This document shows, piece by piece, positions 1-64,000 of a stretch of DNA of 64,000 nucleotides. The notes beneath the pieces were generated by a model that ran no database searches, was not told where the DNA came from, and saw nothing but the letters and a program-made list of their open reading frames with translations. Made by a program: the position numbers and the translations under genes. Origin of the DNA: Hypericum androsaemum (lineage: Eukaryota > Streptophyta > Magnoliopsida > Malpighiales > Hypericaceae); the NCBI GenBank assembly GCA_963995505.1, contig OZ023181.1, positions 22,192,221-22,256,220 of the forward strand, written 5' to 3'. How positions within the stretch are numbered: position 1 is the first letter of the stretch; every line of letters begins with the position of its first letter.

Positions 1-796
1 ATTTGCAATTACTTAACTGGGCAGGGAACCGTAGAGACGGACGACAGAGGGGTCGCGTCGAGCAGGCGAGTACAGAGCTTCGATGGAGGGGTCGCGGGCG
101 GAGGTGATAGTGGAGTAGTGTTCTATCGTTGGGGGCAGCGGAGAAGTCACCGATAGAGGTGTGTGCGGCATGGGTGGAGGAGAGAGCTTTCGGAGGACAC
201 GAACGGCGCCGACGTCTCTGCCTCTGGATCGGCAAAGATCGGAGAGAAAAGAGAGATAGATAGAGAAGGGGGAGTTTAGGGTTGGAGATTGAGAGAGGGG
301 GAGGAGAGAGTTTTTTTTAGGAGAGAAAAAAGGCAATAGTACCTCGTACAAATTTTAACCGTTAGATCTAACGCATGATTTAATAAACCAATCCAATGAC
401 TCTCCTTTCATCCAAGTTGATCCTGACTTGAAAAGTCAGGAACAAATCCACTCCCCCTATGTAACCTCCAGTCTCCTTTACGAAGGATATTCTAAATTTT
501 GCCAAATCTACAAGGATAATCTAAATTTACTAGACACAATTGCATCTACGAAATATGAGACATCTAAGTCATAGTCTTTTTTCTGTTCTATCGTTTCAAA
601 GATAATAGAATCGTAGGATAATAAACCAATAAGCTTGGGAGAGTACCCAATTTGAGACAAAAACTTGGATCCGTTATTGTGTTCCAATGTTTGATACAAC
701 TTATAACATATGATCAGATATCAGCACTATTGACATTTATTCTCAACATCAGGCAATTTTCGGAAAATGCGGGCGTAAACAAAAGGAAATCAAAAT
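1..796. other. Intergenic, no supported gene
   Basis: The first 340 bases are GA-rich on the plus strand and give a 112-codon minus frame with low-complexity Ser/Pro/Leu composition and no recognisable domain. The rest is AT-rich. This could be the remains of a transposon insert or the 3' flank of the GDSL gene. Nothing here can be called a gene. Confidence 0.5.
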
Positions 797-3700
797 TCAG
801 AAATAATTAACAGCCAACTGGCTGAAATTAACGGGCAGCACAAAGTTTGGTTCACCGCCGTAAAGGGTGAGAGCTGCCAACTCGGAACCAATCTGGCTTG
901 GATGGTACCGATCCCAGAAGAAGTAGTCGTCGCGATTCTCGCACACTGTCGCGTTCGGAAGGCACCCGGATTCGGCCCCCAACCGTCCCCATCCGCAGCA
1001 GGCACTCTTCACATCCTTGAAACCTAATTAATTTTTGTAATGTTAGGGCAGCGAAAACGAAATAAACGTGTAGTTAGAGAGGGTCAATGTTAAACTTACG
1101 AAAAGCGAGGGGATTTCGAAGGACATCCATGGTCATGTCGTATGAATTACCGAGTGAGTATATCATCCCTTTGAATTCGGAGCTCAGCTTCTCGAGGACA
1201 CCTTGGAGCTCCGCGAAGAACATCTGGGAGAATAAATTCATGGGGTCGAAACATCCACCCGAAGTATTTGTGAAACGGAACTGAGGAATGCACCCCACCG
1301 GTGGTGTGCTTATTATCCCCAGTCTCCTTGCTCCTAGCTCCAGTATTTTCTGCATTTCGAAAGGGACAATAATCGCCAAGTTAAGAATTTGTCATTAAAA
1401 GTATTAAACCATGTGGTAAAAAAGAGAGGAAAAGTCTAATTTAGCACCTCTGGTTTACGCGTTTGACGCATAATAGTTTGTGATTTAAAACACATCAAAA
1501 AGTTTTATGTAGTTTCTGAGACACATCAATTAAAGGCTGGAATAATTCTTCGAACCTAGTCAAACGCCTTGGTGCTTGCCATGTAGAAATGATACCATTT
1601 TTTTGCCTATGTGGTACGCCATTTAGGATTAATTCTTAACCCGAGTTGCTGACATGACAAGCACCAAAGACGTTGATTAGGCCCGGGGAGTTATTCGAGC
1701 CTTTAATTGATGTATACCGAAAATCACATGGACTTTTTCGATGAATTTTAAACCACAAAATTTAATGCATCAAACGCGCAAATCATATGTTACTAAAGTG
1801 AATTTTTCTAAAAAAATCATTAAGTAGATCGTCGGTTGTACTTAAGTACCTGGAGGTTGGTGTAATAACTTTGCATGAGGTTGGAAATGTATTGCGGAGG
1901 GGGGAGGGTGACGTTGAGCTCGAAGTACTCGAAGATGTCATTGCTCCCGATGCTAATGAGGACGAGAGAGTTTGAGATTATTAAAGATTCTCCTCTTTCG
2001 GCGCCAATTACTTCTGAGATGTTGCTGCACACTGTCGCAAATTGTTGCACCTGTTCGTCCATGCTGATTACTTTCCCCTGCCATCCCAAAGAATTATATA
2101 CATCAAGTGATTAACAAAAGGACTAATCAATGTGTTAGAATCTCTATATCTAATCCAAATCTTTAAGGCAATGGGTTAGTGAATTTTTTACATATATAAA
2201 CTTGCATCCCACTCATGTTTTAACCGATGTGGGATTCTCAACAAACCCCCTCAAACGAGACCCATTAGGTCGAAAATTGCACTGACTTTGATTTCACCAA
2301 AGCGCGAGAAATGGGGATCGTGCGAGCTCAACAATGGGTGCGAGATCAACCCGCTTTGATACCATGTTAGAATCTCCATATTCAACCCAAAACTTTAAGG
2401 TAATAAGTTAGTAGATTTTCCACACTTATAAACTTGTTCCCCACTCGTGTTTTAACCGATGTATAATTCTCAATACAATGATTTCTTTTATCATCCACAA
2501 CGTGTCAATATTAACACTAATCAAATTTGCATTTCATCGTACGTTGGAAATCATAGCTCGTATATATAACTGGAAAAATTTTGAACTAAATATAAAAGAC
2601 TTTACTATATTTTGAGTTGGTGACCGAAATTCTATTAAGCATAAATATTTGAATTTTAGCTATTAAACCAATATCTGATTACATGTGTATGTAAATAAAG
2701 AAAATACCAACAAATAGTTAGATTTGTTCTATCTTAATCAGATTACAAGTTTGACTCTTTAGAACACAGCAGTGTTAAATATTTAAGGATCTTTGTTTTT
2801 CTTCAAAAATCTATCCAGCTCGAATCTAGATTAATCGGTCCAATAAACTAAATACCATAAACAAACAATAAATAGAGAGAGAAAATGAATAAATTAATTA
2901 ATGAAAGAAAGAGCCGGCGTGATCATTACAAATTGCGATCCGGTACCAGGCAGAAGCCCGGCTCCACCGGAGGCAAAGTTGGCTCCGTGCAGAATATTGC
3001 GCTTGAAGTAGGATTTCCGGTTGTTTAGCAACTCAAGGAACGCCGGCGGGCTTCTCTTGAATCCAAATACTCTCGCTACAAACCAAACATTAATTAGAAA
3101 AACATGTAAGTTAACAGTTAACACACTGGTGTATAATAACTATACTTAATATTAAGTATACTTAATATTGAATTTTTTTTGTGAACCTCTCGTTTTAGAT
3201 TCGAATATTATCATATCATATATTTAGTGTAGTTTATTTCGCTCGTATAATTTTAGTTGTGAAACACGAACTCAAGACAATTATTAATAGATTCCAAATC
3301 ACTTATAAAAAAAATAGATTCCAAATCTTTTATCATTAAACCAACTACTAGGATAATATTTGCTTTAGTGAGAAAATAGATTGTTTAGTATTTCATTATT
3401 TACAGTTTAAGTCTCGAGATGCACTTAAAATTGAGTAATAAGAAGTTTTATCGCTCTTTGTGATCATAAGTATAACCATCTCGACTTACATTTACCTCTT
3501 TTCAAATTTTTTAGTGGATATGAGTTGGAGTTATTAAAGGAGCAAGCCATTAATATATATGCTCTACGTACCAACGGAATCAGCAATGTTGAATCCATTG
3601 CTAAACCTCCCAGTAGGTTTGCTCCCAATAAAATCGATCCCATTGAAACGAAAATCAGCTCTGGCTTGTCTCACCGGCAACCAATTGTTGGTGCCCACAT

Positions 3701-3839
3701 CAGCCGTGGAATCTCCGAACACGAAGATGGCCGGAAACGCCGTATCGGCAAAGCACCGTGAAGAACACACAAGAGCAACAATAACTGTCGCTATTGAAAG
3801 AAAAATACCAATATCTTTCAACCCTCGAGACATTAGCAT
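797..3839 (-). CDS. GDSL esterase/lipase, secreted, five exons
   Basis: Plant GDSL-type serine hydrolase (SGNH fold), expected to cleave acyl esters in the secretory pathway or cell wall. Exons by splice-site reading: 3839-3572, 3075-2930, 2077-1850, 1349-1100, 1023-797. All have GT-AG borders, phases agree, and they join to 1119 nt, 372 residues, normal for the family. Residues 1-31 form a hydrophobic signal peptide. Block I is FVFGDSTADVG with nucleophile Ser44; block II is NFASGGAGLL (Gly126); block III is GSND (Asn184); block V is DRYHPSQ with Asp335 and His338. All catalytic residues are present, so the enzyme should be active. The Met at 3839 was chosen because it directly precedes the signal peptide. 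A TATA-like GATATATAGC lies near 3911-3920. Intron 3 holds a TRIM element and intron 2 (counting from the 3' end) a foldback element. It resembles the At5g55050 type, a family-level guess only. Confidence 0.93.
1429..1808. mobile_element. Foldback Mutator-like MITE in a GDSL intron
   Basis: The left end (GAAAAGTCTAATTTAGCACC) is roughly repeated in inverse at the right end (GTTACTAAAGTGAATTTTTC), and the arms stay complementary inwards, for example CGCGTTTGACGCAT against ATGCATCAAACGCG. Flanks read TAAAAAAGA and TAAAAAAAT, 7 of 9 matching, which fits a decayed 9-bp Mutator-type duplication. There is no coding capacity. It lies wholly inside the intron between exons 3 and 4 of the GDSL gene, so it should be spliced out. 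Confidence 0.6.
2133..2475 (-). mobile_element. TRIM (miniature LTR retrotransposon)
   Basis: Two 111-bp direct repeats at 2133-2243 and 2365-2475 flank 121 bp of internal DNA. Read on the minus strand each LTR starts with the TRIM-like TGTTGAGAATCCCACATCGG pattern (the outer copy starts TATTG) and ends TCTAACA. Immediately inside the 2365-2475 LTR, the minus strand reads TGGTATCAAAGCGG, a primer binding site for initiator tRNA-Met with one change. The other side has a purine tract (TCTCGTTTGAGGGGG) before the 2133-2243 LTR. A perfect 5-bp duplication CAATG flanks it at 2128-2132 and 2476-2480. It has no ORF. It sits in the intron between exons 2 and 3 of the GDSL gene. Confidence 0.93.
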
Positions 3840-4372
3840 TTCTTATTTTTTTTTCTTGCAAATTATTTTGTTTGTGTTCTCAATTGATTGTTTCGGAAAC
3901 AATTGGTGCCGATATATAGCAGCCGGTGGTTGGCGACTAGGATGACGACAAGCACTGATAATTGAATATTGGTGACGGCAATTGTGATAAATTCCATATG
4001 ATGTGAACAATTTTGATGGTGATTTGCATTTCACAAATTAGACATTAATATCTTGATCAGGTGCTCGCTTGAAGAATAAATATACGGTTCCGTTGTTTAA
4101 CTTATAAGAATACATGCGAATATATTTGTGGTGCGTTCCCTGTCTTGTGCACGGAATGCACATATATGTTTATTTATTACTTATAAGAATACATGCGAAT
4201 ATATTTGTGGTGCGTTCCCTGTCTTGTGTACGGAATGCACATATATGTTTATTTATTACCAAAGAGTACTTGCTTTGTTGGTATAAAAAAATGGTGAATG
4301 ACGAGTGATCATGGTTCAAATTGGTCACAACAAAAAATTACTTATCTAAGAAAAGCTTATTTACTTATTTGG
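3840..4372. other. GDSL promoter region with a 79-bp tandem duplication
   Basis: This is the 5' flank of the minus-strand GDSL gene. At 4100-4257 a 79-bp unit beginning ACTTATAAGAATACATGCGA occurs twice head to tail, with a single C/T difference noticed (GTGCACGG against GTGTACGG). The Copia element starts at 4373, so the GDSL upstream region is cut about 530 bp from its ATG. Confidence 0.85.
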
Positions 4373-4805
4373 TGTTGGGTATGGAGACTTCGTACTATAC
4401 GGAGTTACTGTTTACGCGTTGAATATACGGAGTTACTGTTCACTGGTGGACGATTTTGCCCCTGCCGACACCAAATAGTCCTAGGCTGTGGGCACTATAA
4501 ATACCCACCTCTCAGTCACTATTCCTGTATCTTCTTCCTTGTGTAGAGAGAGAGAGAGAGACAGAGAGAGAAGAGGAGAGAGAAACACCATTGTTGAGCG
4601 AGTGAAGCTCTAGAGTGTAGATCGAGCTTGATATAGTGAAATCTCCTGGCTTGGTACGCCCCCGGACGTAGATCGGTTTAGATCGAACCGGGTGACCAAA
4701 TTTTTGTGTCGTATTCTTGTGTGCGTGAGTTTCCTTTGTGTTTGTCATCGATCTCTAGCTCCGGTATTGTTCGTGTGGTGTTTGGGGCCCTCGTGTTTCC
4801 CAACA
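4373..4805 (+). repeat. 5' LTR of the Copia element
   Basis: 433 bp, TG...CA ends. A TATA box (CTATAAATACCC) lies near 4495-4506 and marks the likely U3/R transition. A GA microsatellite follows at about 4545-4582. The region before it contains two copies of TACGGAGTTACTGTT. Confidence 0.95.
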
Positions 4806-4850
4806 ATTGGTATCAGAGCCCGGGTTTAGGGCGTGGTGGGAGCAATCACG

Positions 4851-7800
4851 ATGGGTGATGTGAGATCGCCCGTGGAGAAGTTCGATGGCGTCGATTATGG
4901 CTTCTGGAAGATGCAAGTAGAGGACTACTTGTATGGCAAAGATTTGCACTTGCCCCTTGATGGGAAGAAGCCAGAGGACATGAAGGAAGAGGAGTGGAAG
5001 CTCCTAGATCGGAAAGCGATGAGCGTGGTGCGCTTGTCTTTGTCTAGGAACGTGGCCTTGCACACAGTAAAGTCAAAGACCACGAAGGAGATGTTGGAGA
5101 CGTTGTCCGAGATGTACGAGAAGCCATCGGCGGCCAACAAGGTTCACTTGATGAGGAAGTTGTTCAACCTTCGGATGGCGGAGGGTACGATGGTGACCAA
5201 GCATCTTCACGAGTTCAATGCAACGATAGCCCAATTGAGCTCGGTTAAGATCGACTTCGATGATGAGGTACAAGCCCTAATTTTACTAAGTTCTTTACCC
5301 GATAGTTGGAATGGCACGGTCACGGCAGTGAGTGCCTCGGCGGGGAAAGTAACGCTCAAGCTAGATGAGGTGAGGGATTTGATTATGAGTGAGGAGATTC
5401 GTAGAAAGGAATCCGGAGTAGCCTCGAGTTCAGCTTTGAGCATGGGTAACAGGGGAAGGTCTGAGAATAAGTGGAAGGGGAAGAAGGACCGGGGTAGGTC
5501 AAGATCTAAATCGAAGGGTGGTCCGAAGAAGGACAAGAGCTCGGTGCAATGTTGGAATTGTGAACAATATGGTCATTTCAGAGATCAATGCACGGCACCA
5601 AAGAAGGAAAAATCCGCAAATGCGACAACGGAAGATCACGGGGATGCGTTGATCTTGAGTGTGAGCAGTCCATTGGAGGAGTGGGTATTGGATTCGGGAG
5701 CATCATTTCATTCTTGTAGCGATGCAGGGATGATGGAGAAGTATGTCATAGGTGATTATGGCAAAGTCTATCTAGCGAATGATGACCCTTTGAAAATTGT
5801 GGGCATGGGAGATGTTCGGATCAATACTCCTAATGGATCTTTGTTGTTGTTGAAAGGGGTGAGGCATATTCCTGGGTTGAAGAGGAATTTGCTATCCGTG
5901 GGGCAACTAGATGATGAAGGTTACACAGTGACCTTTGGTTGCAAGACATGGAAAATTACCAAAGGAGCTAGGGTGGTGGCTCGAGGTTTGAAGGAGGGTA
6001 CTTTGTATATGACGAAGAACACCAATGAGAGCATTAATGTTGCAGGTGCAACGGATGATGCAGATTTGTGGCATAGTCGCCTTGGCCACATGAGTGAGAA
6101 GGGAATGAGGGTGCTATGCTCGAAGGGGAAGCTTCCAGGCCTCAAGACAGTGGAAGTGGAACTCTGTGAGGATTGTGTTTTCGGGAAGCAGAAGAGAGTG
6201 AGTTTTTCGAGAGCTGGCAGATCTCCAAAGGAGCAGAAGCTTGAGTTGGTCCACAGCGATTTGTGGGGACCAGCACCAGTGGCATCCTTGGGTGGTTCGT
6301 TATATTACATGACCTTTATTGATGATTCTACAAGGAAGCTGTGGGTGTACTTCTTGAAACATAAGTCAGAAGCCTTTGATGCCTTCAAGAAGTGGAGAGC
6401 CCTTGTGGAAAATGAGACAGGTCTCAATGTGAAGTGTTTGAGATCTGACAATGGTGGAGAGTATGAGCTCCAAGAGTTCAAGGATTACTGTGCAGCAAAT
6501 GGGATTCGCATGGAGAAGACAGTAGCTGGAACCCCCCAGCAAAATGGCATCGCAGAGAGGATGAACAGAACAATCAATGAGAGAGCTAGGGCCATGCGAC
6601 TGAAGTGTGGCTTACCAAAGATGTTTTGGGCGGATGCAGTGAACACCGCGGCTTTCTTGATCAATAGAGGACCATCAACTCCTTTGGATAATGGGATACC
6701 GGAGGAGGCTTGGAGTGGGAAGGAGGTTGATCTTTCTTACCTTCGAGTATTTGGTTGTGTGTCATATGTTCATATTGATGCAGGTGATAGGAGCAAACTG
6801 GATGCTAAGTCCAAAAAGTGCACATTCATTGGATATGGTGGAGATAATTTTGGTTTCAGGTTTTGGGATGAGAAGAACCGCAAGGTTATCAGAAGCCGAG
6901 ATGTCATATTCAATGAGAAGGTTTTGTACAAGGACAGGGGGAGTGTATCCGACGAGGTGGGTTCTAGCAGTGAGGTGATTGAGTTAGACATCTCGAACTC
7001 AGGTGGGAGCAAAAGGGCACAAGATGGCCAGGTGGCCAAGGAGGAAGCGGAACCAAGTTCTCCACCACCATTGGTTCCGGTAAGGAGGTCCACAAGACAA
7101 CGTGGGTCTCCAGATAGGTATTCGCCAGCTAATTTCTATCTCCTATTAACTGATGGAGGAGAACCAGAAGATTTTGCAGAGGTTCAGAAGAGTGGACAAG
7201 TGGACAAGTGGAAGCTTGCAATGGATGACGAGATGAAGTCATTGAGGAGTAACATGACTTGGGAACTAGTCCAACTCCCTAAAGGCAAGAAGGCACTGCA
7301 AAATAAGTGGGTATATAGAGTTAAGCAAGAGGCGGATGGCACCGAGCGTTACAAGGCAAGACTGGTTGTGAAGGGATTTCAACAGAAATATGGTATAGAT
7401 TTTACTGATGTTTTCACTCCTGTTGTGAAGCTGACCACTATTCGTATGGTGTTGAGTATGGTAGCTTCAGAGAATCTGATGTTGGAGCAGATGGATGTGA
7501 AGACAGCATTTCTCCATGGTGATCTAGAGGAAGAGATCTACATGGTACAACCAGAGGGATACTTGTCAGATGGTAAAAGTGAGCTTGTGTGCAGGTTGAG
7601 GAAGAGCTTGTATGGCTTGAAGCAAGCTCCAAGGCAGTGGTACAAGAAGTTTGATGGGTTCATGCATGAGATTGAGTTCGTGCGCTGTGAGGCTGATCAT
7701 TGCTGCTATTTCAAAAGATTTGACAATAGCTATATCATCCTTCTGCTTTATGTTGATGACATGTTGATAGCAGGCGCCAGTGCTCGGGAGGTGAGCAAGG

Positions 7801-8714
7801 TGAAGAAGCAATTGTCTGAGAGGTTTGCCATGAAGGACTTGGGGGAGGCTAAGCAAATCCTTGGGATGAGGATTGAGAGGAATAAGGCTGATGGGAAGCT
7901 GTTTCTCTCACAGGCTGAGTACATTGAGAAGGTGTTGAAGAGGTTCAACATGCAAAAGACCAACCCCAAGTTGACTCCTTTAGGTGGGCACTTTATGTTG
8001 TCCAAGAAGGATTCGCCTAAGAGTAAGGCGGAGAAGGCTCAAATGGAGAAGACTCCTTATGCATCGGCAGTCGGAAGCTTGATGTATGCTATGATTTGCA
8101 CAAGGCCAGACATAGCACATGCGGTGGGAGTAGTGAGCAGATTCATGAGCAATCCAGGTGAGCAGCATTGGATCGCAGTGAAGTGGATCCTTGGTTACTT
8201 GAGAGGTACTACTAAGAAGGCCCTGTGCTTTGAGGGCAAAGATGTGAAGCTGACAGGCTATTGTGATGCAGACTTGGGGTCCAATGATCATGATGGCAAG
8301 AGGAGCACTAGTGGTTATGTGTTCACACTGGGAGGGACAGCGATATCTTGGGCTTCCAGGTTGCAAAAGGTTGTGGCTTTGTCAACCGCAGAAAGTGAGT
8401 ATGTGGCTGTGACAGAAGCAAGCAAAGAGATGGTATGGTTGCAAAACTTCTTGGGAGAATTGGGCAAGGAGCAAAGTGAAAGTGTGCTCCACAGTGACAG
8501 CCAAAGTGCGATACACTTGGCTAAGAATCCCGCATTCCACTCAAGGACAAAGCACATTGAGTTGAAGTATCACTACATTCGAAGTCTATTGGAGAGGAAG
8601 ATCTTGCAACTTGAGAAGATTGACGGGAAAGTGAATCCCGCGGATATGTTGACTAAGGTGGTTACCTTAGAGAAGCTGAAGCTTAACATGGCTTCAGCGG
8701 GTCTAGTAAACTAG
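4851..8714 (+). CDS. Copia gag-pol polyprotein, single frame
   Basis: A 1287-residue polyprotein if started at the ATG at 4851; an upstream GTG at 4833 in the same frame is not a likely start. Order seen: UBN2-type gag; CCHC zinc knuckle CWNCEQYGHFRDQC at about residues 234-247; aspartic protease with DSGA at about 281-284; integrase zinc-binding region, then the catalytic core with DDS, RSDNGGEY (about 531) and GTPQQNGIAER; reverse transcriptase with YVDDM at about 967; RNase H with DADLGSND at about 1140 and STAESEY. No stop or frameshift interrupts it and each catalytic motif that I can recognise is intact. Many ORFs on the opposite strand are shadows of it. Confidence 0.97.
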   Translation: MGDVRSPVEKFDGVDYGFWKMQVEDYLYGKDLHLPLDGKKPEDMKEEEWKLLDRKAMSVVRLSLSRNVALHTVKSKTTKEMLETLSEMYEKPSAANKVHLMRKLFNLRMAEGTMVTKHLHEFNATIAQLSSVKIDFDDEVQALILLSSLPDSWNGTVTAVSASAGKVTLKLDEVRDLIMSEEIRRKESGVASSSALSMGNRGRSENKWKGKKDRGRSRSKSKGGPKKDKSSVQCWNCEQYGHFRDQCTAPKKEKSANATTEDHGDALILSVSSPLEEWVLDSGASFHSCSDAGMMEKYVIGDYGKVYLANDDPLKIVGMGDVRINTPNGSLLLLKGVRHIPGLKRNLLSVGQLDDEGYTVTFGCKTWKITKGARVVARGLKEGTLYMTKNTNESINVAGATDDADLWHSRLGHMSEKGMRVLCSKGKLPGLKTVEVELCEDCVFGKQKRVSFSRAGRSPKEQKLELVHSDLWGPAPVASLGGSLYYMTFIDDSTRKLWVYFLKHKSEAFDAFKKWRALVENETGLNVKCLRSDNGGEYELQEFKDYCAANGIRMEKTVAGTPQQNGIAERMNRTINERARAMRLKCGLPKMFWADAVNTAAFLINRGPSTPLDNGIPEEAWSGKEVDLSYLRVFGCVSYVHIDAGDRSKLDAKSKKCTFIGYGGDNFGFRFWDEKNRKVIRSRDVIFNEKVLYKDRGSVSDEVGSSSEVIELDISNSGGSKRAQDGQVAKEEAEPSSPPPLVPVRRSTRQRGSPDRYSPANFYLLLTDGGEPEDFAEVQKSGQVDKWKLAMDDEMKSLRSNMTWELVQLPKGKKALQNKWVYRVKQEADGTERYKARLVVKGFQQKYGIDFTDVFTPVVKLTTIRMVLSMVASENLMLEQMDVKTAFLHGDLEEEIYMVQPEGYLSDGKSELVCRLRKSLYGLKQAPRQWYKKFDGFMHEIEFVRCEADHCCYFKRFDNSYIILLLYVDDMLIAGASAREVSKVKKQLSERFAMKDLGEAKQILGMRIERNKADGKLFLSQAEYIEKVLKRFNMQKTNPKLTPLGGHFMLSKKDSPKSKAEKAQMEKTPYASAVGSLMYAMICTRPDIAHAVGVVSRFMSNPGEQHWIAVKWILGYLRGTTKKALCFEGKDVKLTGYCDADLGSNDHDGKRSTSGYVFTLGGTAISWASRLQKVVALSTAESEYVAVTEASKEMVWLQNFLGELGKEQSESVLHSDSQSAIHLAKNPAFHSRTKHIELKYHYIRSLLERKILQLEKIDGKVNPADMLTKVVTLEKLKLNMASAGLVN

Positions 8715-8806
8715 AGAAGAGACCCGGCGTACCAAGCAGTGAAGAGGAGAAGGAGGTCATCAAGTGAATGGTGACAAGTGTTGAGGTCAGTCTCCAGGTG
8801 GGAGAT

Positions 8807-9239
8807 TGTTGGGTATGGAGACTTCGTACTATACGGAGTTACTGTTTACGCGTTGAATATACGGAGTTACTGTTCACTGGTGGACGATTTTGCCCCTGCC
8901 GACACCAAATAGTCCTAGGCTGTGGGCACTATAAATACCCACCTCTCAGTCACTATTCCTGTATCTTCTTCCTTGTGTAGAGAGAGAGAGAGAGACAGAG
9001 AGAGAAGAGGAGAGAGAAACACCATTGTTGAGCGAGTGAAGCTCTAGAGTGTAGATCGAGCTTGATATAGTGAAATCTCCTGGCTTGGTACGCCCCCGGA
9101 CGTAGATCGGTTTAGATCGAACCGGGTGACCAAATTTTTGTGTCGTATTCTTGTGTGCGTGAGTTTCCTTTGTGTTTGTCATCGATCTCTAGCTCCGGTA
9201 TTGTTTGTGTGGTGTTTGGGGCCCTCGTGTTTCCCAACA
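8807..9239 (+). repeat. 3' LTR of the Copia element
   Basis: 433 bp, identical to the 5' LTR except for one base noticed near 9204. It is followed by the second copy of the TTTGG target duplication. Confidence 0.95.
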
Positions 9240-9244
9240 TTTGG

Positions 9245-10497
9245 CCCGATGCAAGGTTTAAAGAAAACTATGCGGAGGTCGGTGCAGAATTTCTCAAATT
9301 TTTCTAGTAAACTCTTCGGACAGGTCGAATCGCTGATTGAACTGAATTCTTTTTTAAAATATATATTACTAATATCTAATATTAAAATGAGAAATAATTA
9401 TAATTTTATCTAATTTTTTTGCAAAAGTTATAATTTATAAGCATTAAAATCATAATTTGATTATTTTTAGACTAATAAAATCAGAAAATGTTTTTTAAAA
9501 AAATTGACCTTTTTATTTGGAGATGATAATCTGACCGGTTGAATCGATAGTAGATGTTGTTGACTAGTAGTTGAACCACATCTTGGTTTAGGTAGAAAAT
9601 GACTCAAAACTGGTCCTCGGTCATGATTGGACCAGTCAATCCATGTTTTTTAAAACATTGATCTCATGCACAATTTAACAATTAGTTATTCAATTTAAAA
9701 TTAAGTTCGAGTTGAGTTTATAATCAGAGCAATAAAATTCTTTCTACCAAACTTTAGGACATATAAGGTTCGAACTAAATAACTTAAATTAAATTAAAAA
9801 ATCTTTCATTACTTTATCTACGTTACTCTGCATTTATAACGTGGCACTCGTTAGTTGTATGCCAAAGTAACGTTCTAGAATTAATTATGGGCTAAAATGG
9901 AAATTCCTTGCAGGTAGAGATTGCGGTGCCTAGATTTGTCGGGTGGCTGGGCAGAGCCTCAAAAAATGAGATGGGTAGTAGGATCACGGGATTCCAAATT
10001 AAACAACGTTTATAACGGGAGTAGGTGTCTAGTTCCAGTCTAGGTTTAAACGTCGTCGGTCAGCTTACCAACACATTCACTTCGCTATCACTGAACCATT
10101 CATTAGCAGCATGAGGATCCAATAACTATGCCTATGAACATGTTTCCACGGTTTCGTCTTTTTCTAAATTGCTGTCTCGTTACTTTCACTGTTTTCCAAC
10201 ATCAGATAATTAGATTGGATCAATCTCGATTGGACACCCATGACCCAACTACGGAGAAATGTTCGATCCAAAAAATCAATAACCAAGGCAAATACGATCA
10301 TGGAAAATTTAATGAGACAGATTCTCCGGAAAGATTCTCTTCATACAATATGACAAAATGCTCAAGGGTTAAATGGAATAGAGAGGTCGAGACCATCATC
10401 ATGGGTGCAATCTATGAGGCGGTAGAATGATGCTCATTGCGAACAAATCTAGGCGGTTAATGAAGAATATCATAGATTAACTTTAAGATAATTTCTA
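9245..10497. other. Intergenic, no supported gene
   Basis: AT-rich from 9245 to about 9830, then mixed. A 100-codon plus frame at 10128-10430 has no recognisable domain and no clear promoter. I see no repeat structure or RNA gene here. Confidence 0.5.
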
Positions 10498-11384
10498 GAG
10501 CAAATTGCCCTCAGCTCTGGGATTTGCTTAAATCACTGTTTTATTCTTTGCTGTTTCAAAATTGAAACTTTAGTCTCCCTAGTTTGCTTTTATTGTTCTC
10601 TTAGGTCCCTCGCTGATGTCATCATTTGTAATATTTTTAAAATAACAATTATACCCTTGGACCCTTCAACCTTCGTCCGCCTCTTCTCCGGCCCAAGCTT
10701 GGGTCACCGTCACCGTCACTGTCACCATTGTTCAAGGACCGACGAAGCCATGAAAGCGGGACACTGCAAGTGGGGCTCCTCGAGACAAACTCGATTTCCT
10801 GGACGAGAGAAACGCCTGGACGAAGGTGGTACGGTCCTCGGGCAGCGGACATCAGAATTAAAATTGAAATTGGGGAAACCTCTCAGGCTGGACTCGACGG
10901 CCTTTGCCGTCAGGAATGACGGCTGCTCGCCGGCGGCTGGCTTGTCCACAGAGGAGATCTTCAGCACACTGGGGAACTGCCAGTCGAAGAGCCTCTTGAG
11001 GCGAGACTTCAGAACCGGCGGCTTGGCCGGTCGGCTCGGGACGCTGCAGAAGCGACCGCTGAGGCCACGCGAGAAACGGTCCTTGCCGTCGGACGAAGGT
11101 GGTACGCGAGAAACGCCAGTGGGTTGTCAAGAGGCCTCGGACGGCACCAGGCTGGAGTTGCGACGACGCCGTGGAGTGACAGGAAAGAGTTGAGCGAAGG
11201 TTGAAGATGGGTCCCTTTTTGAAAGGTAAAATTATCTTTTTAGAAATATTAAAAATGCTGTCATCAGCGAGGGACTTGAGAGTACTATAAAAGCAAACTA
11301 GGGGGATTCAAGTTTCGATTTCGAAACAAGAAGGAGTAAAATAGTGATTTAAACTAACTCCAGGAACTTGAGGGTAATTTGTTC
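10498..11384. mobile_element. Pack-MULE candidate: Mutator-like element with coding-like insert
   Basis: Long terminal inverted repeats of about 170 bp begin GAGCAAATTGCCCTCAG on the left and GAACAAATTACCCTCAA on the right (reverse complement). A perfect 9-bp duplication TAATTTCTA lies at 10489-10497 and 11385-11393, the Mutator hallmark. Between the arms lies a GC-rich block (about 10670-11200) quite unlike the AT-rich surroundings. On the minus strand an open frame runs from about 11115 to 10722 and reads in part RLFDWQFPSVLKISSVDKPA, which has the feel of real protein. No transposase is present, so the element is non-autonomous and probably carries a captured gene fragment of unknown origin. 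Confidence 0.85.
10722..11115 (-). pseudogene. Captured gene fragment inside the Pack-MULE
   Basis: Minus-strand open frame of about 130 codons between in-frame stops. It is GC-rich, with Arg/Ser/Pro-rich stretches and a globular-looking core (SRLKRLFDWQFPSVLKIS, then VDKPAAGEQPSFLTAKAVES). I do not recognise the family. The borders do not start with a convincing Met, as expected for a fragment. GACGAAGGTGGTACG occurs twice in it (about 10818 and 11093), suggesting internal rearrangement. Function is not assigned. Confidence 0.5.
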
Positions 11385-11393
11385 TAATTTCTA

Positions 11394-11837
11394 TCTTAAT
11401 TAACAATATTTCTTAGATAGGTATTTAACCGACATGTGCCCATTAACACTATCAGGTGTAACAAATATTAAGTTCAATTACTTGATTATTTTTTTGAATA
11501 AATAAATTCTAGTTGTTCAAAAAAAATTAGATTCAAGCATAACAGAATCATAAATAATAAATAGTCACTAAGTACCAAGTTTTTTCCGATTTAATTTAAA
11601 TGCTAGATGATTATTATATCATTACTTGACTCGCTGCTCGAAATCTTGGGCGTGAGATTTAATCGGTCAATTTGCTGCCAGCTAATTGAAACAAGGGAGT
11701 TTTAGCTGTTAATGTATATTGACATCAACTTTTACCCGAATGTTTTCTCTCTTTTTTTTGGTGAAGACCCAAATGGCCAAATGTATTCTTTTGATTGGAA
11801 GGTTTTGGCAGCGGAAATTACTAACACGGCTTTTGTA
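11394..11837. other. Spacer between two Mutator-like elements
   Basis: AT-rich, no gene, RNA or repeat recognised. Confidence 0.5.
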
Positions 11838-11846
11838 AATATTAAA

Positions 11847-12727
11847 GGGAAAAGTACACTTAAGTACACTCTAGTTTAGCACTTTTCAAGATAAGGTCAT
11901 GTAGTTTTTTCCGTCCAAAATCAGTCCTTGTGATTTGTTTTCTCTGACATTTCCGAGTACCGAGCAGCCCGGGTAGATGCACGGCCACATGTATGTCCAC
12001 GTGGGTGCCACGTCCGCCAAAATGATATCGTTTATTGTCTTACGTGGATAGTCCACTTGTGTAAGTCGAGATGACATGGCAGATGAAAAAATCCAAATTA
12101 GTCCCAATTTTGAAATAAATTATTTTTTAAAACCCATAATTTTTAAATTTTGGAATATAAAAAAATATAATACAAGTCGGATTGAGCTAAAATTTGGCAT
12201 GGAGAATCCTCTAAATACTTATGATTTTTAAAAAAAATTCAGAAATTTCCTCTACTCGGAACTATTTTTTTATTTTTCCTCTATTCGGTTCATTTTGAGA
12301 AAAATAAAAAATAGTTCCGGGGCGAGGAAATTTCTGAAATTTTTTTCAAAAATCATAAGTATTTAGAGGATTCTCCATGCCAAATTTCAGCTCAATCCGA
12401 CTTATATTCTATTTTATATGCCAAAATTTAAATATCATGGGTTTAAAAAGTAATTTATTTCAAAATTGGGACTAATTTCGATATTTTTTATCTGCCACGT
12501 CATCTCAACTTACACAAGTAGACTGTCCACGTAAGACAATAAACGAAATCGTTTTGGCAGACGTGGCGCCCACGTGGACATACATGTGGCCGGGCATCTA
12601 CCTGGGCTGCCCGGAACTCGGAAATGTCCGAGAAAACAAACCACAAGGACTGATTTTGGACGGAAAAAACTACATGGCCTTATCTTGGAAAGTGCTAAAC
12701 TACAGAGTACTTAAGTGTATGTTTTCC
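11847..12727. mobile_element. Foldback Mutator-like element, almost entirely palindromic
   Basis: 881 bp whose two halves are close reverse complements. It starts GGGAAAAGTACACTTAAGTAC and ends GTACTTAAGTGTATGTTTTCC, with a pivot near 12290-12310. A perfect 9-bp duplication AATATTAAA flanks it (11838-11846 and 12728-12736). It has no transposase, and the small ORFs in each arm are mirror copies of one sequence and not genes. A transcript would form a hairpin with a stem of about 400 bp. Confidence 0.9.
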
Positions 12728-12736
12728 AATATTAAA

Positions 12737-13325
12737 TTGCCCCCTTATGCGTGAGATGCGTTGGCACTTCTCACAAAACTTACGGCCCGTCTCGTAAATT
12801 TTACTCAAGAACCAGAATTTTTCCCAGGGTCGGAGTAAAATTTACGAGGTTCCAACTTTTACGGACTCGCTATCGAGGCCAAGGAGTCCTCAGTGAAAAA
12901 ATACTCTAAGCCGTTGCTTCCAAAGGCCCAAGTTATGGATGGGCCTCATTAACTTACAAACGCAGGGCTTAATTATTAACCTCAAATAATTTTCCTTACA
13001 AATGCATTTTTTTCGTAATTGCAGGATTTCACAGGACATGTGTGGTTTTTCCACCCAGCAGACAGACGGTTTTTTCTAGTGTAGCTGACTTCATAGCGTG
13101 AATTTTGCAAACATATATGATGTAGCTACAACTAGCGAGAACTTTTCTTGAGCGACTATCTTTATTAACATATGTTGATGGCTATGGAAGTGAGGCAATG
13201 AGGTTGTCTTTCGACCAGGCACCACACCCGGATTCTCCTCCTCTTTTATTCTAACTCAAGCACATGAGTTTGTTCGCGTTATGAATAACTGAAATATCCC
13301 ACCACCCTGACAGCGAAAAGTTCTT
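12737..13325. other. Intergenic, no supported gene
   Basis: Nothing coding. An inverted pair lies close together at about 12790-12860 (CTCGTAAATTTTACTC against GAGTAAAATTTACGAG), a short hairpin of unknown meaning. Confidence 0.45.
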
Positions 13326-13858
13326 GTCTTACTGACTCGCCCTCCAGATGGCTTTGTGAAGTTGAACTCGGATGGGACTTCAGCAAGGAATCCGGGATTA
13401 TCCGGCGCTGGTGGAGTCCTTCAAGATGCTTCGAGAGATTGGATTCTGGGTTATGCGAAGGGCATTGGCCTCTATTGTTATGGCTGAGTTTTGGGCGTTG
13501 ACTCTGGGGCTTGAGTTGACATGGGACCGATCAACGCTTGATTGTTGATGCCGACTCATCCCTAGCTCTGTTAAGTGATGAATGAGAGGTTGCACCAGGC
13601 CACCCGCTACGTAATCTGATTGGTCGAGCGAAAGGTCTCCTAAGTCAGGCGTGGGAGATACAGATACAGAACACGCGATGAGAGGGGAATCGTCTTGCTG
13701 ACGCCTTTTCTACGTATGCCATATCATTGGTGCTTGAATATGCATTGTTGAGCTCTCTCTTATCATGTTGCCTTGATGTGCATTTAGATGATTTTAAAGG
13801 GTCTGCTTGCCTCGTTGTATTCGAATCTATACACTACCTTGTGGTTAATAAAAATTAG
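13326..13858 (+). pseudogene. Decayed LINE-type RNase H domain
   Basis: The plus strand reads GFVKLNSDGTSARNPGLSGAGG, then VLQDASRDWILGYAKGIG, the classic start of the RNase H domain at the C terminus of plant LINE polyproteins. It then shifts frame (SIVMAEFWALTLGLEL), and again (LIVDADSSLALLSDE), with stop codons, ending NRLADAFSTYAISLV. At least two frameshifts and several stops make it dead. No upstream reverse transcriptase remains, so this is a 5'-truncated relic. Confidence 0.85.
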
Positions 13859-14321
13859 TGGGATAGTAATAACCTTTGCCAAAAACAAATATATGTAGAA
13901 AAATCGGCTAGGATATTTTTACTTCGAATTAGTGTTAATTCGGAGAACATTAAACTGTCTTAACAAACAAAGATAACATTAAGTGATCTTAACAAACTAA
14001 CACGTATATGGGCAAAAACATTATAGAGTAATTTGTCTAACGCCTCTTTTTTTTTTGAGGAAATTTGTCTAACGCCTCTGAGTTGTCATCCACACTAAAA
14101 AACAGAAACCACATCCATCACTTTCCCCGGGAAAGAGAAAAAAAACATTAAATTTCCTTAATCGGTCAGAATACCAACCAACCGACCTCCTCCTCCTCTT
14201 CTTCTATCTCCCCTTCCTTCCCTTTTCTTTTCCTCAACTAATTTATTCATCTCTAACTAACAGTAGCCGGACTGGTAGGTAGAGCCAGAACGGCACCGTT
14301 TCGCTCCGGTGGATGGATTAG
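13859..14321. other. Promoter and 5' UTR region of the PAT10-like gene
   Basis: AT-rich DNA passing into CT-rich sequence at 14185-14240 (CTCCTCCTCCTCTTCTTC), common in plant 5' UTRs. A 14-base CTAACGCCTCTGAG-like phrase near 14038 and 14070 is partly repeated. No gene. Confidence 0.5.
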
Positions 14322-17300
14322 ATGACGATCGTCGGTCTATGCCGCGACGGTTGCAACCGGTCCCTCGACCGGTGCTACCGCGTCTTCCCTTGCCTCGCGG
14401 ATCCCCGTACGCGCCTCCATTCTTCTTTTAGAACACGTGTAATGTTTAGGAAAGAAATTAAATGTTTAATTTTAATTTGAAAAAAAATCGAAGGGAGGAG
14501 ATCTTCGCTGGGGCTGAAAGCGGCGCTGGTGTTGCTGCATCTAGTGTACGCGGGAGTGCTATTCCTCTTCGACTCCGACCTAATCGACCGGACTAGGCAA
14601 GAGCCTTGGTAATTCCCTTCCCTTTCGTCGTTAGCTCATTCTTTTTTTTTTATTTGGAGGTTTGGCGTGTTTGGGATAGTGAACCCTAGCTGGCACCGGT
14701 AGAGGTAGTGGTTTTAGTTTCTGTTCGAGTGTTTGTGGAAGTTATAATTAGTAGGTCGGTGGAAGAATCTTGGCGTTGGAGCTAGTGTTTTGGTCTCGTG
14801 AAACCGATTGCGCGCCGGTTACAGTAAGTAGTGTCATTTCAGTGGATCTGGACTGAGCTTGGCCGTAGGCGGTCAAACACTATTGTCTGCCTGCATTCCC
14901 GGTTCTTCCTTGTGTATAGATTCTTTGGGATCTGTTTATTGTTTTCTTCTCTGTAGTGATTCTGTGGCCTCTGGTGCTAATCACTTTTCTGTTTCTGCTT
15001 TATTCTACATCCAGGTATACCGGGTTGTATGTGTTATTGTTCGTTGCAACCCTGGTTCTGTACTTCGTGACCTCCGGTTCTTCGCCTGGGTAAAAGCTTA
15101 CGAGCTTATGAGCTCATTCGTTAAACTTTTAAACTTTTTTGAGTCGCAAATCTCCTATCTTTTTTTCGTCTGAATGCTCTCACGGTTTCTTTTTCTCTTT
15201 TTTTTTCTGCACAATGTAGCTATTTATTGGATGCAATGAGGGCTATAAATGAGAAAAATGGAGGTTTCCATTGTTCATCAGTGACCTCGATGTAAGTAGT
15301 ACTGTGACCTTAATTGTCAGAACTTGAGTTTGATATTTTAAAATTGGAAGGGTCACACTAACTGTAGACTTGGAATTGTTTAAGCAAAGACAGCCAGCTT
15401 CAAGCAAAAATGGTAGCTTGGTTATAACTGTCGACCATAGTCAGTCAGGCAGAAGTGGTTCAGAAAGCAACTTATTATCTTGGGCAAAAATCGTTTTAGA
15501 TATGTACCCCCCAGGTACATCTGTAAGGTATGCCCATCTTTCCTGGCAACAGCTTTGGAACTATGCTTACTCCTTACTGATAGGGATGGCATCCTATACT
15601 GTTTTCATTTCCTCGGTCTCAATGTTTAAGCTTACAGAGGTAGTTGGCAGCTTAAAATTCAACTTTATTTGGACTTTAATCTTGTGTTTAATGAAATTAA
15701 CATTTCACGAATAAAAAAAGTTTATCTGGACTCAAGTGAGCAACATTTTTTTTTGTTTTCCTCTCTGCAGAACTTTAACATGTTCCTACTGCAATGTTGA
15801 GCAGGTACTATTAAATCTTATCTTTGTATTTGTAATTTGTATGAACTAGTTGTCACATGGAGTTAGAGTTTATAAATCTGCTTGCCTGAAGTATGAGTTC
15901 TGTAGGGAAATTAAATATTGAAAATGCACTGGATGATAGGGGAAGGATCTTCATTGTGTGTGTTTCCTCTGTCATTTGTCTGTAGCTTGAGAAGTTGATA
16001 TGATTTGATGCATGCTCGTTCGTGCAACACCAGTTAAGCTCTAGAATGTCTGCAAAATACTTATTTCAGTAAAACTTCTCTAAAGTGATATCCTGTAAAG
16101 TGATAACTTTGCTAAACTGATAAAAAATCTTGGTCCTGAGTTGGGACCATTTTTAAAATTTAATAACCCCTCTATTGTAATAACTAATACTTTTTTAGAA
16201 AATTTAGTGTTAAATCTCTGTCCCAATTTTCGCATGAAGTAATATTTTTGAATGAAGACATATTTTTACATACTTTACGAATTCAAAAAATATTTTAAGA
16301 CACTAATTTGTGCTAAATTTGCTTGTTTGATGAATTTTATATTATCATTCATCTTCTCAATTCTTCTTCAAATAGATCTTGTGATCGTCGTCTTGTTATA
16401 AGAAAATATCTTAATTGAGTGTAGCATTTGAATAACGTTATCAGGCGAGATTTTAGGTAATTTGAATGTAGACATTTTTTGTTGTTGGTATTAACGTATT
16501 TATTTTTTAAAACCTCAATTTTAATATTTTTGGAGAAAAAAATGTAAACCTTCTTTTATGTAATAACCTTTCTAATATGATATTTTTCTCCAGGCCCAAC
16601 GATATCACTTTAGACAGGTTTTATTGTACCAATAAGTTGACCGGGTGTCACATTGGCAAACAGCAGGGTCAAATAGAGCCAGTTCAAGAAACTGGATGCA
16701 TTTTTAGCTCAAGGCTTGTGTAGATGCATGTGTAATGATTGATTTAGACTTGTTTGTTTCTATTTGGACTTACAGTTATCTATCGTATGCTATCGATTCT
16801 GACTTATCATTTTATTTTTCATTCCTGGTATTGATTAAAGCCTCCTAGGGCTAAGCATTGCCATGATTGCGACAAATGTGTTCTTCAGTTTGATCACCAC
16901 TGTTTTTGGCTTGGGACATGTGTTGGTCAGGGAAATCATTGCCGATTTTGGTAAGTCTTTTCCTGTCATTCTTTCAGTCAATATTAATGCATGCAATAAG
17001 TGACTTGTCAACAAATAGCCTAATCCCAACAGCTTACAGACCAATGACTATTTTTCCTCTGTTTCAATGTTTTTTCATTTTATACCATGCTTTTTTATAT
17101 AACTATGATATAATTTTTTGATATGCATTGGCATATGCTTTGTCACTTTGGTGTAATACTTTACAAAATTGTGTCTTGCCTTGAGCTGCTTGTGGCATGT
17201 GTTATTTGACTTAGATAACTTATTGGGTAAAATAACGAAAGGTCCCTGTTGTTTGAAGAAATTGATTTATTAGGACAGCCTCATATTATTTAGTCCCTAA

Positions 17301-18777
17301 TATTTGCAAATAAAACTCATTAGTCCCTAACATTCACCTCATGCATTCTCAATCTCAGTGGTACCAGATTTTAGCGTTCGAGTATATTCCATGTCATGTG
17401 TCATGAGTTGGAAAGCTATGTTCCAGATTTTAGCATTCGAGTAAATTCCGTGTCATGTGGCATGAGTTGGAAATCTATGTTCTGGTTGTAATAGCTAAGG
17501 AATGAATGAAACAAAACTATGAAGCATTTGTTTTAGATGCCATGTTTCAGACGTTTCTGCCTTGCTTCTTTTTGTTAGAACACGTGGACGCTGCATCTTA
17601 ATTATTTCAGCGCAATACATCAATTTGCAGATGTTGGGAGTAATCATCCGTGTGCTCATTTGTATGTTTTACATCTGAAACTTAGGTGGTACATTTGTGA
17701 GGAAACAGCGTTGTGCCTGTGGACTGGCATCTTGTACATATCATACTTGAAGACCAATATAACAAGTGCCTGGTATGCAGCTTTTGATGTCATCATTTAT
17801 GTTAGGCACTGCTTACTGGCATTATGCACAGATCGAAATTTGACAGAAAGGAATCAAAAGAACTCCGAACTAACTCAGTTAGGAGTAGTTAATTGTTGTG
17901 GTACTTGTGAAACTGTCTTGGATAAAAATGTTCAATGAGTCCTATGTTTTTCCCATCTCTCGCAGTTTAAGTTAAGACTGTAGAGAACATTTGACTGGCA
18001 AGGGCTACACTTAACAGCTGACCCTTTCTTGTCAGGTGGAAGGATGCAATAATGATTATAATGCTGGTCTTTTTGTCCATGTCCTTGATCTTTCTGTTTC
18101 TCTTATTAATTTTCCACAGGTACTTCTTGTCAATCATTCCCACTATAAAATCTAGCTTCAAATATTGCTTTACATTATCAGTTGCTTAATCTGTTTTTGT
18201 TGACGAACGCTGGCCCAAATTTTCTGATGCACTCAACTGGAATCCCATGTATGTTATGGACGCTAACATGGTTGTTTGAACTTACCCTCACTTCTCATTT
18301 TTCTGTAGCTATCTTATTCTTACAAATCAGACTACCTATGAACTCGTAAGACGTAGAAGAATCCCGTATTTAAGGTTTGTCGACACACTTCATTCTTGTC
18401 ATGATCTCTTTTGAACTTAAAAGTTGCTCAGTACCATCTTTACTGTATGATATGCATCTTGATTGAGTCGCGACTTTCTTTAAACATTTCATAAGACGAT
18501 TAATCAGTGCATCCAGTTTTCATTCGGAAAGCTCGGAAATGAGGCCTCATGAAAGCCTGTCATTCTAGAATTGATCTCTAAACGAGCTTTGTGTTGCAGG
18601 GGAATTCCTGAGCGGGTATACCCCTTTAGTAAGGGAGTCTGCAGGAATGTTCACAACGTTTGCTGTGCAGAGAACAGCATTTACAACTTGGACAGGTTAC
18701 CGACATCCGGAGAACTCGAAGAGAAGTCTAGACCTTATACTTGCTTAGATTGTTTGACCTGCCGTTGTTGCTGCTGA
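14322..18777 (+). CDS. PAT10: DHHC protein S-acyltransferase, PAT10-like, 11 exons
   Basis: Adds palmitate to cysteines of membrane-associated proteins. In Arabidopsis PAT10 acts at Golgi/tonoplast on calcineurin-B-like sensors (from memory). Exons: 14322-14406, 14494-14608, 15015-15089, 15220-15291, 15351-15527, 15771-15804, 16841-16950, 17686-17772, 18036-18119, 18309-18374, 18600-18777. They sum to 1083 nt, 360 residues, with consistent phases. Exon 5 had to start at 15351: the AG at 15369 would give an early stop, whereas the AG at 15350 restores frame. Two membrane segments precede the cysteine-rich domain ([17 protein letters not shown], then DHHC at 204-207), and two follow. The [24 protein letters not shown] region and the C-terminal [11 protein letters not shown] tail match PAT10. 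Phe follows DHHC where Val is more usual. Orthology is from recalled similarity, not a search. Confidence 0.93.
16071..16622. mobile_element. MITE in a PAT10 intron
   Basis: The ends AAAACTTCTCTAAAGTGATA and, inverted, AAAACCTGTCTAAAGTGATA form imperfect terminal inverted repeats of about 25 bp. The phrases TGGTCCTGAGTTGGGACCAT and AACCCCTCTATTGTAATAAC inside are typical of a widespread plant MITE. No clean target duplication could be read. It lies in the 1-kb intron between exons 6 and 7. Confidence 0.6.
17366..17484 (+). repeat. Imperfect tandem duplication in a PAT10 intron
   Basis: Two copies of a unit of about 60 bp beginning CCAGATTTTAGC(G/A)TTCGAG and containing TCATGAGTTGGAAA. A GGGTAAAATAACGAAAGG phrase at about 17225 upstream resembles the left end of a Mutator-like foldback element, but no matching right end was found. 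A truncated relic is likely. Confidence 0.6.
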
Positions 18778-19107
18778 GATTTTGGATAATTTGTATGATC
18801 GACTACGATTCTTTTTCCCCTTTTGAGCTTTTTCAACCTTCGTGTGTGCATCCAATTTTTTATTAGCTACGTGATGCACTTTCCGATGGCTAAATTTATT
18901 CCTTCCAGAACACGTTTTTCTGGTCTGCATTATTTTTCATACCTGCTTTAACAAAACTTGTTTTTAATAAGTGGATAGATATATTTCTCCATAAGAAATC
19001 ACACCTGAGATGCAGAAAATATGTGTATATATAAATTTTATAATCCACTCAATAGTCAAACCATACATGGTGCTGAACTAACAAGCCAGCCTCAGCTTCA
19101 ATCCCCA
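18778..19107. other. Convergent 3' ends
   Basis: 330 bp between the stop of the plus-strand PAT10-like gene and the stop of the minus-strand transporter. It must hold both 3' UTRs. No other feature is seen. Confidence 0.6.
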
Positions 19108-22093
19108 CTAGTGCCCCTGATTACCGGGCCTAAAGAAGTGCAGTTCGTAGTCTGATATGACCAATGCTCGAACTCCAGCTACTATCATCAATGCACTTAA
19201 ACTCAAGCCAAAGATGCCAAGTCCCCAGTTGAGCCACCACATGGCCGACCAGGTCTCGGGTTGCCTTACTTTGATCCACATCAGGCATGGATAAGCCAGG
19301 GTGACGGGGAGGGCCAGCCCTCCGGCCAGTCCGGCGACGTTGTTAAGGGAAGGAACTGCAACTGCCATGAAGAACATGAAGTAGCCGAAGAAGGTGCGGA
19401 TGGAGGCCCGGAGCCACCATGGGCAAGGCCCGTATTTTCTCCGGGTGTAGAGGGACTCGAGATAGTCGAAACTCGGCATGGCGTATATTTGGAATAAGGC
19501 GAGGGAGTAGGTCACAACAAAGAAGCTGGCCAGTCCTAATATGAACCGGGGTACATCCCGGCCATGGAAGCCATAAAATGCAGCCAATATCCCCGTCGCT
19601 GGTATCTGTCATTAAATATATACACCAAGACTTTATTTAAATAAATAAGTTGCTCACAGATAATTGTTATTGTTTGTTATTTGATTAGGTGTTTCATTGT
19701 ATGAAGAGATGGTTGAACATGGACCGAGTGATGATAAACAATACTAAAATTTTGATGGTCAAATGTATCAAATTATATACATACTATGACTATAATAATT
19801 TTTTTAATAAAACAATCATTTGTGTCCGTGTGTATGTATATGTGTATGTACGTGTGTATGTATATATCGGGATTGGACTCGATTTGGGTGTTTTACCTTG
19901 TTACCATAAGCCCAATAACCACCAATGACGACCGGGTACAAGCATATCGCATATACGGCATATGCAATTACCGTCCCTTTCCACATTGGGACGCGCGACG
20001 GATGCTTCCAACTCGAAGGCATGGTCCCCTGTCCAATTTTTACCATATCAATCACTGTTATTTCTTGAGGTAACACTAGCTTAAAAATTTAACCATTTAA
20101 TTCCATTAGATTGTGAACAACATACTCGTTCCCATTTAAAAAATATACGAACGACAAACGGATAGACGGAGTCTAATTCGTTATAGACGGATTAACCTGA
20201 ATTTCGGGAATGAGATTGTGGCCTCTGAAACTGAAAGCAACAATCCCAAGCGCGTTCAACACGTTGAAAGCTTGGTCAATCTCTCCTTTCTTCTTGACAG
20301 GATCGTAGGACACACCGGGCATTCTTCCTTTCTCCACGGAAACCACCCACACCAGTGTACTGATCCCGATCGCCATGGCGGACCCCACAAGGGACACTCC
20401 GGCCATGGAGTTCAAGTTGGGCAGCTGCGACACCGCCGCCGCCGCGCTCGCGAACACCAGGAACCACTCCGCCACCGTCAGCTTGTCTGCGCAGGCGATC
20501 CCGCATGGGACCATGAACAGCGCTTTCAACGCCGACCCTCCTACGATGATCGCCGCCAAACACGTCCCAACTGACAGGTACACTACGTAAGGCCCCGCTA
20601 GAACTATTCCCCATCGCTTACCTGAACAAAATTTGCATGCCACCATGTAAGGATTTATTAATGTAACATTCAGCGGGCGTAAATATATATCGCCTAAAAA
20701 AATAAAATCATATTAATACATTTATTTAACAGAATGATCGTTGCTCTTTCGCTACGGCTAAAAATCACCCACGGTAATTATCCTAGTATTTATAATTCTT
20801 TATATAACTCTTACTAATTAGGATGAGTTCGAGCATTTGAATATTTGTTGGACCTAGTTTATCACTTTTCAAAGGTGCTACCCACTTAGAACTTGGATTA
20901 GTCGGTCTAATAGACTAAATAACAAGATGTATAAACCAAAAAAGATACGTTTTTTATCCTAATATTGATCAAGTCAAACAATGATCAAATTCGTAATCGA
21001 GTATATTTTGTTCTGAAATTCATATGGAGTAGTCTAGCAATTAATTTGCAAGTGTTGGGACGGGAAATTATTCGCCTTTTTTATTCTCGCAACAGTAGAT
21101 GAAGTAAATTGTTTGCGACCAAACCAAGCATAAGATTAAGAAGGTAAATAGAGACGCACCAAATGCTGAACAAATGAGATGAAGGTATCGGCTGTAGCGG
21201 ATCCCAGATATAGCGGACTCGTGGAGCTGGACCAGCAACCATATCGTGTACAGTTGCCATATGAACGTTAAACTCACGCTCACCAATCCCCAAAACCTAA
21301 ACATCAATAATGTTACTTTCAAATAAAATTTGACAATAATCATTGTTTTATAAAAAAAATGTACATAGCAAATCTTAAATTTTTTTTAGAAGGCAAATCT
21401 TACATGTTGGTACCTATTTTTTTATAGATAAAATAACAGATAACTAGTCTCTCCACTTTGCGAAATTAAATAATTGTAACGTTTTCAGAATTAGAATGAG
21501 GCTTGCCCGTAGATGGGGCTAAAAAGGGAACTAGAGTGGCGAGTAGCCTTGAGTATGTATATTTCCGCAAACTTAAGACAACTTTATACTATTTTCCTTT
21601 AGCTTAATTTATTTCCATAAATTAAAACATATGGAACTACATCACATAATTGTACCAATTGGTACGATAGAATCGAATAGATAAAATTTAATAAAATCCG
21701 AGGGCGAGAAAATCGAACACACATCGTAACGTCAGAGTTAGAAAATCGATAAAACGATGAAATCTTAATATTTATTTTTGAGTTTATGTTACTGAGATTG
21801 TACCAGCCAAGTGAAGTGAAGGCCGCGGGGAGCAAAAGGACTTGAAGGCCGAAGCCAGTACAAAACAAGTGAAATGCAGCAGAGAACTGGTTGCCATTTC
21901 TGGACTCAGTGATGGGTAGCCAAGCGTCTTGCGACGCTTCCCGATCGTCGTCGTCTTTGTCTCCGTCTCCGTCTCCTTCTTCCGTGTCGATGAGTGGCGC
22001 CACCGCGAAGTAAGACGGGGAGATCCATATAGAAGGCGACGAACCTCTCCCTGCACTGTTACTACTCTCTCCGTTAGCTAAGTCTATATCCAT
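19108..22093 (-). CDS. LHT8/AATL1-like amino acid transporter, five exons
   Basis: Multi-pass amino acid/auxin permease family protein that would import amino acids with protons across the plasma membrane. Exons: 22093-21804, 21296-21160, 20621-20197, 20028-19897, 19605-19108; 1482 nt, 493 residues, phases agree. The acidic soluble N terminus (EEGDGDGDKDDDD) leads into DAWLPITESRNGNQFSAAFH, the signature entrance of the lysine-histidine-transporter-like 8 clade. A run of hydrophobic segments follows (LLLPAAFTSLGWFWGLVSVS, LVWVVSV, AYAVYAICLYPVVIGGYWAYG, FFVVTYSLALFQIYAMP, FGYFMFFMAVAVPSL and others). GHNLIPEIQ and WLNWGLGIFGL are further family phrases. The ATG at 22093 heads the acidic tail. 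Substrate range is inferred from the family only. Confidence 0.93.
19835..19864 (+). repeat. GT/TATG microsatellite
   Basis: GTGTATGTATATGTGTATGTACGTGTGTAT-type simple repeat in the intron between exons 4 and 5 of the transporter. Confidence 0.7.
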
Positions 22094-22479
22094 TTTTTCT
22101 CTCTTCTTCTTCTTTGTTTATTGCTCTTTGGTGCTGTCTTAAATCGATATTTGGTTTCGAAGCTGAGGATATCTAGTTTAGACAATTAGCTTAATTAAAT
22201 AATAAGCTACAGTACTAGCTGGTTAGGTGTCTGCCTCGTACCGTGTCGTTCGTGCAAGTGAACAGATTGGTTGCCTATTTGCTCAGGGAACTCTTTACCA
22301 AGAAAAAAGAAGAGACCGGAGAAAGATCAGTTTAGTAGGTTCATTAGGTGGTCCTTTACCATTTTTGAAATGTTGAAAAAGTGGTGCCTTGTGATCTACG
22401 CAATTACATGTATATCCTATTTCTGAAGATCAATGCACGAGCGAATTTTGTAGAGTATATTTTGTTTGAGTTTTTTTTT

Positions 22480-23063
22480 CCAACTCAAAATTTTAAAGCA
22501 ATGAATTATTGGATTTTTTATACTTATAAATAAGTCAAACACTCTTACATGAAGCAGTGTCGGATTCTCAACACGCCCCATCAAACGAGATTTGTCTAGC
22601 GGCAATTTGCACCGGCTTTGACTTCATCAACACTGTATGAAATGAAGTCGTGAGAGTACAACAATGACAACCTTAACATTAAGGCAATGGGTATAGGAAT
22701 TTTTATGTCCTATCCAAAATCACTTATAAATGAGCCCACCACACTCACAACTAGCGATATGGTAATTCTAACATGTCCTCTCAAACGAAGTCCATCGAGT
22801 CAAAGTTTATACAGACTTTTCCACTTTTTCAACGTGCCATGACATGGGGGTGGGCAACAATAATGGACCAGAGGTCTCACATGAGCAATTGGCTCTAATA
22901 GCATATAGTAATTTTTATATCCTACCCAAAACCGTAAGATACTGAGTATGTTGATCTTCCACACAGCCCACCACACTCGCAACTAGCAATGTGTAATCCC
23001 AACAATGGGTTGGTGGATAATATTTACTTATAAATAAGCTCACTGTTCTTGCAGTAAGTAATG
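22480..23063. mobile_element. Degenerate multi-copy TRIM array
   Basis: LTR-like modules related to the intact TRIM at 2133 recur at about 22480-22573, 22671-22772, 22906-23003 and 23004-23063. Each has AAAG/AAGGCAATGGGTT-like, CTTATAAATAAG-like and final TTCT(C/A)AACA-like phrases. The modules are split by internal pieces that keep CCTCTCAAACGAAGTCCA and, near 22890-22905, a decayed primer-site complement GGCTCTAATAGCATA. The order LTR-internal-LTR-internal-LTR suggests tandem TRIMs that share LTRs through recombination. Strand of each is as for the intact TRIM (minus). Confidence 0.7.
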
Positions 23064-23910
23064 TGAAAATTTTAAAATGGTATTTAGAATTGAATACTAG
23101 CAGACTCTATTTAGAGAAATATTTTTTTTATTATATTCTTGATTAGCGGATAATTAATTGCTAATGAAACTCTAGTTTAGATGATGTACTTGTGTCTAAA
23201 TTAAGGGTGTACCTCCTAAACTCTGATCGTGCAGTTCACTAACTTAGAGTATAACACATTGCAATTGGCTCGTCAACCATTAATCAAAGCTGCTCTAACT
23301 GTACACAGAGGTTGGGTTGGAAAGAGATCAAGGGGATTAGTCTAACACTTAAGTTTTTGATTCGTCCAAAGGGAGAGGAGGACATGAGTAGCTGGTGCTA
23401 GCTAGAGTAGCTTTAGGTTTTGAGGGCCATACTCCCCATATATAGCACTGACAACTACATATATCTGGATCGTCTACTATGAGTTCTAATTAATCGGACC
23501 AAGTTATCTCTACGATGTTTGCATTTTCATGGTTTGAACTCGCACGCTTTCCTTAGGCTGGAACATATTTTATCGGTTGATCTATGTAATTGGTGGTACC
23601 TTGGATGGAGTTAGGCCGTTGCGTTGTTATAGAATTGAATCACCGCACCCTCTAAATGATGGGTTTTTGCTCATTTGCATAATACCACCATTCAACAAAA
23701 GGACTTAATATTTAGCATAATAAGCCATCAAGTAAGACCATTGAACAATACAGAAGGAAGAACAACTTAAGTATAACGAATTTGACTTTACTTTAGTATA
23801 CGAGATTAATGATTTAGTTCTTCTTCAATATCAAGTACGAAGTTCGAAAGAGGGTGGCAGCATCTATACCGTGACAAAAAAATGCCGAGACAATGGGATT
23901 GAAAGTTCTT
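23064..23910. other. Spacer downstream of the IST1-like gene
   Basis: AT-rich, no gene seen. The 3' UTR of the minus-strand IST1-like gene must lie in the last few hundred bases. Confidence 0.5.
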
Positions 23911-25986
23911 CTACGACTTCTTGCTATACTTCAGGGCTTCAAAACGAGCAGTGAGAGCATCAAAATCGGGCAACTTGGGATGAACTTGAGCGCCTGCCGG
24001 GGGGTCCAGACTAGCCCGGGATGTAGGAACTGGTGGCGGAGATCGATCAGGCGGTCGATAAACACCAGCCGGAGGTTCTTCCATCTCGATCTCTTCATCG
24101 TAGTCCGACTCATCAAAGTCTAAATCCTCACGAGCGGAAGAAGAAGAGGGGCTGTGGCTGCGTCTCCTATTGAAAGTTCCTGCCTCATCAGTTTCGGTTC
24201 CTGTCTCATCATGGCTCATGTGGCAATCGTTTGTGACCCATCTACCAAAGCCTTGGTTGTCTCGGGATTGCTGGTCAACTTGGTGATCCCTGGACATGGA
24301 AACCTCCTCAAAGCCTCCATAAGATGTTCTTCTTGAACCATTGATGTTGTGATTGAAAACCGTCGCGGCCTTACCGGAGTAGTCCTTGCTGGCCAGAGCA
24401 GCAGCTTGTGCAGCAGCTGCAATTGCTTGCTTGGCAGAATCTGCTGCTGCCACCGCGGCTGATGCAGAGTCCTCAAATATTGTGTTCCCTCTGCCTCCTC
24501 CACTAATTTTAACCGGAGTAGGCGCCGCTGCCACGGGCAAGTTAGCAGAACCAGCAAAGGTATCCGGTCCCTCCTATCCAATAATAAACAAACAAGAAAA
24601 GGAATCAGAAACTGCAGAGACCATCAATGGCAAAATACAGACGAAACCGGGACATGAAAGACTCACAATGAGCTGCTCGGGAGGCTTAATAAGTTCCTTC
24701 TCTGATTCAGAGATGTCCCAATCAACCTGATACTCCTTGGCGATCTCCTTCAGGACTTTCAACTTCACTTCACCAGGAGGAGTCCTAACTGACAGCTTAT
24801 CTATTAGCTACAAAAAAAAAGCAGAGGAGGAAGAGCCCGCGGAACATTAGCAGTGTGTTTGGAACTTATTCTACGGACGAAATAATACTAAAATCTAGGA
24901 ACTGAAATTTCTCTGCAAAAATAAGAATCTGTAAGAACTAAAGAGAGAACTCATACGAGTAAATGTCTATAAACTTCATACTCTATTTCTAGTAGGGAGC
25001 ATTACCATGCGATTGACTCCAGAGCTGGGGCGCAGGTCGATGGCAGCAGACACAAAGTCGGAGCCATATTTCTTCTTGAAGATCTTCCTGATGCGGATCA
25101 GCTCCGGGATCTCGGAGCACCTGGGCCCTGCAAACAGCAAGCTGGAGATTCCCTCCTTCAGGTCTGCAGGACATTCCCTGTAAATAAAAAAAATAGCAGG
25201 AGCACAACATCAAACATTTGGTTGCAAGCAATGTAGGGAGGGACAAAGATGAAATGGGAGGGTGGTTTAGTACCTCTGCTTGGCAATGATAGGGAGTCTC
25301 GAAACAACGAGCTCGCAGAAGAGCTCGATGAACTCATTCGCAGCCAGCACATTCTGTTCCCTGATCACATGCTCAACCTTACAATCACAACAACAACAAC
25401 ATCGGATACACGTGGTTCGGTTATTATGAAACCCTATATCCCAACCAACGATTACTGCAAAATCCACTAATATCGGGAAAAAAAAGGTATTAACTTTAGT
25501 TAGGGCATTCACAAACAGAGCTCGTTAATTGATCACATTACTAGTTTTAACCCGAATGAATGCGAGAGAGGCTGCTGCGGTACCCGAATGCGAGCTGTAT
25601 CGTCGTGGCCAGAGCGAAGGAGCGAGGCGATGTCCCTGCGCATCTGGCGGACCACAACCTCCCGCTTGTTCCTGAGCAGCTTGATCCTCGCCACCGCCAT
25701 CTTCGCCGCCATTTTGCTTCCATCATAAACCAAAAGTCAGCCCAGAAAGGAAGAAAAAAAAACCACTACAGCAACAAGCACGAGTGATTCCAAAGTCGCT
25801 CGTAAATAGAACCCGACAATGCTCGCTCGAGTTACGCGGAGAAAGAAAAAAAAAACTGAAGGACAAGGGTAAGAGGCTATGGGTTAGTTACCATTTGGAG
25901 GAGTTGAAGCGGGGGCGGAATACGGAGACGGTGAGCTTCGCGAGCTTCTTGGCGTGGGAACTCGCCGCGCTCGCCACCCTCCTCAT
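23911..25986 (-). CDS. IST1-like protein (ESCRT-III regulator), six exons
   Basis: IST1-domain proteins bind Vps4/LIP5 and ESCRT-III parts and tune sorting into multivesicular bodies at endosomes. Exons: 25986-25892, 25716-25584, 25377-25274, 25177-25006, 24807-24667, 24573-23911; 1308 nt, 435 residues, phases agree. The IST1 domain covers about residues 25-195 with the family phrases KMAVARIKLLRNKREVVVRQ, MRRDIASLL, VIREQNVLAANEFIELFCEL, GPRCSEIPEL and IDKLSVRTPPGEVKLKVLKE. The C-terminal half is low complexity: an Ala-rich helix (SAAVAAADSAKQAIAAAAQA), Ser/Asp/Glu-rich linkers and a final LPDFDALTARFEALKYSKKS helix that is a candidate MIT-interacting motif. The ATG at 25986 gives the expected MRRVASAASSHAKKLAKLTV start. 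Confidence 0.93.
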
Positions 25987-26841
25987 CTCTTTCCCCTCTT
26001 TTTCTTTTTCTTTTTTTAATTTATTTTATTTGTTACGGTTATGAGTTTTTGTAAACAAACTACTACTTTAAGGGAGGAAAAAGGATCCAAAGCCTTCCTC
26101 TTGGGAGCGTTTTAGCGGAGCGGATACTACTAGCCGTTGCGGATGTGGACCCCACCACTCCCACCGACTCGCCTTTTTGTCTTCTTGTCCACGTGTCAAA
26201 TTGTCGGTCGGCGAGGGGCCCATCTGCTGAATGGTTCTTGAAGCCCAATAGTGTAGAAGGCTCCGGCCTTGGGCCTTTTTTAACTGGCCCAATCTATTCC
26301 ATCTTGTTATATTTTTTTTAATAAAATTTTGAAAAAGTCTTATCCGCTAATTATTGTAGCTGGACATCTACAGTTTCTGGTATCAAATTTGTGAGTGAGT
26401 TTTAAAGAACTTGTCCTTTGGTTACTTGCCTAGGTGTTTATAAAATCTCCGGAATAATTTTAGAGTGCTTTTTCTATAGTAATATTTGATTCATTCATCG
26501 TTTAATAAAATATAAGAAAGTAAAATTAGATATATATCAAATCACATTGTCGAAATCATACTGTAAAATTTTTCGTAGCCGGCCCAATTAGGGTGGTGGG
26601 CCCAGATGGTGGCCCGCGAGTTTGACTAAGTCCTATTTTCCCAGTTGCAGATAAAACTACATTATGAGGACCGGTTCGCATGCCTGAAGGTGGGACCTTG
26701 CATGCTTATGTTCCGTTTGAATTTAAGGGATACCGACTTTTTTTTCGGGGTAAAATAGTAGTAGATTCTTGATATTTGGAAATTTTGATTAATCAGAACA
26801 GTTAAGTATTATTTAATCTCTTATATTTTATAATTTAAGTG
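25987..26841. other. Upstream region of the IST1-like gene
   Basis: The first 30 bases are CT-rich. The rest is mixed, including GCCCAATCTATTCC and GGCCCA motifs, which resemble the GGGCC(A/C) elements of plant housekeeping promoters. Minus-strand frames at 26063-26292 are not convincing genes. No repeat recognised before the LTR element at 26842. Confidence 0.5.
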
Positions 26842-27615
26842 TGTTGGAGCAGAAAATTAATTCTCGGATTTGTTTGACCATGTCTCAGTAAAATAGTCAT
26901 ATCTTCCTCCTCGTATATCCGATTGATGCGATTCCAAAAGCTACAAAATGATAAAATACAGATCTAGAACTTTCTAGTTTGTGACTTCTCCAAATTCAGC
27001 GTAGAAGGAGGTCAGACTTGGGTCGGAAGTTTCAGGAGTAGGTTTTCTCCTTATTAGGCCGCAGATCTGCTGAACCTATTTTGATAAAAATACCGTAACT
27101 TTCTCCTCAAGTATTGGATTGACACGATTCTAAAAGTCACAGAAGGAAAAGACAAAGATCTATAACTTTGTTGTTTATAACTTTTCCAAATTCAGCATAA
27201 AAGAGGGCCAAATATGGGTTGGAAGTTTCGGGCAGTTTAAGTTTTTCTTATTAGGCCAAGGCTATGTTAAATTTTTTTGTTTGAAAACGGCCTAGGATTT
27301 TTTTATGGGACTGGGGCGAGCTTATCTATATAAGGAGAGCTAGGTACAGGCATGAAGATACCCACAAACCAAACACCAAATTCTTAGCTTCATAGCTTTT
27401 ATCTTATGTAGCTTCTTAGCTTTTATCTTTCATGTTTTACATATTTTTTCTCTTTCCCTATCAATAAAATCTTTCCTCCCCACTCTCTTTTTTCTCTCCT
27501 CTCAACCCCATATTTCTTCCATCTTTACCTATTTGTTCGAATCACTCTTGGGACGACCACTCCGGACCCGTTCTAAAGATCATTTTCGACGTTCTACCAC
27601 AATTTATTTGCAATA
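26842..27615 (+). repeat. 5' LTR of the non-autonomous element
   Basis: 774 bp, TGTTGGAGC...GCAATA. TATA box TCTATATAAGG at about 27324-27334 and an AATAAA signal near 27465 give plausible U3, R and U5 limits. Confidence 0.9.
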
Positions 27616-28464
27616 TTATTTTTGGCACGCTCGGTGGGACTAAGGAGGGCATCTAAGAAGAGTGATTGTTGCATCAAAATACACGAGTTTCCACATACAG
27701 TTTCGAGTCCTTCCTCAAAAGGGAAAAAACCGATCAAAGGTTGTGCTGAAGGAAGACGTCCAGCGAGGTCAGTTGGCTTTGGAGAGTATTCCGGCCCTTT
27801 TTGGTGCCAAATCTGAAGAAGCTTTCTTCGCCAAAATTGAAGATCATTGTTTCCTCTTTCTGTGGATACTAAGAACGCCAAAATCGGAGTTCGTACCAGG
27901 AAGATAAGACCAAAATATTAAAGATTGATCGATCTATATGATTGAAAAGTCCAGTCGGCTTTAGAAGGCATTTTGTCTTTTTCGTGGCCGAATTAGGAGA
28001 CGGTTATTTCAGGAAACATTGAAGATCTATCTGTTATCTTTCCAAAGACATCAAAATCACTTTAAGCGGAGTTCGGACGGAAAAGATACAACCAAAATAC
28101 CAAAGATTGGTCATTCTATAGGCTGATTACGAATTTTTGATTTATCTTGTCAAATCATGATCAGTTATGAGAGATTTGTGGGGAACAATGATAGTTATGA
28201 GAGATGGTATATTTCCATGCAAATGAGAAAAATTGCAAAATTAACAGAGAAAGTTAGAGCTGAACTTCGAGCAATAAGATACAAGCCCGGACTACATCAA
28301 CAACTGAGGAAGTATCAAGTGGCGTATGCGAAGTTGAAGACCAAATAGTTTTTGAATCTCACAATTCTGAGACAAGTATTGAGGCAGTTGTACATGAATC
28401 GACCGGGTATACACGTTCTTCTTTTTCCCTTATTGAAGAGGTCGATCAAACAACTAGTCCACAG

Positions 28465-29358
28465 TTGGCCGACACCACGGCCATCGAGCCTAAAAGGCCC
28501 ACATTTGAGGAAAAGGAAGAGCCATGCCCGACACAAGTCTCATTGGCAACCGAGACAACCCTAAGTACTGTATCAAATACAAAAGACATTTTAGGGCCTC
28601 TGCCGGCTAAGAGAATCTTTGGGCCTTCACCAGCAAAGGAAATTTTAGGGCCTCCGCCGAATCACCTATTGCGGAGATCCTGGTCACACTTTGGTCCACG
28701 AGTAGTGAGCCATCTTCGCTTGCCCAATTTTGTCCCAACTCAACGGAAAGACACAGGGGGCCAAGTCTACAGTCAGAATTCAATCTCAACCGGGGGGCAT
28801 GAAGAGTGCCGCAACATTGTAGTCGAAGCTCCTACATCGGCCGAAATTATCCCGGCCAAAAGGCAAGACGTGCTCATGCCAAAGAAGGTGAAGGATGATA
28901 AAGTCAAGTGTTCAACTCCTCCTCAACCAAGCAAAAGTACGGTGAAGCAACAACCTAATGGGCCAGCTCAACCTTGGCCATCAAAGGTTTCAAATTACAG
29001 GGAATGTCCTCAAGTCACATGGTCAAAATCGGCCAGCAACAGAAAAAGGGCGCCTGAGTACGCGTGGGTTAAGAGAGACGTGGTCACTCAATTGGCAACC
29101 GAGCAAGGAGTTCTCCAAAGAAAAAAATCCTTCAAGGTTTGGGTGCCTAAGGAAGAACTTTCGCAGTCTGCGAAACAACCATGTGAGACACGACCCACAA
29201 GGAGTGATCGGCCTACAAGGTCTCCAAGTTATCATACGAAGCCTATGCGAAAGGAGATGCCAAGAAAGCCAAACCCAAACTCGGGAGGCAATTGTCTGGA
29301 GTCTCATCGACCGACTCTCACGAAGACTCAACGAAGAAGGTTGGAGCGAAAAATTTAA
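28465..29358 (+). CDS. ORF of unknown function in the LTR element
   Basis: An open frame of 297 codons occupying almost half of the internal region. The first codon of the frame is not ATG, so the true start is unclear. Composition is basic, Pro/Lys/Arg/Ser-rich and probably disordered. Internal near-repeats (ILGPLPAKRIFGPSPAKEILGPPP) and a C-terminal TKTQRRRLERK are visible. It has no zinc knuckle, protease or reverse transcriptase motif. Similar basic tails occur in gag-linked proteins of Gypsy-like plant elements (recalled, unverified), so it may be a gag remnant. It is open despite about 5 percent LTR divergence. A smaller frame at 28157-28348, out of frame with it, may belong to the same ancestral protein. 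Confidence 0.6.
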   Translation: MADTTAIEPKRPTFEEKEEPCPTQVSLATETTLSTVSNTKDILGPLPAKRIFGPSPAKEILGPPPNHLLRRSWSHFGPRVVSHLRLPNFVPTQRKDTGGQVYSQNSISTGGHEECRNIVVEAPTSAEIIPAKRQDVLMPKKVKDDKVKCSTPPQPSKSTVKQQPNGPAQPWPSKVSNYRECPQVTWSKSASNRKRAPEYAWVKRDVVTQLATEQGVLQRKKSFKVWVPKEELSQSAKQPCETRPTRSDRPTRSPSYHTKPMRKEMPRKPNPNSGGNCLESHRPTLTKTQRRRLERKI

Positions 29359-29677
29359 AAGCAAAAGAAAAAGCTCAGAGACCTTCAACAACAATTGTAT
29401 GGTCGTTATAATGAAGGACATAGAGCTCCCACTTAACCATATAGGCCTAAATCAAGTTTTGGCGAGAAAGTCGTGAGCACACTGATATCTCGAGATGAGT
29501 GATCAACTGCACGCCTACAACTGCTAGGTCTCGACCGGTTTGATGGTACATTCTTCACATATTTACGGTCTTACCTTAGCTGGTTATTTTTTGAGTAGAG
29601 TTAATTTTCTGCATGTTCAAGGACGGATACACGTCAATGCTTTTCATAGCGTCAAAACATTGACGTGTGGGGGGCAT

Positions 29678-30451
29678 TGTTGGAGCGGAAAATTAATTCT
29701 CAGATTTATTTGACTATGTCTCAGTTAAATAACCATATCTTCCTACTCGTATATCCGATTGATGCGATTCCAAAAGCTACAAAATGATAAAACATAGATC
29801 TAGAACTTTCTAGTTTTTGATTTCTCCAAATTTGGCGTAGAAGGAGGTCAGACTTGGGTCGGAAGTTTTGGGAGTAGGTTTTCTCCTTATTAGGCCGCAG
29901 ATATGCTGAACCTATTTTGGTAAAAATACCGTAACTTTTTTTTCAAGTATTGGATTGACACGATTCCAAAAATCACAGAAGGAAAAGACAGATATCTATA
30001 ACTTTGTTGTTTATGATTTTTCCAAATTTAGCATAAAAGAGGGCCAAATATAGGTTGGAAGTTTCGGACAGTTTAAGTTTTCCTTATTAGGCCGAGGCTA
30101 TGTTAAGTTTTCTTGTTTGAAAACGGCCTAGGGTTTTTCTATGGGACTGGGGCGAGCTTATCTATATAAGGAGAGCTAGGTACAGGCATGAAGACACCCA
30201 CAAACCAAACACCAAATTCTTAGCTTCATAGCTTTTATCTTATGTAGCTTCGTAGCTTTTATCTTTCATGTTTTACATGTTTTTCCCCTTTTCCTATCAA
30301 TAAAATCTTTCCTCCCCATTCTCTTTCTTCTCTCCTCTCAACCCCATATTTCTTCCATCTTTACCTATTTGTTCGAATCACTCTTGGGACAACCACTCCG
30401 GACCCGTTCTAAAGATCATTTTCGACGTTCTACCACAATTTATTTGCAACA
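29678..30451 (+). repeat. 3' LTR of the non-autonomous element
   Basis: 774 bp, same length as the 5' LTR, with canonical TG...CA ends. It carries the same TATA box region at about 30160-30170. Confidence 0.9.
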
Positions 30452-30456
30452 AAATG

Positions 30457-31365
30457 ATTTGTCACTGAAACTGAAAACATTATTTAGATTGGCAAAAATA
30501 CCCCTGACTTGATTGGGTTTCTGTTTTCCCTTGTTCCTCTGTTCATTCCTATCGTTGTTTAGCTTGGAACTTAATTGGGTTTCTGTTTCTTAAGTCCATT
30601 ATACTTGTGGCCGATGTTAGATTCCCGGAATTGCTTCCCCTTTCTTCTAAGAAAAAAAGAATTGCTTCCACTTGTTTGTTTATCTTTCCCAGATCTTAAT
30701 TCGACATTAATTTTTTCTGGGTTTCTCGTGTAGGCTACAAAATTCTGTGCTTTATTAGGTGTTGTTTGATGGGGTCTTGGAAAAACGGTAGCTTGATCTC
30801 AATCCACTTAGATTTTCCATTGCCAGAATGTTGTCTAAATTTGCATGTTTATGGATTGGGTTGCAATTGCTACTTGGTTTTCCGTTAGTTTTGTGGTTTT
30901 CTGTCGGCGATTCTTTCTAGATGCGCTTTTGTGGGGTCGAGTATTTTTGGCAATCTAAATAATATTTTTGAATTTAAGAATTAATCACCTGATTTATGAA
31001 GTATCAGAAATTAAATAATACTAAATAGTCCTAATCAATCAATATTTTTAAACATCAAGATGTATTACTATTTTACCCTTTTCTCTTAATTCAGATATGA
31101 AACTAACAAAATTACGAAAAATTGAAAAAACGTTTTTTCTTGTATGGAAGCAGTTTTAAATAAATCTACTTTGTGAAATCGCGTAGCGGATATTCCAAAA
31201 TAATATAAGATGTGACAATACACTATTTGTGCAAGTAAAAAAAGTTGATTTACATAATGCCTGCGTAAGAGGACCCTCTAAAACTTGGATCACGTAGATA
31301 ACTAAGGCTAAAAAAATACGAAAATTAATAAATAAAAAGAACCATTTTTGCACTTCTCAAAATCA
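30457..31365. other. Intergenic, no supported gene
   Basis: AT-rich; TGGGTTTCTGTTTC-like phrases recur near 30520 and 30575. The minus-strand frame at 31156-31353 lacks gene-like features. The 3' UTR of the DUF241 gene should be near the right end. Confidence 0.5.
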
Positions 31366-32319
31366 TCAACAAGAGAGTATATTAAGAAGGGAGACTCTAT
31401 TGTGGATCAATCCCTTGAAGAGACACTCCAACTCCGTTTCAAGCGCTTGGACGCTCTTCTCCAAGCTCTCCATCTTCACCTGTGCAATGTCAACCTTCTC
31501 CGCTTCTGAACCACCTTCTTCGCTCGAATGGCTAGCCAACAAGTTGGCGAGCGCGAAATCCACGCTCTCCATCTCGTCGAAGCTCCCTTTCTGCCCTTCA
31601 CAGGCACCATCCCCCCTGTACATGACCAGCCTGGAGACCAAGCACCACCTAGTTTTTGTGGTCTTCGGTTTTTGTACCGGCAAGGAGAGGAAGGACAAGA
31701 GCGAGGCGAGGACCGAGAGAGTAATGGAGCTTGCCTCTTTGACCACTCGGATCACCGCGGACAAGTGCTGATCTTGGAGGAGATGACCATGATCCTTAAC
31801 TGGGACCTTGTCCCCTTGCTTCAACGAAGTGAAACACTTGGCTACCATCTTCTTCACCTTCTTCCTCGAGCTGAAGTAGCTCGCGACGCAGCCCTCGATG
31901 CTTACGACCGCGTGGTCAGCACGGGACTTGCTCCGCCTGAGAGCGGACTGGAGCTCCCGGATGGCTTCCTTGATGAGCAAGAAAGCGTCCCTCGTGACGT
32001 TGCATGCGTCCAAGTACATGATGAGATCGTCCAGGACGCTGTTCACCAGCCTCCCTTCTCGGTGTTGCAGTAGGGATTGTTGAGTTTGTGGTAAGCTCAG
32101 GAGGCTGTCGATGCACGCGTAAACGAGTCCGAGGCCGGATATGGCGGCACAAATGGTGTCGGATTTTGATGAGGTTGACGGTGATTCGCAACAAGTAGCG
32201 AGCTTGATCAGCTCTGCTTCGAGTTTCCGTATTGCAGGATGCGACCTGGCGGGGAAGCTAATTGATCTGGTATTGTAGGTGGGATTAGGAGAAGGCTTTG
32301 AAGAGAAAGAAGCCGTCAT
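31366..32319 (-). CDS. DUF241 protein, copy 1 (single exon)
   Basis: Plant-specific DUF241 family protein of 317 residues, no introns, as usual for the family. It starts at the ATG at 32319. Conserved features shared with the two other copies in this window are an N-terminal RSISFPARSHPAIRKLEAEL block, a central ALRRSKS basic segment followed by a Lys-rich helix, and a terminal LIHNRVSLLNILSC. It is predicted largely helical, with coiled-coil character around residues 270-300 (VKMESLEKSVQALETELECL). The biochemical role of the family is not established. No signal peptide. It is the most diverged of the three copies. Confidence 0.9.
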   Translation of the reverse strand: MTASFSSKPSPNPTYNTRSISFPARSHPAIRKLEAELIKLATCCESPSTSSKSDTICAAISGLGLVYACIDSLLSLPQTQQSLLQHREGRLVNSVLDDLIMYLDACNVTRDAFLLIKEAIRELQSALRRSKSRADHAVVSIEGCVASYFSSRKKVKKMVAKCFTSLKQGDKVPVKDHGHLLQDQHLSAVIRVVKEASSITLSVLASLLSFLSLPVQKPKTTKTRWCLVSRLVMYRGDGACEGQKGSFDEMESVDFALANLLASHSSEEGGSEAEKVDIAQVKMESLEKSVQALETELECLFKGLIHNRVSLLNILSC

Positions 32320-32596
32320 TTTATTGCCTTAATTTCTCTCTTTTTTTGGATAGGTGTATTGCCTTGGTTTCTTAGTTTAGGTATGAATAAATGAGTCAAG
32401 GCTGGTGTGATCCATATACTGCAGAATATGAGAGAGGCAAGCAGGTTGGAAATTAATTTGTAGGGCCAAATTCTGACTGTGCATGACGTGATAAATACCT
32501 TAATGCGATGTTTCAAATTTTCATAAGTTCACCAAAGATTTAATATAGACACCCGATAATATACTAATCTTCAAAATGTGGAGATCAATTTTTTTT

Positions 32597-33066
32597 GGGA
32601 AAAGTCCACTTTAGTACCTTGTGGTATCGCCCAAAATCACTTTAGTACCCTGTGGTAAAAAATCGACCAATCGAGTCATACTTATTCCAATTAACATCAA
32701 AAAGGTCCTCGGGCAGCTGCCCGGAGCTGCCCAGACCCGCCCGAACGGTGCCCGGACTACGTGGCCAGCCACGTCACCAAAACTTGATGACGTGGCGCCA
32801 CGTGGACAACCATCTTCTTCCCTCTCTTCCTCTCCGCCTCCTCCTCCTCCTCCTCCTCCACGTGGCGCCACGTCATCAAGTTTTGGTGACGTGGCTGGCC
32901 ACGTAGTCCGGGCAGCATTCGGGCGGGTCCGGGCAGCTCCGGGCAGCTGCCCGAGGACCTTTTTGATATTAATTAGAATAAGTATGACTCGATTGGTCTA
33001 TTTTTTACCACATGGTACTAAAGTGATTTTGGGCGATACCACAGGGTACTAAAGTAGACTTTTCCC
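32597..33066. mobile_element. Foldback Mutator-like element in a LINE tail
   Basis: 470 bp, nearly a perfect palindrome: GGGAAAAGTCCACTTTAGTACC at the left is mirrored at the right, and the arms run on through GGTCCTCGGGCAGCTGCCCG and ACGTGGCGCCACGTG to a CT-rich loop at about 32810-32860. Flanks ATTTTTTTT and ATTTTTTGT make a 9-bp duplication with one change. The target was evidently the T-rich (poly-A) tail of the adjoining LINE fragment. Confidence 0.9.
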
Positions 33067-33560
33067 ATTTTTTGTGAATAGAGAAGCTTTATTAAGGGAA
33101 AAATAAAGGGAAAGCAACGAAAACAAAACAGAGGAAAAATCAACAAATATTTACAAAGAATCACCCTGCCTACACGGAGCCCCGAACCCCACCGAGCAAA
33201 GATTAGAAATCATCGGACTTTTAGGGAGTCCCAGAAGAGGTCAAGCTCCTGATTATCTATGTCGTGGAGCGTCCTAGCCTACCAAAGCCATTCTCGCATC
33301 CTATAGTAGACAGAGTGTTTGAGAAGCTCCCGATCGCATTGCTTTTCCTATGTCGTGGAGCGTCCTAGCCTACCAAAGTCATTCTCGCATCCTATAGTAG
33401 ATGGAGTGTTTGAGAAGCTCCCGATCGCATTGCTTTTCCTCAAAAATTACCTTGTTTCTAAGCAACCAAATGCTCCACAAGGTGGCCCCGAACAAAGAAT
33501 ACCAAGCTTTCCCCAACGTTCCACCACCTTCCAACCCGGTCCAAGCCGAGAGTGCAGTGA
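33067..33560 (-). mobile_element. 5'-truncated LINE fragment, copy 1
   Basis: The minus strand encodes the tail of a plant LINE (STRALSAWTGLEGG, LWSIWLLRNKVIFEEKQ, YYRMRE), then a 3' UTR and a poly-A tract (T-run at 33067-33073). It contains a 91-bp direct duplication (33258-33348 and 33349-33439, starting TATGTCGTGGAGCG). It is broken at 33560, where an LTR-like sequence begins, and closely matches copy 2 at 34311. Confidence 0.8.
33258..33439. repeat. 91-bp tandem duplication in the LINE fragment
   Basis: Two head-to-tail copies starting TATGTCGTGGAGCGTCCTAG, with a few differences (CCAAAGCC against CCAAAGTC, AGACAGAG against AGATGGAG). LINE copy 2 has one unit only, so the duplication happened after the two copies parted. 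Confidence 0.9.
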
Positions 33561-33561
33561 T

Positions 33562-33900
33562 TGTTGGGTTTTGAATGCTAATTAAAGAAAATAGCCTAAG
33601 GTGGAGGCCCATAATAAAAAGCCCAAGTTGAAAATGACATTACCATATTGGAAAGTGCAAAAAGATTTCCTAGTTTATAAGGAGATGCTCCTTGTTAGCT
33701 AGGAAATAAGTTGACCACCTGGAAAGCCAACTCAGACCGTTGCGAGGATGGTGCGCACCATCCGAGCACGAGCACAATCACGCCCACGCGCACGTGCGTG
33801 TGAGCATGGCGCTTTGTGGCGCACTTTGCACGTGCACACCGCCTGCCGAAGGGGTGCCTACGAGCACCGAAGAGCCACGAACTGCCTGCAAAGGGGTGCC
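33562..33900. mobile_element. Truncated LTR-like fragment
   Basis: It begins TGTTGGGTTTTGAATGCTAA exactly where LINE copy 1 is interrupted, and has the look of a Copia LTR start. It includes an internal palindrome ATGGTGCGCACCAT and two copies of AGGGGTGCCTA(C/T)G. No matching end or second LTR is seen; it stops at the Mutator-like remnant at 33901. Confidence 0.45.
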
Positions 33901-34310
33901 TATGGTTTGTCTTTTTCTTTTTAGGTGACACAGGTTTTAAAAAGTGACAATTTTTGTGATAAATTTTTAACCGGTGTTAATTTTTCTAACCTGACAATAC
34001 ACATCAATCCCACATCATCGCCACATCGTATTTTTATATCCTAAGTGGCGATGACGTGGCAAAATTATAAAATGGCCACATCGCCAAAATTTTTATAATT
34101 AGTATCGCCACTTATGATATAAAAATATGATGTGGTGATGACGTGGTGTCTATGTGTATGGTCTGGTTGGAAAAATAAACCCTTGTTAACAATTTGTCAA
34201 CAAATGTGTCACTTTTCGAAATCTCTGTCACCTAAAAAGAAAAAGTCAAACCATATGGTACTAAGACAAAAAAGCATAAAACTACATGGTAGTTTTGTAA
34301 AATTTTCCCC
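33901..34310. mobile_element. Mutator-like foldback element, left end missing
   Basis: TATGGTTTGTCTTTTTCTTT at 33901 is mirrored by AAAGAAAAAGTCAAACCATA ending at 34255, and the inner arms pair (GATGACGTGG and CGCCACTTAGGATATAA phrases). The right side continues to a terminal ATTTTCCCC at 34310, the typical mirrored Mutator-like end. The matching GGGGAAAAT at the left is lost. No target duplication can be read. Confidence 0.65.
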
Positions 34311-34990
34311 TTTTTTTTTGAATTTAGAAGCTTTATTAAGGGAAAAATAAAGGGAAAGCAACGAAAACAAAATAGAGGGAAAACCAACAAATATTTACAA
34401 AGAATCACCCTGCCTACACGGAGCCCCGAACCCCACCGAACAAAGATCATAAATCATCGGACTTTTAGGGAGTCTCAGAAGAGGTCAAACTCCTGATTAC
34501 CTATGTCGTGGAACGTCCTAGCCCACCAAAGTCATTCTCGCATCCTATAGTAGATGTAGTGTTTGAGAAGCTCCTGATTCCATTGCTTTTTCTCAAAAAT
34601 CACCTTATTTCTAAGCAACCAAATGCTCCATAAGGTGGCACCGAACAACGAATACCAAACATTCCCCAACATTCTACCACCTTCCAACCCGGTCCAAGCC
34701 GAGAGTGCAGTGCTAATAGAATGGAACTCACTCCACACCAAACCCCTGCGATTCACAAAGTGATCCCAGATTGAACTGAACAAAGGGCACAATAAAAGAA
34801 GATGTTCCGCCATCTCATCCCGGTCTTGGCAAAAAGGACAAAGAGACTCCCAAACTTGGATACGCTTCATTATAATCAACACATTCCTTGTTTGAATTCT
34901 TCCTTGAATCGCTAACCACATGAAGCATTTTACCTTTAAGGGAATAGAACCAGTCCATACCTTGCTTCTTCCTTGAATCGCCAACCAAAT
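34311..34990 (-). mobile_element. 5'-truncated LINE fragment, copy 2
   Basis: The minus strand reads KVWTGSIPLKVKCFMWLAIQ, CPFCQDRDEMAEHLLLLCPL and FGATLWSIWLLRNKVIF: the zinc-binding domain (CPFC...EHLLLLC) that follows LINE reverse transcriptases. About 150 codons are open (34984-34532), then 3' UTR and a poly-A tract (T-run 34311-34319). The reverse transcriptase is absent, so this is a truncated insertion. Confidence 0.85.
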
Positions 34991-35907
34991 GTGTAGATCA
35001 ATTAAATGATGATTGTTCTAATTTAATTATTATTATCTTTTGAATATAAATGCCTAGAAAGTTGTTGATTTAAATTTAAAAATGAAATTTTTTGTTTTAT
35101 TCAGCTTAAACGTATATCAATGTAATAGATTTCGGGGTGCTAAATGTTTTTGAAAAAAGTATATGCGGGGGATGTATCTGATCACCAGTAGATTCCAAAT
35201 TTTGAAGAAGATTGGGCATGGATTTGGATAGCCGACCTTTGCAATCTTTTTTATGCACCGTCACGGCTCCACCACCATTTCAGGCTTTGTCTCTCTCTGG
35301 TACGTACAGTTAACCCGTATTGGTGCCATCACAGGAGTGGCCCCTCCAAGTTCTCTGGATATGGAATGCCTAGGGAGACTACTCATCGAGATCCCACTAG
35401 ATCAATAGTTTCTCGATAAAAGTACTACTCAAATTTGATTACAAATAGAAGTTCAATAAAAAAAAATTCTGAAATTCTTAAGTTTGAGTTCTCAAGAATG
35501 CTACTTAATTGTGAATTTTGTTATTTTTTAACAATTTTATTAAGATGATATCAACCCAAAAAATACGGAGGTTACCAAATGATATAATTAATGGTTGCAC
35601 GAGTGGCATGATTATGTTCTCTACTAAGATACCAACCTGCCAGGTACTCGGGTACATGAGTTTGCCATTTGTATTATGGATTTCGCACAAGTTCATGAAT
35701 CCTACTTTCTTCGTCCAAATTGAGAGCTTATAATGAATTTTTGAAGACAGTGGCTAATTATTACATTTATTTGATTTGATTTCCTTGCTGACCTTATCCT
35801 CCAACTGGGCCAACTCTGACAGCTTTGGTCTATTCATGATCATAAAGACCTATGCAATAGTAGTGTCCTGGACGTATGTTCTCGTGTCGGTTCTTTTTTT
35901 TCGAGGG
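34991..35907. other. Intergenic, no supported gene
   Basis: AT-rich with no convincing gene. The phrase GGTTGCACGAGTGGC near 35593 recurs as AGTTGCACGAGTGGG near 48672, a short dispersed repeat of unknown class. Confidence 0.5.
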
Positions 35908-36205
35908 GTTGGATTGGGGTAATTTTTCAAAAGGGGCTTTATTTTTTCGACAATTCCCTGAATGGGGTTGTCAGGGGATGTTTTTCTTGTCTGGGGTCGA
36001 GCCAGAAACCGCTCCAGTAGGAGCGTTTTTCCTTTGCCAAAAACCGCTCCACCGGGAGCGATTTTCCTTTGCCAAAAACCGCTCTACCGGGAGCATTTTT
36101 TGTTTTGCCAAAAAACGCTCCCGGTAGAGCGGTTTTGTGTTGTCACTGAAAAAAAAATTAGCTACAGTGAGAAGGGGGAGAAAATCCAAATAAAAGCACA
36201 CAACG

Positions 36206-36275
36206 GCTCTTATTCGGAATCGAACCCAACTCCACATTTTTAGATAAGCGCTCAAACCAACCAAACTACGAGAGC
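36206..36275 (-). pseudogene. tRNA-like sequence in the left arm
   Basis: On the minus strand GCTCTCG...AAGAGC ends can pair, with box A-like TAGTTTGGTTGG and a perfect box B GGTTCGATTCC. The anticodon stem does not pair, so identity cannot be given. It is the mirrored partner of 37904-37977. Probably a tRNA pseudogene or a tRNA-derived Pol III promoter. Confidence 0.65.
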
Positions 36276-36813
36276 TTACTGATTTATAACTTTGTAATAA
36301 ATAATATATTTCATAGATAAGGGTTCTATGAAATATGTAACATATTATTTTTTAAATAAATACGTATTTGTATAAAATAATATTTTTTAAGTAAAAATGT
36401 AAAAATAATATATTTCATAAATACAAATATATTTAATAAATAATATATTATATAAATACAAATATATGTAATATAAATAAATAATAACATATTACATAAA
36501 TATAGATAATATATTACATAAATACGTATTTATTTAAAAAATAATATATTTCATATATTTATGAAATATATTATTTTTTAAGCTAGAAACTGTTCCATAA
36601 GAAGCTTTTTCTTTTTCGACCAAAAATAGCTCCATGGGGATACGTATTTATCTAAAAATAATATATTTATGAAATATTTTTCTTTTTCTTTTTCGACCAG
36701 AAACCGCTCCCCATGGAGCGTTTTCTTTTTCGACCAAAAACTGCTCCCCATGGAGCGGTTTCTGGTCGAAAAAAAAGACTTTTTCGACCAAAAACCGCTC
36801 CCCATGGAGCGGT

Positions 36814-36835
36814 TTCTGACTTCTAATCAGACGAT
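36814..36835 (+). pseudogene. tRNA-Arg(UCU) anticodon-arm fragment
   Basis: TCTGACTTCTAATCAGACGA plus TT matches the anticodon arm and variable loop of tRNA-Arg(UCU) 60 bp before the intact gene, with a perfectly paired TCTGA/TCAGA stem. Acceptor, D and T arms are missing. It starts exactly where the left arm of the palindrome ends (overlapping TCTG). Confidence 0.75.
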
Positions 36836-36874
36836 TATAATAAAAATCGAGTTTTCTTTTTTTCGACTAGATAA

Positions 36875-36947
36875 GCGCTCGTGGCCTAATGGACAAGGCG
36901 TCTAACTTCTAATTAGACGATTGTGGGTTCAAGTCCCACCGAGCGTG
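36875..36947 (+). tRNA. trnR-UCU: tRNA-Arg (anticodon UCU)
   Basis: 73 nt that fold fully: acceptor GCGCTCG/CGAGCGT (one G-U at 1-72), D stem GCCT/AGGC, anticodon stem TCTAA/TTAGA with loop CTTCTAA, variable CGATT, T stem GTGGG/CCCAC with loop TTCAAGT, discriminator G. No intron. Box A (TGGCCTAATGG) and box B (GGTTCAAGTCC) are intact. A run of five T at about 36954-36958 can end Pol III transcription. It lies in the loop of the palindromic element and on structure alone could be functional. Confidence 0.93.
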
Positions 36948-37903
36948 TATTTATTTTTACCAAAATATATATATGGTTTTCAATTTTTATTATAATATCT
37001 CTGGATTTTTCCCTCGAAGAAATCAAACTGAAATAAACCTTATAAGTTATAACTGAGTCAACCCCTTTTCCTACTTAGGTGGACATGTATAAACCTTATA
37101 AAAAAAAGACCGGAGTCGAAAAAAGAAGAAGTCAGACATTAGTTGAAGCTTGAAGTATGTCGTGTGCCCAGACCTTATTTTCAAAATCCAATTGGAAAGA
37201 TGGAGTATTAGACATGTTTTGGTAATGATTGGAGTTTAAGATCGTTATCTCGGGTAAATAATTTTCTTCCGATAAATTTTTAAGAAAGCAACTAATGTCT
37301 AAGTTCAATACAGAAACCGCTCCATGGGGAGCAGTTTTTGGTCGAAAAAGAAAACGCTCTGTATGGAGCGGTTTCTAGTTTTTTTTTCCGACTGCGGTCC
37401 TTTTTTTTCGACCAGAAACCGCTCCATGGGGAGCGGTTTTTGGTCGAAAAAGAAAACGCTCCATGGAGAGCGGTTTCTGGTCGAAAAAGAAAAAGAAAAA
37501 TATTTCATAAATATATTATTTTTAGATAAATACGTATCTCCATGGAGCTATTTTTGGTCGAAAAAGAAAAAGCTTCTCATGGAGCGGTTTCTAGCTTAAA
37601 AAATAATATATTTCATAAATATATGAAATATATTATTTTTTAAATAAATATGTATTTATGTAATATATTATCTATATTTATGTAATATGTTATTATTTAT
37701 TTATATTACATATATTTGTATTTATATTACATATATTATTTATTAAATAAATTTGTATTTATGAAATATATTATTTTTACATTTTTACTTAAAAAATATT
37801 ATTTTATACAAATACGTATTTATTTAAAAAATAATATGTTACATATTTCATAGAACCCTTATCTATGAAATATATTATTTATTACAAAGTTATAAATCAG
37901 TAA

Positions 37904-37977
37904 GCTCTCGTAGTTTGGTTGGTTTGAGCGCTTATCTAAAAATGTGGAGGTCCTTGGGTTCGATTTCGAATAAGAGC
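37904..37977 (+). pseudogene. tRNA-like sequence in the right arm
   Basis: Same sequence as at 36206-36275 but with a 4-nt insertion (GGTCC in place of G) before the T arm and GGTTCGATTTC as box B. Box A TAGTTTGGTTGG is unchanged. Not a functional tRNA by structure. Confidence 0.65.
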
Positions 37978-38276
37978 CGTTGTGTGTTTTTATTTGGATT
38001 TTCTCCCCCTTCTCACTGTAGCTAATTTTTTTTTTCAGTGACAACACAAAACCGCTCTACCGGGAGCATTTTTTGGCAAAACAAAAAATGCTCCCGGTAG
38101 AGCGGTTTTTGGCAAAGGAAAATCGCTCTCGGTGGAGCGGTTTTTGGCAAAGGAAAAACGCTCCCGTTGGAGCGATTTCTGGCTCGACCCCAGACAAGAA
38201 AAACATCCCCTGACAACCCCATTCAGGAAATTGTCGGGGAAATAAATCCCCTTTTGAAAAATTATCCGTTGGATTG

Positions 38277-38906
38277 GGTGTGCAAGTGAGCCATATTATC
38301 TGGAATGCGATGTACCCTTGGACTAAGGAAGACGTGAGTGGGTTGTAATCAGACAGTTGAGATTTAATTGGGCAAGATAATTGGTACATTATGCAACAAC
38401 AATGGTGCAACATGTAACATACAATGGTGCAACGGCGTTAGACAATGAGACAACACACTTTAAAATAAAATTTTCCAAAATTACCCTTATCGAACCTCAA
38501 ATATTATAAATTTGTCATCACGCGCGGGTCATATCACATTTGTTATATTAAAGTGGGGATGAAACTTGACTTTCAAAGTGTCGACAATTCCGACGAGGCA
38601 TGATCAATTTTCGAGCAAATTTTGAATTCCAAATCAGAAAGTAGAGTCGCCAAATTCATCGTCAAATGATTGACTCGATAATGCTTGACCCACTCTGATA
38701 GAAGCCTTGAACTTGTGCTCTAGAGATATGATTAATAATCACTTTATTTAAAGTATTATTTTCCCCCACTATATATTGTTAATGGATTCCCGCAAGTACA
38801 TTTCTAGGAATGCTTAAGAATTCTAGAATTTTTAAGTAACAATTCGTAAAATGCGGCTCAAAAACTATAACACCAATGTCTTATGGAGGAAATGACGAGA
38901 TGGTGA
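38277..38906. other. Intergenic, no supported gene
   Basis: Mixed AT-rich DNA between two transposons. No gene, RNA or repeat recognised. Confidence 0.5.
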
Positions 38907-38916
38907 GGAGATTTAA

Positions 38917-39284
38917 GGGTAAAAAATACCCATGGTCACTGAACTTTAATAATTTTTTATCCATGGTCACTAATCTATACTAAATTACTTAGGTATGGTC
39001 ACTCCGGCCACTTTTTTGCCAGAAATCTTCCCGGAAACAAGAAAAATTGGTCCCAGAGATCTTTTCCGGCAAAGTCCGGTCATCTAATTAACGTTCCAAC
39101 CCCAACCTAATAATCCTAGGATCAATTTTTCTTGTTTCCGTGAAGATTTCTGGCGAAAAAGTGGCCGGGGTGACCTTACCTAAGTAATTTAGTATAGATT
39201 AGTGACCATAAAGGGTAAAAAAATAGTTTAGTGACCATGAACAAAAAATTATTAAAGTTTAGTGACCATGAGAGTTTTTTACCT
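38917..39284. mobile_element. Foldback Mutator-like element (368 bp)
   Basis: Starts GGGTAAAAAATACCCATGGT and ends with its mirror (ACCATGAGAGTTTTTTACCT). The arms are complementary to a short loop near 39090. A 10-base direct repeat GGAGATTTAA flanks it (38907-38916 and 39285-39294), 9 bp of which is the likely duplication. No coding capacity. Confidence 0.85.
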
Positions 39285-39499
39285 GGAGATTTAATCATAT
39301 TGAAAATGGCACACAGAGACTTCCTATTTATAGTATCTCAAAGGCCATATAGAATAAGTTCAAAAGGTCATAAGTCATCTCCAAACTATTTCACTTTCCG
39401 TTAAAGGTCACCAAATTAAGTTGGAAAGAAAATTTTCATTTCTTATATTTTTTTCCCTTTCTTTCTTTTCATTACGTTTCATTTAATCTATTAATTAAA

Positions 39500-40793
39500 G
39501 GGTAAATTACTCTAAAGCCCCTGGTATTTAGTATATTTTACGCTCGCTCCCCTGTATTCCGGTAATCGATTACGAAACTCCCATAGTTTGGAAAAATTAT
39601 ACATTGGGGCCCCTGAAGCCAGAATCAGAGTTTTTCTCTGGCAAATAGCCATGTGAAAAGTCAGAAATACCCTCCCTTGAAAAGGAAAAAAATATTCTCT
39701 CTCCTTTTCATCTTCAACCCTCCTTCATCTCTAAAAAACTAATTAAACACTTAAAATCATCTAATAAATACGCCAAAATATCAACAACACCTGTAATTAA
39801 ACACATCAAGAACTCGTCCATGAGGCAGAAACTTCATTTTTCTGGGTAGAAATCTTCTGGGTAAATTTCTGTCATACTGGAGGTAGTGAACCCGCCATGA
39901 GCTCCTTGAAGCGGGGATCTTTCTCTCGACGGTCTTCGCCTCGCAGCGGAGTTTCTCCTCCTAATCTTCGTCATCGCTCTCATCAGATTTCGTGGGCTCC
40001 TCGCAGAGGTAAAGGTCACCATCGCAGACAGGCATGGCTTCTCGCGCTCCAGCTTCTCAATGATGGGGGCCCACCCCAATATAGTCCTCGTCCTCGTCCT
40101 CCCCGGTGTCCATATCGGCGGAGTCGAGACCGGCTTGAACACGAGCATCGCGCTCCATCTAGCGATAGCGGACGACCTCACCCTGGAGTCGTCGTCGTCG
40201 AACTTGAAGTCGGTGGTCGCCGAGGAGGAGGAGGATGAGAAATGAGCGAGAGGATTCAATTTTGGGGTGAGAATTTGGGAATTAGGGTTGATTATTCTGG
40301 GTAGAACAGCCAAGAGGCGAAATTCATATCTCAAATTTGGGGATTAGGGTTCATTATTCTGGGAATTTAGCAACATCGCATCCTTATATTCAGATCTCTA
40401 ATTATATGTTGAAGTTTGAAATTCTACTGGTCTGAATTTCTTGTTATTGTTTTATTTTTTGTTTTTTGTGTCTTGTGCAATATATATTAGCAACGAGTAA
40501 CCCAGGTTTCTTACGATTTTTTGGTAGTTTAATTAGATGATTTAAGTGTTTAATGGGTTTTCTTAAGAGATGGAGGGTTGAAGATGAAAAGGGAGTGAGA
40601 TTTTTTTCTTTTTCAAGTGAGGGTATTTATGTCTTTTTACATGGGCCTTCGCCAGAGAAAAACTCGGATTCCGGCTTCAGGAGTCCCATGGTATAATTTT
40701 GCCAAACTTTATGAATTTTTTAATCGATTATCAGAATACAAGAGGGCGAGCGTGAAATATACCAAATACCAGAGGCCTTAGAGTAATTTACCC
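39500..40793. mobile_element. Mutator-like element with a coding-like centre
   Basis: Arms of about 290 bp start GGGTAAATTACTCTAAAGCC and end with its mirror. A perfect 9-bp duplication TTAATTAAA lies at 39491-39499 and 40794-40802. The 750-bp centre (about 39790-40540) is more GC-rich than the arms. On the minus strand it reads, with a frameshift, an acidic DMDTGEDEDEDYIGVG stretch and then PIIEKLEREKPC. This has codon-like structure and suggests a captured gene fragment. No transposase. Confidence 0.85.
39834..40334 (-). pseudogene. Captured gene fragment inside the 39.5-kb element
   Basis: Minus-strand open frame (166 codons, doubtful start) inside the Mutator-like element. Part reads SSSSSATTDFKFDDDDSRVR, then IIEKLEREK and SARSPRNLMRAMTKIRRRN. 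In the +1 frames acidic runs (GEDEDEDYIG; DLYLCEEPTKSDESDDED) look more like the original protein, so the fragment has shifted frame at least once. I do not recognise the parent gene. Confidence 0.45.
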
Positions 40794-40802
40794 TTAATTA
40801 AA

Positions 40803-41713
40803 TAGTGTCGTTTAGTTTAAGCCAGTTCATAGTTTGAGACCAACAACATATGCCTCTTTATTCAAAGAGATTTGAAGTTTGATTAATTGAGAAAATAATG
40901 GTATTATTTCTTCGAGTATATATATATTTTTTCAAAAGAAATAAATAGCTCAGGATCTTACTTAACCGGTAAGTAATGTTAAGTTTTGATAAAATAATTT
41001 CTTGCTACGTTATTAGTGCACGGAGCACAAATACCCGTACATAGAGAAAATTAAAGAAATTTAACGTCCCTCGGAAAATCTGGTTCTTGAGATTTGATCA
41101 GAACTTATTTATATTTTACTTTTCCGGTAGAAATTTATTTTTACAAATTTGCATCAATAAAAAATGTAAATCTTTGGCCATCAAAAAATTGAGCAAAACC
41201 CATTTCAAACAGAAGTTAAACAAAACGTGGGCATCAAGTGAATAGTAAACCCATAAATAAGTACATGGGCCGGTTGATGGGCTTTTGACGTTGACTTCTC
41301 AGCATTGAAATCTCAAACTCCGATCCATATCGGAAATTGATGCCACCGCCACCAACTTAACCAAAGGTCCTTCTTTTTTGACGAATGTTTCAAGGGAATT
41401 TGCCAATGATATATACTTTTCTGTATGTTTTCCCTCGTAAGAATTTAATTTTTGAAACTACGGATCATCAATCTAAATTCGAACAGGTCTCGAATAGTGA
41501 CAAAATTTTTATCAAATAAATTTAAATACTCAAGTTAAAACTAGAATAACTTTCATGCGGTTGATTTATGATGTTTTTGTTTAAATTTGATGAATGAAGT
41601 AAAGAAACAAAAAATGACAAAAATCTAAGATAAAGTGTATGTTGTATTGTTCTATACTACAGTATATATGTGTGACACATGTACATGATTTAGGCATGGC
41701 CTATAGCTGCCGC
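40803..41713. other. Spacer downstream of DUF241 copy 2
   Basis: AT-rich, no gene seen. It should contain the 3' UTR of the DUF241 gene at its right end. Confidence 0.5.
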
Positions 41714-42529
41714 CTATTGAGACATTATATTCAATAGAGAAGCTCTTGTCTTCATCAAACGCCTAAAGACGCTCTCCAATCTCTTCTCGAGTCCTTCAAT
41801 GGTAATCTCTAGCTCCTCCAACCTCTCTCGTGCAACTTGCACGTTTTCAATTCCCAATTCACTTAACGAAGCATCCACAAGAGCAATCTCGTTCAGATTC
41901 TCTCGTGTTTCTTCACAAACGACGCTCCCCTTGTGCAGAACTTTCAAGACAGATGACCATCTGCTGTTCTTCGCCTTTGGCACTGACAAGTAGGCCAATA
42001 GGGTTCGGAAGATGGAACGGGTCACGAGATCAACCTCGCTAAGCACCCGAACAACTTCGGGTAGCGGTTGTTCCTGGTCCTTATTCTCCTTCTGCCTCAG
42101 TTCATTGACCAACTTCAAAGCCGTCTTCCTCAACTGCTTCCTGACGCATATAAAGCTCTTCGCGCTAGCTTCAACGCTCGCGTCGTCCTTTCGCCTGCGA
42201 AGCGCGGATTGAACTGCACGAACATGTTCCTTGAAATGAAGCATGGAGTCCACCAAGATGCTGCATATGTCAAGCACCTTGTCGGAACCATCCATGGCTC
42301 CGTCTAGGCATTTCATCGTATCCTCTCGGGTTGAGGCCAAGTTGAGCACGTCCTCCAGGGAATCGTACAAGCTCTCTAGCCCGGACAGGCCAATGCAGAT
42401 CGACCCAGATGTGGACGTCGACGAAATTTCCATTCTCTTGAGCTTGCTCAGCTCTTCTTCGAGCCTGACGTTGCTGGGATGTGACTTGGATGGCAAGCTA
42501 ACCGACCTGACGTGGCACTTGGTAGCCAT
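41714..42529 (-). CDS. DUF241 protein, copy 2 (single exon)
   Basis: 271 residues from the ATG at 42529. The N terminus VRSVSLPSKSHPSNVRLEEE, the mid-protein ALRRRKDDASVEASAKSFIC and the C terminus RRLMKTRASLLNIMSQ follow the family pattern. A helical, coiled-coil-like region precedes the C terminus (VARERLEELEITIEGLEKRL). It is closest to copy 3 (same RSxSLPS(K/R)(S/T)HP start, SSTSTSGS linker and KTRAS(L/I)LNI(M/L)SQ end). A TATA box (reverse strand TATATA) lies at about 42635-42643, about 110 bp before the ATG. The role of the family is not established. Confidence 0.92.
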   Translation of the reverse strand: MATKCHVRSVSLPSKSHPSNVRLEEELSKLKRMEISSTSTSGSICIGLSGLESLYDSLEDVLNLASTREDTMKCLDGAMDGSDKVLDICSILVDSMLHFKEHVRAVQSALRRRKDDASVEASAKSFICVRKQLRKTALKLVNELRQKENKDQEQPLPEVVRVLSEVDLVTRSIFRTLLAYLSVPKAKNSRWSSVLKVLHKGSVVCEETRENLNEIALVDASLSELGIENVQVARERLEELEITIEGLEKRLESVFRRLMKTRASLLNIMSQ

Positions 42530-42896
42530 GTCTGTGTATTCGTATTAGAATTGAGAATTTGTTTCTCTTCTTCTTCTTCTGAAATATTGGAGGGTTGGAA
42601 GTTTGATGAGTTGGGTTAGACATGGCAGAGCTCAGTATATATAGGAACAAGGCCAATCACCTCATTGTGGTCACCATGTGGAGCCTGTGGTCTCCCCTTA
42701 ACGTTCGGTTACTTGTCCCATCTTAGGGTCAATTATTATAACGATATTTTTCGGCCTAATTATATCTTATTTTTATATTTAGTGAATCATTAATTCAAAT
42801 TGACCTACATTAACAAATCTCATTTTGCTAAGGTTGATATCATATTTGGAGAATATCTAAATTTAAGTAGAGAAAAGTGATTTAAAAAATTGAACA

Positions 42897-43211
42897 AATA
42901 TTTTGGGACCGAATTTGGTCCTGGAATAAAGAATCCAGAACCAATCTGCATAGCAAACTATTCAATATATACATAATAAATTATTCGATCATAACTAAGT
43001 AGATCATTGGATCATAACTGAGTAAACTATTCGCTAACTGGGTAGACTGGGTAGACCATTGTATCCAATCCCTTTTACCCGGAACGGTCCCGATTTATTC
43101 GGGACGGGATAAAAATAGACCATTGGATCATAACTGAGTAAACTATTGGATCGTCCAGGACGGTCTTGGTTGATTTTAATCTTCTGGGACCAAATCCGCT
43201 CCCAAATATTT
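42897..43211. mobile_element. MITE with internal short repeats
   Basis: Left AATATTTTGGGACCGAATTT and, inverted from the right, AAATATTTGGGAGCGGATTT form terminal inverted repeats of about 30 bp. Inside, GGATCATAACT(A/G)AGTA(G/A)A recurs three times and GGACGG/CCGTCC pieces pair. Related in motif (CAGTTATGAT) to the repeat at 56700-57100. No target duplication could be read with certainty. Confidence 0.6.
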
Positions 43212-44675
43212 TACACTATTGTATTCTGAATATCTTGCACAACCAAACTAAACGTTGGGTATGGTTTATTTCGTCGTTTTGTGGGGCTTGTCAACCCAAG
43301 TTTTGCCTTCCCGTCTGCCACAATTATTACACCGTTCTGCGATCCTTTAATAAAATATGGATATGTCATATTGGTGGGTATGTAGCTTGTCTGGCTTGTC
43401 CCAATCGGAAGAACCGAAATTTAACTAAACAAATTGATGCAGATCTAGATCTGTGGATTATATATGGACTCCCCTCGCTGATCACGTAAAATTAATCGGA
43501 CAACATAATTCGATGTCAGGATTTTATTGCTGCCCACCACCAGGCACCAGCTGGCTGGCTGATACAATAATATGTGCACGAGTGGCTTGCTTTGTCCTTC
43601 TCTATGATTAAATTAATGATCATGTTTGTGTTAAACTAGTTTTAATATAATCACAATATATAACTTGATATATGTAGGAATTATTTAAAATTTACTAATT
43701 CAATTAATTCGAATTATAACAATTTATGCATAGACCGCCGTAAAACTAATTATTCGGGACCAAACCCGCGAGGTCATGTTACGTTATGAGCCTCGGCACT
43801 ACCCGCCTCGCGGCAAAATGGACACGTAGGAAGCATTCGTGTGCTACTCGGTGAAGGGCCACGTCTACACCTAATTACTGGTGCGTGACAATCGTAGCTA
43901 AAAGTTTATAGCTATCGTGGAGCGACGGTGGTCACCAGAATGCGGAGGATTTAATTATGGAAAGTTTCCAAATGCGACACCGCAGCAAAGTTGCACTGGC
44001 ATCTTTAATTTTCTCCTCCTCGTTTATACATTTGAGCTTTTCATGGCTGAATTAGGTGATCGTTAGTGGCAACTGGCAAGTGCAGTGCATGACATTTGTA
44101 GGAACGCCAATAATTATTATTGGGTATTGGGTAAAAGATGAATACCAATAAGTACTTGTATCAAATAATGAGTGTATTGTTTAATTTTAACTAAGAGGTT
44201 TCGTGCTTGAATTCTTATAAATGTTGTTAAAATATTTGTTGAAATTTTTTTAGTTCAACGACACAAGACGTATCATGACTTGACGAAGGTCTAGTGTTCG
44301 AAGCCTAACTAGTTGTATAAATTTATCTTTAAAAGAAATTATAGAAAATTATTGTGTGTCATATAGCAGATGTCAACGTACCTTTACCAGATAGATGTGA
44401 ACATACTTAAATACATTAAAATAGAATTATGCAAAAATGAATAAAAGAAAATATAACACAAAGAAAATAGAGGGAGGGATTAATATCTCAATGTTGCTTG
44501 TAGCCCATCAGCGCAAGACATTATAAATATAAATGAGGTCCAAGATTCAAACATTGTCAATATCATAGTATAATAATTTACCGAAAAAAATAAACTTCAT
44601 GTTTGGGTCTTTCGGGGAAATTTTGGAGTGTCCATACTCATAACGCAACACAAACCCGGATATCAATTACCTTTA
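43212..44675. other. Intergenic, no supported gene
   Basis: AT-rich with GC-rich patches near 43780-43980. The 107-codon frame at 43166-43489 partly overlaps the MITE and has no family features. No RNA gene seen. Confidence 0.5.
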
Positions 44676-44684
44676 TTTCCTTTT

Positions 44685-45989
44685 GAGAAAAGTACACTAA
44701 AGTACCCTGTACTTTTAGCGATTATCATTTGGATACTCTGTGGTTTCAAAACCGTAAAATGGGTCCAACTTATTTTAATTTTTATCACGGACCGGTCCCG
44801 AGGTCCGGTTCATGATTTTTTGGACAAACGACGTCGTTTTGACACCTACGTGGAATGCTATGTGGCGGTGATCCGGATTAATCGTTGCTGACGTGGCTAT
44901 GGATAAATTACCAAAATAGTCCCTTTTAATTTATATTTATTACGAAAAATCTTATCCTCCCCTCTCTAATTCTCTCTCTCTCTCCCCTCCTCCTGGTCTC
45001 CTCCTTCTACGACCACCATCTCACTCCTTCACAGGGAAGCATTTTTATCACAACCCGTCTCCAATAACACAAAAAAGAAGCATTTGCAACAACATCAATT
45101 TATTTCTCAAGCAAGGAGTTCGATTAGGTTAGGGACGGGTTTGTCGGGGGATTTACAACAATTTTCATCGATTTGATTTGCATCGATTAGGTTAGGGACG
45201 GGTTCGTCAGAGGAGCTTATAGTCCCGACGGTGGTGCAAGACCAAGAACCCAGACGTCAGGGGAGCTTTCAGTCCCGATGGCGGTGCAAGACCAAGAACC
45301 CAGACGACCACCGCTGCTCCGTTGACGGCGGTGCGAGACCAAGGACTCGTCGAGGACGAAGACGGGTAGACAAAGATGTTTTCTCCGACCAGACAATGAG
45401 GCCAAAAAATTTAGGCTAACAAAACAGAGATCGGGAGGACACGAAGGGAGAATCGAGGACGAGATATTAGGAGGGTGGGGAGGCGACGAGGAGATCCACC
45501 GAGTCTGGGCGGTTCTGGTGAGGGCGAGGTCGTTAAACCCTGTACGCCTTCCTCCCCTGCGTCCCCTAGCGCCGCCTCTGCCCCTACCAGCTCCTCCTCG
45601 TTCATCTCCAGATCCTGGGCTAACCCGGGCTTGTTGTTGATTTGTGTTTTTGGGAGATGGGGGGGGGGGGGGGGGGCGAATGGGAGAAGAAGATGGGTGT
45701 GGGCTAAATATGGGGATTTTGGTTTTTTTAAAAGAAAAGAAAAAAATCAGGTACTAACTTGATAATTTATCCACTGCTACATCATCATTAAGTAATCCTA
45801 GTCTACGCCACGCTGGCAGTCCACATCGGCTATTAAACGATGCCGTTTGTCCAAAAAATCATGAACCGGACCTCGGGACCGGTCCGTGATAAAAATTGAA
45901 ATAAGTTGGACCCGTTTTATAATTTTGAAACCACAGGGTACCCAAGTGATAATCGGTGAAACTACAGGGTACTTAAGTGTACTTTTCCC
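44685..45989. mobile_element. Mutator-like element with duplicated GC-rich centre
   Basis: Arms of about 250 bp begin GAGAAAAGTACACTAAAGTA and mirror at the right. The 9-bp flanks TTTCCTTTT (44676-44684) and TTTCCTTTA (45990-45998) match at 8 of 9. The centre contains an internal direct repeat (GGTGCAAGACCAAGAACCCA at about 45232 and 45283) and a third related piece. It also holds a run of 18 G at about 45660-45677 and Ser/Pro-rich frames on both strands that are unlikely to be genes. No transposase. Confidence 0.88.
45660..45677 (+). repeat. Poly-G run
   Basis: An uninterrupted run of about 18 G in the centre of the Mutator-like element. Its length may be unreliable for sequencing reasons. 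Confidence 0.9.
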
Positions 45990-45998
45990 TTTCCTTTA

Positions 45999-46456
45999 TA
46001 TCGACTTACGATGAAAGTAATTGTGTTATTCTTTTCATATTTTCTTTTTAGCGTATTTACCCAGAAAAATATTATTTTTACCTCACCATTTACCAATAAC
46101 AGTTTCCTAATGAAATTTGATTTTTATAAGTAGTGTATATATTCACCGTGAGAAAAAAATTACAAATTACACCAAAATTACTAAATAAGAGCAATTAAAC
46201 GTGATATATTTGTGAAGAAGAACCCAATCAAATTCAAAATTTATCAATAAATCTACAGAAAACTTCAAAATTTATACCTACTAAATTTCTCGAGTGTTAT
46301 CAATAATAGAGACAGATAAAAAGAGGTAGAAAAAAGGGTAACAAATATTGTATCAAAAAAGTTTCGCATGTATATTTTCATTGTATATCAATTTACATCT
46401 CTCGGCGCGATACCCTTCAAATAATTTGGGTAATCGCTCTATTAATTAATAATTAA
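45999..46456. other. Spacer downstream of DUF241 copy 3
   Basis: AT-rich, no feature besides the expected 3' UTR of the DUF241 gene. Confidence 0.5.
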
Positions 46457-47284
46457 TTACTGGGACAATATATTCAAGATTGAGGCTCTAGTTTTAATCA
46501 ATCTCCTAAACACACACTCCAAAGAAGTCTCCAAATCTCCAACGATCATCTCCAACACATCCAACCCTCTGCGGATCTTCTCGGAGTCCAAATTGCCCTC
46601 ACATAAAGCAAAGTCAACTCTCTCCAATTCGTTGACTTTCTGGTGATCCTCACTTGCAACCGATCCTTTGTGCACCAGCTTTGTGACGAGCGACCATTTG
46701 CTCTGCCTCGGCTTCGACGCCGGGGATGATAAGAACACCAAGAGGGACTTGAAGACGGAGAAGTTGACAGAGTTGACTTCTCTGAGAACCAAAGTCAACG
46801 CCGGGATTTCCTGATCCTGGTTGGTGTCCATTTGTTTCGTTACTGTTTCCGTCAGCTTTTTCACCTCCTTCTTCATCATTTTCCTGAAGGAGGTGTAACT
46901 TTTTACGTCGCTTTCCATGGTGGAATCGCCTTTCCGCCTTCTAAGGGAAGATTCGAGAGCACGGATCTGCTCCTTGAATCGGGACAGGAGGTCCCTCGTC
47001 ATCTCACAGACGTCGAGGAGCTTCATCGACCCGTCTAGGAGCTCGTCGAGGCATCCCTCGTTCTCGAAAGTGGAAAGTTGTTGGACCGAACCCGAGTTGA
47101 GTAGGTCTTCCAGGGAGACGTACAAGTCCTCCAATTCTGACAAGCCAACGCTAACTGACCCGGACGTGGACGTGGATGACACCTCCCATGTCTTGAGCCT
47201 GTTTAGCCCAGCCTCGATCTTATTGGCCTTCGGATGGGTCCTGGAAGGCAAGCTTATTGATCTAGTGTGATACTTGGTCGCCAT
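46457..47284 (-). CDS. DUF241 protein, copy 3 (single exon)
   Basis: 275 residues from the ATG at 47284. The N terminus TRSISLPSRTHPKANKIEAG, SSTSTSGSVSVGLSELEDLY and SSLRRRKGDSTMESDVKSYT match copy 2 position by position. The C terminus is RRLIKTRASILNILSQ. Mostly helical, no signal peptide or membrane segment. A TATA box (reverse strand TCTATATAAGC) at about 47363-47373 lies 80-90 bp before the ATG. Together the three copies form a dispersed tandem family on one strand. Confidence 0.92.
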   Translation of the reverse strand: MATKYHTRSISLPSRTHPKANKIEAGLNRLKTWEVSSTSTSGSVSVGLSELEDLYVSLEDLLNSGSVQQLSTFENEGCLDELLDGSMKLLDVCEMTRDLLSRFKEQIRALESSLRRRKGDSTMESDVKSYTSFRKMMKKEVKKLTETVTKQMDTNQDQEIPALTLVLREVNSVNFSVFKSLLVFLSSPASKPRQSKWSLVTKLVHKGSVASEDHQKVNELERVDFALCEGNLDSEKIRRGLDVLEMIVGDLETSLECVFRRLIKTRASILNILSQ

Positions 47285-50155
47285 TTTGGAGGTTTTTGTT
47301 GGATCTTAAGAAAAATGGTTATTGTTTTCTTTTGGATTGAAGGGATTGGGATGGTTTGTTGTGCTTATATAGAGACATCTTTTGGAGGAGACAGAGCTTA
47401 TATTATACAAGTGACCATGTGAAGCTAATGTGGGCTCCCCTCCTACTTCGGTTTCGCTGTCACGTATTTTGGTCAACAAATCTCTCATAATTTCATTGGC
47501 CAATGAACGTAGGAAATGAGCTGTATGCTAATTTGTCAGCTTTTGGGAGGGCTTTTAGTAAAGAGTCACTGGCAAGTTTGCCTCCAATTCTGCCACGTAA
47601 CTCACGCTCTCTTTTATCAAGAAATAATTTGTTAAAATAAGGTAAAAGTTCAATTTGGTACTTTGTGATTTGATATCATTTTAACAAAGTACTTGTTATT
47701 TCATTTTGTTTTTATTGGAAGAAGAGTTTAAGAATTTGGTACAATTTTAGAGTTTGCGACATTGGAATTCAGGTGGATATAAGATGTTTATGAAAATGGG
47801 TCGCGGCATAGAATTCAACCAGCAGAATGTCACTCAAGTGTCGTATACAGAAATTTCACTTGTCAATTTGATGTTGTAAATCACACTTATAAAAAGATTG
47901 ATATTGTAAATCAAAAGGTACTAAATTGAAAGATTCGACATACCCCAAAGCATTAAAATGAGCTAATGGGAGTTGATCCATGTGATAAAAGATTTAAATT
48001 TACTTAAAAAAGTATTAATTTCAAGTCTTACAAATATAAAAGATACTAATGAAAGAACCGCCATCGAAATAGAGTTCGTGATGTAGGGAGTATGTGTATT
48101 GGCAACCATGAATCAGTTGATTTCACAATATATCAGAAACGGGCTATAGTCTCGTTCTATTAATTTTATGAATACCAGAAGACGATAGAGAATTAGAAAA
48201 AACCTTAAATTTTTATTTATCAAATTCAACTACCCAAAATAATAGAAAATTTTCTACTTATAAAAAACCAAAGAAACCTATTACCTATAAATCAAATTGC
48301 TAATAGCAAAACTATAGATAAATAATAAATCTAATATCATTCTTTATCGTCATTATTCTCCTCCGATTGGAAAAATTCGTTCTCGAAATTGATGTCGTCG
48401 ACCAGCTGGAGATCCTCGTAACAATACTAAAATTTGAATACATAAATTTCACCCAAAAAACATTAAAATGAACTTTACCCAACAATAAACACCTAGTGTA
48501 GTAGTGTAAGCATCTTATCTGTAATGTCTCTTATTGGAGCGACCTACAACACCACAACGTTAAGAATCGATACTTAATGAGATTAATAAAATGGAGGGAA
48601 TCTAGAATTGTTAATGTCATGATTAAGGATTTCGAGGTACATCTTGCAAAGGAGGCCTTCTTAATTATTATACTAGTAGTTGCACGAGTGGGTTGTACTC
48701 GTAATGTCTCCGATTTTATGTGCTAATGCTTTATTTAACTCCATACTCAACGAAGCTTGTAATGAAATGTGAGTCCTGGTCATCGATTTCCTCGACAATT
48801 GTACGAATAACGCGAAGACACATGCACCGGCTATTTCATCGTAACACGTGTACCGCCACTCATAATTAATCGCCTGGCTATTTTATTGCTCTTTGGAGAC
48901 CTATATGAGATTTCTATTATTAATCTCATGTACGAATTAAATAGGTGTTTTTTTTCCGGTGGTTAAGATAACGTGATTTTGTACCAAGAGAAGAATACAA
49001 ACCTACTTTTTTCTTTTTTCTTCTTTGAAGGACTAGCACCCATTTTTTTCGGAAGGCGATTATTAGTACGGAAAGAATTATATGCTACCGATTGTAGTAA
49101 ACTTGTCTGCCGAAATAAATTGAGAAAAAAGTGAATATGTTGTTCTAATTTAATTAAAAATTGAATCTGAGGCATATATTATGTACAAGTGAATGTCTAT
49201 ATGCGTTCATTTAAAGATTAAATATGAGGCATGGAGATATAAAGAATGTCACATTTTGTATTTATGATCTATTTATATTTGAATTAGTCTGGGTTAGATA
49301 TACATATTTTTACGAGCGAGGAAATCTAGAAAATGTATTATGTTTCGGGAGGAAAAGGACAAAGAAGATGGGGGCCCATTTCATGGGGACGCATGTGGTA
49401 ATAATGTGGATCGATCCTCCTGCGATTTTAGATTCTGTTGTATTTCAGTTGGCCAACAGTCCGCGACACATTCGTGTTAAATTAATCAAACTACGGTCGC
49501 CGTGATCAGAGGATCCATGGCGCTTTAGCGTACATGGAAACCAAGTTCCATGCCGCAGATTGTCGTTTCCATGCCTCCTTAATTGGAGGATGGATTGAGC
49601 GGGGATTAAAGAAATCTTGTCCATAGGTGTGGACTAGATTTTGGACCATTAGATTCATTTTTTTAGAAAAATCTTTAAATCTGATGGTCAATAACCAATC
49701 AAAGACATTTTTGACTTTTTCAAACAATAAAAGATACCCAATTAATACTCCTTCAAAAAAAAAGATATCAATTAAATACAACCCACCATCTCTCCCACGT
49801 CTCTTCCTTTTATTCTTCTTCTTTTTCTCTCTCTCCCTCCTCCATTAAAAATTCCTCACGTCTCTTCCTCTTCTTCTTCTTCTTCTTCTTCTTCTTCTCA
49901 CCCTCCACCCGCGTCGCTGGGTTGAAGAGCCGACGCTGCCGCTGCTGGACAAGCCGTGCACCACCCCGCGTCGCTGGGTCTAAGTCCGCAAGTCACGTCG
50001 TGCCTAGAGAAGTGGACCCGCGTCATCGCCAGAGAGAAAAGGAGCTCCCCGCTCCCGCCCAGCCTTCGCGTAATTTTGGGTTTAGGGATTGAAATGGCAT
50101 CGGGAGAGAGAAGAAGAAGAAGAGGAAGAGACTCGGTCGCGAATAATGCCGCCGT
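47285..50155. other. Long gene-poor AT-rich region
   Basis: No supported gene. An AAATCATTTTAAC/TTAAATT-type AT-rich spacer fills 47.6-49.2 kb. At 49800-50160 the DNA becomes CT-rich (a CTT microsatellite at about 49868-49897) and then GC-rich, with CCGCGTCGCTGGGT occurring twice (about 49909 and 49966). A plus-strand frame there (49956-50168) ends in an Arg-rich run and looks like transposon-borne or UTR-like sequence, not a gene. Confidence 0.5.
49868..49897 (+). repeat. CTT microsatellite
   Basis: TCTTCTTCTTCTTCTTCTTC-type run, about ten units. Confidence 0.9.
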
Positions 50156-50159
50156 ACTG

Positions 50160-50745
50160 ATATTATAAAAAATTCTGCTTGATTTTAGTCTGTATGATAT
50201 TGGTTTTAGTCGCTGATGATATTTGTTTGAGTATGTATTAATATTGGTTTTCAGATGTAATGATATTGGTTTGAGTACGTACTGATATTAGTTTTTGTCT
50301 ATACTGATATTGGTTTTACTCTGTACTGATATTGGTTTGAATCGCTAATAATATTGGCTTGAGTATGTATTGATATTGGTTTGAGTACATCTTGTTATTG
50401 ATTTGATTACCTATTGATATTGGTTTTAGTACGTATTGACATTTTTTTAGTCTGTACTGATATTGGTTTTCAGACGTAATGATATTGGTTTGAGTACGTA
50501 CTGATATTGGTTTGAGTACGTAGTGATATTGGTTGGTTTGAGTACGTACTGATATTGGTTTGAGTACGTACTGATATTGGTTTGAGTACGTAGTGATATT
50601 GGTTTGAGTACGTAGTGATATTGGTTTGAGTACGTAGTGATATTGGTTTGAGTACCTACTGATATTGGTTTGAGTACGTAATGATATTGGTTTGAGTACG
50701 TAATGATATTGGTTTGAGTACGTAATGATATTGGTTTTCTATTGT
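50160..50745 (+). repeat. 22-bp minisatellite
   Basis: About 26 tandem copies of TGATATTGGTTTGAGTACGT plus two more bases. Copies are diverged from 50160 to 50480 and almost identical from about 50480 to 50740, where variants (ACGTACTG, ACGTAGTG, ACGTAATG) occur in runs. The more uniform right part suggests recent expansion. Confidence 0.95.
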
Positions 50746-52970
50746 ATTTTCGTTCTTTGGTTTTTTGAGTTTATTTAAAAAATAATAATTTGGTAGGTAA
50801 TAGAATTTTTGAAATTGACAATAATTTAATGAGAGAGAGAAAGAATCCCTTCTTCTTTCAACGTGAGGTTGGTTTATTTTTTTTAAATCTTTTTAGTCTT
50901 TCCATAAAAAATGTGCCATCTAATTTTCCATCTCCCCTTTTGTTTTTATTAGTTTTCCAATTTTACTATTAATTATTTTGTTAATAGCTAGATTGCCACA
51001 ATCTTCCTTTTAATTCCCAAATTTAGGGATTAGCCTGTCCCTATAGAATCTGCTCCCAATTAATTGCATCTTCTCAACAACAACAAAAATTTTGCATTGC
51101 CACTTTTTTTTCCCCTATCGCCTCATTGGCCACAATAAAGAGACCTATACATTGAATTGGCTGTGAATTTCAAGCGCTGCAATTTGATATATGCCATTGT
51201 CCGGGATAAAAAGCTGGCAAGAAGCTATCGTGGGATGATATACGATCGGACAATCAGAGACAATGAAATCAATTGGGACATTTTTTTCTTGCCATTATTG
51301 TTTTAAAATTTGATTGGTCCGACCGGTTCATCAATTGGGTAGTGACTTGGCACTCACAATGGTCATTTTTATGCCAAAACCTGAAAGCTAGTTAGACTAG
51401 TGGTGAATGGCGGTACTTTTTTAAACTAAAAGCAATTCAATTAAAATTTTGGTACTTGTTTGTGCAACCAATTTAGAAAATTTTTAATTAGTTGATATCT
51501 AATGTTAAAATATAATTAATAATAAAAATTATAAAAAATAGATTCAATCAATGGTTTAACCGATCAGATCGATGTAAAAAAATAAACCGGTTCATTTTTT
51601 AGAACATTAGTTATTATTATATGTGGCTAATCACCAGTCGATTCTCTTGCAAGGACCATATAGTACGGTCGATGTCCTTTGTGGACAAGATATAAGTAAC
51701 TTTTTTTTAGGAAGAAAAGATATAAATAACTTGCTTATAATACTAATTAGGCAGCATTCCTTAATTGAAATAATCAGGTTATTGAGTAGCTTGTCTGATA
51801 AAATTCATGTGACCAAGAGAAATGCATCTTGAAATTATGTCACATGGAAATTACATATACACTCAATGAAATATTTAGATTCTTCATGCCTCCTCTGTCC
51901 CCCTCCTTCATGGTCATCTCATGACGGAGCTTTATTTAACTGCGTTATTGTTCAAACCCCAGAAAATGTACTTAAATGACCACCATGTATATATTCCTAA
52001 GAAATTATACAATTTGTGCGTTATACAGCTTTTAAATTTTCGGAAAAAGTAAGTAAAGTCAAACCTTAAAAAAAAAATAGTCTATCGTAATAATTCATAT
52101 TCTTCTAAATTTATTTTTAGAAAAAAAAGTATATGTAAATTAACTCCAAGAATAAGATAGTTCAAAGTACATCAAAATAATTAGAAAATAACAACTAAAT
52201 ATTAAGAGAAGGTTACATGTTGTAATTCAAAACGTACATCTTAAAAAAAGAAAAAAATATATATAAACTTGGGGTTGGTGTGGGTTATGATTAATAGTAA
52301 ATAGCGAATTTGTTCGCTATTAACTTCGCCGTGCGATTGATTTGTAATGCAATGTTATCGATATAGCTTTTTTACTATTATCACTTTTTTCGATTGGCTT
52401 TGCAATTTTAGTTTTTAATGAGGCATCGGATGCAACCCTGGTATCATTTACGAGGGAAGATACCATACGATTAGGGGAAGGGGACGTTACGGGCAGGGAG
52501 AGGGTAGTAATCTGTAGATATCTTTAATTTCAGTGCTATTTCCTTTTAATTTTGTTCGTTTAATAAAATTATATTTACCTACCCAAAAAAAATAAAAATA
52601 AAAAATATATATATAAACTTGGGCTACAATTGATGGGCTTTCCCCATGGGCTCGCCGTTAGTTATGTAGCATTTTCTCGGGTGATGTGGGCTTGTTGCTT
52701 TTGTGCACGATTTTGGTTAAACGAATGGGTTTTCTGGAAATTAGAATATTGAAATTTAACTGAAAAACTGTAAATGAGCCAATGCCAATTACATAATTTA
52801 CATTACATTAAATATTACTTTTTCTTGAGTACGGAATGTAATATAATTTATGTACCACTAAATTATAAATCTCGAGAATTGCAAAATACATAGATGTGAC
52901 GTTTTGAGATGTCATCAATTTAGACCGTTTCACAAAAACTGAAACAAATTACACAAGCAAGGCCTGATTT
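50746..52970. other. Gene-poor region downstream of the AAE gene
   Basis: AT-rich, no supported gene. It contains microsatellite-like AAAATATATATATAAAC phrases near 52255 and 52605, both followed by TTGGG, which suggests a small duplication. The 69-codon frame at 51623 has no gene-like features. Confidence 0.5.
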
Positions 52971-55900
52971 TCAGGAATCGAGGGGAAGGCTCTTGGCGTT
53001 CTCCCTCAGAATAAATTTCTGAACTTTCCCGCTGAAATTAACCGGCAATTCTCCGAATCTCACGGCCTTTGGAACCATGTGACCTGGCAACTGGATAGAG
53101 CAGAAGTCGATAATCTCCTGAGGAGTAGCATCGCAGCCCTCTTTCAATTCCACAAACGCGTAGGGAACCTCTTCAAAGCCAACATCGTCAGGTTTCCCGA
53201 CGACAGCAGCATTTAGCACCTTGGGGTTGCTCAACAGGACAGCTTCGACTTCCAACGTACTCGCGATCGTCCCGTCTCGGGCAACGATCGCGTCCTTGGC
53301 TCGGTCCTTCATCTGTATGAACCCGTCCGGGTGCCTCACACCGAGGTCTCCTGTGTGGTACCACCCGCCCCTGAATGCTTCGCGGGTTGACTCAGGGTTC
53401 TTCAGGTACCCTGACATTAGGGTGTTGCCCCTCAGCATTACTTCCCCGGTTGTTTCCCCGTTGCTCGGCGTGCTCTTCATGGTGATCGGATCTTTCACAT
53501 CCACCCCTTGGATGAAGACATTGTGTAGGCCTGGAAGGCGGCCAGCTTCTTCCAGGGAACTGCCATTTGTACTGAAATAAGCGTCCGGCCTGTCCTTCCA
53601 GGGGCTAACGAGGGCTGGACCGAGCGCCTCGGTCATTCCATAGCCGAGAATTATCCTGAATCCCAAGTCCTTGACCTTGGCAATGACATTAGAGTTCGGC
53701 ATTGGACCCGCGACAATGACATCCACTCTTCTTGGGATCGGACTTTTGACTACATCCCCCGCTTCAGCGATAAGGTTTAGCAACGCGGGTGGTCCACAAA
53801 GGTGAGTCACCCCTTGGAGAAGCACCGAATCAAAGATGAGACGACGGGAGACATTCCTGAGACAGACACTGGTGCCTCCAAGAGCAGCCATTGTCCAAGC
53901 CAAACACCATCCGTTACACCGAAACATGTCGACCGTCCACAACAGAACCGGAGGCTGTCTCATCTCGAATCGGAAAATCCCCGCTATGGAATTGAGGTAC
54001 GCAGCCCTGTGGCTATACACAACCCCCTTCGGATTCCCTGTCGATCCTGAAGTGAAACTCACTGATATTGGATCCAATTCTTCGTCAGGAAACATCGGGA
54101 CGAATTCGAGTACTCCTTTTTCGATAAGTCCTTCGTAATCCAGGCCATTTGGTGCACAATTACCCGGAATTCGTTTAGATGGATCCTGTTCAGGAATCAG
54201 CAGCAGACGAGGTGGTGGCTTGGTGTTGCTGCAACTTTTCCGGGAAATTAGTTCTATCGCCTGGAGACCAACTTTCTCCAATTGGTAGTCCACGAAGAAG
54301 AGCTTGGCCTCCAATTCTTCAACTACAGACGCCAACGTGGCTGCATCTGCATTGGTGTTTAGCGCAGAGATGACGGCCCCCGCCATTGGGACTCCGAAAT
54401 GGAGCTCGTAGAGGGCCGGAACATTGGGGGCCAATACTGCCACCTGAGGATTTATTTTCAAAGTAACACGAGATAGCTCAACTAACTAAGATTTGTAAAT
54501 ATTACTCGGAAATTTTTGTCACCTGACAAAAAATTTAGAACCACTACAATATATCAAAAGTCAAAACGTCAAACTAAGTAGTAAAATGTACTTAAACCAA
54601 AAAATAGTTTTTTTTTGTGTGTGTTTGGGCTCTGGACCTAAAAGAGTCTTAGTATAGGTTCGAAGGGGTGTAGGAATTAGGTCTTGGCCCAAACAGAAAG
54701 GACTGGGCTCGGAGCCTCAGAAATTGAGGCCAATTAAATGACACGCACAAACACGGGTGGAAGAGACTTCTAATATGGTCCGGGAAAAATTGATTGCTCA
54801 TTATGAATATTAAAAGTAAAAAAAAATCAGAAAAAGCCTTCCCAAAAGAAAAGCAAGGTTTTGAATAATTCGGTCCGGCGAATCGTCTATTTGGGTGTAC
54901 CGGGTTTGGGGTTGGTACGCTCACCTTACGGACCACCTGAAACCCGGTCGAATTGAGCGGTTTGATCGATTTTTTGTCTCAGAACGACCGATCTGATCGT
55001 ATTTTATTCGAAATCAACAACAAACTAATTAATTACAAATTTGATTTTTCCAAATCAAAACAAAATAAACCAAATCAACAAAGAAAAATAGACCAGATAT
55101 GAAAGAAATAGGTTGAAATATGAATTTTGAAATTTATATTTAGACTATTTAATCTATATATTAATTTAAATTAGTAATAAAATTAAAAAAATAAAGAACA
55201 AGTCTAACCGATCGGACTTACCAACTCAGAGGCAAGAGAAATTCCGGGTCGGACTGTGACCGTTTTTTAAAACCTCAAGAAAAAGAGTATAACTTTATTT
55301 TTCACCGGCAAACGCGGGGCTATTTTTCAAAAGACTTGGCGGTGTCATTTGTTCCTTTCTTGGAGCACGACTTAGATAAGTCGTTGCCAGTAGGGATTTA
55401 TTTATATATTTGTACATATGTGCGTATTTCCGCATTATATATTGACGACTTCAAAAGTTGACGTGCGCAAGTCAATCAATTTTTTTACCTAAAGTCTTCT
55501 TCACCATGGAGCTAGAATGGAACAGCGAAATAAGTTCTTTTTTATAATTGCGGACCCTGAATAATTTTATTAAACATAAATGATAACTAATTACTGAAAA
55601 ATGGAATGGTGAAGAAATTGATAATCCTTATGTAAAGAGTGAGTATCAAAAACAATAATGATATATTCATCCCACGGATTCTATAGCTTTCTTGATTGAT
55701 TAGCTAGAACCATTAATTAAATATTCTTTCGTCAGAAAATTATTCTAAAGTGGTACTCTTTTTTTTTATGATGATCAATAACGAGCTACATGGACAATAC
55801 AAGTTAAATGACTATAACGATACAATAACTAATTAATTTAAATTTATTAAGCTGAATAGTTTCATTCTCAATTATCTTTGCAATACACTGCAACTGGTTA

Positions 55901-56175
55901 ATCTAAGTGTTGTTTTGTTTTACAAGTAACTCATAAAGCATAAAACAATTAATTTGGAGGAGAAGGGAACTTACGATATCACCCTTGGCAACCTGTAAAT
56001 GGAGGCTAAGAGCAGAAGCAAGCTTGAGACATCTCTCGTAAGTATTCCTCCACGAGAACCTCGCTCCTCCATAGATTACCGATACTTTGTCTCCATAAAC
56101 ATTGGCCGCTCTCTCTAGAAAGCTCAATGGCGTTAATGCCACATAATTTGCAGAGCAATGGACCAAACCCTCCAT
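52971..56175 (-). CDS. Acyl-activating enzyme (AMP-dependent acyl-CoA ligase), two exons
   Basis: ANL-superfamily ligase that would adenylate a carboxylic acid with ATP and pass it to CoA. Exons 56175-55975 and 54443-52971, in phase, 1674 nt, 557 residues. The start MEGLVHCSANYVALTPLSFLERA is that of the plant AAE1/AAE2/BZO1 clade. The AMP-binding loop TSGSTGNPKG is at about 198-207, GYGMTE at 334-339, the hinge-side YHTGDLGVRHPDG at 430-441, and the catalytic Lys540 sits in SGKVQKF. One oddity: the usual SGGEN(I/L)S segment is RDGTIAS (about 456-462), so the conserved Gly-Gly-Glu is lost. It ends LPLDS, with no SKL-type peroxisome signal. By gene order it could be the AAE2 counterpart, but the sequence is divergent. 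Substrate unknown. The 1.5-kb intron shows no recognised element. Confidence 0.92.
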
Positions 56176-56640
56176 AACGTTAATAGCCACCTTAAGAAAA
56201 AGAAGAATCTTTCTAGTGGTTTTCACATGTAGGTGTACGTTTCATATGGTAGTACAGAGTCTTCGTGGTCCAGATATTTACTTGACGCCATTGCTTAACA
56301 ATATAATATATATTTTCGGTTTATACCATTTATTATGGGGATACCTACTACAATGATTAATTCAGATTCGAGTTAGATATAATTTTTGATAAATGAGAAA
56401 GTTATATCAACAAGTATTTAACAATGCTATATTCTTAATAATTTGAACACGAATTATTTGTTAAGTTAGAACAACTCTCTCACTATTTGATTTATTAGTT
56501 AACATCTTAGGTTATGGTAATTATAACGCACGATTAATTCCAAATACTAGATTTGATAAGTATGATAAATACTATTATTTATACAATGTTTTGCAGTAAA
56601 TTTTGACCATAAGAACAGATCCACACGGAGATAATAAATG
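56176..56640. other. Upstream region of the AAE gene
   Basis: AT-rich; TATATATATT-like sequence near 56305 (TATAATATATATT) may be the TATA region. The frame continues open upstream of the ATG for 17 codons without another Met. Confidence 0.4.
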
Positions 56641-56699
56641 TATGATCTCCTAGTCATGTGCCATTAATGTCGCCTACCAAAACGAGACGGCATGATCTC

Positions 56700-57100
56700 T
56701 TTATATTTAATTCCGGACTGGATTCAGTCCTGAATGTATAAAATACTCCAGGATTGTTCTGAAGATAAACTGGTGCGTCATGTTATGATAGAATAGTTTG
56801 TCCAGTTATTATAGAATATTTTACTTAGTTATGATAAATTGGTTTCACAGATCCGTCCCGAAAAAATGAGACTCTGACCGGGATAAAAGAGGTTGGATAA
56901 AATGGTTCGTCCAGTTATGATAGAATAGTTCGTCCAGTTATAATGGAATAGTTCGCCCAATTATGATAAAATGGTTTCACAGATAAAAGAAGTTGGATAA
57001 AATGATTCGACTAGTTATGATAAAATGGTTGCTCAGTTATGATAAAATGGTTCATTCTTCAGATCGTACTGGATATGTCACTCCAGTACATCCTATTTAA
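56700..57100. repeat. Short-period repeat cluster, possibly a MITE
   Basis: CAGTTATGATAGAATAGTTC and CAGTTATGATAAAATGGTTC type units of 22-25 bp occur about nine times between 56780 and 57050, broken by a duplicated GATAAAAGA(G/A)GTTGGATAAA phrase (about 56880 and 56976). Flanking TACTGGA/TCCAGTA-like phrases may be terminal repeats. It shares the CATAACTGAGTA/CAGTTATGAT motif with 42897-43211. Confidence 0.6.
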
Positions 57101-57294
57101 TTCAATGGGAGAGATAAAGCCGGAACTGAACTTGCGTTGAAGAAATTAATATATGATGCGACTTACCTTAAAAATTAATATATGATGAGGGCGACTCCTT
57201 TATACATGTACAAGGCTTACACGCTAGAAGTTTCCAGGCAATTTTTTCCTTGTTCTTTTTCAGTGGCAACACCTAGAATTTGTTGAAAAATTAA

Positions 57295-58296
57295 GAGATA
57301 AAGACAATTTAGTACCATGTGTTATAGGCTATAGACACTTTGTAATATGTATTTTAAAAATATTCACAATACCATTATGTGTTTTAGTGAATCTAACTTT
57401 TTAATTATCATAGCAGATATGACATGCTCAGATGGCAATTACTTGATGACGTAGATAATAAGTAAGTCAAAATAATTTTATAAAACCATGTTAATTTTTT
57501 CTCCTTCCCGAAACAAACGATTGGTATTCTTCCTTCCTTCCTACCTTACTTCCTCATTATTTTCTATCCTTTCCAAGCCTAGCCACCTTCACTTCCATCT
57601 CCTTCCCTCTTATCGCTAATACCATCACCACCTCTTGAACCAGAATCCTAAAACCCAGATAATATGAGGTGGTGATGGCAGTGACTCAGAAAGTTCAACG
57701 GCAGCACAAACTTTGGTTTCAAAGTTAAATGCTGGCTTTTCTCAGAAAAAAGTTGAATGCTGACTAATTAGTTAATGGCACCATATGATACTGGCTACCA
57801 GTCGACTTTGGATTTAGGCAACCAATACATAATCTTATACTTGGAATAACTTATATAAGAAATTGGTTATCGATGTTCAATAGTTGTATTTGCTATATAT
57901 CTAATTTCGTTTTCTAGACTATGGTGAATTGTACTTGGGTGTAAATTATTGTTTGATGGATAAAATTAATTATTTTAAAAAATGGCAGCATATGAGGTGG
58001 TGATGGCATTAGCGATAAGAGGGAAGGAGATGGAAGTGAAGAGGTGGCCAGGCTGAGAAGATAGAAAATAATTGTTTGTTTCGGAAAGAAGAAAAAATTA
58101 ACATGTTTTTTTAATAATTATTTTGGCTTATTTATTATCCATATCATCAAATAATTGTCATGTGAGCATGTCATGTCACTTCTGGCATTTAGAAAGTAAA
58201 ATTTACTAAAACACATGGTAGTATTGTGGGCATTTTTAAAACACATGGTACAAAATATCTATATCATATAACACAGGATAGTAAATGTCTTTATCC
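57295..58296. mobile_element. Mutator-like element with two-part inverted arms
   Basis: Outer ends GAGATAAAGACAATTTAGTA and, inverted, GGATAAAGACATTTACTATC, with a perfect 9-bp duplication AAAAATTAA at 57286-57294 and 58297-58305. The arms continue inwards through CATGTGTTATAGGCTATAGA and a second block in which CCACCTTCACTTCCATCTCC (about 57580) mirrors GGAGATGGAAGTGAAGAGGT (about 58026). The loop, about 57680-57990, has no coding features. Confidence 0.9.
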
Positions 58297-58305
58297 AAAA
58301 ATTAA

Positions 58306-59070
58306 ATCAAGTTGGTACACAGTGGGCTGGATGGATCGATTAGGTTTATTTTTTATATAAAGATGCATAGATTAGGTTGGTATATGCGTTTCTGTATTAC
58401 CAGCTGGGACGTTAACATTTTGTACAAAATTATACTATAGGGTTGAGGTCGAGTTCGAATGATTAAAAATATAATAGTATTAAATATTTATTTAAAAAAT
58501 TTTGTGTTAAATTTTTTTTGGTGAAAATGGAGGAAAAAATCTCCCATATATAAATACAAAAATAAATTACAAGTACAATCTAAAGAAAACGTACTATCCG
58601 CAACCGAGCCTCGGTAGCACGGGCAAGCTATGTATATATATATCCGAAGTTAGCGATGGGTAGCCCGGTTTCTTCTACGGCCACATTCTCTGAGCTAAAC
58701 TTGGAAACATGACAAGAGATTCCAAACTCGAAAATAGACTAATGCCCATAATTAGCGCGTAATTAGTGGTAAACCCACATCATTAAAAATAAACAAAGCC
58801 CTTACCCGTGTTCTATACGAGTAATTAACACGCCCTCCGGCTGGTTGGAAGCAGCAACAAAACAGAATTTTTTTTAATATAAGAATGTTTCCCTTGATGA
58901 TTCCCATGTCCATTTTAAAAGGGTAACCCTAATATTCTTCCTCTTCACCACCACTCACCGTTGATTTGCCCTCTCCTTCTTATCTATATAGCTGAGAAGA
59001 GAAGGTTGATCATCAAATAATTATTATAAAACAAAATATTTACCAATACACAAAATTATTACAAGAAGAC
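58306..59070. promoter_or_regulatory. Upstream region of the NOI/RIN4-type gene
   Basis: A TATA box TCTATATAGC at about 58984-58993 lies 80 bp before the ATG; the stretch between is an AT-rich leader. Further upstream nothing but AT-rich DNA with a TATATATATA run near 58633. Confidence 0.55.
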
Positions 59071-59292
59071 ATGGGATCACAAGACAATGGCCGGCCTCTA
59101 CCAAAGTTCGGGGAATGGGACGTGAACGATCCGGCCTCTGCGGAGGGGTTCACGGTGATATTCAGCAAGGCGAGGGATGAGAAGAAGGCCAACGCCGGAG
59201 CTCCGGCCGGCAGGTCCCAGAAGAGGGGAGACTATGCTAATTCTCCCAGCCAGAAGCCCGTCAACCGATGGCTCTGTTGCATCTTCCCCTAA
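59071..59292 (+). CDS. NOI/RIN4-domain protein (73 residues)
   Basis: Small protein of the nitrate-induced/RIN4 family. These lie on the inner face of the plasma membrane; RIN4 itself is an immune hub cut by bacterial effector proteases. The core PLPKFGEWDVNDPASAEGFT and VIFSKARDEKK fill residues 9-39; PKFGEW is the site type cleaved by AvrRpt2. The C terminus RWLCCIFP carries two cysteines typical of palmitoylation, which would anchor it. Single exon, like short NOI genes. The ATG at 59071 is the first in frame after the leader. Divergent from the AAE gene and about 1.7 kb before the PPR gene on the same strand. Confidence 0.95.
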   Translation: MGSQDNGRPLPKFGEWDVNDPASAEGFTVIFSKARDEKKANAGAPAGRSQKRGDYANSPSQKPVNRWLCCIFP

Positions 59293-60965
59293 ACCCATTA
59301 TTAATCATCGATCTCCCCCCAATTCCCCCACTTAATTACTCGTTAATTTGTTTGTTAATTGTCACTCAACCATCTTCGATCTTAATCTGATTGATCCTGC
59401 TTCTGGGTTCGTCGTGAATAGATCACACGGCCGGCCAGATTTTTTCGTACGTACACATTTAATCTTAGAGTTATATATTGTTCCTTTTTTTTCTTGGTCT
59501 TAATTTTATTATATATGGTGGATGTAATGGAGCTACTACAGTAATAGATCGTCCGTTTCTCGTCTCTTCCTAATTTTGTCGATTACTTGTCGTCAACGGG
59601 CCATGTACTATATCTATCCATCAAGATCATAATCTGAAAGGATAATTAACAGTGGAAGGGGTAAATTTTGGTTCGTTAAATTTGTTACCCTGAGTGAATT
59701 TTCTTTTGTTATATTTATAATCTTCATGTTCAATTGCATAATTTTACGACTAGAGATTTTTTAATTTAAGTTCCCTTCTCGGTGTCGATTATAATATTTG
59801 AGTGTTCCATCCGATGTCATCAACTAGAGATTTTTAATACCGTTGCTTTATGAGAAATGAGGAGGTTGCTTCTTGGTCACGCGACCCACGATGTACGGCC
59901 AGAAATTAGGGTGGCCATTAATTCCCCACAGAATACAATTCGAAAGAGAAAGGGGGACGAAACCATTAATTAAATAGAGATTCGGATTGCTTTTCGGCTA
60001 CGTCAGGGCAAATTATATGAACCTTATGGAAATAAATGAAGGTACTTATGGAAGTAACGCATGCATCCACTAGCAATTTGCAATATATATGTTAGTTGAT
60101 TTTGGCGTGATTAATGCCACTAATTACTTATGTCATTATAAATTATAATTGGTGTCTTTCGGGATTTACAAATTCTCCGGGTGGTGGTTGTGTTTGCCAA
60201 CCGAGAGCTCAATTGAGCTGGGAGCTTGATCCCTAATTCCCCACTTATCGCTTTTCTGATTGTTTATTCCGGAGAATTATTTCTATTTATATAATTAATA
60301 TTTTCGTAAAATTTATGAGCGAGAAAAAGAATGACATATGGTCACCATAAAATTGACACTCGAAAAAATTATAATTATTAAATATACGTCATAATTGTGA
60401 AGGATATTTTAAAATTTTCTTTTATTCCGTCAAAGATTCCTGTGAGGTGCCTAATCTACGAAAGCTCCACCGGCTATTAAAAAATGGAGGGAAGTATACT
60501 TAAATTATATCTTCTTATCTTTAATCAAATTATTTAAAACTTCTCAATTATTTTTACTTTAATAAAATATTTCGAGTTGATAAAAATTTCTTATTTTTCT
60601 GAATTTTAATTAATGCACCATCATCAGATCTAAAATGAGTTATGTTGAGTGAGTGATCACAGGGGAACAATCAGCAACAGATGCACGAAAATTTTATGAC
60701 GGTCTTTTGATAATTTTATAATTGTTTCAAATATGATGAATTTTGTAAAATTTATTTCATGTCACTTAAATTTTAATAAAAATCAATAAACCAAATATTA
60801 TCATTATGAACCCGTGATCCGAATCTGAAACGGTCAAGGGCCTTGTGGTTTAACCTGTAACTATTGGGCCTGACCCAGCCCAAGGGAATTCGACAAAACC
60901 CGACCCGCCCATTTCCACCCCCAATCCCCTGGCTAAACCCTACTCGAGAGAGAGAGAGAGAGAGA
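59293..60965. other. Spacer between the NOI and PPR genes
   Basis: 3' UTR of the NOI gene, then AT-rich DNA with no supported gene. A GA microsatellite (60944-60964) lies immediately before the PPR start codon and probably forms part of its leader. Confidence 0.55.
60944..60964 (+). repeat. GA microsatellite in the PPR leader
   Basis: About ten GA units ending one base before the PPR start codon. Confidence 0.9.
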
Positions 60966-62369
60966 ATGGGAAAGCTCTCTCCGTCCGTACGGTCGCTGAT
61001 ACCGGCGGCCTCCGCCACCAGAACCCTCCGGAAGCCTCCTCCGAACTCCCCCGAGCCCCACCATTTCCTCCGGCCCCGGAGACGCCCCAATTCCGAAAAT
61101 GCCCCTAAACCCCACCAGCCAATACCTTCTCCGCCTGCCCTCTTCAGCTCCCCGAGCCTCCAGGAGGCCAAGCAGCGGTTCACCTCCCTCCTGCGGGCCC
61201 CACCCGAAAACCCGGCCCGCTACTTCAACTCCGTCCTCCAGTCCTATGCCTCCGTCTCCGCCGCCGATGACGACACTTTCTCCTTCCTCGCCCACATGAT
61301 CAGAACCGCGGGCCCCACCTTCTCCCCCAACCTCTCCACCTTCCATTCGCTGCTCTCCCGACCCGTACGCGGACATGACGAGGATGATCCGCCCCGTTAC
61401 GTTCGGAAGACGCTTAATTTCATGGTCCAGAGTGGGGTCAACCCTACACAGGTTACCGTTGACCTGGCAGTTAGGTCGCTCTGCTCCGTTGACCGCCCTG
61501 AGGATGCGGTGTCGCTGGTAAAGGAGATGAATTCGAAGCACGGGGCGAGGCCCGACACGTTTACTTATAATTTCTTGGTCAAGTGTATGTGCAAGACTAG
61601 GGCTTTAAGTACGGTTTATGAGTTTATTGATGAGATGAGGGATTGTTGCGATTTGAAGCCGGATTTGGTTACTTACACTATTTTGATTGATAATGTGTGT
61701 AATTCAAAGAATCTTAGGGAGGGTTTGATGTTGGTAAGTGCGTTGAAGGATAGCGGGTTTAAGCCGGATTGCTTTGTGTACAATACCATCATGAAGGGTT
61801 ATTGTAAGCTGGGGAAAGGTGGGGAGGTTGTAAGTGTTTATAAGCAGATGAAGGAGGAAGGGGTGGAGCCCGACTTGGTTACTTATAACACTATGATATA
61901 CGGTTTGGCCACGACTGGGAGAGTCAAGGAGGGTATCAAGTACTTGAATATAATGGTGGAGTCGGGGTTCGGTCCTGATGCAGTAACATACACTTCGTTG
62001 ATGAACGGGATGTGTCGTGAAGGGGATGCTCTGGGCGCGATTGTGTTGTTGAAGGAGATGGAGGGTAAAGGGTGCAGTCCCACTTCGTGCACCTATAATA
62101 CATTGCTTCATGGGTTGTGTAAAGGAAGGTTGTTGGATGATGGGGTTAAGCTGTATCAGTTAATGAAGGAAGGTGGTACTCAGCTTGATACTGCTTCATA
62201 TGGCGCTCTAGTGAGGGCGCTTTGTAAGGAGGGTAGGGTTGCCAAGGCTTATGAGGTGTTTGATTATGCTGTGGAGAGCAAGAGTTTGACTAGTGTTGCT
62301 GCTTATTCAACCTTGGAGAGTTCCCTCAAGTGGCTTAATAAAGCCAGAAAGCAAGGCCTTACCGTCTAA
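60966..62369 (+). CDS. P-class pentatricopeptide repeat protein
   Basis: Organelle-targeted RNA-binding protein of 467 residues, no introns. An upstream frame is open to 60864 but without ATG; the Met at 60966 follows a GA-rich leader and gives MGKLSPSVRSLIPAASATRT, a basic Ser/Ala-rich presequence suited to mitochondrion or plastid. Residues 25-60 are Pro-rich. About eight 35-residue P-type repeats run from residue 163 to 443, e.g. TYNFLVKCMCKTRALSTVYE, TYTILIDNVCNSKNLREGLM, VYNTIMKGYCKLGKGGEVVS, TYNTMIYGLATTGRVKEGIK, TYTSLMNGMCREGDALGAIV and TYNTLLHGLCKGRLLDDGVK. No E, DYW or SMR domain. From memory it resembles At2g17670, which would agree with the neighbours. Codon use changes from GC-rich (first 500 bp) to AT-rich. 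Confidence 0.95.
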   Translation: MGKLSPSVRSLIPAASATRTLRKPPPNSPEPHHFLRPRRRPNSENAPKPHQPIPSPPALFSSPSLQEAKQRFTSLLRAPPENPARYFNSVLQSYASVSAADDDTFSFLAHMIRTAGPTFSPNLSTFHSLLSRPVRGHDEDDPPRYVRKTLNFMVQSGVNPTQVTVDLAVRSLCSVDRPEDAVSLVKEMNSKHGARPDTFTYNFLVKCMCKTRALSTVYEFIDEMRDCCDLKPDLVTYTILIDNVCNSKNLREGLMLVSALKDSGFKPDCFVYNTIMKGYCKLGKGGEVVSVYKQMKEEGVEPDLVTYNTMIYGLATTGRVKEGIKYLNIMVESGFGPDAVTYTSLMNGMCREGDALGAIVLLKEMEGKGCSPTSCTYNTLLHGLCKGRLLDDGVKLYQLMKEGGTQLDTASYGALVRALCKEGRVAKAYEVFDYAVESKSLTSVAAYSTLESSLKWLNKARKQGLTV

Positions 62370-64000
62370 TTGGTATGCTTTCTTGTCTCTCTTGGTTGGT
62401 TGCTTGTTCTATGAGGCTTGTTACAGCTGTTTGTCACTCTTGGTTGGTTGCTTGTTCGAACATTCAAAATATCTGTTTCTGACATCAGTAATGCTGGTAG
62501 CATATCCTATCGGTGTGTGTGCTTAAATCTGGTGTAAATAAAATTTAGGCTTGTCAAGGACCTTTGAGATTGACCATAAATTGTCGAAAATGACTGAAAT
62601 TAAAGGATACGGAGGGTCCAGGATTCAAAATGATGTTGATATAGGTGGGACTTAAAACCAAGATGCTCATTCTGTGACGCTGAGTTCTGTATTTTGTACA
62701 GGAGGCTATTGTGATAGGGTATCCTATGTTGACTCCTTGCGATGCTGAGTTCATTGAACGTTATTTGTTATAGCCAATCTACTTGTTATAGATGAATTAT
62801 CCTTGCAAGATTTATACAGCTTAGCGTGTTCATGGCATTTCAGTTTCCGTTTTTCAGACTCTGCGTCATAGCTCTTTCTCTACTTCTTGCGCAGAGGGGT
62901 GGTTGCAATATGCAAATACTGGAATCAAAGTGCCAGGTTTAGATGCCCGTGCCATTCAGATGTATGCATCAAGGAGTACCCTCTATTTGAGAGGAACTGA
63001 GAATTATGAAAAAAACTGGACGGGCGCGGACAGGAGGCATGCAGGAGTGGGTTGGGCCAAAAAGAAACTTAAAAATTCTTGTTGGACTAATTTCTGAACA
63101 TGGTCCCCGACACAAAACTACTATAAGTTCGAATGCAGTATTAGAAAGCACATTGCTGGTGTACTCGTGATTTTATTACTGAAGCCCCTGGTTAGTTAGT
63201 GATGGCCGATGTCTCTCCGCCCGCCGGAGCTACACTGTGACGGAGAGCTTTTACCCCCGCAAGTGACGGTGGGGAATTCGGTCTTAACCCTTGGATCGAT
63301 GGCCAATGTTACATATGCGGATATCGCCATTAAGGAAATAACTTCTCAGAGACTTTTTTTTAGGAAACCAAGTTCTGATGGGACCGGTGAAGGACCAGAT
63401 TTGCTCACCTGCAACCAGTTCAGAGCTCTTTGTAAAGACTTTCAGTTTACCTGTAAGAACTTGGAATTATAGAAGCATCAAGAAGTAGGTTGGCCAATTT
63501 TGCCAGGAACTTTCTTTTTCATAACTAATACTCGAGATTACAAACTAAATTTCTTACACGTATGTCTCGAATTACTTGAAGTTTGTTTCGAAAGTAGCAA
63601 TTTCTTTCACTAAATCTCGTTATCTTGTTTATATTTGGAAGGTTTGTTTTACACCTCGTCATTTATGGGCCTGGGATGGCCCATATGGCAGAAAACTGAG
63701 ATGGCCCACTTTTTGGCCCGTGGGCATTTGAATCTGTATGGGACCAAGTCGCATTACCGAATTTATTCTCAGTATTTAATTAAATACTTGCTATGTCCCC
63801 ACCGAAAATAATTCAGTGTTAACGTACTTTAATTCTTTTAATATTTTAATTCATATTTTTCTTAACAATAAGAATCAGTATCGTTGAATATTTCAATAAC
63901 GTACTATACAACAAAATAAAAAAATATCACTTAATCATACCGTTTGATACGGACAACGAGGACTTTGTTATAATATAAACAAAATATATATATCTATACA
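62370..64000. other. Downstream of the PPR gene, no supported gene
   Basis: The first 150 bp contain CTCTTGGTTGGTTGCTTGTTC twice (about 62380 and 62437), a short 3' UTR duplication of about 57 bp. The remaining frames (62903-63097, 63209-63472) lack family features and in-frame ATG starts of good quality. The last 250 bp are AT-rich. Confidence 0.5.

Follow-up and report, generated by a model that had tools for sequence, protein, structure and literature searches.

A foldback element with a complete tRNA gene in its loop

The window analyzed here is a stretch of 64,000 nt of the Hypericum androsaemum genome (C2:22192221-22256220, in an assembly of 385 Mb and 29 contigs). In a protein search with one gene of the window, eudicots are the best named relatives, at about 50% identity, and two weak relatives are monocots. 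At 35917-38267, it contains a foldback element of 2351 bp that is flanked by a perfect 9-bp target site duplication (TSD), GTTGGATTG, which exact flank comparison places at 35908-35916 on the left and, with 9/9 bases equal, at 38268-38276 on the right. The exact 12-mers GGGTAATTTTTC (35917-35928) and GAAAAATTATCC (38256-38267) form the left and right ends of the terminal inverted repeats (TIRs). The left arm of 861 bp (35917-36777, plus strand) and the right arm of 868 bp (37400-38267, minus strand) are inverted copies of each other with 96.5% identity, and among the ungapped blocks that they share are one of 335 nt (97%) and one of 241 nt (95%). Both arms contain tandem units of 35-37 bp around GAAACCGCTCC..GGAGCGGTTT, and AT-rich repeats are also present in them. 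An initial annotation of this DNA had described inverse arms of about 0.9 kb with matched ends and a perfect 9-bp duplication, and all of these features are recovered here with exact coordinates. Between the 861/868-bp arms lie 622 bp; its loop of 494 bp comes near the 492 bp obtained if two 40-nt inverted blocks (36779-36818 and 37311-37350) are reckoned as arm.

The loop carries a complete tRNA-Arg(UCU) gene on the plus strand (36875-36947), which was already named in the initial annotation and is here called by ARAGORN as well as by Rfam (RF00005, 68.4 bits). Its A box (36882-36892) and B box (36926-36936), both on the plus strand, were positioned by hand, and a T5 run lies 7-11 nt 3' of the gene. 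Thus, the window copy has the cloverleaf, the A and B boxes and the T-run terminator of a nuclear tRNA gene, and because the cloverleaf and the internal Pol III promoter boxes are intact, transcription of this cargo would be possible. At the Rfam cut-off, the tRNA-Arg gene is the only sequence in the window that passes; at E<=10, the search of 35800-38400 gave 84 matches.

Four further features surround this gene. The gene itself is part of a captured segment (36871-37097, plus strand) that consists of 4 nt of upstream sequence, the tRNA-Arg and 3' flank and whose donor lies within C1:1188941-1189219 on the minus strand. A second captured segment (37141-37316, plus strand) matches C10:19507370-19507546. 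In front of the complete gene, there is a 22-nt tRNA-Arg fragment (36815-36836, plus strand) with 100% identity to the C1 donor, and its end is overlapped by a weak 17-nt inverted match to the donor's 3' flank (36834-36850, 94%, E 0.07). Finally, BLAST detects a degenerate tRNA-like stretch in each arm, with approximate ends at about 36205-36275 (left arm, minus strand) and about 37904-37978 (right arm, plus strand). The arm stretches, the 22-nt fragment and the C10-derived segment had been overlooked in the initial annotation.

The element belongs to a large non-autonomous family

A genome search with the whole element gave at least 279 matches (best 40 of 581 candidates scored), and a search with its outer 96 bp gave 709 candidates, of which the best 40 were scored. 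The TIRs of the family are of the GGGTAATTTTCCAAA type, and the exact TIR 21-mer occurs at 166 sites in the assembly (84 forward, 82 reverse), as opposed to 0 + 0 exact sites for the reversed 21-mer that served as a control. For comparison, we fetched 39 loci that resemble the window element and four with a TIR match, together with two 601-bp pieces. Both TIR ends are present in 34 of the 39 loci, and these 34 were used for counting TSDs; L020, L024, L026, L034 and L035, in which one end was not found, were left out. At the exact ends, at least 8/9 flank bases are equal in 27/34 copies, compared to 0/1122 mismatched pairs of left and right flanks, and the duplication is, therefore, not a chance feature of the family. 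Mostly 9-bp TSDs and long TIRs, as in the arms of the window element, are the structural marks of Mutator-like elements (MULEs), and this structure bears out the initial assignment to the Mutator group. At the same time, the composite TIRs with internal tandem repeats in both arms are those of Foldback (FB) elements. Arm identity within an element ranges from the 96.5% of the C2 element down to about 70%, and the arm pattern had 0 matches in viral contigs.

The 34 copies with both ends are 981-2922 bp long, and the longest stop-free stretch among them has 222 codons. Among 100 of the 166 sites of the 21-mer, there are 15 convergent TIR pairs less than 20 kb apart, all of them separated by 0.45-3.15 kb, and no long convergent pair. 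Because of these short pairs and the short stop-free stretches, we consider the family members non-autonomous, and no transposase-coding member was found among the fetched elements and the listed TIR pairs. The genome does contain matches to the transposase domain PF10551 (best 150 of 736 candidates), and reading frames that stay open for about 585 aa are common among them; by position, none of these best 150 matches lies within a fetched element locus.

The arms contain an older, degenerate tRNA-like sequence

With BLAST, 37 of the 39 loci show the arm tRNA-like sequence, at 68 places in total and in most cases with one copy in each arm. The selection of these 39 loci rested on their resemblance to the window element, which itself contains the sequence; it is also present in 4/4 loci fetched by TIR match alone. 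Of 91 candidate matches to it in the genome, the best 40 were scored, and 37 of these are in loci with element sequence, i.e. 35 in fetched element loci and two in L107 and L108, which show TIR or arm matches. ARAGORN calls it in 19/39 loci, in most cases with no proper anticodon. Of 40 element loci scanned with Rfam, 10 contain arm copies above the tRNA cut-off (12 copies, 29.4-40.7 bits). The two arm stretches of the window element are below this cut-off and have no match to the tRNA family at E<=10, where the sole Rfam match to them is to tmRNA, over 11 nt (36216-36226) and with 7.1 bits. Compared to 34 of the 54 listed host tRNAs, the best partner of five arm sequences is a tRNA that ARAGORN names Lys(TTT) for four of them and Ile(TAT) for one, with 76-85% of aligned positions identical and scores of 21-27.5 versus maxima of 12.5-17.5 for shuffles against 12 of the 34 tRNAs. 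By eye, the arrangement resembles a SINE, as a short body and then a T run come after the tRNA-like part.

It could be argued that the arm sequence is an active Pol III unit that serves the family in replication, in escape from silencing or as a source of dsRNA, and its presence in nearly all similarity-fetched and in all TIR-fetched loci, together with the 12 copies that pass the Rfam cut-off, would be in line with such a role. However, the state of the stems argues against it. In the arm copies, the acceptor stem is paired in 85% of cells, the D stem in 92%, the T stem in 82% and the anticodon stem in only 38%. If the partners are slid by 1-3 columns, pairing is 31-47% for the acceptor stem, 15-68% for the D stem, 21-90% for the T stem, where one shifted register exceeds the true one, and 45-81% for the anticodon stem, where every shifted register does. 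Shuffled alignments reach the observed pairing or exceed it in 216/300 (acceptor), 223/300 (D), 45/300 (T) and 300/300 (anticodon) cases, so that no stem is clearly paired beyond shuffles. Moreover, the identity of the core (0.90) does not exceed that of both flanking parts of the arm (0.93 and 0.885). A present-day Pol III function of the arms would, therefore, seem doubtful, judged from alignments of the copies. We also considered that selection keeps the sequence as a tRNA, and rejected this idea, as pairing is not clearly beyond shuffles and core conservation is unremarkable. We read the arm sequence as a relic of an older uptake of a tRNA or a SINE that is maintained by homogenization of the arms.

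The tRNA-Arg gene in the loop has a native donor on C1

Searching the genome with the 73-nt tRNA identified ten places (10/10 first-look candidates scored). Three are full copies within elements (the window element on C2, C16:14642847 and C4:14474170), one is a partial copy within the C4 element, and six are outside the family (C6, C1, C4:12100627, C16:11214590, C14 and C10). Accordingly, the element-borne copies make up 3/9 of the full-length tRNA-Arg(UCU)-like loci detected at >=82% identity, a threshold that more diverged genes would escape. In prokaryote genome contigs, the tRNA-Arg pattern had 0 matches.

The identical 73 nt are found at C1:1189143-1189215 and on C6, and because the two loci share the same sequence, the changes in the element copies can be polarized from native to element. 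Among the six non-element loci, it is C1 that matched the loop query outside the tRNA region (C1:1188941-1189016 and 1189071-1189219). The C1 donor aligns to the C16 element with 93% and to the C4 element with 92% identity, each over 283 columns, and to the C2 element in two blocks (149 columns at 93% and 80 columns at 90%), between which the C2 copy has lost about 54 bp by deletion. In this way, about 200 bp of C1 3' flank accompany the gene in the loop. By contrast, the native upstream region was left behind, because the shared stretch begins 4 nt 5' of the tRNA. At E<=0.01, the first 250 bp of the arm match nowhere in the 3 kb of sequence surrounding each of the six native tRNA-Arg loci, and within 1.5 kb of the native C1 donor outer-arm sequence is absent. 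With the whole 861-bp arm as query, its AT-rich middle weakly matches parts of the C1 stretch other than the tRNA (at best, 69% identity over 154 columns with E 1.5e-5), which we take as an effect of composition. As judged by sequence similarity, the tRNA-Arg gene in the element is a copy of the native C1 locus. Hence, the capture of a whole tRNA gene that the initial annotation had postulated stands, and it now has a donor.

Other origins of this cargo can be weighed against the same data. tRNA sequences are often retroposed, and a retroposed tRNA or a short retroelement could have landed in the loop with no genomic capture at all; the SINE-like appearance of the arm sequence would go along with such an origin. 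However, in the loop copy the gene is followed by about 200 bp of C1 3' flank, past the first T run, for which reason a normally terminated transcript does not fit as its source, and we find retroposition hardly credible here. Alternatively, two whole elements may have flanked the C1 tRNA gene, with their outer ends subsequently mobilized together. Tandem insertion followed by re-mobilization is the capture route that a survey of plant Pack-TYPE elements favors in its available text (PMC8903248), and template switching would then be unnecessary. This route predicts inner TIR ends; in the window, however, the exact terminal 12-mers occur once each, at the outer borders only, and without inner ends in the window element, the simple form of the tandem-insertion route is disfavored. 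Further, the borders of the cargo are arm units, outer arm is absent near C1, and neither the tRNA fragment with its inverted flank, the latter being a weak match, nor the C10 piece is explained. We, therefore, regard capture through two flanking elements as very unlikely. Rather, the 22-nt fragment and the 17-nt inverted match, weak as the latter piece is, suggest that several switches of template occurred in one event.

The loaded element has spread to at least three sites

The three elements that bear the whole gene are surrounded by perfect 9-bp TSDs that differ from each other, i.e. GTTGGATTG on C2, CTATTATTG on C16 and ACTATTATC on C4. Because these three TSDs differ, the loaded element has moved to at least three sites, and the spread of the tRNA gene by the element, previously a proposal, is borne out by the three insertions. 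The initial annotation had asked for a count of copies with and without the tRNA, with loops devoid of it pointing to two separate insertions that flank a resident gene. This rival, in which two solo arms in opposite orientation inserted around a resident tRNA-Arg and were made alike by exchange, is favored by the finding that 39 of the 43 fetched element loci lack the tRNA-Arg sequence. However, each loaded element has one perfect TSD around the whole unit (2.35 kb in the window), and the tRNA is thus not a resident gene between two insertions; moreover, the flank of the cassette matches C1, and the same cassette is present in the C16 and C4 elements with other TSDs. The existence of the latter two copies in effect refutes the rival, and we give it practically no weight.

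The C10 segment is found in two of the three loaded elements. Over 177 columns, it is 97.7% (C2) and 98.3% (C16) identical to its donor, and it is missing from the other 37 of the 39 loci searched, including C4. In the C4 element, which also contains part of the C1 segment a second time, the C1 segment runs directly into arm units at the place where the C2 and C16 elements hold the C10 piece. We infer that the C2/C16 lineage would have gained this piece later, after its split from C4, and the higher identity of the piece to its donor is in keeping with this order; alternatively, it is possible that the piece was lost from C4. A further element, on C18, shares the left arm with C16 (95.7% identity over 974 columns). 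Of the tRNA-Arg, it contains only a 21-nt fragment; behind this fragment, TCTGACTTCTAATCAGACGAT, follow other sequence and a different right half, and, by comparison of the copies, the C18 element would represent either an intermediate or a rearranged descendant. In an arm tree of 68 rows, the arms of the three loaded copies are in one 12-row cluster together with arms from C18, C7, C13 and C8, with weak support (81/66). Within the tree, the loaded copies do not form one clade (3 label changes, compared to a mean of 5.8 after shuffling), and exchange between arms could be the cause of this split placement.

The element-borne tRNA genes are largely intact and bear changes

The three element copies all pass in Rfam, where they score 68.4 (C2), 67.8 (C16) and 65.2 bits (C4), compared to 71.1 for the C1 and C6 natives (genome search with RF00005, best 63 of 25516 candidates scored). 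tRNA position numbers and stem pairing were assigned by hand. C40T is common to all three element copies. The C4 copy has a B-box change in the T loop (TTCGA to TTTGA), and the window copy additionally has T20C, G30A and G57A, and so differs from C1/C6 at 4/73 positions. G30A in the window copy re-pairs with U40 and thereby restores the stem pair hit by the shared C40T. An upstream CAA motif has a role at plant tRNA genes; it is present at C1 and C6 and missing from the element copies.

Could these copies be functional, i.e. transcribed, contributing to the UCU-decoding pool and kept by selection? Their Rfam scores close to those of the natives, the restored stem pair and the T5 run after the gene would be expected of functional genes. 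On the other hand, the B box of the C4 copy is altered and the CAA motif was not captured. Moreover, the changes private to the window copy are 3/73 in the tRNA versus 0/149 in the flank (p = 0.03), or 2/73 versus 0/149 (p = 0.11) in a strict count that omits a position not clearly alignable in the partial C4 copy; as private changes are not fewer than in the flank, there is no sign of purifying selection on the window tRNA. Transcription-associated mutation is a possible source of changes in tRNA genes and could fit the pattern seen here, but the numbers are too small. Taken together, the element-borne tRNA may be transcribed, and that it is also kept for decoding is unlikely, if still worth entertaining.

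A model for tRNA gene capture by a foldback element

Based on these data, we suggest that a non-autonomous foldback element of the Mutator type copied the C1 tRNA-Arg(UCU) gene into its loop by strand switching and that the whole was then dispersed, a reading to which we assign a probability of about 90%. In this model, a transposase acting in trans would move the whole palindrome, leaving the 9-bp duplications seen around the copies. When the repetitive arms are replicated or a break in them is repaired, the growing strand would switch to the C1 locus and bring a copy of the entire gene, together with about 200 bp of 3' flank, into the loop; that this DNA is a copy is indicated by the donor. 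The loaded element would then move to the three or more sites marked by the different TSDs, and the 177-bp C10 piece, which is present in both the C2 and C16 elements, would have entered their lineage at a later time.

A possible trace of the switch lies at the 5' junction of the tRNA-Arg at the C1 donor, where a 10-nt word, ATAAGCGCTC, is common to the donor and the arm tRNA-like sequence. A word of this length is reached at 18/386 sampled donor positions, and at the 5' ends of the five remaining native tRNA-Arg loci the word is 5-8 nt long. The word at the 3' junction of the C10 segment is reached at 116/347 sampled positions, which lends no support. Microhomology as proof of template switching was, therefore, rejected, because these donor positions do equally well, and at the C1 junction it would be only suggestive. 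In a speculative and rather unlikely extension of the model, the family would have taken up tRNA at least twice, an old time in the arms and a recent time in the loop, and would expand isoacceptor gene number, and the old arm sequence may have served as the annealing site for the recent uptake.

Relation to known systems

In several respects, the element resembles Pack-MULE and Pack-TYPE elements, in which, according to the portion of PMC8903248 available to us, host DNA lies between TIRs, is copied from distant donors and is then multiplied. Captured host DNA with donors elsewhere, on C1 and C10, is what we find here. However, the cargo described in that portion consists of protein-gene fragments, while the window element holds a complete tRNA gene with 3' flank and the C10 piece; its main cargo, the tRNA gene and flank, departs from the protein-gene contents of this class. 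Also, its borders fit template switching better than the Pack-TYPE route described there.

Tm1, a foldback-type Mutator element of root-knot nematodes, has, in the accessible text of PMC3169594, variable composite TIRs with tandem repeats, mostly 9-bp TSDs and an internal gene, all of which recall the family described here. Its arms within one element are 93% identical on average, compared to 96.5% in the window element and lower values in other copies, and it has transposase-coding members (PMC3169594, same text), in contrast to the elements found here. The closest published model is FoSTeST, as set out in the accessible part of PMC8277862 for Ssk-FB4 of Drosophila and its multicopy Pack-TIRs, with which our elements share repetitive foldback arms, a presumed template switch to another locus and transposition of the chimera. 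The cargo in flies is a protein gene; here, it is a plant tRNA gene, and the evidence from microhomology is weaker. Turmoil-1 of C. elegans also has host gene sequences inside its inverted terminal repeats; by the excerpt of PMC2572040, these are protein-coding fragments, in contrast to the degenerate tRNA in the arms described here. Finally, DNA transposons that target multicopy small RNA genes share the association with such genes. As described in the available section of PMC3706591, however, they insert into these genes, whereas here the gene was copied into the element and the three target sites differ.

The word "tRNA" has 0 occurrences in the 2026 review of plant gene capture (PMC13317346) and 0 in the accessible text of each of the Pack-TYPE survey (PMC8903248), the Tm1 paper (PMC3169594) and the Ssk-FB4 paper (PMC8277862). 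Likewise, in the open-licence literature, as covered by titles and abstract openings among the matches listed, we found no Mutator-like or foldback element reported to contain a complete tRNA gene. Nevertheless, the initial description of the locus as an undescribed system went too far, since the capture resembles that of Pack-MULE and Pack-TYPE elements. In the window, a foldback element has transduplicated a complete tRNA gene in the manner of Pack-MULEs, and what is new, as far as the literature search reaches, is only that the cargo is an entire tRNA gene and that the arms contain tRNA-like sequence.

To our knowledge, the multiplication and movement of tRNA genes in genomes are poorly understood. 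The elements described here indicate that transposons of this kind can spread complete tRNA genes, beyond pieces of protein genes. They suggest that foldback elements capture more than protein genes alone, and that the terminal repeats of a whole family can come to include sequence derived from a tRNA. Because donor, vehicle and offspring copies are present in one genome, transposon-driven change in isoacceptor number becomes testable in H. androsaemum. If our model is true, a foldback family would be a vehicle for isoacceptor expansion, with 3/9 of the detected full-length UCU-Arg loci being transposon-borne and equipped with Pol III boxes.

Genomic surroundings of the Mutator-type element

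The foldback Mutator-type element with the tRNA-Arg(UCU) gene in its loop (window 35917-38267) is flanked by three similar BPS1/DUF241-type open frames, all on the minus strand and together spanning 16 kb of the window. The first (31366-32328) has a BPS1 domain by Pfam, the second (41714-42544) matches PF03087 proteins, and the third (46457-47305) was assigned by eye. This trio is likely a local gene family. The same region holds a near-perfect palindrome (32596-33067; arms of 211 nt at 96%, spacer of 50 nt) and, ~0.7 kb to the right of the main element, a small inverted-repeat element (38963-39209; arms of 94 nt at 94%). A tandem array with periods of 22/44/66 bp lies at 50179-50737, and minus-strand open frames run through it. 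Further to the left, an uninterrupted plus-strand open frame of 1294 aa (4830-8714) encodes Copia gag, integrase and reverse transcriptase domains; judged from this coding frame and its domains, it looks like a candidate young LTR retrotransposon.

Related elements on other contigs

The degenerate tRNA-like sequence in the arms of the family varies in copy number and form. On contig C4, L107 (964700-965300) contains a mini-element of ~0.53 kb with both TIR ends and a single tRNA-like copy; GAAGAATTT is present on either side of it, the flanks having been read by eye. The related elements in L046 (contig C19) and L047 (contig C15) hold one and two additional inner tRNA-like copies, respectively, of a divergent form and, therefore, at least two forms of this sequence occur within one element.

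The element at positions 2068-4178 within L012 (C18:14634500-14639600) is chimeric. Its left arm includes the junction with the tRNA-Arg fragment (a short piece of the gene), its right half is different, and its flanks match at 9/10. This chimera is possibly a capture intermediate or a recombinant.
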